53,147 bases of DNA from an uncultured Verrucomicrobiota bacterium (GTDB lineage Bacteria > Verrucomicrobiota > Kiritimatiellia > RFP12 > UBA1067). Below the pieces are notes generated by a model. The model was given only the letters and a program-made list of their open reading frames with translations. It was not told the origin of the DNA and did no database searches. The stretch is from NCBI GenBank assembly GCA_946610035.1, contig CAMOCC010000010.1, forward strand, positions 1-53,147, written 5' to 3'. Position numbers and translations under genes: made by a program. The stretch's first letter is position 1. Each line of letters begins with the position of its first letter. Shown here one piece after another: positions 1-53,147 of the stretch.

Positions 1-90
1 ATGAAGCGCCAGCTGCGGCAAGCCGTGGCTGGCGCCTTCATTTGGAATCCTTGCCAGGAAAATGCCCACTTGCGGAGGAAGGGCGATTTA

Positions 91-99
91 TGGTATAAT
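91..99 (+). promoter_or_regulatory. Extended -10 promoter TGGTATAAT
   Basis: TGG followed by a perfect TATAAT hexamer (94-99), the same extended -10 form seen before many genes in this window. A weak TTGCGG lies 18 bp upstream at 70-75. It could drive the secreted repeat protein at 361, giving a leader of about 255 nt. An ATG at 112, in frame with that gene, lies 12 nt downstream, but the sequence after it reads as repeat-derived low-complexity peptide. Confidence 0.5.
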
Positions 100-360
100 T
101 CGCGGCGCAAGATGAAAAGGATTTTCCATAACGTCTCGCGGAATGCGCAAATAATGCGCGTGGCGCGGCTGTACGGAAAAATTACCCCCCGCCCCGGAGC
201 CCGAGCCCGCCCCCGAGCCCGAGCAGTAATCCCGCCGCCCTCGGTTTTATCGCAGATACGCAGGGTTTTGCTTTGCCCTGCGTCTCTGCGCCTCTGCGAT
301 GAAAACCGCGCCGCAAGCCCCATCCCCGTCAATACAACCGCCGAAAGGGAACCTAAACAG
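100..360 (+). other. Non-coding leader with repeats before the InlB-repeat gene
   Basis: This stretch is open in the frame of the downstream gene, but its translation is arginine/proline-rich and repeat-derived, so it is treated as untranslated. It holds direct GAGCCCGAG-type repeats at about 196-228 and an imperfect hairpin at 251-290. Confidence 0.5.
251..290. repeat. Palindromic CGCAGA-type intergenic repeat
   Basis: A 15-nt arm (251-265) and its inverse (276-290) pair with one mismatch around a 10-nt T-rich loop. The left arm reads CGCAGATACGCAGGG. It looks like a REP-type intergenic palindrome, not a terminator: no gene ends here and no T-run follows. Confidence 0.5.
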
Positions 361-3300
361 ATGAAAACGAAACTGCGAGTCGCCGCGACAATCTCACCGA
401 CGGCAATGCCGAGACGTGGGGCTCTACCTCATGCCATTGCGTCCTTTCGCATATTTGCGATGGTCGCGTGCGCAATGCTCACTGGTGAACTCCAGGCAAT
501 AAACTGGACGCTTTCAGAAGCGAACAATTCTTATCAGGATGAACGAATCGAGGCTACGCAGAATGGCGGGGAAAGCGATACCTTCGACGTGGTGGTTCCG
601 GCGGGAACGAAAGCCGTTGTTCATGTTCACGTCGATAATGTGACATCGCATAATACCGGCGGCAAGACAGTTTACCTGATGTGGAACGGCGGATCCGAGC
701 AGTTGCTTTCCGGACAGGGAGCATCGGATTCGCATACCTTTACATCCAACGGGAGTGTCACGATTGGCGTTAGATGCTCGGCTGGAACGCATCAGGTTCC
801 GCACACACGGCCGATTACCATCGGCGGGAAGACCATTTACAGCACGTATTACACGACTGAATATTGGACCTACTACCAGTGCGCAGTTACATATAGCATC
901 ACCATTTCATATGAATCCTTGCTGCCTGATTTGAAGATTTCACCGCTCATGTTGTCGTCGGAGGAGGCTCCAGTCGACAAAACGGTGACGCTCTCCTTCA
1001 CGGTAACGAACGATGGTGGGCGTCCGGCGGGCGAAGCATCGGTTGCGCGAGTCTATGTGGATGACGTGCAGGTAGGTGGAGATTTGCCAATTGGAGAATT
1101 GGCGGCGGGCGCATCTGAAGCGAAGACGCTGACCCTGCCGCGACAGGTCGTAGGCGAACACGCGGTAAGGGTCGTCGTGGACGCGACGTATCGCATCGAG
1201 GAGGTGAGTGAGAACAACAACCAGGCGACGGCGACGCTGCTTTCCTACGAACGTGTACCCTACACTGTACGCTACGACCCGAACGGCGGGAATGGTACGA
1301 TGGCCGATCAGCCGTTCATTGCGGGGACGGAGCAAGCATTGCGCAGGAACGCATTTACGCGCACGGACTATGTGTTCAAAGGATGGGCAACGGAACCGGC
1401 TGGCGAGATTGCCTACGAGGACGGCTCATTGCAGAAGGTCCTGACCTACCGGCGCAACGGCCTCGTTATGCTCTACGCCGTGTGGGAGGCTGTGCCGCAT
1501 ACTGTGGCGTTCGATGCCAACGGCGGCACGGTAACGACGGAGACCATGACCTTTTCCGCAGTCGAGCCATGCGGCAGCCTGCCCGTGGCCTATCTTGACA
1601 AGAATGACATGACTTCGCCCGTTTTCGTCGGCTGGTTCACGGCTCCGACGGGCGGAGTGCAGGTCACAGAGGATAGCGTCATCAAGGGCGACTGCGTTAT
1701 CTACGCCCACTATGCGCGACCGGCCTTGAAGGTGTGCTTTGATGCGAACGGAGGGGCGGGGACGATGGCGGACATCACAGCCTACAGTGGAATCCCCACA
1801 CCTCTTCCTCGCAATGCGTTTACGCACGCGGGATACTACTTCAGGGGATGGGGCCTGACGGAGGGGGCGGACATCGTTTCGTATAAAGAAGGGGAACTTT
1901 GGATGGGTGTAGAGGGTGCGACGCTTTATGCGGTCTGGGAGGAGGAGACGAGGCACACGCACCACTTTGACGCCAACGGCGGCGAGGGGACGATGCCCGA
2001 CATTGTCGTGACGAATGATGCGCCGTTCACGGTTCCTGACTGCGCCTTTACTAAGGATGGGTCGGTGTTCTGGGGATGGGAGACGAATACTGCCGAAAAC
2101 ATTACGACTTATTCTGCAACCTGGAAGTCCGCTGTCGAGCTGGATGCCATAGCACGGGGCGGAATGCAGTTCGCCACGGACGACATCGACCCCTGGCATG
2201 TTGTCGAGGACGGCGGACAGGATGTCATTCAGTGTGTTTTGACGAGTGCAGTCGTGTATGTGACGAATGTCTACGGGCAGGCAACCTATTACATTGCTAA
2301 CCGCGAGACGGGTCTCTACATTCAGTTTCCCGAAGAGGAGGGGCGCTACTTCTACCGCTTCAAGTGGTTTTATCCGAATACGATGAATTTCATCTGGCCT
2401 ATCCGCTTTCTCTACTATGACGGCAAAGGCTGGGCCAAGGGCGATGGCTGGTCTTCGGGCACGGATTGGGGGGATGGCTATCAAGCGCAGACACCCACAA
2501 CATGGGATGGTTTGATCGCTGATTCCATTCGCAATGGGGAGGACTGGAGCGATTGGGTCAACGTTTCGGCACTAGACATTTGCGAGCGGTGCAAGGCGAG
2601 GTGGGGCAAGACGAAACCTCCGTTTTGCCTCGAGACCACTTATGTGGAATACTCAGCGCCAAAGCCGGATGAGGTCGCGCTCTGCTTTGACCCAGGCGTG
2701 TTCGTCCGCACAAGTTATTCCATGAACGGCAGGGCGTCGTTGATGAATATCGTAGTCGCACCCGAAGCGGGATGGGAAGCTTCTGCGAATGCCGACTGGC
2801 TTTCCATTACGCCATGCGAGGGCGACCTGCGACACGGCGTCCTGGCGCTCGCCGACAACAACACGATGGATGTGCGGACGGGAAGTGTGACGATTACCGC
2901 GCAAGGGACTAATTATGACATCTCTATTATCCAGGCTCCTGGTATCGCTTCGACCGTTGTGACCTTTGACGCACAGGGCGGGGAAATTGAGACGAACAGC
3001 GTCCGCTACGCGACGGGGCGCGCATTCGGTACGTTGCCGACCCCAATACGGCAGGGTTATACGTTCAGCGGCTGGTACTCGGCGCGGAGCGGAGGAGAGA
3101 TGGTGTCCGCCGGGACTGTGGTCAAGGATGGGCTGCGGGCTCTGTTTGCGCGGTGGAGCGCTCTCTCCTGTACCGTTACTTTCGACGCGAACGGCGGCAG
3201 CGGCGGCACGACGCGGACGCAGAACTGCGATGAGACGCTCGGCGCGTTGCCGACGGCGACACGGCTCGGCTGTGTCTTTGATGGGTGGTTCACTTCGGCG

Positions 3301-4275
3301 ACAGGAGGGATAATGATTGCAGCGTCAGCTAAAGTTGCGGCTAATGTGACATTATACGCACATTGGACGGAGAACCGTGGCAACTCTGGCGGCGGTAAAG
3401 ATGGAGGTCAGGGCGGCGGTTCTGGCGGCAGCGACATATCTGATCCCGTGACGCCGGGACATGGGTTCATAGAGGTAGAGGTAACGGACATCATCGCTCC
3501 ATATGAGGCGCCGAAGGCGGTGACGCTGCAAGGCGCGGTGTATGACGGCGACGGCGCCGTGGTGGGCGTCGTGGAGCTGAAGCTGGGCAAGGTGAACGCC
3601 ATGAAGAAGACGAGCAAGGTGTCCGGCTCGTTCACCGGGCTTGACGGCAGGAAGTCCACAATGAAGGCCGTGACGGTCGCAGGGGTGGACGGCTCGGCGC
3701 CCGCGACGGTTTCGCTGGCGGTCAAGGGACGAGGGACGATGACGGTCACGATCGGCGGCGACCAGTTCGCGGGCTCGCTTGGCGATTGGCACGTGCAGTC
3801 GGCGGACGTCGGCGGCGAATGGACCGGCGACGCGGCGGCAAGCGTCGTGGCGGACGACCTTTCGATGTTCGCGGGGACGGTGCTCGAGGAGCTTCTGCCG
3901 GTCGGCGACGGCGAGACGGTGAAGGCGAGCGGCGGCAAGTGGAAGTTCGACAAGGCCGCTGGCGTCAAGTGGGCCAAGCCGAAGAAGGGCGTGGCGCTGA
4001 CCGACCTCGACATCTACGACGAGGAGTCCGGCAAGGGGCTGGTCGTGGATGTCTCGGGCGGAAAGACCAACCTCTCCGCGATGAAGCTCGCCTACACTCC
4101 GAAGAGGGGCGTGTTCAAGGGGTCGTTCAAGGTTTGCGAGCTGCAGGGCGAGGGCAGGAAGACCAAGCTGAAGAAATACACCGTCAAGGTGAACGGCGTG
4201 GTGGTGGACGGCGTCGGCTCCGGCGAGGCCACGTGCAAGAAGCCCGCCCTCTCCTGGCCCGTAGAGGTCAGATGA
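361..4275 (+). CDS. Secreted InlB/CARDB/BACON multidomain protein
   Basis: A 1304-aa exported surface protein. The start at 361 is chosen because a signal-like segment follows, with a hydrophobic core around residues 30-42 ending LQA near 46. Visible in order: a CARDB-like domain (about 187-290), four Listeria-Bacteroides/InlB repeats (about 300-577, with FDANGG and GW hallmarks and YAVW-type ends), an unassigned aromatic-rich region (about 590-775), a BACON-like domain (about 780-860), two further InlB repeats (about 867-1002), a glycine-rich linker (about 1003-1024) and a C-terminal module (about 1040-1304). Such repeats usually mediate adhesion or carbohydrate contact; no catalytic domain is evident. 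The C-terminal module, with KKYTVKVNGVVVDGVG near its end, resembles a recurrent tail on exported proteins of this lineage. That is recalled and not searched; it may be a sorting or anchoring domain. No partner gene is adjacent. Confidence 0.8.
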   Translation: MKTKLRVAATISPTAMPRRGALPHAIASFRIFAMVACAMLTGELQAINWTLSEANNSYQDERIEATQNGGESDTFDVVVPAGTKAVVHVHVDNVTSHNTGGKTVYLMWNGGSEQLLSGQGASDSHTFTSNGSVTIGVRCSAGTHQVPHTRPITIGGKTIYSTYYTTEYWTYYQCAVTYSITISYESLLPDLKISPLMLSSEEAPVDKTVTLSFTVTNDGGRPAGEASVARVYVDDVQVGGDLPIGELAAGASEAKTLTLPRQVVGEHAVRVVVDATYRIEEVSENNNQATATLLSYERVPYTVRYDPNGGNGTMADQPFIAGTEQALRRNAFTRTDYVFKGWATEPAGEIAYEDGSLQKVLTYRRNGLVMLYAVWEAVPHTVAFDANGGTVTTETMTFSAVEPCGSLPVAYLDKNDMTSPVFVGWFTAPTGGVQVTEDSVIKGDCVIYAHYARPALKVCFDANGGAGTMADITAYSGIPTPLPRNAFTHAGYYFRGWGLTEGADIVSYKEGELWMGVEGATLYAVWEEETRHTHHFDANGGEGTMPDIVVTNDAPFTVPDCAFTKDGSVFWGWETNTAENITTYSATWKSAVELDAIARGGMQFATDDIDPWHVVEDGGQDVIQCVLTSAVVYVTNVYGQATYYIANRETGLYIQFPEEEGRYFYRFKWFYPNTMNFIWPIRFLYYDGKGWAKGDGWSSGTDWGDGYQAQTPTTWDGLIADSIRNGEDWSDWVNVSALDICERCKARWGKTKPPFCLETTYVEYSAPKPDEVALCFDPGVFVRTSYSMNGRASLMNIVVAPEAGWEASANADWLSITPCEGDLRHGVLALADNNTMDVRTGSVTITAQGTNYDISIIQAPGIASTVVTFDAQGGEIETNSVRYATGRAFGTLPTPIRQGYTFSGWYSARSGGEMVSAGTVVKDGLRALFARWSALSCTVTFDANGGSGGTTRTQNCDETLGALPTATRLGCVFDGWFTSATGGIMIAASAKVAANVTLYAHWTENRGNSGGGKDGGQGGGSGGSDISDPVTPGHGFIEVEVTDIIAPYEAPKAVTLQGAVYDGDGAVVGVVELKLGKVNAMKKTSKVSGSFTGLDGRKSTMKAVTVAGVDGSAPATVSLAVKGRGTMTVTIGGDQFAGSLGDWHVQSADVGGEWTGDAAASVVADDLSMFAGTVLEELLPVGDGETVKASGGKWKFDKAAGVKWAKPKKGVALTDLDIYDEESGKGLVVDVSGGKTNLSAMKLAYTPKRGVFKGSFKVCELQGEGRKTKLKKYTVKVNGVVVDGVGSGEATCKKPALSWPVEVR

Positions 4276-4314
4276 TAGATGGTAATTGGTAGAGGGTGTC
4301 GTTCTCACCCCCTC

Positions 4315-4327
4315 GGGGACAGTCCCC
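4315..4327. repeat. GGGGACAGTCCCC palindrome
   Basis: A 13-bp near-perfect palindrome in the gap after the InlB-repeat gene. The same sequence recurs three times at the far end of the window (53019-53073), which marks it as a dispersed intergenic repeat. Confidence 0.6.
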
Positions 4328-4362
4328 CCACCCCTCGCGCAATCTCCCCGCGATCCCGAGAC

Positions 4363-4384
4363 GGCGCGATGGGGTCATCGCGCC
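4363..4384. terminator. Perfect hairpin between convergent genes
   Basis: Nine-bp arms GGCGCGATG and CATCGCGCC around a GGGT loop, in the 218-bp gap between two convergent genes. No T-run follows on either strand, so it may stabilise 3' ends rather than act as a classic intrinsic terminator. The rest of the gap (4276-4493) holds short direct repeats and no gene. Confidence 0.4.
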
Positions 4385-4493
4385 CTACCAGTGCCTACCA
4401 GTGCCGCGGTCATACGATCACCTCACAATGGCCGCCCCTGTCGGGGCCGATGCGGGAGAGACGTCCCGCGTCCCTGAAGATGACGCCTTCCCG

Positions 4494-6386
4494 CTACAAG
4501 GTGCTAAGAAGGTCGTCTACGACTTCGGCTCCGCCGGTCACATCGAACTTGAAGAGGTCGATCTTGACGTTCACGGGTCCGGGCGAAACGTTGCGGTAGC
4601 GCGCATAGCGCCATCCGTCGGACGGATTGAGCCTGCTCTGCATCTCCCCGCCCCGGTTGTCCGTCGCGAGCTTCGTCCACGATCCGCCGTCCTTCGACAC
4701 TTCAATCACGCCAGCCTTCACTGCTTCATCGCCCAGTCGCGCGTGGAAGTAGTCCGTTGCCCATGTCTTCGGGACTGCGATGCCGAACGTTTCGCCAGCG
4801 GCGACACTGCGCGCCTCCATCACACGCGAGAGCGAGGCGTACTTTCCGTCCCTCGAAGCGACGAGCCCTTCCAGAGGCCTGGCCGTCGAAAACGCCCTCG
4901 GCACGTCCGCACTGCCCTTCTCCGCGCCGTCCTTCATCCGCCCCAGACGCGTGAGCGCGGCAACGGAAATCTTCTCGACGAGCGGACGCAGCTCGCGGGA
5001 CGACGCGACAGGCGGCCTGACATAACGACGGTCGGCGTCGAAGGTCGCAGCCTGGAACTTCTCGCGATGCCGCCGCGCCGACTCCGCGGCGGCGCGGCGC
5101 AGCGCGCGCATCCTGTCGACATCCTCCTGCGCCGCGGCGCATGTAGGCGCCTTGAGCAGCCTGATCGCGCAGACGCCCTGCCCCATCAGGAACTTCTCGT
5201 CCTCCAGCCAGCCCTCGATCTCCCATCCAAGGTCGTAGCGTCCTTTCGGAAGCTTCCTGTCAAGGACCTCGCATGCTTCATAAACTTCCCTGAACAACGC
5301 CGCGACCGCCTTGACTGTCTCGGCGGAAAGCTCGCCGTCCGCATCGAGCTCCGCGCGCGCCTTCGCGCAGAGAGGGGCGGCGCAGACGCTCTCCTCGCGG
5401 CGGTAGCCGTGAACGGTTGGCCCCTGGTCGGAGTTGTGCTCGGCGAAGACGCGCATCGCCTTCGCGACGGCCGGATCGGGATATATCTTCGAAAAGGACT
5501 CCTCCCAGGCCTTCTGCGAATTGAATCCGGACGGATCGGCGCACCACTTCGCGACTCCGTAGAGCGCGATCTTGCCGGCCTCGCAGTTCTCCATCGGATT
5601 GGAGACGAATCCGGCAACACGGCAGTCGTCGAGTCCGTATGCGCGGCCGAGAAGAAGGCTCGAGCGGCAGTAGTCGTTGACGGGCCAGTTCCACCAGATG
5701 AACGGCGGACGCCTGAAGTCCTGGGTAATCTTCGCGACGTCCTCGGCGCGTATGTCGGCGCAGATTCCCCTGCCGGTCCACATGATGTGCACCCTGGGGT
5801 CCAGCGCGGCGCCGAGCGCCTTCTGGTACGGATGGCCCGTGCCCCAATAGACGTTGGGGCACATTATGAGCGGACCGCAGTCGCCCTTCTTCAGGAGAAA
5901 GTCGTTCAGTATGCGGTTGCAGATCGCCGCATGCGCCGATGCATCGGCCCCGCCGAAATCGTCGAAGAAAGCGGCGAACCCCCTGAAGCCGCAATCGTAC
6001 ATCAACCCCAGCTTGGCAAAGAGCGCCTTGTAATCCTCCCCGCTGTCCTGTCGGAAGCCGTCTCCGAGATGGATGGCCCAGTACAGCGAAACGCCGTTCT
6101 CCTTCGCGCAGGCGAGCAGTCTTCTGAAGTCCGAGACTTCGGACTCTGGATACGGCTCGCGCCATTTTGCGTGGTGGTATGGATCGTCCTTCGGACCGTA
6201 GATGAACACGTTCATGTCCATCTCGCCCATGAACTTCAGCAGAGAGAGGCGTCCCTCCGTTCCCCACGGGCGTCCGTAGTAGCCCTCTACAACGCCGCGC
6301 ATAGGCACTGCATCCGCCGCGAAGGACGTTGCGGCGAACGCCGCGGCAGACGCGGCACATACGGCTCTAAGCAGTTTCATGGCCAT
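4494..6386 (-). CDS. Exported GH84 beta-N-acetylglucosaminidase
   Basis: A 630-aa GH84 (hyaluronidase/O-GlcNAcase-like) glycosidase expected to release N-acetylglucosamine from glycans outside the cytoplasm. A signal peptide ends near ATSFAADA. The GH84 barrel follows at once with VVEGYYGRPW, and the family's paired catalytic aspartates are visible as FFDD near residues 140-141. Later motifs FIWWNWPVND and YGLDD also fit. The additional N-terminal domain of larger family members is absent. Residues 540-630 resemble a carbohydrate-binding beta-sandwich. The start at 6386 has AGGAG 4 nt upstream; the ATG at 6380 gives 10 nt and is an alternative. It is a single gene behind its own promoter, convergent with the InlB-repeat gene and downstream of the giant-protein operon. 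Host glycan or mucin use is plausible. Confidence 0.88.
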   Translation of the reverse strand: MAMKLLRAVCAASAAAFAATSFAADAVPMRGVVEGYYGRPWGTEGRLSLLKFMGEMDMNVFIYGPKDDPYHHAKWREPYPESEVSDFRRLLACAKENGVSLYWAIHLGDGFRQDSGEDYKALFAKLGLMYDCGFRGFAAFFDDFGGADASAHAAICNRILNDFLLKKGDCGPLIMCPNVYWGTGHPYQKALGAALDPRVHIMWTGRGICADIRAEDVAKITQDFRRPPFIWWNWPVNDYCRSSLLLGRAYGLDDCRVAGFVSNPMENCEAGKIALYGVAKWCADPSGFNSQKAWEESFSKIYPDPAVAKAMRVFAEHNSDQGPTVHGYRREESVCAAPLCAKARAELDADGELSAETVKAVAALFREVYEACEVLDRKLPKGRYDLGWEIEGWLEDEKFLMGQGVCAIRLLKAPTCAAAQEDVDRMRALRRAAAESARRHREKFQAATFDADRRYVRPPVASSRELRPLVEKISVAALTRLGRMKDGAEKGSADVPRAFSTARPLEGLVASRDGKYASLSRVMEARSVAAGETFGIAVPKTWATDYFHARLGDEAVKAGVIEVSKDGGSWTKLATDNRGGEMQSRLNPSDGWRYARYRNVSPGPVNVKIDLFKFDVTGGAEVVDDLLSTL

Positions 6387-6433
6387 GTTTCTCCTTTTCT
6401 CCTGCTGACAAACCTTCTTTCCCTCGCGCGGAC

Positions 6434-6442
6434 ATTATACCA
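6434..6442 (-). promoter_or_regulatory. Extended -10 promoter for the GH84 gene
   Basis: TGGTATAAT on the minus strand (hexamer 6434-6439), about 48 bp upstream of the GH84 start. No good -35 is present (best TACTCA at 17 bp). Confidence 0.6.
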
Positions 6443-6531
6443 AAATTCCGCCCAGCTGAGTATAGCGGACATACGGCGCAATACGCCTTGACACATCCTG
6501 AAAGACCAGCTAAGCGATGCAGGGGCGGGGA

Positions 6532-7464
6532 TCAGTCGAGGCGGATGCGGAAGAGGCCGAGCTCGCCGACCTTGTCGAGGTAGACCTTGCGCTCCTCAAC
6601 GTCCTCCGTCTCGTCGATGTACTTCCGCTCTCCAGAGGCGCGCTTCGGTTCGGAACGGTGCGGGTGGATGGCGAAGCCGTGCGCCGCATCCACGCGGTTG
6701 GTGCTACGCTCCACGGAATAGGCGAAGCCGTACACGGGCTTGAACCCGAGCTCCACCATGTCCGACCCGTCGTCCGCCTTGACGATCTTGAACGAGGTGA
6801 CCTTCAGCCCGGCCTCCTCCGCATTGAACGGATCCGTCCCCGCCAGGTACTCCTCGCGGTTCGACACGCCGTCGCCGTCGTAGTCCGCGTCGGGATTGTA
6901 GGACGCGCCGGACGCAATGTACGCCTGCCCCGTGCCCGGATTCCTGTACGTGCGCCCGTGCGCCTCCGCATACCGCACGTAGTCGTCGTCGATGCCGGGG
7001 ACGATCGTGTCGCTCATCAGCTTCAGGTCGAGGCGCGTGACGGACCCCGACTTCGCCGCCGGAAGCGACGTGGAGGCGTATGCCGTGCACATGGCGTCGC
7101 GCGAATCCACCTCGAAGACGAGCTCGTCCCCGACCGCCGCCGCGTTGGCGGACGCGGCGTCAGTCGTCATCGGAACCGCCACAGAGTAGTTGCACACCGT
7201 GTCCCCTTCGAATTCGCCGAGCTTCCCCCTGGCAAGGAGGACGCCGTTCTTGCGGACCCTCACCTCGGCGACTTCGCTGTACCTGTGCAGCCCCGCTCCG
7301 TCGTAGTCCTTGATCCGGCCCGTGTACACGCTCGGCGGCAGGGAAACCGCGACCGCCGGCTCCGCCGCCGCCGCGGAATGGAAAATGGAAAACGACAAAT
7401 GGATGATCGCCGCCGCGGCAACCAAGCCAATACTACGCTCAACTCCACATTTTACATTCTTCAT
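6532..7464 (-). CDS. Exported protein with thrombospondin-type-3 calcium site
   Basis: A 310-aa exported protein of unknown function. The start at 7464 is preferred because GGAGG lies 8 nt before it; a longer frame to 7485 would put the ribosome site inside the gene. A hydrophobic signal segment ends around HSAAAAEP. The central segment NPDADYDGDGVSNREEYL, followed by AGTDPFN, is a typical thrombospondin-type-3/dockerin-like calcium motif that in many exported PVC proteins joins domains. It is the last gene of the four-gene operon, 78 bp after the giant gene, whose own C-terminus carries a similar DTDHDGSVD motif. That suggests a calcium-dependent partner or accessory, which is inference. Confidence 0.65.
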   Translation of the reverse strand: MKNVKCGVERSIGLVAAAAIIHLSFSIFHSAAAAEPAVAVSLPPSVYTGRIKDYDGAGLHRYSEVAEVRVRKNGVLLARGKLGEFEGDTVCNYSVAVPMTTDAASANAAAVGDELVFEVDSRDAMCTAYASTSLPAAKSGSVTRLDLKLMSDTIVPGIDDDYVRYAEAHGRTYRNPGTGQAYIASGASYNPDADYDGDGVSNREEYLAGTDPFNAEEAGLKVTSFKIVKADDGSDMVELGFKPVYGFAYSVERSTNRVDAAHGFAIHPHRSEPKRASGERKYIDETEDVEERKVYLDKVGELGLFRIRLD

Positions 7465-7542
7465 TTTATGTCCTCCCTTTTCCATTTTCCATCCTGCTGC
7501 ACTTCCAATTATGCACTTTGCATTTCACCATTTGCATTCGCA

Positions 7543-10500
7543 TCAGTTTCCAGAATGCGAGTACGTCTTGAGCCCGAGCTTGATGTCCGTCACCCCGGGC
7601 TCGTCCACACTGCCGTCGTGGTCGGTATCCGCTCCGTTGATGAACGTGTCGAGCGCGGCTTCGCGGCTCTCGGCGGACCCGCCGAGGAGCTGTCCCGCCG
7701 GGATGATCATCAGCCACCTCGTGTTCCACGCACTGCGTCCGTACAGGCGCTTGTTCGCGCGGTCCGCGTCGTCGTCGTCGCCCGTCATCGCGCGGAAGGA
7801 CGGGATGCGCCTGATCTTCGCGGCGACGTCCCCGCCCGCCGTGTAGCCGGTGTAGGTCGGCGTCCAGTCCTCGTCGTCAAGCTCCGTCGAACCGATTTCA
7901 TACGGCGCGGGGATCACCTGGTCGAGCACATTGAAGGTCAGCACCCTTCCGTTCGCCCCTCCTCCCGGAACGCGCATCGAATCCGCGCCCGCCGGCACAA
8001 GGTACACGACGGGCGTCGCCGAGAGGGCCGCCGCTGGATAGCCCTCGAACTTCACGCCCGCCGAGGCGATCTTCGTCGCATAGTAGGACGAGTCGAGCGC
8101 ATGGTCGCCGGCTGCGAGCTCCCTGCCGAAGAAGTTCTTCGCGAAGTCTATCGTCGAGGAGAACGGAATCACCAGCGCCGGCTCCTTGGACGCCGTCAGG
8201 GCTCCGGTCTGCCCGGACGAGGCGGCCGGCTGGCAGAAGCGCTGGTACTCGGGCACGGACCTCAAGTCGGGCACGACGTACTTCGAGAGCTCCTTCCGCC
8301 AGGCGTAGTTGCCGTTCGTGCCGGACGATATGCGGAAGAGTTCGCGGCGAAGCGAGAACCACGTCGCGTTGCGGTCCGGATTGTTGATGCCGAGGCGCGG
8401 CTTCAGGACGAGATAGTTCGACTTCATCCGCGCCAGGATGTCCGCCAGCCCCGCGTCGCCGAGTCCGCCGCCGAGAACGGGCTTGCCGTCTGCGTCGAGC
8501 TTGCCGATGGCGCGCGCACCGACTATCTCGCCCTTGAAGGCGTCGCCGGACGCCTTGTCCGCCGACAGCATCCCCGTCTCGTAGTCGTACGCCTGCGCCG
8601 CCATGTAGACGTACTTCTGCGCAAGGTCGAAGGCGGCCTTGTAGCGCGTGAGCGCCGAATCCTGGACGTTCCTGAAGAACATGTCGTTGTAGCGCAGCTT
8701 GATGATGCGGTTCTCGCGCTGGGCGCGCGCGCCCTTGCGCGAGGCCTGGACGCGGTCGCCCTCCGCCGCCACCGTGTCGAAGTTCTCCGCCGCGGCGACC
8801 ATCGCCGCCCAGGCTGCGCGCAGCTCGCGAGCCGCCTCGCCGACGCCGCACACGAGATCGCGCGCCGACGCGTACGCCGACTCCTGCGCATCCGTCCAGC
8901 TCGCACCCTCCGCGGCCTCCTCGGCAGCGGTCTCGATCATATTCTGGACGTACTGGGCCTCCTCGATGAGGCCGTCGAACACCCCCTTGAGGACGATGGC
9001 CTGCTCCTTGGCCCCCAGCGACGCCGTGCCGGAGGCGATGTACGCCGCCAACCCCGGGATGATGACGGCCGTCATTCCCACGCCGACGAGGGACATGCTG
9101 CCCGCCCTGCCGGCGTAGTTGTCCAAGCCCTCGGCGGCTTCCTTTATCGTATCCATGGCGATCGAGGAGTTCTTGAGCGCCATCAGAATCGTGTCGGTGG
9201 CGTACTTGCCCCTTATCTTGGCGAGTTCCGCATCGTGGGACGAGCTCCTCTTCGAGTACAGCGAATCTATCCAGTCGATCTCCGTCGACAGCCTGTCGAT
9301 CTTGCCGTTGTAGTTCTCCAGCGCGTTCCTGCAGGCGACGTAGGCGAGGATGTAGTCCGTGTAGGCGTCCTGGATCCTGCCGGCGGACTGGCGCTTGCCG
9401 GTGAAGGACGCGGGCTTGTTGACGAGGCCGTTGGCGGACATCTGGTACGTGAGGACGTTCGTCGAGGAGTTGACCGCCGTACTCTCGGCGAAGGACTTCA
9501 TCGACTCGTACTTCCACTTGTCCGTCGACTTGTCGTAGGTGACCACGGCGACCGGCTTGATGTCCGCGCCGGAGAGGCCGAACGCCGCGAGGTCCATGTA
9601 CATGTAGTGGTAGAGGTCGGGTCCCGTGTAGCCCTGCGGATATGTCCCGGCGGGGCCGATGTCGTCCGCATAGGGCGTGCCGTATATCTCGATCAGCTGG
9701 TTCTGGAAATCGGCCTCGGACGCCGCCGCCTGCTCCTCCTCGTTGAGCTGGGTGTTCGTGACCTGCCTGAGATGCGTCGCCGCCTCCTGGGCGCGGTCGA
9801 GGACCTTCGCAGCGTTGGCGAGCGCCGTCTCGGCGCGGGCGGCGATCTGCTCGAAGTGCGAGCCTGCGTCGTCGTTGTCGCCCTCGCCGTCGCCCGGAGC
9901 GAGGTCGAACGGAACGGCCGACTCGGAGAGCCCGAGCGGATTCATCCCCGCGTCTGCCTTGTCGAGGCTCTTCTGTATCGCGGACGCGGCGGAGGCGATT
10001 TCGCCGAGCGAGGACGCCGTGGAGCGGTTGATGCGGAGGAGTCCGTCGTCGTCGAAGTCTATGCCGATTCCGCTTTCGGGCACGCCGACCCACTCGCCGC
10101 CGTAGATGCTCCAGATGCAGTCTCCGCCCGGGGTCTCGTCCGCGAGCGTCTCGCCGCCGGAGGAGTCAGCCACGCACCGCGTGTAGGCCAGGAGGTCTTC
10201 GTGTCGGGGGGTCACGTAGTTGCGTCCGGCGACGAGTTCGGCGTCCGTGCGTGAACCGCGCCACAACCTGATCTCGGAGATGTAGCCGGCAAGTCCCCTT
10301 CCCATCATGATCGCCGCATCGTCGAACGTCTGCGTTCCCAGCGTCTGCTCGGCGATCTTCGTTCCGTCGGACGCGAAGGCGCGGAGCGTCAGGAGGCCGT
10401 TTTCGTCCGAATGCAGCGCGAAGAGCGTCCCCGCCGCGCTGGGAACGCCGGCGGCGCTCGCCATGTCCGCCTGGCCGTAGACGAGGTAGTACTCCACGGA

Positions 10501-13500
10501 TTCCGCCATGTTCGTAGTCACGGTGGCGACGTCCAGTTCGTTCGTCTCCACGACTACGTGTTCATTGGTCGTCGTCGAGGACGCGAGGTACAGCCTGTTC
10601 AGCGCGAGGGTGGCGGCGAGGCCGCCCTCCCCGTCCACATCCAGCAAAAGCGCCGGCTCCGTGGCGTAGACCTCTCCGGAGTCGGCGAGCGGATGCGGGA
10701 GGACTTCGCTCTGTCCGCCCCGGATCTCCAGAAGCGAGCGGTTCGCGAACATCTCGGTCGGCGACAGCTGGAACTCGAGCGTCCAGTCGCCGTCGAGCGG
10801 CGCTTCGTCCATTTCGATGTATGTCTCGCCGTCGAACCTGAGGCGGTAGAAGTCGCCCGCCTTCTCGGCGGCCGGGAGCATCGAGTTCGCGACCATCCAG
10901 TTCATGACGGCGCCGACTCCGCCGCGCGTCGCCCATTCGCCGTATCCGAAGGCGCGCTCCTCGTCGCCGTCGAGGTACCCGGCGCCGGACGCGCCGCCGT
11001 TCTCCTTCCACGACTTCATCACCGTGCGGTCCACGACGAGCGCGGAGGTTTCGGCGACCTTGGCCGCTATCTCCGCGAAGCGCTCCTCGTCGAAGTAGTC
11101 CACGTCGACCACGTTGTCCGCGACGTTCATCTGCATCTGCGACACGGACCACGAGAAGTACGGGTTCCTGAGCAGGCGGTACCACACGCCGAGGGCGGAC
11201 AGGTAGTGCCCGTAGGCGTCGCCGTGTCCCTGCGGATAGTGGAGCGCCGCGTCGTTCTCGTCGATGATAGCGTCGTTGTTAGAGGAGAAGATGTTGTAGT
11301 TCATCGCGTATGCGACCTCGCCCGCCGTGATGCCGCGCGTGTAGTTCCACACGAGGCGGTTGTAGAACGGGGCGACGGTGACGGACGGGTTGTTCGCGCC
11401 CGTCCTGCCGCGCAGGAGCGCGAGCTCCTCGTCGAGGAGCGACGGCACCTGGTTGTCGAAGCAGAAGAGCCCCGTGTGCTCCGCGCCGTAGTCGATCTGG
11501 TCGCCCCGCGCCGAGCTTTCGCCGAACGTCGCGCCGAAGCCGACCGTCGGGTTGAGCGCGTCCGCGTACGCCTCGTTGCCGAGCACCATGTAGAGGTCCG
11601 CGAGGCGCTCCGCCGCGAGGAGGAGCTGCTTGTTCGCGTCGGTGTCGTTCAACCCGAGCGCCAGGGACATCGACTCCGCCTTGTTCAGGAGCGTCTGGTA
11701 GAGTTCGACGAGTCCGACTTCGTTGAGGTTGTCCTGGTTCAGCGCGACGTCTCCCGTCCACGGCCTGCCCGCGGCCTCGAGCATCGTAGCGCGCAACTCG
11801 GCGGCGTTCTCGTAGAGGTCGGTCATCCGCTGGGTGAACGGGGTGACGTTGTTGACGCAGCGCTGGATCCAGCCCTCGGCGAGGGCCGGGCCGCACCACG
11901 CGCTCCACTCGTCGCCCATGACCGCGTAGGCGTCAGTCCCCTCCTTGGCGCGGTAGCGCATCACGTAGTACGTGTTGACGAGGTTCGCGAGCGTGTCGCC
12001 CTGCTGTCCGATCGTGAAGCGGGTGAGGCCCGCCGTCGGTTCGCCCACGGCCTCGTAGTCGTTCGCGTAGTCGGTCGGCATCCGCCCGTCGTCCTCCGGC
12101 GTCGCCTTCTTCCACTCGAAGACGAAGTCGTCCGCCTTGCCGGCGAGGGATTCGGTGTAGACGATGCCGAGCTGCTGGGAAAGGAGGTTCAGCGGATCCT
12201 CCCTCGTCACGACGCGTCCCGCGTAGTAGCGGTTGGTGACGGCGAAGACGTGCATGGAGACGGCGTCGCCGTCCTTGACGCCGTTCGGACCGTCCACCGG
12301 CGCGTCGTTCTCGATTATGGTCACATAGTTGGTCGCGCCCATTGCGGTGAGGGCGTAGTGGTCGCGGGGGGTGTAGGAGACGGACGGCTTCACCGCGTCG
12401 CGTCCGGAGCCGGACCCGGCGTTCAGGACGGACGGCTCCACCGGCGTCGTCGGCAGCGTCGAGATGAGCCTGTCCCATTCCGCCTTCTTCGGATGGTCCA
12501 CCCTGACGAGCGCCTTGATCGCCTCGAGTTCGGACGAGTTGAGCGCGTTCGGCCAGAGGATGTCGCCGCCGGCGTTGGACTCCATCACGCCCTGGAACGA
12601 AACGCAGTTCGCCGGCGCGAGGTTTGCGTTCACGTAGAAGCGGTCGCTCACGGACGGCGGGAGGTCCGGGAATGTGTACTTGCCTGCGCGAAGCTTCACC
12701 GAGCCGTCCGCCACGTCGAACCCGAACGCCGCGACGAGGTCCGCCGGCGTCGCGTACGACGAGTCGCCCGTCGTGCGCACGACGGTCGGGTCCCAGAGGA
12801 GCACGGTACTGCCGGAGTCCTCCGGCCACACGACGGCCACCGACTTCGAGTTCCACACCTCGGGAAGTCCGTTCGCCGCCTTGGCGAGCGTCTCGCCGAT
12901 GCGCATCGTCTCGACGTTCCTCGGCCATTCGACGGTCCACCGCCACGCGGCCGGGTCGCCGGCGAGCGGATCGTCCCCGTCGAGCGAGGCGAGCCACGGA
13001 ATCGGCGTGCCGAGCGCGGGATTGGCCGCGAGGGACGGGAAGTCGAAGCCGTCCTGGTTCGGATAGAACATGTGGATGTCGAGCGTGCCCGATGCGCGAG
13101 ACCATATCTGGTTCTTGCGGTCCGGCCACGCAATGGCGGGTTCGCCCGCCTTGACCTCCCACCAGTCGTTGGTGAGCCACGGATTGGCGAAGAGGTCCAG
13201 CGGATGCGGACCAGGCAGGATCGTCCCCGCCGTCGCGACGCCGGCGAGCGCCGTGTACATGTCGTTGGTGACGAGGACGGAGAACGCCCTCATCGCCTTC
13301 CTGCCGTCCTTTTCGCATTCGACGAGCACGAACGGCTCCGAGGAGTCCGCCGTGTTGAGGTCGGTGCGGAGCGCCCATGGGTAGTATCCCTGGATCGAAT
13401 CGCCGCCGATGAAGGCGTGCTCCTCGTTCGGATTGTAGCCGACCGCGCCCCTGACCGCCTGGCGGTAGACGACAGGCTTCGTGTCGGACTCGAACAGCCC

Positions 13501-16107
13501 CGTCCCCTTCACAGGCGCGCCGGGCGATTCCCGCAGCACCATGTAGGCGAAGGTGTCGTCGCCGGACACCGCCTCCGTCGCGAAGCGGAGACTGGTCCCG
13601 CTGACCGGCTCGAGGTCGCCGTCGGGGAAGTCGAAGTACATGGAGAGCGCAAGGTCCGAGAATCCCTCGACGGAATAGAGTCCGTTGGAAACGGCCTCGG
13701 CGGAAGGCACGGCGGCGGCGACAGCGAGTCCGTCGAGCGCGAGCCCGACCGGCGCTGGCAGATCGTCGCCGGGCGACCCGACGACGTTGTACTCGATGTA
13801 GCCCGAATAGTCCATCTGGGGCGCGACGGCCGCGGCGACGGACCGTCCGTCGACATAAGCCGTCCAGTTGGTGCCGTCCATGGCGAAGACGATGCGGTGC
13901 CAGCCCTCCGCAGGCGACGCCGGCGAAGACGGTGGCAGCGTCGCGGCGATCGTCGCCGTCGTGTCGCCGGCGCCTCCCGTAAGCGTGTAGCCGACCGTTC
14001 CGTCCGCCGCGACGGAGGCGTCGACGAAGAGCGAGAACGGCGGCGAGCCGCCTTCGCCGGATTCGTATGCACCGTAGGCGCCCAGCGTCAGGACGCGGCC
14101 CGTCGTGTTGGTCGCGCACGCCTCGGCCTTCGCCCAGAAGGCGACCGTGCCGCCGTGTCTGTTGAAGCAGCGGGCGTCGGGCATGAGCATGAAGGAGTTC
14201 GTTGCGGCGATGTAGAGCGAATGTCCGCTCTCGTACACGCTCTCGGCCGCGCCGCCGCGGGCGGAGGCGAGCACGATCTGCGGAACCTGGTCCGCCTGCG
14301 GCCACACTATGCGATAGCGCTGCGCCAGGCACGGGAAGTAGACTGCGGACGGCATGCCCTCCTTGCGGACGCTCATGTACCAGTGCATCTCCAGCGCCTC
14401 GTTGGTGGAGGAGGCGTTGACTCCGTAGACGACGCTCTGGAAGCCGTTTGAGGCCGTGGTCCAGTCGTAGTAGAGGTTCGGATTGTAGTTGTCGCCGGAA
14501 TGGGCGAGGTCGAGGTATCCGGGGACGGAGGCGTCGATCACGGGATTGTAGCTTTCGGTGGTGCCGTCGACTGCGCCGCCGCGCGGGGTGATCTCCGTTC
14601 CGACGAACCACTCCTCCTCCTCGAGCGTGAAGCAGTCGCTGTCGGTGCGGTTGACGGTGCGCACGGTCTGGAAGAACACGTCGTCCGCAAGGCTCAGCTT
14701 GAGGAACGAGATTCCGTTCGTCCTGGTCGTGAACAAGTTGTTGTCGGGTGCGAGGGCGTGTCCGTTCGGCACCTGGAACTTGCAGAGCTCGGCCTGGTAG
14801 TCGGACGGGATCTTCACATGGTCGCCGGCGATGAGCAGAGCGGGGTGCGGACTCCAGTCCGCCGAGTACTGGCAGCGCTCGAACGGCCACTGCACGCCGT
14901 ACGGATCCGACTCCATCCAGTACACGTCGATGCGCCACGGCGAGTCCTTTGTGTCCCGCAGCGGGAACACCATGCCGTTCTTCGGCGAATAGGAGTGGCT
15001 CCCCCTGTGCTGGTAGTAGTAGTCGCCGAACTCGTCGTCCGCCGCGGTGGCGTTGTCGATGGGCGCGGGGACGAGTCCGTCGGGGTTGTACCCGGTGATG
15101 TAGGGCTCTATCGGCTCGCCGATGACGGCGTTCACGGTCTCCACCGAAGGTTCGCCCACCTCCACGACCTGAAGGTGCTTGAGCGTCGTGTACGAGCCGG
15201 AGTCGTAGTAGGCGAGGATGAACTGTCCGGACAGCTGCCCCAGGGCCGAAAGCGTCTCGGCCTCGGGATCGTAGTAGACGCCCTTCACGACGACGTTCGT
15301 CTCGGTTACGCGCTGTCCGCCGACGTCGCGCGTACGCTCCCCGTACTCGGGTACGACGAGCGAACCGGGGCCGTAGAGCTTCACGAACTTGCCGGAGAGC
15401 GAGATCACCGGCGCGTTCCACGGGCTCTCCGTCCAGAACATCCTGTACGGGCGTCCCTTGACGTTGCCGGAGACGACGTACGTCATGTCGTTCGTCGCGC
15501 CGCCCGACATGATCCAGCGGAAGGTGAGGTTGCCGCCCGTCTGCACGTAGACGGCCATGCCCTTGTTGTCGAAGATGAATTCAGTCCGCTCCGTCGCGTT
15601 CGAGGCGTACTCTTCCCATGTCGCGTTCCAGTCGACGCCCTCCGGCGTCGGCAGCGCGTCGCCGAGCCACAGCTGCGGCTGGATGCGCTCGACGGAGAAG
15701 CCGGCGACGGACTCCTCAAGCGTGAACCTCTGCAAGCCCGGGGTGTTCGCGGCGGAGCTGTAGCGCGTTCCGACAGCGACGAAGTTGGTGACCGCCACGC
15801 TGTTGGTGACGGTTTTGTAGACGACGGTGTCCCACCAATGACTCGAGCTGGTCGGATTGCCCTTCTTGACCAGCCGCATCTCGACTTTAGGCAACGTGTC
15901 GATGCGTCTTGCGTCGTGGCTGATCGGCGCGAGCGACGCCGAAACGCTCGCGACGGCGTTCGAGGCGAGCCAGGCGTTCCGCGCAGGGTCCGTCGTATCG
16001 CGCACGATCGGCGCCGTCGGCACGGCGAGTGTGTAGTTCCCCGCCGCGACTGCAGCCGGCATGCAAAATGCCGAAAGGAAAACGCAAAATGCAAGTCGTC
16101 GTTTCAT
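7543..16107 (-). CDS. Giant exported LamG/helical protein, 2854 aa
   Basis: Signal peptide at residues 1-22 (cleavage near AAVAAG), with a GAAGGGGG ribosome site. Visible: a first concanavalin/LamG-like domain at about 632-836 (GTVAFWAKAE, then EGWHRIVFAMDGTNWTAYVD); a tryptophan-rich middle with GWIQRCVNNVTPF followed by a helical, repeat-like LADLYMVLGNEAYADAL segment (about 1400-1700); a second LamG-like domain at about 1752-1977 (LLEIRGG, EIRLWRG); a long alpha-helical stretch at about 2020-2590 containing one glycine-rich hydrophobic segment; and a beta-rich C-terminus (about 2600-2854) ending with an acidic DTDHDGSVDEPG calcium-type motif. No catalytic signature is recognised. The order lectin, long helices, beta C-terminus loosely recalls toxin-complex A subunits, but I see no decisive motif. 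It sits third in an operon of four exported proteins, 50 bp after the tail-collar gene. I recall similar large hypothetical proteins in PVC bacteria; function unknown. Confidence 0.75.
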   Translation of the reverse strand: MKRRLAFCVFLSAFCMPAAVAAGNYTLAVPTAPIVRDTTDPARNAWLASNAVASVSASLAPISHDARRIDTLPKVEMRLVKKGNPTSSSHWWDTVVYKTVTNSVAVTNFVAVGTRYSSAANTPGLQRFTLEESVAGFSVERIQPQLWLGDALPTPEGVDWNATWEEYASNATERTEFIFDNKGMAVYVQTGGNLTFRWIMSGGATNDMTYVVSGNVKGRPYRMFWTESPWNAPVISLSGKFVKLYGPGSLVVPEYGERTRDVGGQRVTETNVVVKGVYYDPEAETLSALGQLSGQFILAYYDSGSYTTLKHLQVVEVGEPSVETVNAVIGEPIEPYITGYNPDGLVPAPIDNATAADDEFGDYYYQHRGSHSYSPKNGMVFPLRDTKDSPWRIDVYWMESDPYGVQWPFERCQYSADWSPHPALLIAGDHVKIPSDYQAELCKFQVPNGHALAPDNNLFTTRTNGISFLKLSLADDVFFQTVRTVNRTDSDCFTLEEEEWFVGTEITPRGGAVDGTTESYNPVIDASVPGYLDLAHSGDNYNPNLYYDWTTASNGFQSVVYGVNASSTNEALEMHWYMSVRKEGMPSAVYFPCLAQRYRIVWPQADQVPQIVLASARGGAAESVYESGHSLYIAATNSFMLMPDARCFNRHGGTVAFWAKAEACATNTTGRVLTLGAYGAYESGEGGSPPFSLFVDASVAADGTVGYTLTGGAGDTTATIAATLPPSSPASPAEGWHRIVFAMDGTNWTAYVDGRSVAAAVAPQMDYSGYIEYNVVGSPGDDLPAPVGLALDGLAVAAAVPSAEAVSNGLYSVEGFSDLALSMYFDFPDGDLEPVSGTSLRFATEAVSGDDTFAYMVLRESPGAPVKGTGLFESDTKPVVYRQAVRGAVGYNPNEEHAFIGGDSIQGYYPWALRTDLNTADSSEPFVLVECEKDGRKAMRAFSVLVTNDMYTALAGVATAGTILPGPHPLDLFANPWLTNDWWEVKAGEPAIAWPDRKNQIWSRASGTLDIHMFYPNQDGFDFPSLAANPALGTPIPWLASLDGDDPLAGDPAAWRWTVEWPRNVETMRIGETLAKAANGLPEVWNSKSVAVVWPEDSGSTVLLWDPTVVRTTGDSSYATPADLVAAFGFDVADGSVKLRAGKYTFPDLPPSVSDRFYVNANLAPANCVSFQGVMESNAGGDILWPNALNSSELEAIKALVRVDHPKKAEWDRLISTLPTTPVEPSVLNAGSGSGRDAVKPSVSYTPRDHYALTAMGATNYVTIIENDAPVDGPNGVKDGDAVSMHVFAVTNRYYAGRVVTREDPLNLLSQQLGIVYTESLAGKADDFVFEWKKATPEDDGRMPTDYANDYEAVGEPTAGLTRFTIGQQGDTLANLVNTYYVMRYRAKEGTDAYAVMGDEWSAWCGPALAEGWIQRCVNNVTPFTQRMTDLYENAAELRATMLEAAGRPWTGDVALNQDNLNEVGLVELYQTLLNKAESMSLALGLNDTDANKQLLLAAERLADLYMVLGNEAYADALNPTVGFGATFGESSARGDQIDYGAEHTGLFCFDNQVPSLLDEELALLRGRTGANNPSVTVAPFYNRLVWNYTRGITAGEVAYAMNYNIFSSNNDAIIDENDAALHYPQGHGDAYGHYLSALGVWYRLLRNPYFSWSVSQMQMNVADNVVDVDYFDEERFAEIAAKVAETSALVVDRTVMKSWKENGGASGAGYLDGDEERAFGYGEWATRGGVGAVMNWMVANSMLPAAEKAGDFYRLRFDGETYIEMDEAPLDGDWTLEFQLSPTEMFANRSLLEIRGGQSEVLPHPLADSGEVYATEPALLLDVDGEGGLAATLALNRLYLASSTTTNEHVVVETNELDVATVTTNMAESVEYYLVYGQADMASAAGVPSAAGTLFALHSDENGLLTLRAFASDGTKIAEQTLGTQTFDDAAIMMGRGLAGYISEIRLWRGSRTDAELVAGRNYVTPRHEDLLAYTRCVADSSGGETLADETPGGDCIWSIYGGEWVGVPESGIGIDFDDDGLLRINRSTASSLGEIASAASAIQKSLDKADAGMNPLGLSESAVPFDLAPGDGEGDNDDAGSHFEQIAARAETALANAAKVLDRAQEAATHLRQVTNTQLNEEEQAAASEADFQNQLIEIYGTPYADDIGPAGTYPQGYTGPDLYHYMYMDLAAFGLSGADIKPVAVVTYDKSTDKWKYESMKSFAESTAVNSSTNVLTYQMSANGLVNKPASFTGKRQSAGRIQDAYTDYILAYVACRNALENYNGKIDRLSTEIDWIDSLYSKRSSSHDAELAKIRGKYATDTILMALKNSSIAMDTIKEAAEGLDNYAGRAGSMSLVGVGMTAVIIPGLAAYIASGTASLGAKEQAIVLKGVFDGLIEEAQYVQNMIETAAEEAAEGASWTDAQESAYASARDLVCGVGEAARELRAAWAAMVAAAENFDTVAAEGDRVQASRKGARAQRENRIIKLRYNDMFFRNVQDSALTRYKAAFDLAQKYVYMAAQAYDYETGMLSADKASGDAFKGEIVGARAIGKLDADGKPVLGGGLGDAGLADILARMKSNYLVLKPRLGINNPDRNATWFSLRRELFRISSGTNGNYAWRKELSKYVVPDLRSVPEYQRFCQPAASSGQTGALTASKEPALVIPFSSTIDFAKNFFGRELAAGDHALDSSYYATKIASAGVKFEGYPAAALSATPVVYLVPAGADSMRVPGGGANGRVLTFNVLDQVIPAPYEIGSTELDDEDWTPTYTGYTAGGDVAAKIRRIPSFRAMTGDDDDADRANKRLYGRSAWNTRWLMIIPAGQLLGGSAESREAALDTFINGADTDHDGSVDEPGVTDIKLGLKTYSHSGN

Positions 16108-16157
16108 GGCTCAACCCCCTTCCTGACTGTCCACAAACTCCAAGTGCCGCCGTCTTC

Positions 16158-17144
16158 TCACTTGACTCTCATTATGTACGCAAGCTTGTAGTAGGGCGGG
16201 AGGATGGAGAATTTGCTGCCGCTGCCGGTGGAGGAGGTTCTGTAGATCTTGGCGGAGCCGGAGGTGCTGGAATCCGCATCGTAGCCGCCATTGTCGGCGT
16301 ACTTGGTCGTGGAGCCGTATGATTTGTCGCGTCCCTCAAGCTGGTCGTCGCCGAAGTAAAGGTGGTTGTGGGAAGGCAGATTGGACACGCTAAGCTGCAC
16401 TTCGGCGCTGCCGCCGGTCTGGCCGCGGTTGTTAGGCGCCGACCCCATCACGAACCTGTCCAGGAGATTGGGCGTGTTGTTCTTCCCGTCGCAGAGCGCC
16501 CAGCCGTCGGGGACATTGGATCCGCTCCAGAGGATGATGCCGCCGACGGGGATGGTGCCGTAGCCGGAGAGCGTCCCGGTATTGCCGACCGAGAGGTTGC
16601 CGTTCACCGTGACGCCGTTGTTGAAGGTGGCCTGCTGGGTGAAGGTCGCCTTTCCGGCGACGTCGAGCACCGCCGTCGAGACGTCCGCGAGCGTCGCCTT
16701 GCCCGCAACCGTGAAGTCGCCGTCCGCCTTGCTCACGTCAGCTGCGTAGCCGGCGTACGGCACGGACAGTATCTTCTGGCGCGGCGCGATTTCGCCGGAG
16801 GAGCCTTCGACGGTGAGCCCGACGTAGAGGCTGCCGCCGCGGGCGGACTTGAGCGCGTCCGCAAGCGACGCGTTCGTCGCATCGCCCAGCGCCGAGCCGT
16901 TCGCGTCCGACAGCTCCACGTTGAAGAGCCCCTGCGCGTCGAGCAGCACCGCGAGGGAGCGTCCCCAGAGGGCCGTCCCGCCCGACGCCTGGCCGTAGAG
17001 GCGGAACGCGATGACCTGCTGCGCCTGCTGGAGGACGGCCCCCTGGTCGTCCCTCAGCACGCCCTGGTAGGCGATGGACGTCTCGACCGCCTGCGCGGCG
17101 AACGCCGCGAGGAATGCAACGACTGCTGTTATTGTCTTTTTCAT
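16158..17144 (-). CDS. Exported phage-tail-collar domain protein
   Basis: A 328-aa protein. The start at 17144 has GAGG 8 nt upstream and gives an immediate signal peptide (AAFAAQAVE). The mature N-terminus (TSIAYQGVLRDDQGAVL, then LYGQASGGTALW and ADGLFNVEL-like spacing) is a beta domain common at the start of exported fibre-like proteins. A short repeat region with VAGKATL and VAGKATF phrases follows (about 180-215). The C-terminal third is a tail-collar/microcystin-dependent-protein domain: IPVGGIILWSGSNVPDGWAL, NLLDRFVMG, LPSHNH and a final ILPPYYKLAYIM. In phages this domain forms trimeric fibre tips. Here it carries a secretion signal and sits between two large exported proteins with no capsid, tail or terminase genes nearby, so a prophage is unlikely. 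It is second in the operon; an extracellular fibre or adhesin role is inferred. Confidence 0.8.
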   Translation of the reverse strand: MKKTITAVVAFLAAFAAQAVETSIAYQGVLRDDQGAVLQQAQQVIAFRLYGQASGGTALWGRSLAVLLDAQGLFNVELSDANGSALGDATNASLADALKSARGGSLYVGLTVEGSSGEIAPRQKILSVPYAGYAADVSKADGDFTVAGKATLADVSTAVLDVAGKATFTQQATFNNGVTVNGNLSVGNTGTLSGYGTIPVGGIILWSGSNVPDGWALCDGKNNTPNLLDRFVMGSAPNNRGQTGGSAEVQLSVSNLPSHNHLYFGDDQLEGRDKSYGSTTKYADNGGYDADSSTSGSAKIYRTSSTGSGSKFSILPPYYKLAYIMRVK

Positions 17145-17193
17145 AGTGGTTCCTCTTTCCTTGTTGTTCCTGAATTTCATCCGACGATGCGCA

Positions 17194-18948
17194 TCAGCGC
17201 ACCACCTCCGCGTTCATCATGACGCGCCTCGCCGTGAAGTCGCCGGTCGCCTTGACCGGACCCTGGCGGCGCACCCCGGTGTATATCCACGTGAGGCGCC
17301 CCGCGAGCCGCTCCTGCGGCGTCCACGCCGTCCCGCCGCCTGCGTCGAAGTCGAGCACGACCGCTCCGCCGATCGTGAAGCGCTCGGGCTTCACCGAGCC
17401 TACGTAGTTCGTTGCGTTGTCGCCGTCCGGCGCGGACGTCTCGAAGTCCATCCTCTTGTTGTCGAAGAGCGGATGCAGCGCGTGGTGGAACGGATTCGAC
17501 GGCGAGTCGGGTCCGATGGCGTAGGTGAAGCCCAGCGCCGCGGACGCATCGCCGAACGTCCCCGAAGAGGCCTCGACCATCCCCATGTCGACCGGCAGGA
17601 CGGCCGAGGAGAGCCGCCGCGAATAGGCGACGCCAGTCGGCGGGGTGGCGTCCGGACCGTACAGAGTCTCCGTTACCGACCCGTCGGACGCGGCGGATCC
17701 CGCCACCGTGACGCGCTGGACGAGCCAGGCCCGACCCTCCGCATCGACGTGTACGTAGAACTTAACCGGCATAATGCCTCCCGCGGCCACGTCGTCGACG
17801 CTCTTCGTGTCCGACGACTGCCACGAAACGGCGTCGAGCTTCGCCTGCACGCACCAGAGGCCCTGCGGCCAGGCGACTGTCGGCTTCGCGTCCACCGCCG
17901 AGACGCCGATGTCCGCCGCGAATGCGGTGTAGCCGGCCATCGCCGGATTGCCCTCCTCTATGTGGAGGACGCCGCCGAGCGCTGCGCCGGACCCCGCGAG
18001 CTTCGTCCGGTCCAGTGCGATCGCGACGCTCCACGTGTCGCCCGTAGACAGCACACGCATGAGCGTGTTGGTGAGGCCGTCCCACGACCCCATGACGTCG
18101 GCGGAGTCGGATTCGCGGTAGAGGAGGTTCGGACGCGTCTCGCCGCCCGCGGAGTCGCGGTAGGAGACGGTGACGTACTTGGCCGCCGCGCCGTCGTTGC
18201 GGATTTCAACCGTCTGGACCGTCCCGTCGGCGCCGAAGTCGAGTCCGTCGCGCGGGAAGACGTGGAGCGGACCCGACCAGTCGCTTACGCACGTACCCGG
18301 CACGAGCAGCACCCCGCCGTCGGATATCGTCGCGGCGGACGCCTGGTGGCGGCCGAAGCCGCCGCCGGCCGCGATTATGGACTGGTCTCCGTCCACGGTG
18401 TTGCATACGACGTAGTATGGGCCGTCCCCGGCGACCGAGGGGCATCCGGCGAAGTAGTCCGCCGCCTTGACGCTCGCAGTCCCCTCCGCAAGCCTCACGC
18501 CGACGTAGTTGTAAGTCTCCCTTTCGTTGCTCTTGTGCCAGGCGATGCGCGGGGCGGACGGAGCGCCGAGGATCTCGACGGCGACGGCCGTCTCGTTGGT
18601 GCCGTGGCAGACGAGCACGGTGTCCGCCATGAGCCTTCCCAGGGTGGAGGTGTGGGGTTCGGCGCGCATCCACACGGCGAACGGCGAGATGACGGTGTCC
18701 TCGCCGGTCAGACCTCCGGCGGAATCCGCAGTGACGCGGAATGCGCGCGCGGAGTAGGCGCTCACGGAGTCGACGGGCCACGAAGCGAACACTTCGTCCG
18801 CCGTCCCCTCCGGGGCGACGCTCACGTAGACCGCGCTCCAGCCGGGCTCGATAGTGATGGTCTGGCGCACGGACCCCGCCTCAAGGCGAAGCGCCAGCCC
18901 TGCGACAAGCGCAACCGCGCCCGCAACCAGGATATTCGTGTTTCTCAT
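17194..18948 (-). CDS. Exported protein of unknown function, operon leader
   Basis: A 584-aa protein. The start at 18948 is chosen because the longer frame (18978) would begin inside the -10 box. A signal peptide spans about residues 1-25. The mature protein begins VRQTITIEPGWSAVYVSVAP and continues with VFASWPVDSVSAYS; I recall this IEPGW...VY opening from exported PVC proteins but know no function. The sequence is beta-rich throughout, with segments such as VEIRNDGAAAKYVTVSYRD that suggest immunoglobulin-like sandwiches, and no transmembrane segment after the signal. It is the first gene of the four-gene exported operon, 49 bp before the tail-collar gene. The ribosome site is weak (GGAAAG about 14 nt away). 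Confidence 0.7.
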   Translation of the reverse strand: MRNTNILVAGAVALVAGLALRLEAGSVRQTITIEPGWSAVYVSVAPEGTADEVFASWPVDSVSAYSARAFRVTADSAGGLTGEDTVISPFAVWMRAEPHTSTLGRLMADTVLVCHGTNETAVAVEILGAPSAPRIAWHKSNERETYNYVGVRLAEGTASVKAADYFAGCPSVAGDGPYYVVCNTVDGDQSIIAAGGGFGRHQASAATISDGGVLLVPGTCVSDWSGPLHVFPRDGLDFGADGTVQTVEIRNDGAAAKYVTVSYRDSAGGETRPNLLYRESDSADVMGSWDGLTNTLMRVLSTGDTWSVAIALDRTKLAGSGAALGGVLHIEEGNPAMAGYTAFAADIGVSAVDAKPTVAWPQGLWCVQAKLDAVSWQSSDTKSVDDVAAGGIMPVKFYVHVDAEGRAWLVQRVTVAGSAASDGSVTETLYGPDATPPTGVAYSRRLSSAVLPVDMGMVEASSGTFGDASAALGFTYAIGPDSPSNPFHHALHPLFDNKRMDFETSAPDGDNATNYVGSVKPERFTIGGAVVLDFDAGGGTAWTPQERLAGRLTWIYTGVRRQGPVKATGDFTARRVMMNAEVVR

Positions 18949-18976
18949 AATTATTAGAAATCTTTCCAGTGACTGC

Positions 18977-19006
18977 ATTATACCAAACTCGGCGCTTTTG
19001 AGTCAA
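18977..19006 (-). promoter_or_regulatory. Promoter of the four-gene exported operon
   Basis: On the minus strand TTGACT (19001-19006), 18 bp, then TGG-TATAAT (hexamer 18977-18982). The -35 lies inside the first unit of the adjacent 33-bp tandem repeat. The predicted leader is about 22 nt. Confidence 0.65.
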
Positions 19007-19098
19007 TTCCCAAACGGATGTCCGGCGGATCTGAGTCAATTCCCAAACGGATGTCCGGCGGATCTGAGTCAATTCCCAAACGGATGTCCGGCGGATCT
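19000..19098. repeat. Three perfect tandem copies of a 33-bp unit
   Basis: Units at 19000-19032, 19033-19065 and 19066-19098 are identical. Each starts GAGTCAATTCCCAAACGG and contains TCCGGCGGATCT. The array fills the space between the DUF3034 terminator and the operon promoter, and its first unit supplies the -35 hexamer. There are no spacers, so it is not a CRISPR array. It reads open on both strands only because 33 is a multiple of three. Confidence 0.9.
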
Positions 19099-19102
19099 GA
19101 AC

Positions 19103-19148
19103 AAAAAAACGCCGGTCGGGTCCGACCAAGGAAGCGGACCGACCGGCG
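19103..19148 (-). terminator. Rho-independent terminator of the DUF3034 gene
   Basis: A stem of about 14 bp (19110-19124 with 19135-19148, one bulge) around a 10-nt loop, followed on the minus strand by seven T (19103-19109). It starts 18 bp after the stop codon. Confidence 0.88.
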
Positions 19149-19166
19149 GGCGTGTGTGTATGCAGG

Positions 19167-20036
19167 TTAGAACTGGTACTGGACGGAGAGGACGAAGCCC
19201 GAGCCAACGCCTAGGTTCTTGGTCGAGCCCTTCCTGTAGAACTTGTCCTTGTCTCCCGTCTCCGCGAACGCGCCGACAAGAGTCAACTTCTTCGTCACGA
19301 ACCACGCAACGTGTCCGTCCCAGTAATCGTGATTGCGGATGCCGTCCCCGGCGTCCACCCCCTGCTTGTACTCCACGCCGACAGCGACGTTCTCGGCGGG
19401 AAGCACGTCGACGTTCCCGAAGAACACGGTGTCGTAGTGGTTGTGTCCGACGACTCCGTTCACCACCTCGTCCGAGACGAGCACGCCTGCGGAGAGGAGG
19501 ACGGGGACGGGGGTCTGCGCCACGAGCTTCGACGCCACGACGTAGTAGTCGAATCCGTCGTCGTCGAGCCCGAGGGCGTCCACCGTCCGCGAGTCGGTGT
19601 ACTTGTAGATCGCGCCTACGGCGACCGCCGGGACGAACTCCGTGTCGAACGAGTTCTCGTCGAGGAGGCGCAGCTTCGCGCCGACGTTGTACTTGTTGAT
19701 CGACTTGTCCCCGTACTTGTGGGCGTTGATGAACTCGTAGCCGCCCGAAAGCTCCAGCCTGTCGAAGAACGTAAGCGCGGCGGATGTGGACGACCAGTCG
19801 ATGTCCGCCTCGTTCAGGCGCACGTACCACTGTCCGACCTGCGGGGCCGACACTATGCCGTTCAGGTTGCTCGTCGTTTCACCGTCCCATGGCAGCCCAG
19901 CCGTGTACGCCAACGGGTTGAAGGCGATGCCTCCCGCACCCTGGAGGTTGTTCAGCGGAACCCCCGCTTGTGCGGACAAAGCCGCCGATCCGATGACGAT
20001 TGCAGATGCAAATGCATTCTTGATTGTCTTGTTCAT
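19167..20036 (-). CDS. DUF3034-like outer-membrane protein
   Basis: A 289-aa protein with a signal peptide (cleavage near ALSAQAG) and a mature start VPLNNLQGAGGIAFNPLAY that I recognise as DUF3034-like. The remainder is alternating short beta strands (for example LELSGGYEFINA, NVGAKLRLL and YYVVASKL), and the last residue is phenylalanine after VLSVQYQF, the usual outer-membrane barrel-insertion signature. The family has no assigned function. The ribosome site AAGGA lies 4 nt from the ATG. It follows metY after an 84-bp gap with two hairpins and ends in a strong terminator, so it may be partly co-transcribed with cysK-metY. A link to sulfur nutrition would be guilt by association only. Confidence 0.75.
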   Translation of the reverse strand: MNKTIKNAFASAIVIGSAALSAQAGVPLNNLQGAGGIAFNPLAYTAGLPWDGETTSNLNGIVSAPQVGQWYVRLNEADIDWSSTSAALTFFDRLELSGGYEFINAHKYGDKSINKYNVGAKLRLLDENSFDTEFVPAVAVGAIYKYTDSRTVDALGLDDDGFDYYVVASKLVAQTPVPVLLSAGVLVSDEVVNGVVGHNHYDTVFFGNVDVLPAENVAVGVEYKQGVDAGDGIRNHDYWDGHVAWFVTKKLTLVGAFAETGDKDKFYRKGSTKNLGVGSGFVLSVQYQF

Positions 20037-20051
20037 TGAGTCCTTCTTTCT

Positions 20052-20066
20052 CGACCATTTCGGTCG
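20052..20066 (-). promoter_or_regulatory. Small palindrome in the DUF3034 leader
   Basis: CGACC-N5-GGTCG, a perfect 5-bp-arm palindrome 15 bp upstream of the start codon. It has the same ACC-N5-GGT geometry as the candidate operators before cysK and kdgK. It could be an operator or a leader stem-loop. Confidence 0.35.
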
Positions 20067-20086
20067 TATTTAATGTTTTTAAATGA

Positions 20087-20106
20087 CCCCCGCCTTTCGG
20101 CGGGGG
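20087..20106 (-). terminator. GAAA-loop hairpin after metY
   Basis: Eight-bp arms CCCCCGCC and GGCGGGGG around a GAAA tetraloop, 14 bp after the metY stop. Only a short T-rich tail follows, so partial termination or mRNA stabilisation ahead of the DUF3034 gene is likely. Confidence 0.6.
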
Positions 20107-20120
20107 CCGTGGGGTGATTG

Positions 20121-21407
20121 TCAGATTGCGTCCAGCGCGCGGTCGAGCTCGGCGATGATGTCGTCCGGATGCTCAATGCCGACGGATACGCGGATCAGTT
20201 CCGGGAGGACGCCGCCCTTGCGCAGGTCTTCGTCCGAAAGCTGCGAATGCGTCGTGGACGCGGGGTGGATGATGAGGCTCTTGGCGTCGCCGACGTTGGC
20301 GAGGAGCGTGAAGATCTCGCCGTTCGCGGCATCGACGACCTTGCGGGCATCGGCCGATCCGCCCTTCACGCCGAACACGACCATTCCGCCCGCACCGTCC
20401 GGCAGGTACTTCGCCGCAAGCTCCGGCTCGGAGATGGACGGGTACTTGACCCAGGCGACCTTCGGATGATTCTGGAGGTGCTTCGCGACGGCGAGGGCGT
20501 TGGAGCTGTGCTTCGCGATCCTGAGCGGGAGGGACTCCACGCCCTGGAGGAATATCCACGCCGCGTCGGGGGCGAGCGTCGGGCCCTGGTTGCGGATCCC
20601 GACCGTCAGAAGGCGGATGGAGAACGCGATATGGCTGAGCGGCGCGGGAAGGTCGTGCGCGAAGCGGAGCCCGTGGTAGCCCTTGTCCGGCTCGTTGTAG
20701 AGCGCGAACTTGGGATCGGCCCAGTTGAACCCGCCCTTCTCGACGACCACGCCGCCTATTCCGGCGCCGTGTCCGCCGATCCACTTGGAAAGCGAGTGGA
20801 TGACGATGTCCGCACCGTGTTCAAGCGGCCTGAGGAGCGCGGGCGTCACGAACGTCGCGTCCACGACGAGCGGCAGGTTGTGGCGGTGGGCGACCTCGGC
20901 GTACTTTTCGATGTCCGCTATGTCCAGCGCCGGATTGCCGACGGCCTCGATGAACACGAGGCGAGTCTTCTCGTTGATCGCCGCCTCGACCGCCGCGAAG
21001 TCGTTCACGGGCGTGAACTTGACGCTGATGCCGGCGTTCGGGAGGATCGCGTCGAACTGCGAGAACGTCCCGCCGTAGAGGTTGTTCGCCGCGACGATCT
21101 CGTCCCCTGCACGGGCGATGTTGGTGATCGTGAAGAAGATCGCGGCCGTTCCGCTCGAAAGCGTCTTCGCCGCCGCTCCGCCCTCAAGCGCGGCAAGGCG
21201 CTTCTCGAGGACGTCGTTGGTGGGGTTCATGAGCCTCGCGTAGATGTTGCCGAGCTCCTTGAGGGCGAAGAGGTTCGCACCGTGGTTGGAGTCGCGGAAG
21301 TTGTACGCCGTCGTCCTGTAGACGGGAACGGCGCGCGCGAGGGTGTCCGATTCGGGCTTCTCCTGCCCGGCGTGGACCGCCAGTGTTTCAAGATGGAATT
21401 TACTCAT
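20121..21407 (-). CDS. metY: O-acetylhomoserine sulfhydrylase, PLP enzyme
   Basis: A 428-aa Cys/Met-metabolism PLP enzyme of the MetY type, making homocysteine from O-acetylhomoserine and sulfide (family knowledge). The opening FHLETLAVHAGQEKPE, the substrate loop NPTNDVLEKRLAALEGG and the PLP lysine in HSLSKWIGGHGAG are all present, and the length fits the family. The start at 21407 is the ATG of MSKFHLETL; upstream in-frame codons come from low-complexity spacer. No clear ribosome site is seen. It lies 44 bp downstream of cysK and is read from the same promoter, so both sulfide-fixing routes (cysteine and homocysteine) are co-expressed. Confidence 0.9.
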   Translation of the reverse strand: MSKFHLETLAVHAGQEKPESDTLARAVPVYRTTAYNFRDSNHGANLFALKELGNIYARLMNPTNDVLEKRLAALEGGAAAKTLSSGTAAIFFTITNIARAGDEIVAANNLYGGTFSQFDAILPNAGISVKFTPVNDFAAVEAAINEKTRLVFIEAVGNPALDIADIEKYAEVAHRHNLPLVVDATFVTPALLRPLEHGADIVIHSLSKWIGGHGAGIGGVVVEKGGFNWADPKFALYNEPDKGYHGLRFAHDLPAPLSHIAFSIRLLTVGIRNQGPTLAPDAAWIFLQGVESLPLRIAKHSSNALAVAKHLQNHPKVAWVKYPSISEPELAAKYLPDGAGGMVVFGVKGGSADARKVVDAANGEIFTLLANVGDAKSLIIHPASTTHSQLSDEDLRKGGVLPELIRVSVGIEHPDDIIAELDRALDAI

Positions 21408-21451
21408 AGTCGTATAGATGCTGGTTGTTGGCTGGTTGATGGTGGTTGGCT

Positions 21452-22372
21452 TCACTCCCAGAGCCAGGTCGAGAGGTACCTCTCTCCCGTGTCGGGAAGG
21501 AGCGCGACAATCGTCTTGCCGGCGAACTCGGGCTTCTTAGCAAGGTCGAGCGCGGCCCATGCCGCGGCGCCGGACGAGATGCCCACTAAGAGTCCCTCTT
21601 TGGCCGCAAGCGCGCGCGCCGTCGCCCCTGCATTCTCCGCGGTGACGGGAATCACGCCGTCGTACACACCTGTGTCGAGCGTCTTCGGGACGAAGCCCGC
21701 GCCGATGCCCTGGATCTTGTGGGGACCCGCCTTGCCCTGCGAAAGGACCGGGCTCGTGTCCGGCTCGACCGCGTAGACCTTGACGGACGGCTTCTTCGAC
21801 TTGAGGTAGTGTCCCGTCCCGGTCAGCGTTCCGCCCGTACCGACGCCCGCGACGAAAACATCGACCGCGCCGTCCGTGTCGTTCCAGATCTCGGGACCCG
21901 TCGTCGCCTCGTGCTTGGCGGGGTTGGCGGGGTTCTCGAACTGCTGCAGGATGACGGCGCCCGGCGTGGACTCGCGAAGCGCGTTGGCCTTCGCAATCGC
22001 ACCCTTCATCCCCTCGCTTCCCGGGGTGAGGACGATCTCGGCACCGTATGCCGCCGCGAGCTTGCGGCGCTCGATGCTCATCGTCTCGGGCATGGTGAGA
22101 ATGAGGTGGTAGCCCTTCACCGCCGCGACGAGCGCAAGGCCGACGCCCGTGTTGCCGCTCGTGGGCTCGATGATCGTCGCACCCGGCTTGAGAGTTCCGT
22201 CCTTCTCCGCCGCCTCGACCATAGCGACCGCGATGCGGTCCTTGACACTCCCGCCCGGATTGAAAAACTCCACCTTGGCGAGGACCTTCGCCCTGCCCTT
22301 GTTCACGCGGTCGGAAATTTCAACGACCGGCGTCCCACCGACTTTTTCAAGTATGCTCTTTACTGCGCTCAT
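21452..22372 (-). CDS. cysK: Cysteine synthase A (O-acetylserine sulfhydrylase)
   Basis: A 306-aa fold-type II PLP enzyme forming cysteine from O-acetylserine and sulfide in the cytoplasm. Family motifs are intact: the PLP lysine in NPGGSVKDRIA near residue 43, the substrate loop PTSGNTGVGLA, the glycine-rich phosphate loop VGTGGTLTGTGHYLK and GISSGAAAWAAL. A strong GAAGGAGG ribosome site precedes the ATG. It is first in the cysK-metY(-DUF3034) unit with a near-consensus promoter between two similar palindromes, so regulation by sulfur or cysteine status is likely. Confidence 0.95.
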   Translation of the reverse strand: MSAVKSILEKVGGTPVVEISDRVNKGRAKVLAKVEFFNPGGSVKDRIAVAMVEAAEKDGTLKPGATIIEPTSGNTGVGLALVAAVKGYHLILTMPETMSIERRKLAAAYGAEIVLTPGSEGMKGAIAKANALRESTPGAVILQQFENPANPAKHEATTGPEIWNDTDGAVDVFVAGVGTGGTLTGTGHYLKSKKPSVKVYAVEPDTSPVLSQGKAGPHKIQGIGAGFVPKTLDTGVYDGVIPVTAENAGATARALAAKEGLLVGISSGAAAWAALDLAKKPEFAGKTIVALLPDTGERYLSTWLWE

Positions 22373-22397
22373 TTTTATCCTCCTTCTTTGTCATACT

Positions 22398-22412
22398 CAA
22401 CCTTTTTGGTTG
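22398..22412. promoter_or_regulatory. Candidate operator 1, CAACC-N5-GGTTG
   Basis: A perfect palindrome with 5-bp arms and a T-rich 5-bp centre, at about +5 to +19 of the predicted cysK transcript. It pairs with a near-identical site across the -35 box. Confidence 0.5.
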
Positions 22413-22423
22413 GGAATGCGCAT

Positions 22424-22453
22424 AGTATAGCACATACTTCGTCCGAATGTCAA
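22424..22453 (-). promoter_or_regulatory. Promoter of the cysK-metY operon
   Basis: A perfect TTGACA (22448-22453), 18 bp, then TGC-TATACT (hexamer 22424-22429), predicting a start near 22417 and a leader of about 45 nt. Confidence 0.82.
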
Positions 22454-22465
22454 CCGTCTTAGTTG
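22451..22465. promoter_or_regulatory. Candidate operator 2, CAACC-N5-AGTTG
   Basis: The same palindrome with one arm mismatch. It overlaps the -35 hexamer, and its centre is 53 bp (about five helical turns) from operator 1. This placement fits a repressor that blocks RNA polymerase. Confidence 0.45.
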
Positions 22466-22543
22466 TATTTTTTAAAGTTTTTCTTTATCTCACAATTTCA
22501 GAGCGTTAAAGGGCATTTTTGAGCATTTATGCAAAACACTTCA

Positions 22544-22572
22544 TTGACAGAGAAGCCCTTTTTTTCTAGAAT
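22544..22572 (+). promoter_or_regulatory. Consensus promoter of the mutarotase gene
   Basis: TTGACA (22544-22549), 17 bp, TAGAAT (22567-22572). This is the best -35/-10 pair in the window and, unlike most others here, it lacks the TG extension. AAGGAG follows 8 nt before the ATG. Confidence 0.85.
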
Positions 22573-22603
22573 ATGAGAAAAACATCCTCAAGGAGACGCC
22601 AGC

Positions 22604-23518
22604 ATGATGACGATTGATGAATTGAACAAGCGCTACGGAGCACCTGGACGCATTGTCTTCCACCCCGGACACTGCGGGTACCCCGAAGTCGCCATTACAA
22701 ACAAGTTCGGGACAGCCGAAATCGCCCTGATGGGCGCGAACACGCTTTCCTACCGTCCTACCGGGCTGAGCCCCGTCATATTCCGTCCCGCGAAGCGCGA
22801 CTACAACCGCGGGGAGTCCTTCCACGGCGGAATCCCCGTCTGCTGGCCGCAGTTCGGCAAGCTCGCCATCCCCGGAATGGCCCAGCACGGCTTCGCCCGC
22901 ATGATGCCCTTCTCCGTGCGCGGCTCGCAGTATTCGGAGGACATGACGGAAGTCACCCTCGGCCTCTCGTCCACGCCCGACACCAAGTCGCTCTGGCCGC
23001 ACGACTTCGACCTGGAGGTGAAGATATCGGTGTCGATGAAGCTGAACCTGAAGCTCACGACGAAGAACACGGGCGACGACGCATTCGAATTCACGGGAGG
23101 CTTCCACCCCTACTTCCTCGTACGCGAAAGGGACGGCGTATCGGTCCGCGGACTCGACGGTTGCTCCTACATCTACGCCGTCGACATGTCCGAGCACGTG
23201 CAGACGGGCGACCTCGCGATGACGACGTCGACGGACCACGTGTTCACACTTCCCCCTGCGCTGAAACACGAGTTCGCGCTTGTCGACCCGGGGCTTAAGC
23301 GGGCGGTCGCCATGGTCTCCAACGGAAACGACACGGCTATCGTCTGGAACCCGGGCCCCGAGAACGTCCTACCCGACTTCGAAAAGGAGGACTGGCGCCA
23401 CTTCGTATGCGTCGAACCGGTGACGGCGTGGCCAAAGGCCACCAAATCGCTCGCCCCCGGCGAATCGCACGCCCTCACCGTCGCCATCCAGGCCCTCGCC
23501 GAGGACGCGCATGAGTAG
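22604..23518 (+). CDS. Hexose-phosphate mutarotase / aldose 1-epimerase-like
   Basis: A 304-aa cytoplasmic protein of the YeaD-like D-hexose-6-phosphate mutarotase group, interconverting alpha and beta sugar anomers. Supporting motifs are FHGGIPVCWPQFG with GMAQHGFAR downstream (catalytic histidine region), the conserved GGFHPYF and a late ENVLPDFEKEDWRHFVCVE segment carrying the family's glutamate. There is no signal peptide. It is monocistronic with a consensus promoter and AAGGAG ribosome site, and converges on recR with only 17 bp between stop codons. It probably supports sugar catabolism. Substrate preference cannot be read from sequence. Confidence 0.88.
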   Translation: MMTIDELNKRYGAPGRIVFHPGHCGYPEVAITNKFGTAEIALMGANTLSYRPTGLSPVIFRPAKRDYNRGESFHGGIPVCWPQFGKLAIPGMAQHGFARMMPFSVRGSQYSEDMTEVTLGLSSTPDTKSLWPHDFDLEVKISVSMKLNLKLTTKNTGDDAFEFTGGFHPYFLVRERDGVSVRGLDGCSYIYAVDMSEHVQTGDLAMTTSTDHVFTLPPALKHEFALVDPGLKRAVAMVSNGNDTAIVWNPGPENVLPDFEKEDWRHFVCVEPVTAWPKATKSLAPGESHALTVAIQALAEDAHE

Positions 23519-23535
23519 TTGGCAGTAGCGTGAAG

Positions 23536-24132
23536 TTACTGCGGGATCCGGTGGATGATTGCGCGCTTAAGCGTAAGGGGGTCGGAATAGGCGATCCCGG
23601 AATCGGCTGGAAGACCGAAGGCGAGGCGCGTAATCTTCACGCCGGTGCCCTTCAAATACTCGGCGACGTATCCAGCCGTCGCATCGCCCTCCATGTCCGT
23701 GGAAAGCGCAAGCAGGACCTCTCCGAAGCCCTCGCGGACCACCCGGTCCGCAAGTTCCGCAAGCCGAAGCCTCTCGGGCCCCATCTTTCGCGCAGGCGAT
23801 AGCTTCCCGCCCAGCGCGTGGTAGCGCCCCCTGAACGCACCTGAGGATTCGACCGTAACTATGTCGGCCGGATCCTCCACAACGCACACGACGCCGCCGT
23901 CCCTCGTCGCGTCCGTGCAAACGTCGCACGGATCGCGATCGACCGTAGTGAAGGCGCCGCAGCGCGAGCAGCAGCGGACGGTGTCGTGCGCCGCCCTGAG
24001 CGAGGACTGGAGGGGTTCCATCAGCCGCGCCCTCTCGCGCACAAGCGCAAGGGCCGCGCGTGCGGCCGAGCGGCGTCCGAAGCCGGGCAGCCGCGCGAGG
24101 CACCTCTCCAGTTCCTCGATGGGGCCTATCAT
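23536..24132 (-). CDS. recR: Recombination mediator RecR
   Basis: A 198-aa RecR, which with RecF/RecO loads RecA onto gapped DNA. Visible: the N-terminal helix-hairpin-helix (LARLPGFGRRSAARAAL), a four-cysteine zinc site (CSRCGAF then CDVC, about residues 55-71) and the Toprim segment (CVVEDPADIVTVE, then LALSTDMEGDATAGYVAEYL). Length is normal. Its ATG overlaps the ybaB stop by 4 bp, the classic ybaB-recR coupling. It is the last gene of the long minus-strand operon from 29892. Confidence 0.95.
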   Translation of the reverse strand: MIGPIEELERCLARLPGFGRRSAARAALALVRERARLMEPLQSSLRAAHDTVRCCSRCGAFTTVDRDPCDVCTDATRDGGVVCVVEDPADIVTVESSGAFRGRYHALGGKLSPARKMGPERLRLAELADRVVREGFGEVLLALSTDMEGDATAGYVAEYLKGTGVKITRLAFGLPADSGIAYSDPLTLKRAIIHRIPQ

Positions 24133-24449
24133 TTGCCGAAGAGTCCGTTGAGCCCGCCTGACGCCTGCATGAGCTTCTGCATCTCCTGCTGCGTTGTCTC
24201 GCGGGCCTTCTTGAGCGCGCCGTTGACGACATTGAGGAGCATCGTCTCGAAGCGCTGCGGCTTGCCGGCCTTGACCTCGTCATACGCATCCGGCGCGAAG
24301 GTGATGGCCGAGATGGACATATCCCCCTTCGCCGTCGCCGTGATGCCGCCGTTCGAGTAGCTCACGGATATCTTCTGTATCTCGTTCTGGATGCGCTTCG
24401 CCTCCGCACGCATCTTCATGGCTTCGCCTATCTGTCCGAAAAGTCCCAT
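24129..24449 (-). CDS. ybaB: YbaB/EbfC nucleoid-associated protein
   Basis: A 106-aa small DNA-binding protein of the YbaB/EbfC family, dimeric and nucleoid-associated. Typical features: an N-terminal helix MRAEAKRIQNEIQKI, a central sheet (SNGGITATAKGDMSISAITF) and a C-terminal helix rich in Q/E/K ending in a flexible glycine tail. AAGGAG sits a few bases before the ATG. It overlaps recR by 4 bp and lies 34 bp after purC. Confidence 0.93.
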   Translation of the reverse strand: MGLFGQIGEAMKMRAEAKRIQNEIQKISVSYSNGGITATAKGDMSISAITFAPDAYDEVKAGKPQRFETMLLNVVNGALKKARETTQQEMQKLMQASGGLNGLFGK

Positions 24450-24483
24450 TGTGTCTCCTTTGGTGGTTGGTGGTTGGTGATTG

Positions 24484-25383
24484 TTAGACTAGTTTGCGTC
24501 CGGAGAGGTCTTCGTACGCCTTGACGTAGATTTCGCGAGTGCGGGATATCACGTCGTCGGGGAGGACCGGCCCGGGCGGCTGGTGGTTGAAGTTGATCGA
24601 GTCGAGCCAGTCGCGGACGTACTGCTTGTCCAGCGATGGCGGGTTCTTGCCGACCGCGTAGCTGGCCTCGGGCCAGAAGCGCGAGGAGTCGGGGGTGAGC
24701 ACCTCGTCCGCGAGGATGAGAGAGCCGTCCGCATCCTTGCCGAACTCGAACTTCGTGTCGGCTATGATGATGCCGTGCTTGCGCGCGTAGTCCGCCGCCT
24801 TCGTGTAGAGGCCGATGGTCGCATCCTTGAGGAGCTTCGCAGTCTCGGCGCCGACGAGCTTCACCGTCTCGTCGTAGTTGATGGCCTCGTCGTGGTCGCC
24901 GATCGCCGCCTTCGTCGTCGGGGTGAAGAGCACCTCGTCCAGCTTGGACGCGTTCTGGTACCCTTCGCGCAGCTTCTCGCCGTTGACGGTGCCGGACTTC
25001 TGGTACTCCTTCCAGCCGGACCCCGTGAGGTAGCCGCGGGCGATGCACTCGACCTCGACCATGTTCACCTTCTTCACGAGCATCGAACGGCCCCTGAGGT
25101 CGTCGGCGTAGGGCTTCAGCACCTCGGGGTACTCGTCCACGTCCGCCGTGATCAGGTGGTTCTTCATGCCGAGGAACTCCAGCCAGAACAGGGAGAGCTG
25201 GTTCAGCACCTTGCCCTTGTCCGGCACCCCGCACGGAAGGATTACGTCGAACGCGCTGATGCGGTCCGTGACGACCATCAACAGCTTGTCCCCGAGGTCG
25301 AAGACGTCGCGGACCTTGCCGCTCTTCGACGGTACGCCCGGAATGGTGCATTCCAGAAGCGCATGGTTCTTGTCGTATTTCAT
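24484..25383 (-). CDS. purC: Phosphoribosylaminoimidazole-succinocarboxamide synthase
   Basis: A 299-aa SAICAR synthetase: ATP-dependent coupling of aspartate to CAIR in purine synthesis. Recognisable pieces are GKVRDVFDLGDKLLMVVTDR with ISAFDVILPCGVPDKG at the ATP site, VECIARGYLTGSGWKEY and IIADTKFEFGKD. Length matches the longer (non-E. coli) form. AAGGAA precedes the ATG. It is 23 bp after the DUF4340 gene and 34 bp before ybaB, so it is probably carried on the ABC-system transcript. No other purine gene is present in the window. Confidence 0.95.
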   Translation of the reverse strand: MKYDKNHALLECTIPGVPSKSGKVRDVFDLGDKLLMVVTDRISAFDVILPCGVPDKGKVLNQLSLFWLEFLGMKNHLITADVDEYPEVLKPYADDLRGRSMLVKKVNMVEVECIARGYLTGSGWKEYQKSGTVNGEKLREGYQNASKLDEVLFTPTTKAAIGDHDEAINYDETVKLVGAETAKLLKDATIGLYTKAADYARKHGIIIADTKFEFGKDADGSLILADEVLTPDSSRFWPEASYAVGKNPPSLDKQYVRDWLDSINFNHQPPGPVLPDDVISRTREIYVKAYEDLSGRKLV

Positions 25384-25406
25384 TACTGGTTCCTTTCGAT
25401 TTTAGA

Positions 25407-27098
25407 TCATTCCTTCACAAGCGGGGCCGTGAGGCTCCTCACCGTGGCTTCCGACAGGACGAACACCGCGTCTGACGCGCCCTGCGTCGCGAAGCTGCCG
25501 CCCTGCGCACGCTCGCCCACGAGGATGTTGCGCCTCAGGGCCCCCGTCTTCGCCGAGTCTACGGCGATCGTCCAGCGCGGCGCGTCGAGTCCGTAGCGAT
25601 GGAGGTCCGCCGGAGTCACCTTGAGCGTCACGACCTTTTCGGACGCGAGAGGGTCGAGCGCCGCGAGGAGCCTGTCGACCGCCTCGACGTCGACAGTCCC
25701 CGGCTTCTCGGACGATTCGACGGTCCACGTCCTGAGGTCCCTGTCGAAGACCACCGCCTCCGGCTTCGCCGCGCCGGACGCCGTGACGGCGATGCGGCGG
25801 ACGTCCGCCGCGTCGACCTTCAGCACCTCCCGGCTGCGGAGGTCCGCAAGCGATATGGCGGAGAGAACCGCCGAGCGGGAGACCGTCTCCGCCGGCGCGT
25901 TTGTCGTAAGCGATACGACGAGCCCCTCCTCCGCGCGGTCTTCCGCCTTCAGCTCGACGAGCCGCGCGACTAGCGCCTCGGCGCCCGCCTGGTCCGCCGC
26001 GGCCGCGACCGGCGCGTCGAGCACCCACTGTCCGTCCGCCCCCTTCGCGAGGAGGTAGTTGACGCCGCCGTCCGAGACCGACACGCGCGCGACCGAGGAC
26101 GGCTCGAACGGGAAGAGCCGCGTATCCGCGAAGTCAGTGCCCTCGACCATGTCCTTCAGAGCGCCGTCGACCGTCACTATCGCGCCGCCGTTCTGCACGA
26201 GCGCGTACACGAAGCCGTCCGTCGCCGACTTCCCGAAGACGACGCGCCTGTCGCGCGCGCCCACGCCGTGCAACGTCACGGCGACGGCGCTCTCGGGGTC
26301 GAGCCCGTACCCGGCAAGCAGCGGCGCCGTCGCGATGTCCGTCTCGTTCGTACCGCCGACGGGCCAGACGAAGGACTTCGCACGGGCGCGCGCGAGGTCC
26401 GCAAGGAGCGTCTTTATCTTCACGGACGACGCGGGCTCGGGTGCATCGCCGTCCTTCGCGCCGAGTCGCGTCCACACGCCGTCCCTCTGGCGGAAGCGGA
26501 GGAGCGACCCGGCCCCGCGCTTGATGTCGAACGATTCCGCGGTGTCGATGACGTCGGGGCAAAGCGCCCTCTCGCGGAACCCCTCCGAGGAGAGGTTCGC
26601 GGCCGCGAAGACGTTCGTCCCGACCACGTACACGCGGGAATCGCCGTCGACGGACGCGAACACGCCGTCGCCGACGGGCGTCGCTACGCCGAAGCTGACG
26701 GCGCCCTCGACGCCCCCGCCGGACAGCTTCACGGTGACGGACGGCTCGTCGAGTCCGTAGTCGCCCCTCGTGCGCCCGAACTTCAGGAGGTCCCCTTCGC
26801 TGTACGAGCTTCTGATGCGCTCAAGCGTCAGCGCGTCCAGGAGCCTTTTCACCGACCGTTCGTCCGCCAGGGCGGAGTACGGGGACGTGATGCGCCAGTT
26901 GTGGCGGCGCTCGAGCGAGACGGAATCGCCGTCGGCCCTCTCAACCGCGATCTTCACGGCCGACTGCGCCGTCGCATCGAGGAGCGTGACGCGCTGGACG
27001 AGCGCGTTGCCCATGTCCTTGAAGGAAAGGAAGACGTGAAGCCCTGTCAGCACGAGGATCGCGAGGAGGAGGAATCGTATAGCCTTCTTGTTGCTCAT
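25407..27098 (-). CDS. DUF4340 membrane-anchored protein of a Gld-like ABC system
   Basis: A 563-aa protein with one N-terminal membrane anchor (AIRFLLLAILVLTGLHVFL) and a large extracytoplasmic part built from repeated beta units. Phrases such as RRHNWRITSPYSALADERSV, FGRTRGDYGLDEPSVTV and a second cycle HRYGLDAPRWTIAV are typical of DUF4340. Proteins of this kind usually follow GldA/GldF/GldG-type ABC genes, as here: its ATG shares one base with the stop of the permease-GldG gene. The biochemical role is unknown; an accessory exposed outside the inner membrane is likely. Confidence 0.85.
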   Translation of the reverse strand: MSNKKAIRFLLLAILVLTGLHVFLSFKDMGNALVQRVTLLDATAQSAVKIAVERADGDSVSLERRHNWRITSPYSALADERSVKRLLDALTLERIRSSYSEGDLLKFGRTRGDYGLDEPSVTVKLSGGGVEGAVSFGVATPVGDGVFASVDGDSRVYVVGTNVFAAANLSSEGFRERALCPDVIDTAESFDIKRGAGSLLRFRQRDGVWTRLGAKDGDAPEPASSVKIKTLLADLARARAKSFVWPVGGTNETDIATAPLLAGYGLDPESAVAVTLHGVGARDRRVVFGKSATDGFVYALVQNGGAIVTVDGALKDMVEGTDFADTRLFPFEPSSVARVSVSDGGVNYLLAKGADGQWVLDAPVAAAADQAGAEALVARLVELKAEDRAEEGLVVSLTTNAPAETVSRSAVLSAISLADLRSREVLKVDAADVRRIAVTASGAAKPEAVVFDRDLRTWTVESSEKPGTVDVEAVDRLLAALDPLASEKVVTLKVTPADLHRYGLDAPRWTIAVDSAKTGALRRNILVGERAQGGSFATQGASDAVFVLSEATVRSLTAPLVKE

Positions 27099-29185
27099 CA
27101 GCGGTTCCTCCTTCTTGCAACGCCCGCCGCCATCAGCAGGAAGACGAGCGCGGGGAACGCCAGGCCCGAGGCGACGACGAGGCGCGCGCGCGCCGTGCGG
27201 TCCATGCCTGAGACGAGCAGGTCGGGCTCGGTGCCCGCCTGCGTGAGCGCATCGCGTCCCGAGAGGTACTTGACGGAATTGAGGATGAAGTCCCGATTGG
27301 CGTTGGCGAAGGCGGCGAGGTGCGCGTTGAGCGAGAAGCCGACGTCGCCGATTGCGACGATGCGCGTAGGTCGTATGGCGAGGTCGGACCGTTCCTCCCC
27401 GCGCTCCACTGCGGCGGCGAGCGTCGCCCCGCCCGCCTTCAGCAGCGGCGAGTATCGCTTGCGGTCCGCCCCCGTGCCCGATTCGTCGGCCGCCGCCGAC
27501 GGGACGAAGGCGACTGGCGAGTCGAGGACGACCCTCTGCCCGGCGAACGGCGCGCTAACCACGTGGTCCGCCGCGAAGTCGGATACGACGACGTCGGTCC
27601 CGGACAGCGTGCGCGTCCCCGAAAGCGCCGCCGGGACCGGGCGGATGCCCCACTCCGTGAGCAGCGTATGGATCCCGCCTAGATGTGCCGTGTCGAGGAG
27701 GACGAGGAGCCGTCCTCCCTCGTTCTTCCCGCCGCGACCCTCGAGGTAGGACCTAAGGCGGTTCAGTTCGACAACCGAGAAGTCGTTGCGCGCGCCTGCG
27801 ACGACGACGAGGGCGCAGTCGTCCGCAATCGCCGCCCCGCCCGCGAGGTCGATGGTCTTGTTGCCGTAGCCGTCGAGCGCAAGGTCGCGCGCGATGTCGC
27901 TCAGGCCGTCCGGACCGTAGTCCGTCGTCGACGCCTCGCCGTGTCCCGTCGTCCAGTACACGCAGCTCCTCTGGAACGGCAGCGTCACGCGCTCGATGAG
28001 CGAGACGCACGCCCGCTCCCCGTAGCCGTCCGCCAGCCGGAGCCGCCCGACGATGCGCCCGTCTTGCTCGAAGACGAGGCTGTCGCGCTCCACGCCCTCG
28101 CGCACGAGGCGTGAGGCCGCGCCGAGGTCGAGCGTCGGGTCGACGTAGCGGACCTCTATCCTGACGCCGCACATCGCGTCCGCCTCCGCGACGAGCGCCC
28201 GCAGGAAATGGCTGAGCGGACGGAACCTTCCGTCCCCGCGCTCAAGGAACGCCGTGATCTCCACCGTGCCGCGCGACTCTGCGAGGATGCTCCGCGTCCG
28301 CGGCGAAAAGCGCGCCTCGCGTCCGCCAATCGGAAGGTCCAGGACTACGTCGAGCCTGTACGCCAGGGCGACGGCGAGGACGGCCGATACGATGCCGAGG
28401 GCGACCGTGGTCCGCGTCGAGGCGAGAAGCCCCCTTCCGCCGCGCCCGGGGCAGCGCAGCGACGCCACGGTCTTAGAGGCGAGGAAGAGCGCCGAGACGG
28501 CGAGGACGGCGTAGGCGACGACCGTCCCCGTGGAGACGAGGCCGGACGCGATGTCGTACGCCTGCGCGTCGAGCGGCATCTCGCCGAAGCGCGGGCGCCC
28601 CTCGGGCGCCCACGCCATGAGCGCGTACCAAAGTCCGCGCGGAATCGCCGAAAGGAGCGCTGCCGTCGCCACGGCGGACGCCGCGGGATTGCGGAAGAGC
28701 GCGCTCATCGCAACCGCCACCGCGCTCCAGAGGGCGGACTGCATAGCAAGCGCGAAGACGCCCGGCAGGAAGGACGCGAAGCTGACGTTCTCCATGAGCG
28801 CCGGCGCGAAGTATTCGATGAAGCCGATGGACGTCGCAAGCGCTATCGCTATGTCGACGAGCGTCATCGCCCAGACGCCGAGGAACTTGCCGATGACGAA
28901 GTCGCGCTCCCTCACGGGCGCCGCGAGAAGGAGGTCTATCCGGCCCGTCTTCCGCTCGTCGCTCCATACGTCCATCCCGAGGAGCGCGGCGAGTATCGGC
29001 AGCGCCGGCGCGACGGATACGGTCCACAACGGGACGAGGCGGACGCGGCATCCCTCCGCCGCATCGAGGTTGAAGGCGAACAGGACAGCCGCCGCCGCAA
29101 GGAAGCCTGCGCAGGCGAGCGCCGCCGTGTAGAGGCTTCGCGCCTGGCCGATGGTGCGGCGGAATGTCACGCGGACGGGGCTCAT
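27098..29185 (-). CDS. ABC-2 permease fused to a GldG-like domain
   Basis: A 695-aa fusion. The start at 29185 overlaps the ATPase stop by 4 bp and has GGGAGG upstream; a longer frame to 29305 would run into the ATPase gene. The first 250 residues are an ABC-2 permease with about six membrane segments and the cytoplasmic SDERKTGRIDLLLAAPV motif between the early ones. Residues of about 285-650 form a GldG-like extracytoplasmic domain (YWTTGHGEAS, LDTAHLGG), and a last membrane helix lies near 667-688 before the RRRNR tail. Bacteroidota gliding systems encode GldF and GldG separately; here they are one chain. With the ATPase before it and DUF4340 after it, this forms a complete Gld-like transporter. 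Substrate unknown, and gliding is not implied. Confidence 0.87.
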   Translation of the reverse strand: MSPVRVTFRRTIGQARSLYTAALACAGFLAAAAVLFAFNLDAAEGCRVRLVPLWTVSVAPALPILAALLGMDVWSDERKTGRIDLLLAAPVRERDFVIGKFLGVWAMTLVDIAIALATSIGFIEYFAPALMENVSFASFLPGVFALAMQSALWSAVAVAMSALFRNPAASAVATAALLSAIPRGLWYALMAWAPEGRPRFGEMPLDAQAYDIASGLVSTGTVVAYAVLAVSALFLASKTVASLRCPGRGGRGLLASTRTTVALGIVSAVLAVALAYRLDVVLDLPIGGREARFSPRTRSILAESRGTVEITAFLERGDGRFRPLSHFLRALVAEADAMCGVRIEVRYVDPTLDLGAASRLVREGVERDSLVFEQDGRIVGRLRLADGYGERACVSLIERVTLPFQRSCVYWTTGHGEASTTDYGPDGLSDIARDLALDGYGNKTIDLAGGAAIADDCALVVVAGARNDFSVVELNRLRSYLEGRGGKNEGGRLLVLLDTAHLGGIHTLLTEWGIRPVPAALSGTRTLSGTDVVVSDFAADHVVSAPFAGQRVVLDSPVAFVPSAAADESGTGADRKRYSPLLKAGGATLAAAVERGEERSDLAIRPTRIVAIGDVGFSLNAHLAAFANANRDFILNSVKYLSGRDALTQAGTEPDLLVSGMDRTARARLVVASGLAFPALVFLLMAAGVARRRNR

Positions 29186-29892
29186 TTCGCGCCTCCCCTC
29201 AGCGCCGCGGAGACCTTGGCGACGAACTCGCCGTGCTGGAGCCCGGCCGACGGTATCGACGCCGATATGACGCCGCCCCGCAGGACGAGGATGCGGGTCG
29301 ACCACTTGACGAGGTCCGTTATCTCATGCCCCGTAACTATGACGCTCGAAAACGCAGCGACGTTCGAAATAATCTCGGCCGCCGCCTCGCGCATCCCGCA
29401 GTCGAGCCCGGCGAGGACGTCGTCCAGCAGGACCACGCGCGGCCTAAGCAGCATCGCGTCCGCAAGCGCCACGCGCTTCTTCTGCCCGAAGGAGAGATGG
29501 CGGATCGGACGATCCCGTGTGTCGGCCAGCTTGCATATCTCTATCGCCTCGCCGACCCTCCGGCGGATCCTCTTGTCCGGCTCGCCCTTCAGCTGCGCCC
29601 TGTAGCGGAGATAGCCCTTGACCGTCATGTCCTCGTACAGGGCCGGATTCTCCTGCATGTAGCCGAGCTGGGAGCGGTAGCGGATCGGGTGCGCAAGCGC
29701 GTCCTGCCCGTCCACGCGAATGGTCCCCGACTCCGGCGTCATCAATGTCGCCAGTATCTTGATGAGCGTCGTCTTCCCGGCGCCGTTGTCCCCCACGAGG
29801 CTCACGGTCTCGCCGGGCGAAACGACAAAGGAGACGTCCTTGAGGACGCTCCGGTCGCTATAGGAGAAGGCTATATTGCGGACTTCGTACAT
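29182..29892 (-). CDS. ABC transporter ATP-binding protein (GldA-like)
   Basis: A 236-aa cytoplasmic ATPase energising the adjacent ABC-2/GldG permease. Walker A GDNGAGKTT (about residues 35-43), Q-loop QENPALYEDM, signature LSFGQKKRVALADAML, Walker B VVLLDD and switch histidine in VTGHE are all present. The signature reads LSFGQ rather than LSGGQ, a common variant. The start MYEVRNIAFSY at 29892 lies only 10 nt after a TATAAT hexamer and has no Shine-Dalgarno, so a nearly leaderless mRNA is predicted. It is the first gene of an operon that runs through recR. Confidence 0.92.
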   Translation of the reverse strand: MYEVRNIAFSYSDRSVLKDVSFVVSPGETVSLVGDNGAGKTTLIKILATLMTPESGTIRVDGQDALAHPIRYRSQLGYMQENPALYEDMTVKGYLRYRAQLKGEPDKRIRRRVGEAIEICKLADTRDRPIRHLSFGQKKRVALADAMLLRPRVVLLDDVLAGLDCGMREAAAEIISNVAAFSSVIVTGHEITDLVKWSTRILVLRGGVISASIPSAGLQHGEFVAKVSAALRGGAK

Positions 29893-29902
29893 TGAAGTAC
29901 AT

Positions 29903-29911
29903 ATTATACCA
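29903..29911 (-). promoter_or_regulatory. Extended -10 promoter of the ABC-purC-recR operon
   Basis: TGG-TATAAT on the minus strand (hexamer 29903-29908), with only a poor -35 (GTGATT at 17 bp). The hexamer is 10 nt from the ATG. Confidence 0.7.
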
Positions 29912-29951
29912 AAAACGGACGCGGAAATCACGCCGCAAGAGGCAAAAAGCG

Positions 29952-31466
29952 TCAGTTTATGCCCGCCTTGTTGAGCCTGTAGTTCATCATGCGCGGCGAA
30001 ACGCCAAGTTCCCGCCCGGCGGCGGACCTGTTGCCGTTGTGCCGCTTGAGGGCGTTTTCAAGGATTCGCTTCTCCACGGCGGCGAGCTGCTCGTCCAGCG
30101 TCAGCGTGTCGTCGGGGCGGAACGGATCCTCCGCGAACTCCGGCGCCTGGAGGGACGGCGGCAGGTTGTAGCTGTGGATGCAGTCGTCCTTCGCCGTAAG
30201 GACCGCCCGCTCGATGCAGTTCTCGAGCTCGCGGACGTTGCCAGGCCAGGAGTACGCCTGGAGCATGTTCACCGCCGGCGGCGATATGCGCGTCACGCTC
30301 TTGCCGTACTTCACGTTCATCTTCGCAAGGAAGTGCTCCGCGAGAAGCACGATGTCGCCGGTCCTGTACGAAAGGTCGGGCATTGAGATCGGGAAGACGG
30401 ACAGGCGGTAGTAGAGATCCTCCCTGAAGAGCTTCTTCGCCATCAGGTCCTCGAGGTTGCGGCTCGTCGCCGCGATGAAGCGGACGTCGCTGTGCAGCTC
30501 CTCGTTGGATCCGACTCGCGAGAACGTGCGCTCCTGCAGGAAGCGCAGCAGCTTCACCTGCACGGGAACGGAAAGGTCGCCGATTTCGTCCAGGAAGAGC
30601 GTCCCGCCGTCCGCCGCCTCAGCACGCCCGATGCGGCGCTCCCTCGCGTCCGTGAACGCCCCCTTCTCGTGTCCGAACAGCTCCGACTCGACGAGAGCCT
30701 CGGGAAGCGCCGCGCAGTTGAGGACCACGAACGGCTTGTCCCGCCTTCCGGAGAGCCCCTGTATGGCCCTCGCCACCAGCTCCTTGCCCGTGCCGCTCGC
30801 GCCTCTGATGAGAACCGTCGCCTCGCTCGGCGCGACCTGGCGGATCTGCTCGTATACGGACCTCATCTCGCGGCAGTTCCCGATCAGCTCGCCCGGGTTG
30901 TTCGAGAGCATGTCGCGCAACCTGCGGTTCTCCTCTATGAGGGCGTTGTGCTCCGCAAGCTCCTCACGGCACACGGCCGCCGCATCCGCCGTTATGTTCG
31001 CGATGATGCCGAGAAGCTTCACATCCTCCACCAACGACGTCGTATCGCCCTTCTCCTCGCGGTCCACCGACAGCGTGCCGATCACCTGCCCGAGATGCAC
31101 TAGCGGAACGCAGACGAACGAAACCGCCTCGTTCGCGTCCCTGGCCCCGGTCCTGTTGAGAAACCGCTTGTCCGCCCTGATGTCCGGCACGACCTCCGGA
31201 CGCCCCGTCTTCGCGACGATGCCCGTGATGCCCTCTCCTATCTGGTAGTGTCCGTTCGCCCGCTCCTCCGCATTCAGCGACTTGGTCGTCGCCTCAATGC
31301 GCAGCTCGTCTCCCTCCAGCAGCGCAAACGTGCCGCGAATCATCCCCATCTTCCTCTCAAGGATCTCCAGCACCTGCTCCAGAAGCCGCCGCACGTTGCG
31401 CTCGCGCACAATCGCTGACGTTATCTCCTGCAACACCTCCAACTCAGACGATATTCTGGCATTCAT
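29952..31466 (-). CDS. GAF-AAA-Fis transcription activator, NifA/NtrC class
   Basis: A 504-aa regulator. An N-terminal GAF sensor (about 20-170, GTFALLEGDELRIEA to VPLVHLGQVIGTLSVDR) is followed by an AAA+ domain (about 190-420: Walker A RGASGTGKELVAR, Walker B GGTLFLDEIGDL, arginine finger region FREDLYYRLSVFPI) and a Fis-type helix-turn-helix (about 455-504, KRHNGNRSAAGRELGVSPRM). The sigma-54 contact loop reads GAFTDA (30645-30662) instead of GAFTGA, so its dependence on sigma-54 needs testing. The ligand of the GAF domain is unknown. The ATG lies 9 nt after a TATACT hexamer without a ribosome site. Its targets are not evident; no convincing -24/-12 promoter was found in the window. Confidence 0.9.
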   Translation of the reverse strand: MNARISSELEVLQEITSAIVRERNVRRLLEQVLEILERKMGMIRGTFALLEGDELRIEATTKSLNAEERANGHYQIGEGITGIVAKTGRPEVVPDIRADKRFLNRTGARDANEAVSFVCVPLVHLGQVIGTLSVDREEKGDTTSLVEDVKLLGIIANITADAAAVCREELAEHNALIEENRRLRDMLSNNPGELIGNCREMRSVYEQIRQVAPSEATVLIRGASGTGKELVARAIQGLSGRRDKPFVVLNCAALPEALVESELFGHEKGAFTDARERRIGRAEAADGGTLFLDEIGDLSVPVQVKLLRFLQERTFSRVGSNEELHSDVRFIAATSRNLEDLMAKKLFREDLYYRLSVFPISMPDLSYRTGDIVLLAEHFLAKMNVKYGKSVTRISPPAVNMLQAYSWPGNVRELENCIERAVLTAKDDCIHSYNLPPSLQAPEFAEDPFRPDDTLTLDEQLAAVEKRILENALKRHNGNRSAAGRELGVSPRMMNYRLNKAGIN

Positions 31467-31475
31467 GAGACGAGT

Positions 31476-31484
31476 AGTATATCA
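31476..31484 (-). promoter_or_regulatory. Extended -10 promoter of the activator gene
   Basis: TGA-TATACT on the minus strand (hexamer 31476-31481), with TTGCGT 16 bp upstream as a weak -35. The hexamer ends 9 nt before the ATG. Confidence 0.6.
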
Positions 31485-31808
31485 TATTCTCACCCAAACG
31501 CAATCAGATTTTTCCATATTATGTACAAAACTTACACCCTTCGTAACAAAATCTCATTTTATTACATTTTCGGCCCATCCATCCCTATCCAATGAACAAG
31601 CATGTCAATCTGCACACCTGGCCCGCATTTTCCCCCTCTGCGGACATTGGGCGACTAATCCGCGTCTTTAAAGAACTCCTCAGCGGAAACCATCTCCGCC
31701 TCTTCACCAAAAACCGCCTTCTCGTCCGCCGCCCAGTCGGACGGGGGTTATATCAAGACCCAAGCGGGGGTAATATTAAGGCTGGCTGAGGTCGCCGACG
31801 CCTTCAGA
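31485..31808. other. AT-rich gap between pyrB and the activator gene
   Basis: This 324-bp stretch has no convincing gene or tRNA. Its left half is distinctly AT-rich compared with the genes around it. On the minus strand, 31655-31747 holds an open stretch without a start codon (31 triplets including the stop) ending AEEFFKDAD; it reads like the C-terminus of an acidic protein and could be a gene remnant. Confidence 0.4.
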
Positions 31809-32885
31809 TCAATAGCCGCAGTTCATTATCGGCTGCTCGAAGCCGAAGACGGACGCGATGAGCGCCGCGCGTATCCACATGCCGTTGCGCATCTGGCGCC
31901 AGTACATCGCCCTCGGGTCGTGGTCGCAGCACGTCGCAATCTCGTCGCGGCGCGGAAGCGGGTGCATGATTATCCCGTCCTTGCCGAGGAGCGCCAGTTC
32001 CTCCGCACCGAACTTGAAGCCGGTCGTGTCGATCTTTGCGGACTCCCCCTTCGCCGTGTCCCACTCGTCCTGAATGCGCGTCATGTACACCGCATCAGCG
32101 ATCCTGACGCCGGCCCTGAGGTCGTTCGATATCTCGTAGCGGACGCCCTTCGCCTTCAGCACGGCGGTTACGTCGTCAGGAACCTGCAATTCGGGCGGAG
32201 CCACGAAAACCTGCTTCACGTCGCTGAAGTTCGTGAGGAGGTATGAGAGCGACCGGACCGTCCGCCCGCGCTTCAGGTCGCCGCAGAACACGACCGTCCT
32301 GCCGTCGATGCCGCCCTTGTTCTCGAACGAGCGTATGAGCGTGTATATGTCGAGCAGCGCCTGGGTGGGATGCTGGTCCTTGCCGGAGCCGGCGTTGAGA
32401 ATCGGAATCGGACGCTCGCTGTTGGAAAGCTCCCACGCCATCTTCTCCGCCAAACCCTGCTCGGGACTGCGCATGATGATCATGTCGAAGTAGGAGGAGA
32501 AGGTGCGAATGGAGTCCTCGTGGCTCTCGCCCTTGAACTCGGAGCTGGTGGCGGCGTCGCGCACCGATCCCGTGGTCAGGCCCAGTATCTGGCAGGCGGC
32601 CAGGTGGGACAGGAACGTGCGGGACGACGGCTGGGAGAAGTAGAGCATCGCGCGCTTGTGCGCAAGTACGTTCTTGAGGTACAGCGCGCCCTCCTTCGAC
32701 TTGTTTATGAACCTTATGCGATTCGCCAGTGTGCAAAGGCGCTCCAGAATCCCCCGGTCGAACTGCTGGGCGAAAAGAGTGTGATAGGGCATTCCATCCC
32801 CCTCCGTCCGCTCCAGATACGGTTTCTTCGCCTCAAGGTCTAGGCGTGAAAAATCTTCCCACGTGATGTCCGTCAATTTAGCCAT
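31809..32885 (-). CDS. pyrB: Aspartate carbamoyltransferase catalytic chain
   Basis: A 358-aa enzyme forming carbamoyl-aspartate in pyrimidine synthesis. Conserved elements: the carbamoyl-phosphate loop FSQPSSRTF (usually PSTRT), HPTQALLDIYTL, GDLKRGRTVRSL, and MHPLPRRDEI. The chain is about 50 residues longer than the usual 310; the extra length is an N-terminal segment (DITWEDFSRLDLEAKKPYLE). The start at 32885 has TAGGAGG 10 nt upstream and a TATAAT box 25 nt upstream, and the frame before it is intergenic. It is monocistronic; no pyrI is adjacent. Confidence 0.93.
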   Translation of the reverse strand: MAKLTDITWEDFSRLDLEAKKPYLERTEGDGMPYHTLFAQQFDRGILERLCTLANRIRFINKSKEGALYLKNVLAHKRAMLYFSQPSSRTFLSHLAACQILGLTTGSVRDAATSSEFKGESHEDSIRTFSSYFDMIIMRSPEQGLAEKMAWELSNSERPIPILNAGSGKDQHPTQALLDIYTLIRSFENKGGIDGRTVVFCGDLKRGRTVRSLSYLLTNFSDVKQVFVAPPELQVPDDVTAVLKAKGVRYEISNDLRAGVRIADAVYMTRIQDEWDTAKGESAKIDTTGFKFGAEELALLGKDGIIMHPLPRRDEIATCCDHDPRAMYWRQMRNGMWIRAALIASVFGFEQPIMNCGY

Positions 32886-32910
32886 GGCGACTAATCCTCC
32901 TATGGCCCAT

Positions 32911-32919
32911 ATTATACCA
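32911..32919 (-). promoter_or_regulatory. Extended -10 promoter of pyrB
   Basis: TGG-TATAAT on the minus strand (hexamer 32911-32916) with no recognisable -35. Predicted leader about 19 nt, containing a strong ribosome site. Confidence 0.7.
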
Positions 32920-32998
32920 TATTTTGTGATGCGACGGATGTGATTATAGTAAAAGATCCATGCCCGGCGGTCGGTCGGCGGCGATCGACAATGGACAA

Positions 32999-33040
32999 CC
33001 GGCAGTTGGCGGTGGATGATCCCACGCTTCCAACTGCCGG
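32999..33040. repeat. Inverted repeat between uxaC and pyrB
   Basis: Eleven-bp perfect arms CCGGCAGTTGG (32999-33009) and CCAACTGCCGG (33030-33040), with imperfect pairing extending outward. It lies just after the uxaC stop and may act as that operon's 3' hairpin, though no T-run follows. Confidence 0.5.
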
Positions 33041-33061
33041 CTGTCGACTGTTCGGCGGATG

Positions 33062-34477
33062 TCAGAGTCCGAAGCCGAAATACTTGTTCGTGTTGTTGAA
33101 CGAGATGTCCTCCACGACCTGTCCGAGGAACTTCATGTCCGCGATGACCTCGCCGTCCTCGACCCAGCGGCCGATGACGCGGCAGAGGATGCGGCGGAAG
33201 TACTCGTGGCGTGCGTAGGAGAGGAACGAGCGCGAGTCGGTGAGCATGCCGACGAAGCCCGCGAGGCAGCCGAGGTTCGCGAGGTCGCGGAGCTGCTTCT
33301 CCATGCCGAGGCGGTGGTCGTTGAACCACCAGGCGGACCCGACCTGCACGCGCTGCGGGAAGGTGCCGTCCGTCTGGAAGCATCCGGCAAGCGTGCCCAT
33401 GATCTCGTTGTCGTTCTGGTTGAGCGAGTAGAGTATCACCTTCGGCATCGCACCCGTCTGCTCAAACGCATTGAGGAGGTTCGCGAGAGCCTTTGCGCCG
33501 CGCGTGTCGCCCACCGCATCGAAGCCGGTGTCGGGCCCGAGCGCGTCCATCATCTTATCCGAATTGTCGCGGATGCAACCGTAGTGGAGCTGCATCACCC
33601 AGTCGCGCTTGGCGTACTCGCCCGCGAGATACTTGAGAACGGCGGTGCGGAACTTGTCGCCCGTCTCGACGTCGATCTTCCTGCCGGCCTTGCCGTCCGC
33701 GAGGATCTTGTCCAGCTCCTTGGCCGTCGCCTCGCCGTAGACGGCGTAGTCGAGACCGTGGTCGGACACCTTGCAGCCCTTCTTGGCGAAGAACTCGATG
33801 CGCTCGCCGAGCGCCTTGGTGAGGTCGGCGAACTTGTCGATCTTGTAGCCGACGACCTTCTCGAGCTTCTCGATGTAGCCCGCGAACGGCTTCTTGTCGA
33901 CGTTGAACGCCTTGTCCGGACGGAACGCGGGGAGCACCTTCACCTTGCACGTCTTGTCCGCCGCGATCCTGTCGTGCCACTCGAGCGAGTCGACCGGATC
34001 GTCCGTCGTGCAGATGAGCTTCACCTTGGACTGCGAGATGAGGCCCCTTACGCTCATGGACTTGAGCGCGAGCTTCTTGTTGCACTTCGCGTAGATCTTC
34101 CTGGCGGACTTCTCGTTCAGGGGCTCGGTCACGCCGAAGTAGTTCTTGAGCTCTAGGTACGTCCAGTGGTAGAGGGGGTTCCCGATGAGGCGGGGGAGCG
34201 TCTTCGCCCACGCCTCGAAGGTGCGGTACGGGTCCGTGTCCTTCGCGCCCGTGATGTCCGACTCGGGGATGCCGCAGGTGCGCATCTGGCGCCACTTGTA
34301 GTGGTCGCCGCCGAGCCACACGTCCGTAATCGTCTTGTACTTCTTGTCCTCCGCGATGTCGCGGGGGTTGATGTGGCAGTGGTAGTCGATGATCGGCATC
34401 TTCGCCGCGTGCCTGTGGTAGAGCTCCTTGGCGGCCGGCGTGTCGAGCAGGAAGTCCTTGTCGAGAAATTTCTTCAT
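33062..34477 (-). CDS. uxaC: Glucuronate (uronate) isomerase
   Basis: A 471-aa UxaC, interconverting D-glucuronate/D-galacturonate and the ketouronates fructuronate/tagaturonate. The N-terminal metal-binding segment PIIDYHCHINPRDIAEDKKY, the conserved ICTTDDPVDSLEWH and late GMLTDSRSFLSYARHEYFRR are all typical, and the length is standard. TGAGG precedes the ATG by 8-9 nt. It is the second gene after kdgK (39-bp gap). The reductase and dehydratase steps between the two enzymes are not encoded here, so the pathway is split across the genome. Confidence 0.96.
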   Translation of the reverse strand: MKKFLDKDFLLDTPAAKELYHRHAAKMPIIDYHCHINPRDIAEDKKYKTITDVWLGGDHYKWRQMRTCGIPESDITGAKDTDPYRTFEAWAKTLPRLIGNPLYHWTYLELKNYFGVTEPLNEKSARKIYAKCNKKLALKSMSVRGLISQSKVKLICTTDDPVDSLEWHDRIAADKTCKVKVLPAFRPDKAFNVDKKPFAGYIEKLEKVVGYKIDKFADLTKALGERIEFFAKKGCKVSDHGLDYAVYGEATAKELDKILADGKAGRKIDVETGDKFRTAVLKYLAGEYAKRDWVMQLHYGCIRDNSDKMMDALGPDTGFDAVGDTRGAKALANLLNAFEQTGAMPKVILYSLNQNDNEIMGTLAGCFQTDGTFPQRVQVGSAWWFNDHRLGMEKQLRDLANLGCLAGFVGMLTDSRSFLSYARHEYFRRILCRVIGRWVEDGEVIADMKFLGQVVEDISFNNTNKYFGFGL

Positions 34478-34516
34478 GTTTTCGTCCTCAATTATATGTT
34501 TCCCATTTTACGTTCT

Positions 34517-35617
34517 TCAGCGGTCTACGCGCGCGCCGCCGCCGCCGACCATCTTCTCGATGTCGGCCTTGGTGGCCATGGACGTGTCGCCGGGCGTTGT
34601 CATCGCGAACGCACCGTGCGCCGCGCCGTAGTTGACGGCCTTCTCGGCGTCGTCGAACGTCATGAAGCCGTAGATGAGGCCCGAGGCGAACGAGTCACCG
34701 CCGCCGACTCGGTCGAAGATCTCGAGGCCGGGGCGCTGGACGGACTGGTGGAGCTCGCCCTTGTACCAGCAGATGGCGGACCAGTCGTTGATCGTCGCGG
34801 ACTTCACGGAGCGGAGCGTCGTGGCGACCGCCTTGAAGTTCGGGTAGATGGAGACGGCCTTGTCGATCATCTTGCGGAAGCCCTCGATCGGTAGCGTCGT
34901 GAGGTTCTTGTCCACGCCCTCGACCTCGATGCCGAGCGCCGCGGTGAAGTCCTCCTCGTTGCCGATCATGACGTCGACGTACTTGGCGATCTCCCTGTTG
35001 ACCTCCTGCGCCTTGGCCTGTCCGCCGATGGACTTCCAGAGGCTCGCGCGGTAGTTGAGGTCGTAGGAGGTGATCGTGCCGTACTTCTTGGCGGCCTTGA
35101 GCGCCTCGATGCAGACCTCGGCAGTCGTCTCGCTGAGCGCGGCGAAGATGCCGCCCGTGTGGAACCAGCGGACGCCCTCCTTGCCGAAGATCGACTCCCA
35201 GTCGATGTCGCCGGGCTTGAGCTGCGAAACAGCCGTGAGCCCGCGGTCGGCGCAGGAGCGCGCACCGCGGCAGCCGTAGCCGCGCTCGACGAAGTTGAGC
35301 CCGTTGCGCACCTCGCGGCCGATGCCGTCGAACTTGCGCCACAGGATGTGGCTCGTGTCGACGCCGCCCTGGAGCATGAAGTCCTCGACGAGACGCCCCA
35401 CCGGATTGTCGGCGAACGCGGTGACGGCCGTGGTCTTGAGTCCGAAGCAGCGCCTGAGTCCCCGCACGACGTTGTACTCGCCTCCGCCCTCCCAGACCTT
35501 GAACTCGCGGGCGGTGTGGATGCGACCGTCGCCCGGGTCGAGTCTCAGCATGATCTCGCCGAGGGACGCAGCGTCCCAGCGGCATTCTTCCTTGGCCTTC
35601 AGCTTGATGGATTCCAT
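34517..35617 (-). CDS. kdgK: 2-keto-3-deoxygluconate kinase (PfkB family)
   Basis: A 366-aa PfkB-family kinase. It starts near MLRLDPGDGRIHTAREF (substrate-binding lid) and ends with the family's ATP/anion-hole signature DRVGGGDSFASGLIYGF. Co-location with uxaC supports phosphorylation of 2-keto-3-deoxygluconate, the last step before aldol cleavage in uronate breakdown; sequence alone would also allow another PfkB sugar kinase. AAGGAG lies 10 nt before the ATG. It leads the kdgK-uxaC operon behind a promoter containing a palindrome between its boxes, suggesting induction by a pathway metabolite. Confidence 0.88.
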   Translation of the reverse strand: MESIKLKAKEECRWDAASLGEIMLRLDPGDGRIHTAREFKVWEGGGEYNVVRGLRRCFGLKTTAVTAFADNPVGRLVEDFMLQGGVDTSHILWRKFDGIGREVRNGLNFVERGYGCRGARSCADRGLTAVSQLKPGDIDWESIFGKEGVRWFHTGGIFAALSETTAEVCIEALKAAKKYGTITSYDLNYRASLWKSIGGQAKAQEVNREIAKYVDVMIGNEEDFTAALGIEVEGVDKNLTTLPIEGFRKMIDKAVSIYPNFKAVATTLRSVKSATINDWSAICWYKGELHQSVQRPGLEIFDRVGGGDSFASGLIYGFMTFDDAEKAVNYGAAHGAFAMTTPGDTSMATKADIEKMVGGGGARVDR

Positions 35618-35656
35618 TTTCGTATTGCTCCTTTATTGTTGAAATTCAATACAGGG

Positions 35657-35685
35657 ATTTTATCATACCTGGCGGGTATTGTCAC
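35657..35685 (-). promoter_or_regulatory. kdgK-uxaC promoter with embedded palindrome
   Basis: GTGACA (35680-35685), 17 bp, TAAAAT (35657-35662) with TGA in front. A perfect palindrome ATACC-N5-GGTAT fills 35665-35679, the space between the two boxes. Such a position suits a repressor operator. Confidence 0.6.
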
Positions 35686-35710
35686 TACCCTTTAGAGCAC
35701 AAAAACGCCT

Positions 35711-36475
35711 TTACCGCAGGGCGGCGAGCATGGCGGCGCGGTCGGCGGAAATCCCGGTCCATATCTCGAAGGACTTGGCGCCCTGTCCGACGAGGAACTC
35801 CAAGCCGTCCACCGCCGTCGCCCCCGCCGCTCGCGCGGCCGCCGCCATGGGCGGAAACTCCTTTGTCGGGATGATGTCGAGGACGAGCTGTCCAGGATGG
35901 AAGCATTCGACCGGAAGCGGACACACATCGCCCGGCTTGAGCCCGACAGGAGTGGCGTTGACCACGAGGTCCGCCTCGCGCGCCTTCGCGTCGCGCACCT
36001 CCACGCTGTCCGGATTCCTTCCGTAGACGGACACCGCGGCGGCGCCCTCGTACTCGGCGCATCTCGCGAGCGCGGACCCCGCGCCGCCCCTTCCGAGGAT
36101 GAACACCTTCCTCCCCTTCAGCTTGAAGCCGTGCGCCGCAAGCGTCGAGACGAAGCCTATCACGTCGGTGTTCCACCCCGATATGGAGCCGTCCCTCTCG
36201 AACTTCAGCGTATTGCACGCCCCGTAGCGCACCACCGATTCGTCCGGCCTGTCGAGAAGGCTCATCACGGCGATCTTGTGCGGGACGGTCACGTTCAGCC
36301 CCGTGTAGCCCTCGCGCTGCCTGGCGCGGACGAAGCCTTCCAGCTCACCCGGAGGGACGTCGAACTTGTCGTACTCGGCGTCCAGCCCGACGGACCTGAA
36401 ATTCGCCGCGTGCATGACCGGCGAGAGCGAATGGGCGACGGGGTGCCCTATCACTGCGAACTTGAGCGCGGACAT
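35711..36475 (-). CDS. aroE: Shikimate dehydrogenase
   Basis: A 254-aa NADP-dependent shikimate dehydrogenase of the aromatic amino-acid pathway. Present: the substrate-binding IGHPVAHSLSPVMHA, the catalytic lysine in NVTVPHKIAVMSLLD, the nucleotide loop LGRGGAGSALARCA and NATPVGLKPGD. The start at 36475 follows the HIT stop by 7 bp, so translation is probably coupled. No other aro gene is nearby. Confidence 0.94.
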   Translation of the reverse strand: MSALKFAVIGHPVAHSLSPVMHAANFRSVGLDAEYDKFDVPPGELEGFVRARQREGYTGLNVTVPHKIAVMSLLDRPDESVVRYGACNTLKFERDGSISGWNTDVIGFVSTLAAHGFKLKGRKVFILGRGGAGSALARCAEYEGAAAVSVYGRNPDSVEVRDAKAREADLVVNATPVGLKPGDVCPLPVECFHPGQLVLDIIPTKEFPPMAAAARAAGATAVDGLEFLVGQGAKSFEIWTGISADRAAMLAALR

Positions 36476-36482
36476 GGCGTTC

Positions 36483-36911
36483 TCAGGATGCGAGGGCTGC
36501 GGCGATGTCGGATACGAGCGCCGCATACTCCGCTTCGGCGAGATACACGCGGTCTGGGTTCATGGCGAAGACGCCGCCCCACTCGAACGCGTCGTTCTCG
36601 TACTTGGGCACGAGGTGGAAGTGAAGATGGCATCCCGTGTCGCCGTATGCGCCGTAGTTGACCTTCTTCGGCTTGAAGAGTTTGTGCAGGACGGACGCAA
36701 CCCTGGCGACATCGTCCATGAACGCGCGCCTGTCGGCGTCCGGAAGATCTATCATCTCGCTCACATGGTGCCTGCTCGCGACGATGACGCGTCCGCGATG
36801 GCTCTGCTCCTTGAACAGATACACCTTGCTCGACGGCAGCTCCGCTATCTTGATGCCGAACTTGGCGACCAGGTCGCCCTCCATGCAGTATGCGCAGTTT
36901 TGGTCCTTCAT
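36483..36911 (-). CDS. HIT-family nucleotide hydrolase/transferase
   Basis: A 142-aa HIT-domain protein. The histidine triad appears as CHLHFHLVPK (about residues 93-102), with an upstream IVASRHHVSEMIDLP strand-helix typical of the family and an N-terminal CAYC pair that may help bind zinc. HIT proteins hydrolyse nucleoside phosphoramidates or dinucleotides; the exact substrate cannot be assigned. AAGGAAGG is close to the ATG. It is first of a two-gene unit with aroE. Confidence 0.88.
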   Translation of the reverse strand: MKDQNCAYCMEGDLVAKFGIKIAELPSSKVYLFKEQSHRGRVIVASRHHVSEMIDLPDADRRAFMDDVARVASVLHKLFKPKKVNYGAYGDTGCHLHFHLVPKYENDAFEWGGVFAMNPDRVYLAEAEYAALVSDIAAALAS

Positions 36912-36938
36912 GACCTTCCTTTCACGATTTTGGAGATA

Positions 36939-36947
36939 ATATTACCA
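36939..36947 (-). promoter_or_regulatory. Putative extended -10 of HIT-aroE
   Basis: TGG-TAATAT on the minus strand, 28 bp upstream of the HIT start. No clear -35. A run of nine G (36993-37001) lies further upstream. Confidence 0.45.
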
Positions 36948-37023
36948 TATCCCCTCCTCGATATCAAGCACTTCAACTTTTCAACACACATTGGGGGGGG
37001 GTCCAACTGCCGCGCGGCAAATT

Positions 37024-37154
37024 GGCGCGGAGTGTCAGACACCTCGCGCCAGTTTCATCCCCCGCGATGAATATAATCCATCCGGGGGAAATTGACAAAA
37101 ATAAATTCCAAGCGACAGGCAGCAACCTGGCGGCTCTCCCTTTACGGGGGAGCC
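37024..37154 (-). terminator. Two hairpins downstream of vorB
   Basis: Stem-loops at 37132-37154 (GGCTC and CCC paired with GGG and GAGCC) and 37024-37050 (GGCGCG...CGCGCC with an inner GTGT/ACAC pair) lie in the 247-bp gap after vorB. Neither has an immediate T-run. They probably end or protect the adk-map-vorB transcript. No gene lies in the gap. Confidence 0.4.
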
Positions 37155-37158
37155 GCTT

Positions 37159-38214
37159 TCAAAGCATCGCCTTCGCGGCCTTGACGGCCTCGTCGACCGA
37201 GACGACCTCGCCGCCCATGCGGTGGATCATTCTGACGGAGGCCGACTCGGCGCCCAGCCCCGCCTTCGCGAGCTGGAGGCGAACGTCGTCGGAGAACTGG
37301 CCGGCGTCGAGTTCGATCGTAAGTATCTTGCGACCCTTCGCCGCCTTTGCGAGCATGTCGGACGGAAACGGATTGAGCGTTATCGGCCTGAAGCATCCCG
37401 CCTTTATTCCCTCCTTGCGCAGCGCCTCGGCCGTCGTCCGCGCTATGCGAGAGGAAATCCCGAAGCCGACGAGGAGTATCTCCGCGTCGCCGGCGAGATA
37501 CGTCTCGCCCATCGCGTCCTCGCGCATCCGCGCGTACTTCTCCTGGAGGTGGTTGTTGAACTTCTCCTGCGCGGCGGCGTCGAGGAAGATGGACTTCACG
37601 AGGTTCTCCCTCGTCTTGGGCTCGCCCTGGGCCGCCCATTCGCTGAAGTCGGGACGCGGCGACTCCCCCTCGGGGAGCTTCACCGTCTCCATCATCTGGC
37701 CCTGCAGGCCGTCCGCGAAGACGACTGCGGGCGTGCGCCACTTAGCCGCCATCTCGAACGCCTTGACCGTCAAGTCGCACATCTCCTGCGCGCTCGCCGG
37801 GGCGAGCGTGAACGTCTGGTAGTTGCCGTGTCCGCCGCCCTTCACCGCCGGCGTGTAGTCCGACTGCTCGGGATAGACGTTGCCGAGTCCGGGACCGGCG
37901 CGGTTGACGTTGACGATCACTGCGGGCAGCTCCGCGCCAGCGAGGTAGCTGATGCCCTCCTGCATGAGGGAGAAGCCGGGGCCGGACGTCGCCGTCATGC
38001 AGAGCTTGCCCGCGCCCGCCGCGCCGAACATCATGTTGACCGACGCCGTCTCGCACTCCGCCTGGACGAAGGTCCTGCCCAGCATCGGGAACCACTTCGC
38101 GGCACCGTGGGCGATTTCGCTCGCCGGGGTGATGGGATAGCCGAAATAAAGGTCGCAGCCCGCATAGAGGGCTCCCATTACGACCGCCTCGTTGCTCTTT
38201 ATGAACTTGGTCAT
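37159..38214 (-). CDS. vorB: 2-oxoacid:ferredoxin oxidoreductase alpha subunit, VorB type
   Basis: A 351-aa alpha subunit of a ferredoxin-dependent 2-oxoacid (branched-chain/2-oxoisovalerate or related) oxidoreductase. Family marks are GCDLYFGYPITPASEI, TATSGPGFSLMQEG, NVNRAGPGLGN and VKGGGHGNYQT. The start at 38214 overlaps the ferredoxin-subunit stop by 4 bp. Working enzymes also need a thiamine-diphosphate-binding beta subunit and usually a gamma subunit, normally encoded next; here the gene is followed by hairpins and an unrelated HIT gene. The missing subunits must lie elsewhere, or the locus is decayed. Substrate class is by similarity only. Confidence 0.87.
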   Translation of the reverse strand: MTKFIKSNEAVVMGALYAGCDLYFGYPITPASEIAHGAAKWFPMLGRTFVQAECETASVNMMFGAAGAGKLCMTATSGPGFSLMQEGISYLAGAELPAVIVNVNRAGPGLGNVYPEQSDYTPAVKGGGHGNYQTFTLAPASAQEMCDLTVKAFEMAAKWRTPAVVFADGLQGQMMETVKLPEGESPRPDFSEWAAQGEPKTRENLVKSIFLDAAAQEKFNNHLQEKYARMREDAMGETYLAGDAEILLVGFGISSRIARTTAEALRKEGIKAGCFRPITLNPFPSDMLAKAAKGRKILTIELDAGQFSDDVRLQLAKAGLGAESASVRMIHRMGGEVVSVDEAVKAAKAML

Positions 38215-38408
38215 TTCTCCACCTTTATTGCGTATGGTTCCGGACAGTTGTAGAAGCATATCCCGCACGAGACGCATCCTTCGCCCTTGTATCGCACGGC
38301 CGCTATGCCCTGCGCGTTCAATTCCGTCCCGATTTCGAGACACTTCCTGGGGCAGGCGGTTGCGCACCGTCCGCATCCCTTGCAGTTTTCCTTGTCTATG
38401 ACTACCAT
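38211..38408 (-). CDS. Ferredoxin-type 2x[4Fe-4S] subunit of the oxidoreductase
   Basis: A 65-aa protein with two CxxCxxCxxxCP-type clusters: CKGCGRCATACP and CVSCGICFYNCP, enough for two [4Fe-4S] centres. It is the delta-type electron-carrier subunit, translationally coupled to vorB. It follows map by 143 bp of gap containing short T-rich word repeats, so it may be read from the adk promoter or from an unseen one. Confidence 0.9.
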   Translation of the reverse strand: MVVIDKENCKGCGRCATACPRKCLEIGTELNAQGIAAVRYKGEGCVSCGICFYNCPEPYAIKVEK

Positions 38409-38551
38409 TGTCTCATTCCCCTGGATTCAACCTTCGAATCCCTCGTTTTTCATTTTCCGTTCTTCATTTCCGTTTGAAGAATCGCCGACGGACCATCCGC
38501 CCCCTGGCAATCAGCCGCCATTCGACCTAAGCGCCTTCGGGCCAGGAGACT

Positions 38552-39322
38552 TCAGGGATAGTCCGCCGGCAAAGTCAGTACCTCCGCTCCGTCGTCCGTT
38601 ATGGCGACCGTGTGCTCGAAGTGCGCGGCAAGGCACCTGTCCCGCGTGACGACCGTCCAGTTGTTAGACAGGACGTCCGTCTTCTCGCCCGCCTTCGTCA
38701 TGGTGATCATCGGCTCAATTGCAATCGTCATTCCCGGACGCAGCACCATCTTCGTCCCCGGCCTGCCGTAGTTCGGGACCTCCGGCGACTCGTGGACGGT
38801 CTTGCCCACGCCGTGGCCTATCCAGTCGCGGACAATGCCGAAACCCGCCGCCTCCGCCACCTGCTGGATCGCATAGCCGACGTCGCCGAGGTGAACCCCC
38901 GGCCCCGCAGCCTCGATCCCAGCCTTGAGGCAGGCCTTCGTCGTCTCGACGAGCCGGAGGACCTCCGGATCGGTTACGCCAAGGGCGACCGTGCGCGAGG
39001 TGTCCCCGTTGTACCCCTTCGTCTTGATGCCGACGTCCGTCTTCACGAGGTCGCCCGGCATGATGACGCGGTTGTAGTCGGGTATTCCGTGGATCACCTC
39101 GTCGTTTATGGAGACGCAGATGTGCCCCGGGAAGCCCCCGTAGCGGTAGAACGCCGCCTCGACGTTGTGCTTCTTGCAGTATGCAATGACGAGATCGTCG
39201 ATCTCGCCGGTCGTGACGCCCGGCGCGACCGCGGCGGCGCAGATGTCGCGTATCTCCGCGCTCATCCTGCACGCGTCGCGCATGCGGACCATTTCGGACT
39301 TCGACTTTATGTCTACCTTCAT
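38552..39322 (-). CDS. map: Methionine aminopeptidase, type I
   Basis: A 256-aa metal-dependent enzyme removing the initiator methionine. All five metal ligands can be placed: Asp in KTDVGIKTKGYNGDTSRT (two), His in WIGHGVGKTVHESP, Glu in AIEPMI and Glu in FEHTVAI. The length is that of a bare type I enzyme without the N-terminal zinc extension. The start MKVDIKSKSEM at 39322 is 17 bp after the adk stop; a GTG at 39343 overlapping adk is less likely. Adk-map pairing is a widespread housekeeping arrangement. Confidence 0.95.
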   Translation of the reverse strand: MKVDIKSKSEMVRMRDACRMSAEIRDICAAAVAPGVTTGEIDDLVIAYCKKHNVEAAFYRYGGFPGHICVSINDEVIHGIPDYNRVIMPGDLVKTDVGIKTKGYNGDTSRTVALGVTDPEVLRLVETTKACLKAGIEAAGPGVHLGDVGYAIQQVAEAAGFGIVRDWIGHGVGKTVHESPEVPNYGRPGTKMVLRPGMTIAIEPMITMTKAGEKTDVLSNNWTVVTRDRCLAAHFEHTVAITDDGAEVLTLPADYP

Positions 39323-39339
39323 CTTTCCGCGACGTCCTC

Positions 39340-39972
39340 TCACATCACCGCGATGAAGTTCTTAGCGACGACGTCGATGGGATCGGTGCCGACGACGGAC
39401 TTGAGGATGCTCTTCGCGCGGTAGAACTCGATAAGCGGCTCGGTCTCGCGGTGGTAGACGACGAGGCGGTCCTTCACCGTCCCGGGATTGTCGTCCTTGC
39501 GGATCGTGAGCTTCTCGCCGCACTTGTCGCAGACGCCATCGACCTTCGGGGGCAGGTTCTTCACATGGTAGCCCGCCTTGCACTTCGGGCACGTGCGGCG
39601 GCCCGCGATGCGGTCCTGGATGATCTCGTCGGGGACGTCGATGAGGACCGCGCTCTTGACGGGCGCGCCCATCTCCTCGAGGATCTTCGCCTGGGCGAGG
39701 TTCCTCGGGAAGCCGTCGAGGAGCATCGTGACGTCGCCCGTCGTCTCCGCGACGACGTCCTTGATCATCTGGGCGATCAATGCGTCCGGGACAAGCTTCC
39801 CGGCATCCATGTAGCCCTTGGCCTCGACGCCTGCGGACGTACCCTTCGCGACGGCGCCGCGGAGCAGATCCCCGGAGCTGACGTGCTTCAGATTGGCATT
39901 GTCGGACGCGAGCTTGCCCGCGACCGTACCCTTCCCCGAACCCGGGGCACCCAATAGAATGACTATGTTCAT
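39340..39972 (-). CDS. adk: Adenylate kinase, zinc-lid type
   Basis: A 210-aa adenylate kinase (ATP + AMP to 2 ADP). P-loop GAPGSGKGT, AMP site DGFPRNLAQAKIL, and a lid with four cysteines (CPKC...CDKC), which predicts structural zinc. The start MNIVILLG at 39972 lies 10 nt downstream of a TATAAT hexamer and has no Shine-Dalgarno; an upstream frame to 40071 would cross the promoter. It leads the adk-map(-ferredoxin-vorB) unit. Confidence 0.96.
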   Translation of the reverse strand: MNIVILLGAPGSGKGTVAGKLASDNANLKHVSSGDLLRGAVAKGTSAGVEAKGYMDAGKLVPDALIAQMIKDVVAETTGDVTMLLDGFPRNLAQAKILEEMGAPVKSAVLIDVPDEIIQDRIAGRRTCPKCKAGYHVKNLPPKVDGVCDKCGEKLTIRKDDNPGTVKDRLVVYHRETEPLIEFYRAKSILKSVVGTDPIDVVAKNFIAVM

Positions 39973-39982
39973 GGCGTCCGAT

Positions 39983-39991
39983 ATTATATCA
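39983..39991 (-). promoter_or_regulatory. Extended -10 promoter of adk
   Basis: TGA-TATAAT on the minus strand (hexamer 39983-39988), with no -35 match (GC-rich at that distance). The hexamer is 10 nt from the ATG. Confidence 0.7.
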
Positions 39992-40074
39992 CAAATTGAG
40001 CCGCCGCGGGGCCGTTTTGTGAAATTAAAAGAGCCGGGGTGTCGCCGCCCTGGAAGCATGAGGGGAATCAACGG

Positions 40075-41910
40075 CTATGCGCGGCCTTTCGCAAGCACCT
40101 CCACCAGCTTTGCGTATGTAAGGGGCTTGAAAAGGACGTGCGTGAAGAGCTTGCTCCTCTCGTCGCGCTGGAACTCGGTGTCCGCCGTGACTGCGAAAAC
40201 CGGGAGCTTGACGAACCGCGGATCGGCGCGGATGCGCACGATGAGTTCCAGTCCGTTCATGTTCGGCATCCAGAAGTCGGAGAAGACCATGTCGCAGGGG
40301 GTTCCGGCCGCCGCGGACGACCCGAGTTTTTCCATCGCCTCCACGCCGTCGCCCGCCTGCTCTACGGCGGGGACGCCCGCCTTCTTGAGGAATGCGGAGA
40401 GCACCGACCTGTTCACCGGCGAGTCGTCGACGACGAGGACGCGCTTGGGCAGGCTCTCCACGGGGACGGTCTGCGACGGCGATTCGGCCGGCTTCGCCTC
40501 CGCATCGCCGGTCTGGACGCCTGGTATGCGGATTATGAACGTCGAACCGCGTCCGAGTTCGCTCTCGACGAGAAGATCCCCTCCCATCGTCTCCACAAGG
40601 CGTCTGCAGATGGAAAGCCCAAGCCCGGTCCCTCCCGCCCTGTCGGCGGCATGGCTCGGGTCCTGCACCTGGACGAACGGGTCGAGGATGCGCGAGAGCA
40701 TTTCCGGCGGAATGCCGACGCCAGTGTCGCTCACGGCGACCTCCAGCCTTTCGTCGGAGCACGACGCGGAGACCGTCACGGCCCCCTTGGAGGTGAACTT
40801 GACGGCGTTTCCTATGAGGTTGAAGAGTATCTGCCGGAAGCGGTGTTCGTCCAGATGGACCGTCGGCACGTCCGACGTCTTGTTCTCAAGCTTCACGCCC
40901 TTCCGCGACGCGGCCAGCCGGAAGCTGGACAGCACCTCGTCCGTCAGTCGGTCGAGGCTAAGCAGCTGCGGATGCAGCGTAAGCTTGCCTGCGTCCATCT
41001 TCGCGAGGTTGAGCACGTCGTCCACGAGCTGCAGAAGCGTCGTGCCGCTCGCCTGGATGGATTCCAGCGCCTCGTCCCTCTCGGCGGGACTGCCGACCCC
41101 GCGCCGGAGAAGGTCGGAATAACCGAGTATTGCGTTGAGCGGCGTGCGGATGTCGTGGCTGACGATGCTGAAGAACATGCGGCGCGTCTTCTCCGCCGCG
41201 CGAGCGGACGCAAGGGACCGCTCCAGCACGGCCATGTGCCGCGTCGTCTGCTCGTCCTGGATGATGAACACGTGGATGAAGCATGTGCCGATGAGGCATC
41301 CGAGCGTCGTGAGCGCGGTGAGCGGCCATACGACATGGAGCGAGACGAACAATCCGGTGGCGAAGCAGTACAGCACGACAATCATGCACCGTCTGCGGAT
41401 GGCGTCCCCGCTGCCAAGCCCCTTCGCGAACGCGCATGCCATAAGCTCGACAAGGTAGGCGATCATGACGTAGAGCATCATGACGCGACAGCCCCCCGCG
41501 ACGTACGCCCCCGTCTCGTCGAAGCTGAAGAAGCAGTTGTTGAAGAAGTTGGCCACCAGCATGGCCATGTTGATCCCCAGATGCGCATAGCCGGACCATT
41601 TGAGGACGCGAGACTGCCACCCATTGATTCTAAGGTAGGCGATGGCGAAGCGGAACCAGAGAAAGACGAACAGCGGCAGGCTGATGAAGTAGAAGACGGT
41701 GTCGACGTAGAGGCAGCCCGTCCAGTCGAGCCCGGCGAGAACGCCCCATAAGGCGTCCGAAATGTAGTAAATCAACACGCCGACGAGGAACCAGCGGTAG
41801 CGAATGGCGCTGACAGAGCGCTCGCCACGGCCGAGAAGCCGACCGTAGTTGAATATCAAATGCAGCACTATGGCCACCATCGAAAGAGCTGAATACGAGT
41901 AGTCCTGCAT
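40075..41910 (-). CDS. Seven-helix hybrid sensor histidine kinase
   Basis: A 611-aa membrane sensor. About seven hydrophobic helices fill the first 225 residues with no large extracytoplasmic domain, so it may sense a membrane-soluble or intramembrane signal. Then come a HisKA domain with phospho-accepting histidine in FFSIVSHDIRTPLNAILGYS (about 252), an HATPase domain (N-box NLIGNAVKFTSKG, G-boxes VSDTGVGIPPEM and GGTGLGLSICRRL, about 360-460) and a C-terminal receiver (about 490-603) with phosphorylatable aspartate in FSDFWMPNMNG. There is no HPt or output domain, so the phosphate must pass to a separate protein; none is encoded nearby. GGAGG is 4 nt before the ATG. Confidence 0.92.
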   Translation of the reverse strand: MQDYSYSALSMVAIVLHLIFNYGRLLGRGERSVSAIRYRWFLVGVLIYYISDALWGVLAGLDWTGCLYVDTVFYFISLPLFVFLWFRFAIAYLRINGWQSRVLKWSGYAHLGINMAMLVANFFNNCFFSFDETGAYVAGGCRVMMLYVMIAYLVELMACAFAKGLGSGDAIRRRCMIVVLYCFATGLFVSLHVVWPLTALTTLGCLIGTCFIHVFIIQDEQTTRHMAVLERSLASARAAEKTRRMFFSIVSHDIRTPLNAILGYSDLLRRGVGSPAERDEALESIQASGTTLLQLVDDVLNLAKMDAGKLTLHPQLLSLDRLTDEVLSSFRLAASRKGVKLENKTSDVPTVHLDEHRFRQILFNLIGNAVKFTSKGAVTVSASCSDERLEVAVSDTGVGIPPEMLSRILDPFVQVQDPSHAADRAGGTGLGLSICRRLVETMGGDLLVESELGRGSTFIIRIPGVQTGDAEAKPAESPSQTVPVESLPKRVLVVDDSPVNRSVLSAFLKKAGVPAVEQAGDGVEAMEKLGSSAAAGTPCDMVFSDFWMPNMNGLELIVRIRADPRFVKLPVFAVTADTEFQRDERSKLFTHVLFKPLTYAKLVEVLAKGRA

Positions 41911-41925
41911 GACACCTCCACCGTG

Positions 41926-42018
41926 TTATTTAGAATACGTGCCTGCCTTCTCGCCACCCATCGTTGAACTCACCGCGGAACTCCTTGCCCTCTTCTTCTC
42001 CAATACGGTGAGCAACAT
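41926..42018 (-). CDS. Possible 30-aa leader ORF upstream of the kinase
   Basis: A short frame (ATG 42018 to TAA 41926) starting MLLTVLEKKRARSS, 15 bp before the kinase ATG and 13 nt after the TACAAT hexamer. It has no ribosome site, but neither do several real genes here. No homology is recognised; it could be chance. Confidence 0.22.
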   Translation of the reverse strand: MLLTVLEKKRARSSAVSSTMGGEKAGTYSK

Positions 42019-42031
42019 ACTATCTGCGGAT

Positions 42032-42060
42032 ATTGTAGCACAAACCGCCTCCGATGTAAA
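42032..42060 (-). promoter_or_regulatory. Promoter of the histidine kinase
   Basis: TTTACA (42055-42060), 17 bp, TGC-TACAAT (hexamer 42032-42037) on the minus strand; leader about 115 nt to the kinase ATG. Confidence 0.65.
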
Positions 42061-42089
42061 TAGTCGCCGACGGGCCACCCTTTTGTAGC

Positions 42090-42123
42090 AAAAAGGCGCG
42101 CAGGCCATGGGAGCCTGCGCGCC
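42090..42123 (-). terminator. Intrinsic terminator of the H1-like gene
   Basis: Perfect 11-bp arms GGCGCGCAGGC and GCCTGCGCGCC around a 7-nt loop, followed on the minus strand by five T. A smaller hairpin (42126-42142) precedes it. It separates the H1-like gene from the kinase promoter. Confidence 0.88.
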
Positions 42124-42153
42124 GTGCGGTTTCGGGAACCGCATCGTCAATCA

Positions 42154-42381
42154 CTACTTCGCCTTCTTCGCGGCTGCCTTCTTCGCAGGTGCCGCCTTCT
42201 TCGCAGGCGCCGCCTTCTTGGCTACGACCTTCTTCGCAGGGGCCGCCTTCTTGGCAGGTGCCGCCTTCTTCGCGGGAGCCTTCTCCTTGCAGCAGCACGC
42301 CTTCTTGGCGCAGGTCTTCTTGGCAGGGGCCGCCTTCTTAGCCGGAGCCTTCTTTGCTGGTGCCTTCTTAGCTGTAGCCAT
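42154..42381 (-). CDS. Histone H1-like Lys/Ala-rich protein with Cys cluster
   Basis: A 75-aa protein made almost wholly of AKKAAP/AKKAP repeats, the composition of bacterial H1-like proteins that bind DNA or RNA electrostatically. It is interrupted in the middle by TCAKKACCCKEK, placing cysteines at residues 24, 29, 30 and 31; no other cysteine occurs. AAGGA lies 9 nt before the ATG, and promoter and terminator are both clear, so it is a real monocistronic gene. The cysteines could bind metal or respond to oxidation; that is inference. Confidence 0.8.
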   Translation of the reverse strand: MATAKKAPAKKAPAKKAAPAKKTCAKKACCCKEKAPAKKAAPAKKAAPAKKVVAKKAAPAKKAAPAKKAAAKKAK

Positions 42382-42426
42382 TTTGCTTGATCCTTTTTAT
42401 TTATTTAGCCGACGGTGCATGCCAAC

Positions 42427-42455
42427 CTTATGGCACACAACTACCGCGACTTCAA
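42427..42455 (-). promoter_or_regulatory. Putative promoter of the H1-like gene
   Basis: TTGAAG (42450-42455), 17 bp, TGC-CATAAG (42427-42432) on the minus strand. The -10 is poor, but spacing and TG extension match the other promoters. Confidence 0.4.
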
Positions 42456-42511
42456 CACAAATAATAACCGATTTTTCAAAAAACTGCAAGAGGTGATGTG
42501 AAAAAATTTAG

Positions 42512-42517
42512 TATAAT
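42512..42517 (+). promoter_or_regulatory. TATAAT box directly before the permease gene
   Basis: A perfect hexamer 9 nt upstream of the ATG at 42527, with no Shine-Dalgarno between. The preceding triplet is TAG, so the TG extension is absent here. Confidence 0.6.
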
Positions 42518-42526
42518 ATACGGACC

Positions 42527-43960
42527 ATGGGAGTAATTCTAGACAGCGAACGCAAATCCAGGACTGCGCGTGCATTCCTCGCACTGGTGTATTCCGTCCT
42601 CGTCCTCGGAGCCGTGACGATGGTCTACCCCTTTGCGGTCATGATCGCGGGGAGCTTCTCGTCGTCCTACGACTACGAGCGCCACACCCCAATAGTTATT
42701 GGACTTTTTGACAGGAACGACCGCTTTGTAAGGTCCATCTCGACTCACTTCGACACATTCCCGCACGATGTCTACCCCGACGCGCCTAAGACGTGGACGA
42801 CATGGGCGCAGGTAGCGAAGGACCGGGCGGCGGCGGACGCCTTCGCCAAGCGCGAGCTCTCGCAGTACGAAGACGACATCGCGCGCGCTACCGCGCGCGC
42901 GCGCGCCGACGAATTCCTCCGCACGCTTGTTTCGATGGACGCGCGCGCACTCTACTGCCGCTACGATGCCCGCGACGTCCCCGGATTCGTCGAGGACAAG
43001 TACGGCTCCATAGACAGTCTCAACGCCGAGTGGAAGGTCCCCCACAAGTCCTTCTTCGACATCTCCTTCCGCGTGGAGTCCAGGCTCCCGCCGAACCGCG
43101 CGCCCGACGATCCGGCGAAGTTCTCCGTCTTCGAGGAGCTGAAGCGCAGCTACGTCGAAAAGGCGATCGCCGAGGGCGACCACGTCTCGCGGACCCTCCC
43201 GCGCGATTTCGCCGCGTACGCCGCCGACATCAGGAACGCCCTCGCCATCCAGTTCATCGACCACGGGACGCGCGACTTCATTCGCGACGCCTGCGCGAAC
43301 TACGCGACCGTTGGCGAGTACCTCTTCGTGCGCGGACGCGCCTTCGTCAACACCATTCTGCTTGTGATACTCTCCATCCTCGCATCGCTTACGGTGAACC
43401 CGCTGGCTGCATACGCCCTTTCCCGCTTCAGGCTGAAATCGACGGAGAAGATACTGCTCTTCCTCCTGGCCACGATGGCATTCCCCGCCGCAGTGACGGC
43501 GATTCCGGGGTTCCTCCTCCTGCGCGACCTGGGGCTTCTCAACACATTCGCCGCGCTTGTCCTCCCGACAGTCGCGAGCGGAATGTCCATATTCATCCTC
43601 AAGGGCTTCTTCGACGCCCTTCCGCGCGAACTCTACGAGGCGGCGGCGATCGACGGAGCGTCCGAATGGACCGTCTTCCGCCGCATCACCCTTCCCATGA
43701 CGACGCCGATCCTCGCCGTCAACGCGCTCAACGCCTTCATCCACGCATACGCATCGTGGGAATGGGCGTTCCTCGTTTGCCACAAGGAATCCCACTGGAC
43801 GCTCGCCGTCTGGATGTACCAGATGTCCTCTCAGACCTTCATCGGCCAGCCCTGGTGCGTGATGGCGGGATTCGTCCTCGTCTCAATACCCACTGCGGCG
43901 GTCTTCCTCCTCTGCCAGAAGGTCATCCTCCGCGGCATCGTCCTCCCGTCCATGAAGTGA
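42527..43960 (+). CDS. MalG-type ABC permease with large extracytoplasmic insert
   Basis: A 477-aa inner-membrane permease of the carbohydrate (CUT1, MalG-like) class. The first membrane helix lies at about residues 14-40 and the remaining five from about 270 onward; the cytoplasmic EAA loop EAAAIDGASEWTVFRRITLP contacts an ATPase. Between the first and second helices lie about 230 extra residues instead of the usual short loop, including YGSIDSLNAEWKV, a phrase recalling the N-terminal part of some GH42-type glycosidases. No partner permease, binding protein or ATPase is nearby, so the rest of the transporter is elsewhere. A GC-alternating tract lies at 42884-42908 inside the insert. Its stop is 3 bp from that of the convergent pectate-lyase gene. 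Confidence 0.87.
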   Translation: MGVILDSERKSRTARAFLALVYSVLVLGAVTMVYPFAVMIAGSFSSSYDYERHTPIVIGLFDRNDRFVRSISTHFDTFPHDVYPDAPKTWTTWAQVAKDRAAADAFAKRELSQYEDDIARATARARADEFLRTLVSMDARALYCRYDARDVPGFVEDKYGSIDSLNAEWKVPHKSFFDISFRVESRLPPNRAPDDPAKFSVFEELKRSYVEKAIAEGDHVSRTLPRDFAAYAADIRNALAIQFIDHGTRDFIRDACANYATVGEYLFVRGRAFVNTILLVILSILASLTVNPLAAYALSRFRLKSTEKILLFLLATMAFPAAVTAIPGFLLLRDLGLLNTFAALVLPTVASGMSIFILKGFFDALPRELYEAAAIDGASEWTVFRRITLPMTTPILAVNALNAFIHAYASWEWAFLVCHKESHWTLAVWMYQMSSQTFIGQPWCVMAGFVLVSIPTAAVFLLCQKVILRGIVLPSMK

Positions 43961-43963
43961 ATG

Positions 43964-46900
43964 TCAGTCCGCCTCCGCCATCCCGATGTCGATACGGACA
44001 AACCCCGCTTCGCCTGTCGGCTTGAGAACCTTCCATTCCGTTTCGCCGGTCAACGTCAACTTGTCCGGCTTCGACATTGTGGGGATGTCGCCGCTCTGGA
44101 TGCCATAGTAAAGGCCTGGCTTGACCGACACCGAAACACATCCGCTGGAATCGGCGTCCTGGTTGATGAGTGCGTCGAGTGCCGACTCCACAGTCTCCTG
44201 CTTGATTTCATCGGCGACGCCGTCGAGAGTGACATCGAACGTCCCGTTGCCGTTGTTCCTATAGCTGTATTTGAAATAGCCCTTGTAGGTCTCAGAATCG
44301 AGCGTCAACCAGCTGACGGACGGAACGGCCACGTCGAGCGCGTTGTATGCGTCGAGTTCGCTGGCCGCCGTCACCGTCGCCGTCACATCATGTGTGCTCG
44401 GCGTCATGTCAGGGACGTAGTTCGGATCCTTCACGACCTTGACATATTTGCTGTCGGTGTAGAGCGCCGAAGTGTCCCACTTGAGCCCCTTCCCCGGCGT
44501 AGCAGGCTCGATCGCGGCAAATGTGCCGCTGAACGACGGCACAAGCGAGAAAACCGCAATCGTTTCGTTCTCCTTGAGCGCGTCCACTTCGGACAGATCG
44601 AACTCGAGCGTGACGCCGCTCTCGATCTTGAACGTCGAGCCAGTCTTCGGACGGAGGCGCGAACGGATGAGGCTTCCGGACGCGTTGCGCGCGACGGGAA
44701 TGACCACTCGTGAACCGCTCTCAAGAGTCACACCTGCATCGAAGTACAGGTTGGCATCGTTGTCAACGCTTACATCTGACGACTTAATGGTGTCGCCCGC
44801 GCGGAGCGTCCCGCCGGACGCAACCGTCACGGCTCCATATATAGAGCCCTTCCCCTGCAGAGTTCCGCCGTCGTTAACGTAGACTTTGCTCGCCGCGGGA
44901 AGCGACCCGTTGACAATGAGCGAGCCCGCGTTGACCGTGGTCGTGCCAGAATGCTCGCTCGCCCCCGTAAGCCGCCAGTACCCGGTGCCCACCTTGACGA
45001 CGGACGTCGTTCCCTTCGCCTTCCTGTCGGCGTTGTAGTCGTCTATCTTCCCGGCGAACTCCTCGTCGGAGTTGGAGTAGCCCACATACCACGTCGTGCC
45101 GGATCCTGAACTCTTCGTGTCTGATCCGCTCAGCGTCGTCCCAGACGTGCCGGAGAGTCCGCCGAGATGGCATGTGACGTGGCGGCTCTTAGACGCCATG
45201 CTTATCGTTCCTGTCAGTGTGAAGCGCGTCTTCGGATAGTTCCAGTAGGAGGCGTGGTAGAACGACGGACGCGTACCGCTCACGGCCGGAACGCCGTTTG
45301 CGGTGATGTTGCCCGTAAACGCATCGAGGTTGCTCGATATCGGCGTTCTCACATACTGGATGTTGAACTGTATGTCCCCGTTGCCGGTGATGCGGCTCTT
45401 CATGTAGCTGTGCGTTGCAAGCGTCATCTCGGAGCTCGTCCCGTCCTCTGCGTATATCGGAACATTGTAGGTCTGGTACTCCTCGTTCTTGGAAGCGAAC
45501 TTGACGTGTCCGCCCGCAAGCGTAAGCTTCGTTATCGTGTTCCTGTTGGCGAAATTCCTTGCCGAGCCCGCGTCGCCAGTAGTGGACAAGTAAAGCGTCC
45601 CGCCACGGATCGTCGCGCCGCGCGTGTTGTTGCCGAAGAATGTATTCGCATCGGTTATGTTGAGCGTGCCGGCTCCGTCGAGAATGAACTCGCCCGTCCC
45701 TTCCATCGCGCCGGTCATCGTCAGCGTCGTGCCTGAGTTGGCGATATTGAGGACGGAATCCTTGCGGAACGTCGCAGAGCGGTCGGTGGATGCATTGCCG
45801 CCGGTGTATTTGTATGTACCGCCGTCGAATATCCAGTTGAGCGCGTCCTTCGTGGACATTCCGAGCGAAGAAGCAACACCTCCGTTCGCTATGGAGTCGA
45901 ACTCGATCGTACCGCCGTGGTTCACGACCTTGCCTGTGTAAGTAGCGAGGCTGTCCTTCTTGCCAGATTCAGCGCAAAGCACAAGAGTGCCCGTATTGCC
46001 CTTATTGATGGATGTTGTCCCTGTCATCCAGCCAAATCGCTTGAGCGTCACTGTTCCTGTTCCGTTTGCCACAATCGATTCAGGCTCTATGTCCATCGTA
46101 AGAGTCATGGTGTGATCCACGTCGGAACTTAAATCAACCTTGTCTCCGGCAGAAAACTTTTTATCTCCTCCGCCAGCATTCGCGAATGCATTATGCGTAG
46201 CATTCCATACCGAAAACTTCGTTGTGATGAAGTCATCCGCCTCATAGCTGTCTATATCTACCTCGCCCGTCTCCTCCTGACGCGTGTTGACGCCGGTGAG
46301 ATACGCCGGCTCGGAATAAAGCGCGGCTGTGCCGTTTCGTCCAACGGCGACAACGCGGAAATCGTAGTATGTGGCCTGCGTAAGGTTGCCGACCGTGTAG
46401 CTCGTAGCGTTCGGACCTGCAATGCCCTTCTGAACCCATGCACCGTCCTCAAGCATCTCGACGGAGAAGCCGATCTCGCCGTACGTGTAGTCACGCCATG
46501 CTAGGGTAACACTGTGGGTCGAAGTCGCCGAAGCCCTCAGCGTGATCGGCGCGCGCAGGAACGGCTGGCTGTCCTCGGCGGTTATGGAGTTTATGTAGTT
46601 CTCAATGTTGAGGCGTCCGTTGGAAGCCTTCACGAGCGCGTCCGCAGCGCTGTTCGGATTAAGCCCTTGCGCGCTCTCCCACTCGTCGGGGATTCCGTCG
46701 CTGTCGGAGTCCGTGCGCTTTGTGCCGCCCCACCAGTCCCACGTGTCCGGCGCGCCGATCGCAAGCGTGTCCTCGTATGTGATCAATCCGCCGGAACGAC
46801 CAATCGTCTCGACCTCGTCAATCATATAGCAGTCGCTCTGGTCGCGGTACGGAAGCGATGCGCCGACTTTGCGGAGGTTGTTCTCGAGAAGCGTGTTGCC

Positions 46901-49900
46901 CGCATACAGCGGGAGTGTCGGAAGAGTACCGACCTTGTTCTCGATAACCGACTTCGCAACGGAATCGCCTCCGCCATTGTGCGTGACGATAGACGCGTCA
47001 AGGATTCCGTTGCGGTTCTTGTCCTGCCAGTTGTCGTTTCCGTAGAAGTGGAAGTCGCCGTTGCCTCCGCCGAGCGCATTGGAATCGGAGCTGACAGGTC
47101 CGTTGATGAAGAGGCAGCTTTCGATTGTGCAGTAGCTCGCCCCGGACGAGTCTCCGCCCATGATATAGCATCCGTTCTTCCAGTTGTACACGATGTTGTT
47201 CGCATACTGGTTTATGCCCTTCACCTTGTTGTTGCGCGTCGAGTTGTCGACGTAGAGATTGCGGAAGAGCGTCACGTAGTCCGCCTGCATGAGTCCGCCC
47301 GCCGAGTGCGTCATCAGGCCCTGTCCGAAGATGCAGTTCTGCAGAGTTATGTTGTGCGGATATGTCCCCTTCCCGTCCGGGTTGATAGAGAACGTCTCGT
47401 CAAGCCCCCAGGAGAACGAGCAGTGGTCGAAGATCATGTTCGCACCGTTCGCGATTCCCGCGCAGTCCTTTCCGGACGTGCCGATGTGTCCCATGCGCCA
47501 CCTGAGGTAGCGGCAGATGATGTTGCTCGCACCCGAGAACGAGCATCCGTTGCCGTAGACCGTAATACCTTCGCCCGGCGCGGTCTGTCCGGCTACATAG
47601 AGGTTCGAGGCGAATGTGATGCGCGAGGAAATCTTGATGACACCTGCGACATCGAACACGACGATGCGGTTGGGCTTCGAGACGGCGTCGCGCAGCGAGC
47701 CTGTGCCGGAATCCTTGAGGTTCGTGACATGGTAGACGGACGGGGAGGATGACGCGCGTGCGCCTACGGCGAAACGGCCCCATCCGAAAGCGCCGGGGAA
47801 CGCCGTTCCCGCTTCGTCCTCGTATTCGTCTTCATTTGCGTTGTCGGTGGTGTTTTCGCCGTACTCGCCATAGTCAATGTCGTCCACCACCGTTCCGAAG
47901 CGGTATCGTCCGTCGCTCAGGCGCTCATACTCGAGCGTCTCGCCTTCGAATTCGAAGTTGATCGTGCCGTCGCAGTAGATATAGGAGTATGTCTTGGAGT
48001 TCGGGTCAAGCCAATCAGCTGGAATCCGCACAGTGACCGTCTTTCCCGCAGCGCCGGTGATTTCCAGCTTTTCGTTGGAGCTGGAGGCAACGTACGTTGC
48101 ACCTTCGACGGAGGGAATCGCAAGTTTCCCGCCAGACTGCGTGAAGATGTTGTTCGCCGTCCTAAGCGTCCCGTTCTTGACCGTGCCAGCGCCGCTGAAC
48201 GACTGTACCGTGATGTCAAGCCCGCCAAGGTCGAGCGTGCCGCCGGACATCGAGACCGGCACATTCGGAATAGACCTACCCATGCTGGTTATGTTCCATT
48301 TGTTGGCGAGGTATGTCTCGATCTGCTTGATCTGGACCTGCGACGGATTGAAGTTCAGTCCAATAAGTTCGCCGATTGCGACGCTGCTGCACCAACCTCC
48401 GATGTTGAGCGAAGTCATTGTGGAAACACGGTTGAAGCCAAGAACAGCTAGCGTTGCATCATAGTCGTGATAGGCCAAATCCCCGTATTCCCCGTTCTGC
48501 CAGAATCCATCGTCAACGGATGTGGACGAGCCGCGCATCTTGGTCCAGCGATTCCACCACGAGTCACTCGTTCTCCTGCCTATATACTGATTGTTCTGTC
48601 CGTTGTACTGGAGAATCGCAGCCCCAGTGTTGTTGTGTTCGACAACATGGATTGCGCCCAGCAAAGCCTGCGTGTGGTATATCTTCCACGCGCTGCCGTC
48701 GTTGTCCCACGAGCTTGTAAGCGTTCCATGAGATGTGAGCACCGAAGGTTTTCCGCCGAAATAGTCATAGGAAACCGTCATGGGCGATTCGCTGTTTGCG
48801 AAGTAACCGTTCCCCGTCTGCGAAACCCAGTTGACAACCTTGCCGTCCGTCAGGGTGATCGAATCCGCAGCGGAAGCATCGACTCTCCATAGCTGGGATA
48901 TGCCGTCGAGAGACGATACGATGTAAAGGAGGCCGTTCCTTCCGATTGCGAGCTTGCCCGAGAAGTCGCTTAGTCCGTAAAGGCTCGTCTCGCCGGTCAC
49001 GGTAAGGCCACCTGCGCCGGTGATCTTGCCATAGAACGCGCCATTGCCGGCGGTGATGCCGGCGCTTGTCGAGACTGTCGCGACGCCGCTCATTGTCGCC
49101 GCGTTGATTGACGTGGCGTTGAACACGATTTTGTGGGTTTCGCCCGCCGCTCCGGAATAATACTCATTTGGCACAAACGAAAGCTCTCCATTCGGCAGAT
49201 TCACCATGCCGTTTACGGTAACAGTACCGAAACCGACGACTGTCAACGAGCCGGAGCCCGAAACATCGCCCTCGATTGTGATGTTGTGTCCGTTAGGGTT
49301 GATCCAACCGCCGTTGTCGCCGATTGTGAACGCGATTCCGCTCGCGATGAATGTTCCGTCCGCCGTGGCCACAAGCGTGCCGCCGTTGAGATTGACAGTC
49401 GCCGTGCCCGCGCCCTTCTCAATCGCCGCAGTCGTGAACCGGCCGCCGTCAATGTTCAACGTTCCCGTGGAATTGGCGCCGTCGGCGAGTTTGACCTTGC
49501 CGAACCGTGCAGTATACGATCCGCCCAAGAGATTGTATACGCCCGTCGACCTATCGCCACAGCCGACCATCATTGCGTATTCGCCCGCATTGCCGATGCC
49601 GTCCGCCGACGAACTGACCGAGCCGCCAGTCTGGTTGATTACGCCAGTACATCCGGCATCGACGCCCACGTTCAACCGCGAATCAGCGTTCTGCGCGGCG
49701 GCATCGCGGTAGCCGACAACAAGCTCGCCGCCATCTATATTGACGTTGCCGTAGGCGCTGTTGCCGTTGCTTCCTTCACCAACGGCCATCCAGTAGGTTG
49801 TTCTGACAATACCGGACTGAAGCGTGAAGATGCCTGTGACGTCCGAACCATAAAGAGCGCGTCCGACATGAAGGTCTGAAACGATTTGGTGTGTTCCGCT

Positions 49901-52339
49901 CGCGATCACGAGTTCTCCGCTCTTGTGCGCACCCACCGCGAACCATGCGGATTTCCATGTGCCTGGCTCCGTGTAGCCGTAGGCATCATCAGTCGCATAG
50001 AACGTAACAGGTCCCCCATCCACCAAAAGCGTACTGGAGGGACCAATATTGCTGCGGAACCAGATGTCGGCGGACTTGTCTATTCTCCAGTATGTTTCGG
50101 CGTCCGAGAGGTCGTATCCCGTCCAGTTCATCATGTCGTCCCAGTACTTCGTTTCTTCGGAACTGCCGCCGGTCCAGGTATAGTCACCCGACGTCCACCA
50201 GCCGTTCGAATGTCTGTAGCCGGACATGTCAAGAGTGTCGCCGGACGTGTTCTTGAACGTGACTCCGTCACCCTCGCAGAAAAACATTCCATCTATGTTT
50301 GCGACGCGCGCGTCAGGGACTACGATCGTCACGTTCTTTCCGCTCGCGCCAGTGATGACAAGCTGCCTGTTGCTGTCCGAGGCGTAGTAGGTCGCACCGT
50401 CCACGGCTGGGATCGTCAGGTCACCATCGCCTTGGGTGTATGTGCCGCCAACGGTCCTCAGCGTTCCGTTCTGCACCGTGCCAGAGCCGGTGAAGCTCGC
50501 AACCATCAAGTCAAAACCTCCCAGGTCGAGAGTCGCGCCGGTTGACATCGAAAGCGCGTTCGCAGTTGTCAGCGGCGCGTATGTGTTCTCAAACCCCCAT
50601 TTCCACATCAGATAGTCTTCTATGCCTACGCGTTCCGATTCTGTAACCTCACGGTTGAATAGCAGGACTTCGCCCCAAGTCATGGAATAAGGCGAAGAGT
50701 CGCCACCAAATGTAATCGTGTCCGGAGAGTAGCGCGACCAGCGACCTATTATGGAAAACACCTTAGGATCAGTGGAAATTCTCACTCCGGACTCGCCATT
50801 TTGCCAAATCCTGTTGTTAATGTCGTCGTTATATGTGGATGCTTGACGGACCCAGTATCCATTCTGATTGTGCTGTCGTATACACCATCTTCCATCTGCC
50901 TGTGAATCTGATGAAGTGCACAGCTTGCAATAATTAGGCTTTGAATTGCATTGCGCAACCGCGAACATCGAAGCAACAACACTTGATGACTTACACTTCA
51001 CGCTGAAAGTGTCGCTGTGTTTCGCGTCACGTCCGTTGATAGTCGCATCTGTCAGCTCGCCGCCATTGTTCGTAAAGTAACTGTCGAAATCGCCTGTGCC
51101 GAAATCATAGTCGAGGTCGCAGTTAGGCACTTCTGAGGGCGTGCCGAACCTGAGTGTTCCAGCTACATGGACGGATCCCGAAATCCTGCCGTTGCCAAGC
51201 CAAAGTTCATTGTCATTCGATCCGACAATGAAACTCGCCACAACACCCGTAAACGCCGATGTATCACCAGTGAATGAAACAGAGCCGCCTCCTTTGACCT
51301 GTATATTGCCGCTGCCGCATACTGTGGCGGCAACTTCAACTGCATAGCCGTAAGTATCGATAGTCCCGCCATTTACACCGATATTCAACGTCACGCCGCT
51401 TGCGATCAGCGTGCCGTCGGCTTTGGCGGCAAGAGTGCCGCCGTCGAGATTGACCGTGGCCGTGCCAAGTCCGTTCGTAATGGTCTCGGCTGTAAATGTT
51501 CCGCCGCAGATGTTGAGCGTACCAATGGAACCAGTGCCGTTCGCAATCAGCACGTTTCCCGAGCGCGCCGTATATGTGCCGTTCGAAATCGTGTAGGTCG
51601 CGGTGGTGTTGTCGGCGCTGCCGACAATGAGCGCCGGACCATTGTCGAACTGAGAACTGACATTGCCGCCAGTCTGCATGAATGTCGTAACACTGCCTGC
51701 GGCGCGCCCCATCTCGATACGCCCATTGTCTGCCGTCACATACACACCGACCTCGTTGGTCCTGCATCCGATAACCAGCTCTCCGCCCGAAACCGTGACG
51801 TTACCCTGCGCACCCGTATGCCAGGAAGCATACTTATCCTCCCAGAAAGTACCCAAAACCATCCAATAGGAGGTTTCCACGCGGCCGGAAAGGAGCGTGA
51901 AATCGCCGCGGGCGTTGTTCGCCCAGCAACCTATGCCGACAAGAATGTCATTCGCAAAATGATAAGTTCCGCCATTGATCGCAAGTACGCCATAAGTGCC
52001 AGTGCCGAGGTTCAGATTGCCCCCGGTCTGCACGAGCCCCTTCTCAAGCGAATCAGCCGTGAAAGTCACAGAACCCGAAAGGTTGTTCTCGACCCATAGC
52101 CCCGCATCAAGCGTCTCCGCATTTCCGAATGTGACCGTCGCGGCGGTACCGTTCATAGTTGAATAGTTGAACCGATGCGGCTCGACCGTCCCACTCCACT
52201 TGGTGGAATCGTCCCAGTTGCCTGAGCTGCCGCCGACCCACTCGATTTCCGCCTCTGCGCGATGCGCGAGACAAAGCACAAGTGATGCAGCTGCAATCAC
52301 CGCATGAATACGACTGAACGAGGCTTTCGAATGCTCCAT
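43964..52339 (-). CDS. Giant passenger-repeat protein carrying a PL1 pectate lyase
   Basis: A 2791-aa exported protein with a signal peptide (cleavage near AHRAEA). Residues of about 31-730 and 735-1490 are two diverged copies of one module: each opens with a WVGGSSGNWDDS or WTGGSSEETKYWDD phrase, runs through glycine-rich beta-helix repeats and includes a lectin-like segment with FWQNGE or IWQNGE. A PL1-type lyase fills about 1508-1915 (FPGAFGWGRFAVGARA, VTNLKDSGTGSLRDAV, VAGQTAPGEGITVYGN, FDHCSFSWGLDETFSI), ending with a DSDSDGIPDEWE calcium motif. A fibronectin type III domain (about 1933-2013) follows, then passenger-associated repeats (GTTTVNAGSLIVNGSL). The C-terminus ends VRIDIGMAEAD, with no obvious outer-membrane barrel, so the export route is unclear. 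The product would cleave pectate-like polyuronides at the cell surface, feeding uxaC/kdgK. GGGAG precedes the ATG. Confidence 0.86.
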   Translation of the reverse strand: MEHSKASFSRIHAVIAAASLVLCLAHRAEAEIEWVGGSSGNWDDSTKWSGTVEPHRFNYSTMNGTAATVTFGNAETLDAGLWVENNLSGSVTFTADSLEKGLVQTGGNLNLGTGTYGVLAINGGTYHFANDILVGIGCWANNARGDFTLLSGRVETSYWMVLGTFWEDKYASWHTGAQGNVTVSGGELVIGCRTNEVGVYVTADNGRIEMGRAAGSVTTFMQTGGNVSSQFDNGPALIVGSADNTTATYTISNGTYTARSGNVLIANGTGSIGTLNICGGTFTAETITNGLGTATVNLDGGTLAAKADGTLIASGVTLNIGVNGGTIDTYGYAVEVAATVCGSGNIQVKGGGSVSFTGDTSAFTGVVASFIVGSNDNELWLGNGRISGSVHVAGTLRFGTPSEVPNCDLDYDFGTGDFDSYFTNNGGELTDATINGRDAKHSDTFSVKCKSSSVVASMFAVAQCNSKPNYCKLCTSSDSQADGRWCIRQHNQNGYWVRQASTYNDDINNRIWQNGESGVRISTDPKVFSIIGRWSRYSPDTITFGGDSSPYSMTWGEVLLFNREVTESERVGIEDYLMWKWGFENTYAPLTTANALSMSTGATLDLGGFDLMVASFTGSGTVQNGTLRTVGGTYTQGDGDLTIPAVDGATYYASDSNRQLVITGASGKNVTIVVPDARVANIDGMFFCEGDGVTFKNTSGDTLDMSGYRHSNGWWTSGDYTWTGGSSEETKYWDDMMNWTGYDLSDAETYWRIDKSADIWFRSNIGPSSTLLVDGGPVTFYATDDAYGYTEPGTWKSAWFAVGAHKSGELVIASGTHQIVSDLHVGRALYGSDVTGIFTLQSGIVRTTYWMAVGEGSNGNSAYGNVNIDGGELVVGYRDAAAQNADSRLNVGVDAGCTGVINQTGGSVSSSADGIGNAGEYAMMVGCGDRSTGVYNLLGGSYTARFGKVKLADGANSTGTLNIDGGRFTTAAIEKGAGTATVNLNGGTLVATADGTFIASGIAFTIGDNGGWINPNGHNITIEGDVSGSGSLTVVGFGTVTVNGMVNLPNGELSFVPNEYYSGAAGETHKIVFNATSINAATMSGVATVSTSAGITAGNGAFYGKITGAGGLTVTGETSLYGLSDFSGKLAIGRNGLLYIVSSLDGISQLWRVDASAADSITLTDGKVVNWVSQTGNGYFANSESPMTVSYDYFGGKPSVLTSHGTLTSSWDNDGSAWKIYHTQALLGAIHVVEHNNTGAAILQYNGQNNQYIGRRTSDSWWNRWTKMRGSSTSVDDGFWQNGEYGDLAYHDYDATLAVLGFNRVSTMTSLNIGGWCSSVAIGELIGLNFNPSQVQIKQIETYLANKWNITSMGRSIPNVPVSMSGGTLDLGGLDITVQSFSGAGTVKNGTLRTANNIFTQSGGKLAIPSVEGATYVASSSNEKLEITGAAGKTVTVRIPADWLDPNSKTYSYIYCDGTINFEFEGETLEYERLSDGRYRFGTVVDDIDYGEYGENTTDNANEDEYEDEAGTAFPGAFGWGRFAVGARASSSPSVYHVTNLKDSGTGSLRDAVSKPNRIVVFDVAGVIKISSRITFASNLYVAGQTAPGEGITVYGNGCSFSGASNIICRYLRWRMGHIGTSGKDCAGIANGANMIFDHCSFSWGLDETFSINPDGKGTYPHNITLQNCIFGQGLMTHSAGGLMQADYVTLFRNLYVDNSTRNNKVKGINQYANNIVYNWKNGCYIMGGDSSGASYCTIESCLFINGPVSSDSNALGGGNGDFHFYGNDNWQDKNRNGILDASIVTHNGGGDSVAKSVIENKVGTLPTLPLYAGNTLLENNLRKVGASLPYRDQSDCYMIDEVETIGRSGGLITYEDTLAIGAPDTWDWWGGTKRTDSDSDGIPDEWESAQGLNPNSAADALVKASNGRLNIENYINSITAEDSQPFLRAPITLRASATSTHSVTLAWRDYTYGEIGFSVEMLEDGAWVQKGIAGPNATSYTVGNLTQATYYDFRVVAVGRNGTAALYSEPAYLTGVNTRQEETGEVDIDSYEADDFITTKFSVWNATHNAFANAGGGDKKFSAGDKVDLSSDVDHTMTLTMDIEPESIVANGTGTVTLKRFGWMTGTTSINKGNTGTLVLCAESGKKDSLATYTGKVVNHGGTIEFDSIANGGVASSLGMSTKDALNWIFDGGTYKYTGGNASTDRSATFRKDSVLNIANSGTTLTMTGAMEGTGEFILDGAGTLNITDANTFFGNNTRGATIRGGTLYLSTTGDAGSARNFANRNTITKLTLAGGHVKFASKNEEYQTYNVPIYAEDGTSSEMTLATHSYMKSRITGNGDIQFNIQYVRTPISSNLDAFTGNITANGVPAVSGTRPSFYHASYWNYPKTRFTLTGTISMASKSRHVTCHLGGLSGTSGTTLSGSDTKSSGSGTTWYVGYSNSDEEFAGKIDDYNADRKAKGTTSVVKVGTGYWRLTGASEHSGTTTVNAGSLIVNGSLPAASKVYVNDGGTLQGKGSIYGAVTVASGGTLRAGDTIKSSDVSVDNDANLYFDAGVTLESGSRVVIPVARNASGSLIRSRLRPKTGSTFKIESGVTLEFDLSEVDALKENETIAVFSLVPSFSGTFAAIEPATPGKGLKWDTSALYTDSKYVKVVKDPNYVPDMTPSTHDVTATVTAASELDAYNALDVAVPSVSWLTLDSETYKGYFKYSYRNNGNGTFDVTLDGVADEIKQETVESALDALINQDADSSGCVSVSVKPGLYYGIQSGDIPTMSKPDKLTLTGETEWKVLKPTGEAGFVRIDIGMAEAD

Positions 52340-52361
52340 GACTACTCCCCTTTGTCACAAT

Positions 52362-52370
52362 ATTCTACCA
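52362..52370 (-). promoter_or_regulatory. Extended -10 promoter of the pectate-lyase gene
   Basis: TGG-TAGAAT on the minus strand (hexamer 52362-52367) with no good -35 (GGCTAC at 17 bp). Leader about 16 nt. Confidence 0.6.
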
Positions 52371-52472
52371 CTTTCCGGGCGGGAGTAGCCTACCCCATCG
52401 GGTGTTGACAGGTCCTCTTTCCTCTTTCGTTCCCATATAGGGGGAGACAGGGGGCACACGCATGATTCATAT

Positions 52473-52501
52473 TTGCCACATCGAGCACAATTTGCTACAA
52501 T
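52473..52501 (+). promoter_or_regulatory. Promoter of the truncated right-edge gene
   Basis: TTGCCA (52473-52478), 17 bp, TGC-TACAAT (hexamer 52496-52501). The ATG at 52509 would coincide with the predicted transcription start. Confidence 0.6.
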
Positions 52502-52508
52502 AATGGCC

Positions 52509-52874
52509 ATGTTCAAGGCATTTAGATTATTTTCCCCGCTCATAGCGCTGCTTGCGGCACGGACGGCGGCGGACGCAATATCCGTCTCCGAGGCGCTCGC
52601 CGTCACAGAAACCGGTGCGCGGTACGAGATAGCGGGCGAGGTGGTCTCGACTACGCGATACTGGAACGCGGTACGCGACGAAAGCGGCATAATCCAGGTC
52701 CGCAACTGGACAAAGCCATGGGACATAGGGGACGTCGTTAGCATTGAGATCGAGGTGGACGCCCCTTCGCCGACGGATCCGAACTACGTTCGCCAGATCG
52801 CCCGCCGCAGCAGCGTAACGGGACACCGCCCTCCCCCGCCTCCGTTCGAGGCATTTGCGGACGATGTACACTAG
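52509..52874 (+). pseudogene. Truncated exported protein with OB-like fold
   Basis: An open frame of 121 codons with a signal peptide (LIALLAARTAADA) and a beta-rich segment, YEIAGEVVSTTRYWNAVRDE then GIIQVRNW, that resembles a small OB-fold. The frame stops at TAG 52872-52874 shortly after a proline run. In the same frame downstream, GRIGAFQPVVLHGTVSA reads like the start of a second such unit before sense is lost (next stop 52980-52982). This suggests the N-terminal remnant of a longer exported or sensor protein broken by a nonsense change and deletion. The adjoining palindrome cluster may mark the break. A short functional protein cannot be excluded. Confidence 0.45.
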
Positions 52875-53018
52875 GGACGGATCGGGGCTTTCCAGCCAGT
52901 CGTCCTCCACGGAACCGTCTCCGCCGCGCAGGGCCGCAACGCGCAGAAAACCGCAAAATACGCCCATTATTCGCACTTATAAAAAATCGGGATAAGCGTG
53001 GAATCATTCAGACACCCA

Positions 53019-53073
53019 GGGACTGTCCCCCTCCGCTACGGGGACAGTCCCCATCCCCTTCAGGGACAGTCCC
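53019..53073. repeat. Cluster of three GGGACAGTCCC palindromes
   Basis: Units at 53019-53029 (written GGGACTGTCCC), 53040-53052 (GGGGACAGTCCCC) and 53063-53073. The same element occurs at 4315-4327. Flanking sequence (52983-53018 and 53074-53147) holds no recognisable gene. Confidence 0.75.
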
Positions 53074-53147
53074 GTGGGGTGGAGATGCGACAAGCGTGTG
53101 AAGGAACGGGTGATTTGCCCTTGAAATGACGGTTTGGCGGAGTGTCG

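What the first reader, a model, noticed from the sequence alone, without database searches (positions are those of the whole stretch)
6532..18948. Four-gene operon of exported proteins: a candidate undescribed extracellular system
Seen: four consecutive minus-strand genes (584, 328, 2854 and 310 aa) with gaps of 49, 50 and 78 bp, one promoter, and a signal peptide on every product. They combine a beta-rich leader protein, a phage-tail-collar fibre-like protein, a giant LamG/helical protein and a calcium-motif protein. Known: tail-collar domains form trimeric fibre tips, LamG domains bind glycans, and type-3 motifs bind calcium. Inference: the four may build one surface or secreted assembly for adhesion, polymer capture or delivery.
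Basis: partly seen in the sequence, partly recalled or inferred. Interest (0 to 1): 0.75.

Follow-up and report, generated by a model that had tools for sequence, protein, structure and literature searches.

The report
Widespread four-gene exported surface system
Four neighbouring genes for exported proteins, one of them giant, travel and evolve together across many Verrucomicrobia-like bacteria and a few distant groups, which points to one undescribed surface or secreted apparatus, probably for gripping or attacking other cells or surfaces.

Summary
In detail: four minus-strand genes (g1 584/594 aa, g2 328/340, g3 2854, g4 310/317) lie 49, 50 and 78 bp apart behind one good promoter-like site, each with a signal-peptide-like start. 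Of 52 distinct g3 loci with enough flank, 47 have g1, 44 g2 and 47 g4 nearby on the same strand; in the 43 found through g3 alone, 38, 37 and 39. The order is the window's in 27 of 52. Six flanking genes recur in 0-1 of 112 other loci. In 387 phylum genomes 55 have g1 and g3, 1 only g3, 3 only g1. g1 and g3 distances correlate (r 0.89). A g1-g3-g4 form reaches Lysobacterales and Nitrospirae. g2 resembles Bdellovibrio MAT fibres at its head (below cut-off) and phage collar tips. g3 has LamG and a predicted helical hairpin with a hydrophobic tip; one site weakly but repeatedly resembles the Tc-toxin A subunit, which searches from the g3 side did not confirm. No fold test ran. Most likely it is one surface or secreted contact/adhesion machine; membrane perforation is possible, unproven.

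The parts
17194..18978 (-). g1: predicted exported protein, 594 aa (584 from the inner ATG at 18948); no known family; the closest genomic partner of g3
   Evidence: no family; 84 of 113 loci hold a relative, part of these loci having been chosen through g1; phylum search
16158..17180 (-). g2: MAT-like fibre, 340 aa (328 from the inner ATG): head residues 22-150 (17117-16731), stalk 151-205, collar/tip 206-340 (16565-16161)
   Evidence: NF053851 E 3.1e-6, below cut-off, 14 of 27 relatives at E<=1; PHROG 1800 E 2e-26; PDB tail fibres
7543..16107 (-). g3: giant scaffold protein, 2854 aa; part shared by the most distant relatives is about residues 820-2854
   Evidence: 506 relatives confirmed, 75 loci kept; HMM matches from about position 815 on in Lysobacterales; conservation profile; phylum search
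13822..14190 (-). g3 residues 640-762: LamG module, poorly conserved
   Evidence: PF13385 E 3.5e-7; identity 0.34 and 0.20 in blocks 601-700 and 701-800
10063..10875 (-). g3 residues about 1745-2015: second variable insert, absent in some relatives
   Evidence: 0.44-0.81 of relatives aligned there; profile matches skip this stretch in L045, L046, L052, L055, L056
8713..9330 (-). g3 residues 2260-2465: two predicted long helical arms around a hydrophobic tip (2332-2358), inferred membrane-active hairpin
   Evidence: Chou-Fasman average over 53 sequences, a crude method; hydropathy maximum of the last 799 residues, in bins of 15, at 2341-2355
8560..8781 (-). g3 residues about 2443-2516: site that in some relatives weakly resembles the start of the Tc A-subunit TcB-binding domain (PF18276, profile positions about 2-86)
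   Evidence: 6 of 11 genus-level hits and 8 of 45 sub-threshold phylum-level hits fall at this site in g3 relatives; none over the cut-off; the window's own protein does not match
6532..7485 (-). g4: predicted exported 317 aa protein (310 from the inner ATG) with a TSP3-type calcium motif at residues 201-222
   Evidence: PF18884 E 9.5e-6; D201, D203, D205, G206 and E212 invariant in 20 aligned relatives
18977..19006 (-). sigma-70-like promoter TTGACT-18-TATAAT, extended -10
18999..19100 (-). three perfect 33-bp tandem repeats, each ending in a TTGACT -35-like hexamer; only the last is followed by a -10
   Evidence: a 30-base part of the unit has only these three copies in the held genome at up to 3 mismatches
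19111..19129 (-). terminator-like hairpin after the upstream DUF3034 gene
   Evidence: 9 terminator-like sites in the region against 7.2 +/- 2.9 in shuffles

Best explanation
g1-g4 are one operon for one exported apparatus. Shown: the genes are kept together, mostly in fixed order, and g1, g3 and g4 diverge in step. Inferred: g3 is the giant scaffold; its LamG module, its variable insert and the g2 fibre tips are the fast-changing contact surfaces, while g3's core, g1 and g4 are the constant part. g2's MAT-like head probably holds the fibre on the apparatus or cell surface and its collar tip faces outward; g1 most likely is g3's dedicated partner; g4 a calcium-stiffened partner. The whole most likely sits on, or is shed from, the outer surface and binds glycans of other cells, host mucus or particles. 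A further, less certain step is that g3's helical hairpin inserts into a target membrane, as in Tc-type A subunits.
For: Linkage: 47, 44 and 47 of 52 g3 loci have g1, g2, g4; among the 43 found through g3 alone 38, 37 and 39; orders; six window flanking genes recur in 0-1 of 112 other loci. Genome co-occurrence: 55 both, 1 only g3, 3 only g1, 328 neither, of 387; 58 of 74 g3 places have g1 in cis within 15 kb, 55 of them upstream. Divergence in step: Mantel r 0.887 for g1-g3 (58 cassettes, 0 of 2000 permutations), r 0.858 for g4-g3 (49, not permuted); in six of nine cassettes tested the nearest g3 and the nearest g1 lie in the same or a near-identical cassette. Variable modules: g3 LamG and insert blocks 20-34% identical against up to 70% in the core; in 15 collar-bearing g2 rows the tip is 16-57% and the collar 44-71% identical to the window, and the tip is below the head in 14 of 15. 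Fibre. Hairpin. PpiC-like foldase genes near the cassette in 7 loci, mostly of the form without g2. g3 not found in phages, plasmids or viral contigs.
Against: No structure could be predicted, so assembly, fold and orientation are inference. Mantel and co-occurrence values are not corrected for shared ancestry; in three of nine cassettes nearest g1 and g3 differ. g3 residues 2201-2400 are as variable (15-27%) as the supposed contact modules. g2 is missing from the Lysobacterales/Nitrospirae form, so the fibre is not essential to the core. I did not look for an export route beyond a signal peptide. The genes are far from universal: 15 of 35 same-genus genomes have g1.
Confidence: 0.55

Rival explanations
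1. A Tc-like membrane-perforating or delivery machine: g3 is a distant A-subunit-like scaffold that binds target glycans through inserted modules and drives its helical hairpin through a membrane; g1 or g4 replaces the missing B/C cocoon.
For: PF18276 matches more members of the C-terminal set than any other family (8 of 53, best E 0.0096; next best 2). 6 of 11 genus-level and 8 of 45 sub-threshold phylum-level weak hits fall at one site of g3, although g3 is by my estimate only about 0.04% of the DNA searched. Predicted helical arms, hydrophobic tip, then a conserved C-terminus is the order described for A subunits (PMC11435725, passages).
Against: No g3 hit reaches the cut-off; the window's own g3 has none; 0 of 10 distant members match when scanned singly (four Lysobacterales, one Nitrospirae, five Verrucomicrobia/Kiritimatiellota including Pontiella); non-g3 proteins also hit profile positions 20-97; profiles built from g3 found no A subunit among PDB sequences or in a genome that has true ones; no neuraminidase-like domain in g3, no TcB middle domain in 20 of 20 g3 genomes; g3 starts with a signal-peptide-like stretch.
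Confidence: 0.25
2. A glycan-capture system for feeding: LamG modules and fibres bind plant or mucin polymers at the surface so that secreted enzymes can digest them.
For: LamG module; rumen and gut origin of many carriers (titles); a GH84-type hexosaminidase gene lies just downstream in the window.
Against: The hexosaminidase is not conserved next to the cassette (0 of 112 other loci); no recognisable transporter or enzyme domain in g1-g4; hairpin unexplained.
Confidence: 0.2
3. A structural cell-envelope layer or sheath made of g3 with g1, g2, g4 as accessory parts, without a target.
For: Giant size, all predicted exported, more than one cassette in some genomes; the LamG region of the g3 profile also matches a chain named S-layer domain-containing protein (4qvs, E 2.6e-5).
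Against: Absent from many close relatives and most of the phylum; variable tips and lectin-like module suggest outward recognition.
Confidence: 0.12
4. Four unrelated exported proteins that happen to be neighbours.
For: Only the lack of a known system of this make-up.
Confidence: 0.01

Closest known systems
Mosaic adhesive trimer (MAT) fibres of Bdellovibrio bacteriovorus (PMC10769870)
   Same: g2: signal-peptide-like start, then a stretch matching the MAT N-terminal model (E 3.1e-6), then stalk and a phage-type tip; up to three copies per cassette with different tips
   Different: Below the curated cut-off (27.1 of 60 bits); much shorter; in the loci seen here encoded beside g3 and/or g1 (not searched for elsewhere), whereas the word operon does not occur in that paper's text
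Tc (ABC) toxin A subunit
   Same: Giant scaffold with inserted beta modules, predicted long helical hairpin with hydrophobic tip, conserved C-terminal end; weak PF18276 resemblance at a fixed site in some relatives
   Different: Signal-peptide-like start; no TcB or neuraminidase-like domain found; partners g1 and g4; searches from the g3 side negative
Phage tail collar / tail-fibre tips (PHROG 1800, PDB 9qgo, 9nxk, 6ov6)
   Same: g2 about residues 176-340
   Different: Ten neighbouring window proteins show no phage gene; g3 has no match in 50,697 phage records nor in the pattern scan of viral contigs
Thrombospondin type-3-motif and LamG surface proteins
   Same: g4 calcium motif, g3 LamG
   Different: These are generic modules; they do not define the system

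Membership tests
MAT superfamily (g2) | Conserved beta-rich ~130 aa domain right after the signal peptide (NF053851 over cut-off) | tested here: not met
   Match at the right place, residues 22-150, E 3.1e-6, but 27.1 bits against a cut-off of 60; 14 of 27 relatives match at E<=1, best 1.7e-7
MAT superfamily (g2) | Variable trimeric C-terminal tip of phage or lectin type | tested here: inconclusive
   Sequence matches to tail fibres deposited with 3 chains; tip less alike than head in 14 of 15 collar-bearing rows; trimerisation itself not testable
MAT superfamily (g2) | Displayed on the cell surface | not testable with these tools
   Only signal-peptide-like starts by a loose rule
Tc toxin A subunit (g3) | PF18276 TcB-binding domain over cut-off | tested here: not met
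   0 of 58 genus genomes over cut-off; of 387 phylum genomes only G361 is over it, and G361 is not among those with a g3 match
Tc toxin A subunit (g3) | Resemblance to PF18276 at a fixed site | tested here: inconclusive
   14 hits inside g3 relatives at one site, E 0.001-0.26; searches from the g3 side negative
Tc toxin A subunit (g3) | Neuraminidase-like domain PF18413 | tested here: not met
   Five weak hits in 20 g3 genomes, none in a known g3 place
Tc toxin complex | TcB partner (PF12256) | tested here: not met
   0 of 20 g3-carrying genomes at E<=0.01
Tc toxin A subunit (g3) | Oligomeric pore through a membrane | not testable with these tools
   Structure prediction unavailable
Prophage or phage-tail-like particle | Phage genes around, or homologues in phages | tested here: not met
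   g3 C-terminal 799 aa: no match in phages or plasmids; pattern scan of viral contigs: 58 candidates, none confirmed; ten neighbouring window proteins show no phage domain

The most novel reading that the evidence does not exclude
A widespread, undescribed exported contact machine: an A-subunit-like giant scaffold with its own glycan-binding modules and swappable MAT-like fibres that perforates or injects into neighbouring cells without the TcB/TcC cocoon, using g1/g4 as new partners.
Probability: 0.2. Interest if true: 0.88.

Novelty: categorically new. Interest (0 to 1): 0.7.

Why it matters
About one in seven sampled genomes of the window's phylum (56 of 387) carry g3, and cultured gammaproteobacteria such as Chiayiivirga flava carry the g1-g3-g4 form, yet g1 and the core of g3 match no curated family in the libraries searched. 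A conserved multi-protein apparatus with giant scaffold and swappable fibres would explain how poorly known gut and aquatic bacteria grip, exploit or fight other cells, and cultured carriers make it directly testable.

Tried and rejected
Chance neighbourhood: rejected. Phage or plasmid origin: no support for g3. A first idea that the second sub-type (g4-g1-short g2 followed by a glycine-rich, InlB-like protein; L003, L047) lacks g3 was dropped: L116, L117 and L124 begin inside that same protein and continue into g2-g3, so contigs seem to break there. In the own genome C87 (left part) and C94 (right part) may likewise be one broken cassette; they were not joined. Classical Tc holotoxin: not supported. 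Structure-based test: not possible. Known RNA in the window: none at gathering score. PDB profile searches with g1 and g4: nothing useful; with the g3 C-terminus mainly generic helical chains and chance hits. Literature: 8 full-text searches; the listings seen hold no description of this cassette, but the terms were indirect and most subscription papers are not in that library.

Rows dropped and biases: of 83 distinct g3 proteins of at least 1800 aa, 31 lacked 3.5 kb upstream or 1.5 kb downstream and were left out of the 52. One search counted g4 in 45 because of an overlap rule; with the rule mended it is 47. Loci L032-L058 were chosen through g1 and L135-L142 because both g1 and g3 were near, so linkage is also given for the 43 loci found through g3 alone. 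The 113 loci include repeats of some contigs. Phylum searches scored only 2-3 candidates per genome, so copy numbers are lower bounds. One further PF18276 hit (G141 C21) probably lies in another g3 but was not verified and is not counted.
Full report
What is there. The window holds four minus-strand genes in a row: g1 17194-18978, g2 16158-17180, g3 7543-16107, g4 6532-7485. A strong sigma-70-like promoter (11 of 12, extended -10) stands before g1, and a terminator-like hairpin follows the upstream DUF3034 gene. Three perfect 33-bp repeats sit over the promoter, each ending in a -35-like hexamer; a 30-base part of the unit has no other copy in the held genome at up to 3 mismatches.

Is it one system? 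For g1 and g3 the opposite is true. A scan of named genomes with the g3 alignment confirmed 506 relatives, of which 75 loci were kept; with the loci fetched from unnamed relatives there are 83 distinct g3 proteins of at least 1800 aa, 52 of them with enough flank. Of these 52, 47 have g1, 44 g2 and 47 g4 on the same strand within 7 kb; because some loci had been chosen through g1, the 43 found through g3 alone are the fairer set: 38, 37 and 39. The order in transcription direction is g1-g2-g3-g4 in 27 of 52, g4-g1-g2-g3 in 8, g1-g3-g4 in 7, g2-g3 only in 4, one each of g1-g2-g3, g2-g3-g4-g1 and a double cassette, and three other arrangements. Three of the four g2-g3 loci start inside a protein that elsewhere follows g4-g1-g2, so they look like cut cassettes. 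As a control, six genes that flank the operon in the window recur in 0 or 1 of the 112 other loci, against 71 (g4), 72 (g2), 84 (g1) and 99 (g3) of 113 loci for the cassette genes, g1 and g3 being partly so by choice. g2 and g4 were not searched for away from g1 and g3.

Whole genomes agree. In 387 genomes of the phylum the g3 C-terminal profile matches 56 and the g1 profile 58; 55 have both, 1 only g3, 3 only g1 (Fisher p 6e-62, not corrected for kinship). Of 74 g3 places 58 have g1 on the same contig and strand within 15 kb, 55 upstream. Distances between cassettes correlate strongly for g1 and g3 (r 0.887, 58 cassettes, 0 of 2000 permutations as high) and for g4 and g3 (r 0.858, 49, not permuted). 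Nine cassettes were looked at singly: in six (L061, L097, L077, L069, L118, L107) the nearest g3 and nearest g1 lie in the same or a near-identical foreign cassette, in three (L114, L063, L096) they differ. One genome (SIG88) holds three cassettes only 35-43% alike in g3, two of the agreeing ones among them. The cassettes therefore mostly evolve as units.

Breadth. Named carriers are mostly labelled Kiritimatiellae, Lentisphaerae, Verrucomicrobia or uncultured bacterium, many from rumen and gut by their titles, including cultured Pontiella sulfatireligans; others are Lysobacterales (Chiayiivirga flava, Aquimonas and two MAGs), a Nitrospirae MAG, and MAGs labelled Neomarinimicrobiota and Akkermansia whose labels I did not check. 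In the Lysobacterales and Nitrospirae form no g2 was found and g4 is replaced by longer proteins that share its N-terminal part. PpiC-like genes occur near the cassette in L131, L133, L127, L125, L120, L130 and L121 (on the other strand in L121); only the L131 protein was scanned, with a Rotamase match just over its cut-off. Some genomes carry tandem cassettes (L045, L046, L055: g3-g4-g1-three g2-g3). The own genome has a second g1 (contig C87) and a second g3 (contig C94).

What the proteins look like. g2 has a head that matches the MAT N-terminal model of Bdellovibrio at the right place but below its cut-off, a short stalk and a phage-collar tip. MAT proteins are surface fibres with a constant head and diverse tips, one of which was shown to bind prey glycans (PMC10769870: abstract, two sections and search passages read). 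g3 has a poorly conserved LamG module (residues 640-762), a second variable insert (about 1745-2015), a very conserved block (1401-1700, 61-70% identity) and a conserved C-terminal block (2501-2854, 54-62%); residues 2201-2400 are also variable (15-27%) though constant in length. There lie two predicted helical arms, 2260-2331 and 2359-2465, around the most hydrophobic stretch of the last 799 residues. g4 carries one TSP3 calcium motif. g1 has no family in Pfam, NCBIfam or PDB.

Tc resemblance. PF18276 (the C-terminal TcB-binding domain of the Tc A subunit) matches more of the 53 C-terminal sequences than any other family, 8 of 53 with best E 0.0096, the next families 2. In 58 genomes of the genus 6 of 11 weak hits fall in g3 proteins, all at window residues about 2443-2516; in 387 phylum genomes 8 of 45 sub-threshold hits do, all 387-407 residues after the start of the C-terminal match. 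g3 is by my estimate about 0.04% of that DNA. Against this: no g3 hit reaches the cut-off, the window protein itself has none, 0 of 10 distant members match, non-g3 proteins also hit profile positions 20-97, and profiles from the g3 side found no A subunit in PDB or in the genome G361 that has them (the tool warns that an empty answer without a positive control shows nothing). A-subunit anatomy (helical pore domain with hydrophobic loops, then TcB-binding domain) is taken from passages of PMC11435725. No TcB domain was found in 20 of 20 g3 genomes and no neuraminidase-like domain in g3. I therefore keep 'works like' as a possibility and reject 'is a Tc toxin'.

Mechanism. Shown: a conserved, co-inherited set of genes for predicted exported proteins; variable modules on a conserved scaffold. 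Inferred: one operon (no transcript data) and one surface or secreted apparatus for contact with glycan-bearing targets, g2 and LamG as grippers, g1-g3-g4 as core. Less certain: membrane insertion by the g3 hairpin. No structure could be predicted, which is the main gap.

Novelty. Eight full-text searches (listings only, except the papers named above and PMC7861908, of which I saw passages) showed no described system with these genes. I rate it categorically new as a gene system, with the caution that its function may turn out to be a familiar one (adhesion).

Noticed in passing
window 18999-19100: Three perfect 33-bp tandem repeats over the operon promoter, each with a -35-like TTGACT; copy number may vary and tune expression (inference).
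   Followed up: partly
window 43964-52339: Another giant ORF (2791 aa) with a passenger-associated transport repeat (PATR) and fn3, not matched by the g1-g4 profiles.
   Followed up: no
window 1-4275: 1424 aa protein with six Listeria-Bacteroides repeat stretches, CARDB and BACON domains.
   Followed up: no
window 4494-6386: GH84-type beta-N-acetylglucosaminidase gene (NAGidase, PF07555) next to the operon, not conserved there.
   Followed up: partly
window 42107-42496: Short ORF over 15-51 bp tandem repeats, 42160-42399; by eye the kind of repeat seen in lysine/alanine-rich histone-H1-like proteins (recalled).
   Followed up: no
window 25407-29305: DUF4340 protein beside an ABC-2 permease with ABC_transp_aux domain, resembling gliding-type ABC transporters (resemblance recalled).
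   Followed up: no
L003 2-1645, L047 1-2940, L116, L117, L124: Glycine-rich, InlB-like large protein between the short g2 and the next g2-g3 in a second cassette type; assemblies tend to break in it.
   Followed up: partly
L131, L133, L127, L125, L120, L130, L121: PpiC-like foldase gene near the cassette; in the four Lysobacterales loci (L131, L133, L127, L125) also a large protein, in L131 with beta-propeller and DUF11 domains.
   Followed up: partly
G361 C36 and C38: A genome of the same phylum with Tc A-subunit domains over the cut-off (E down to 2.9e-114) and no g3 match.
   Followed up: no
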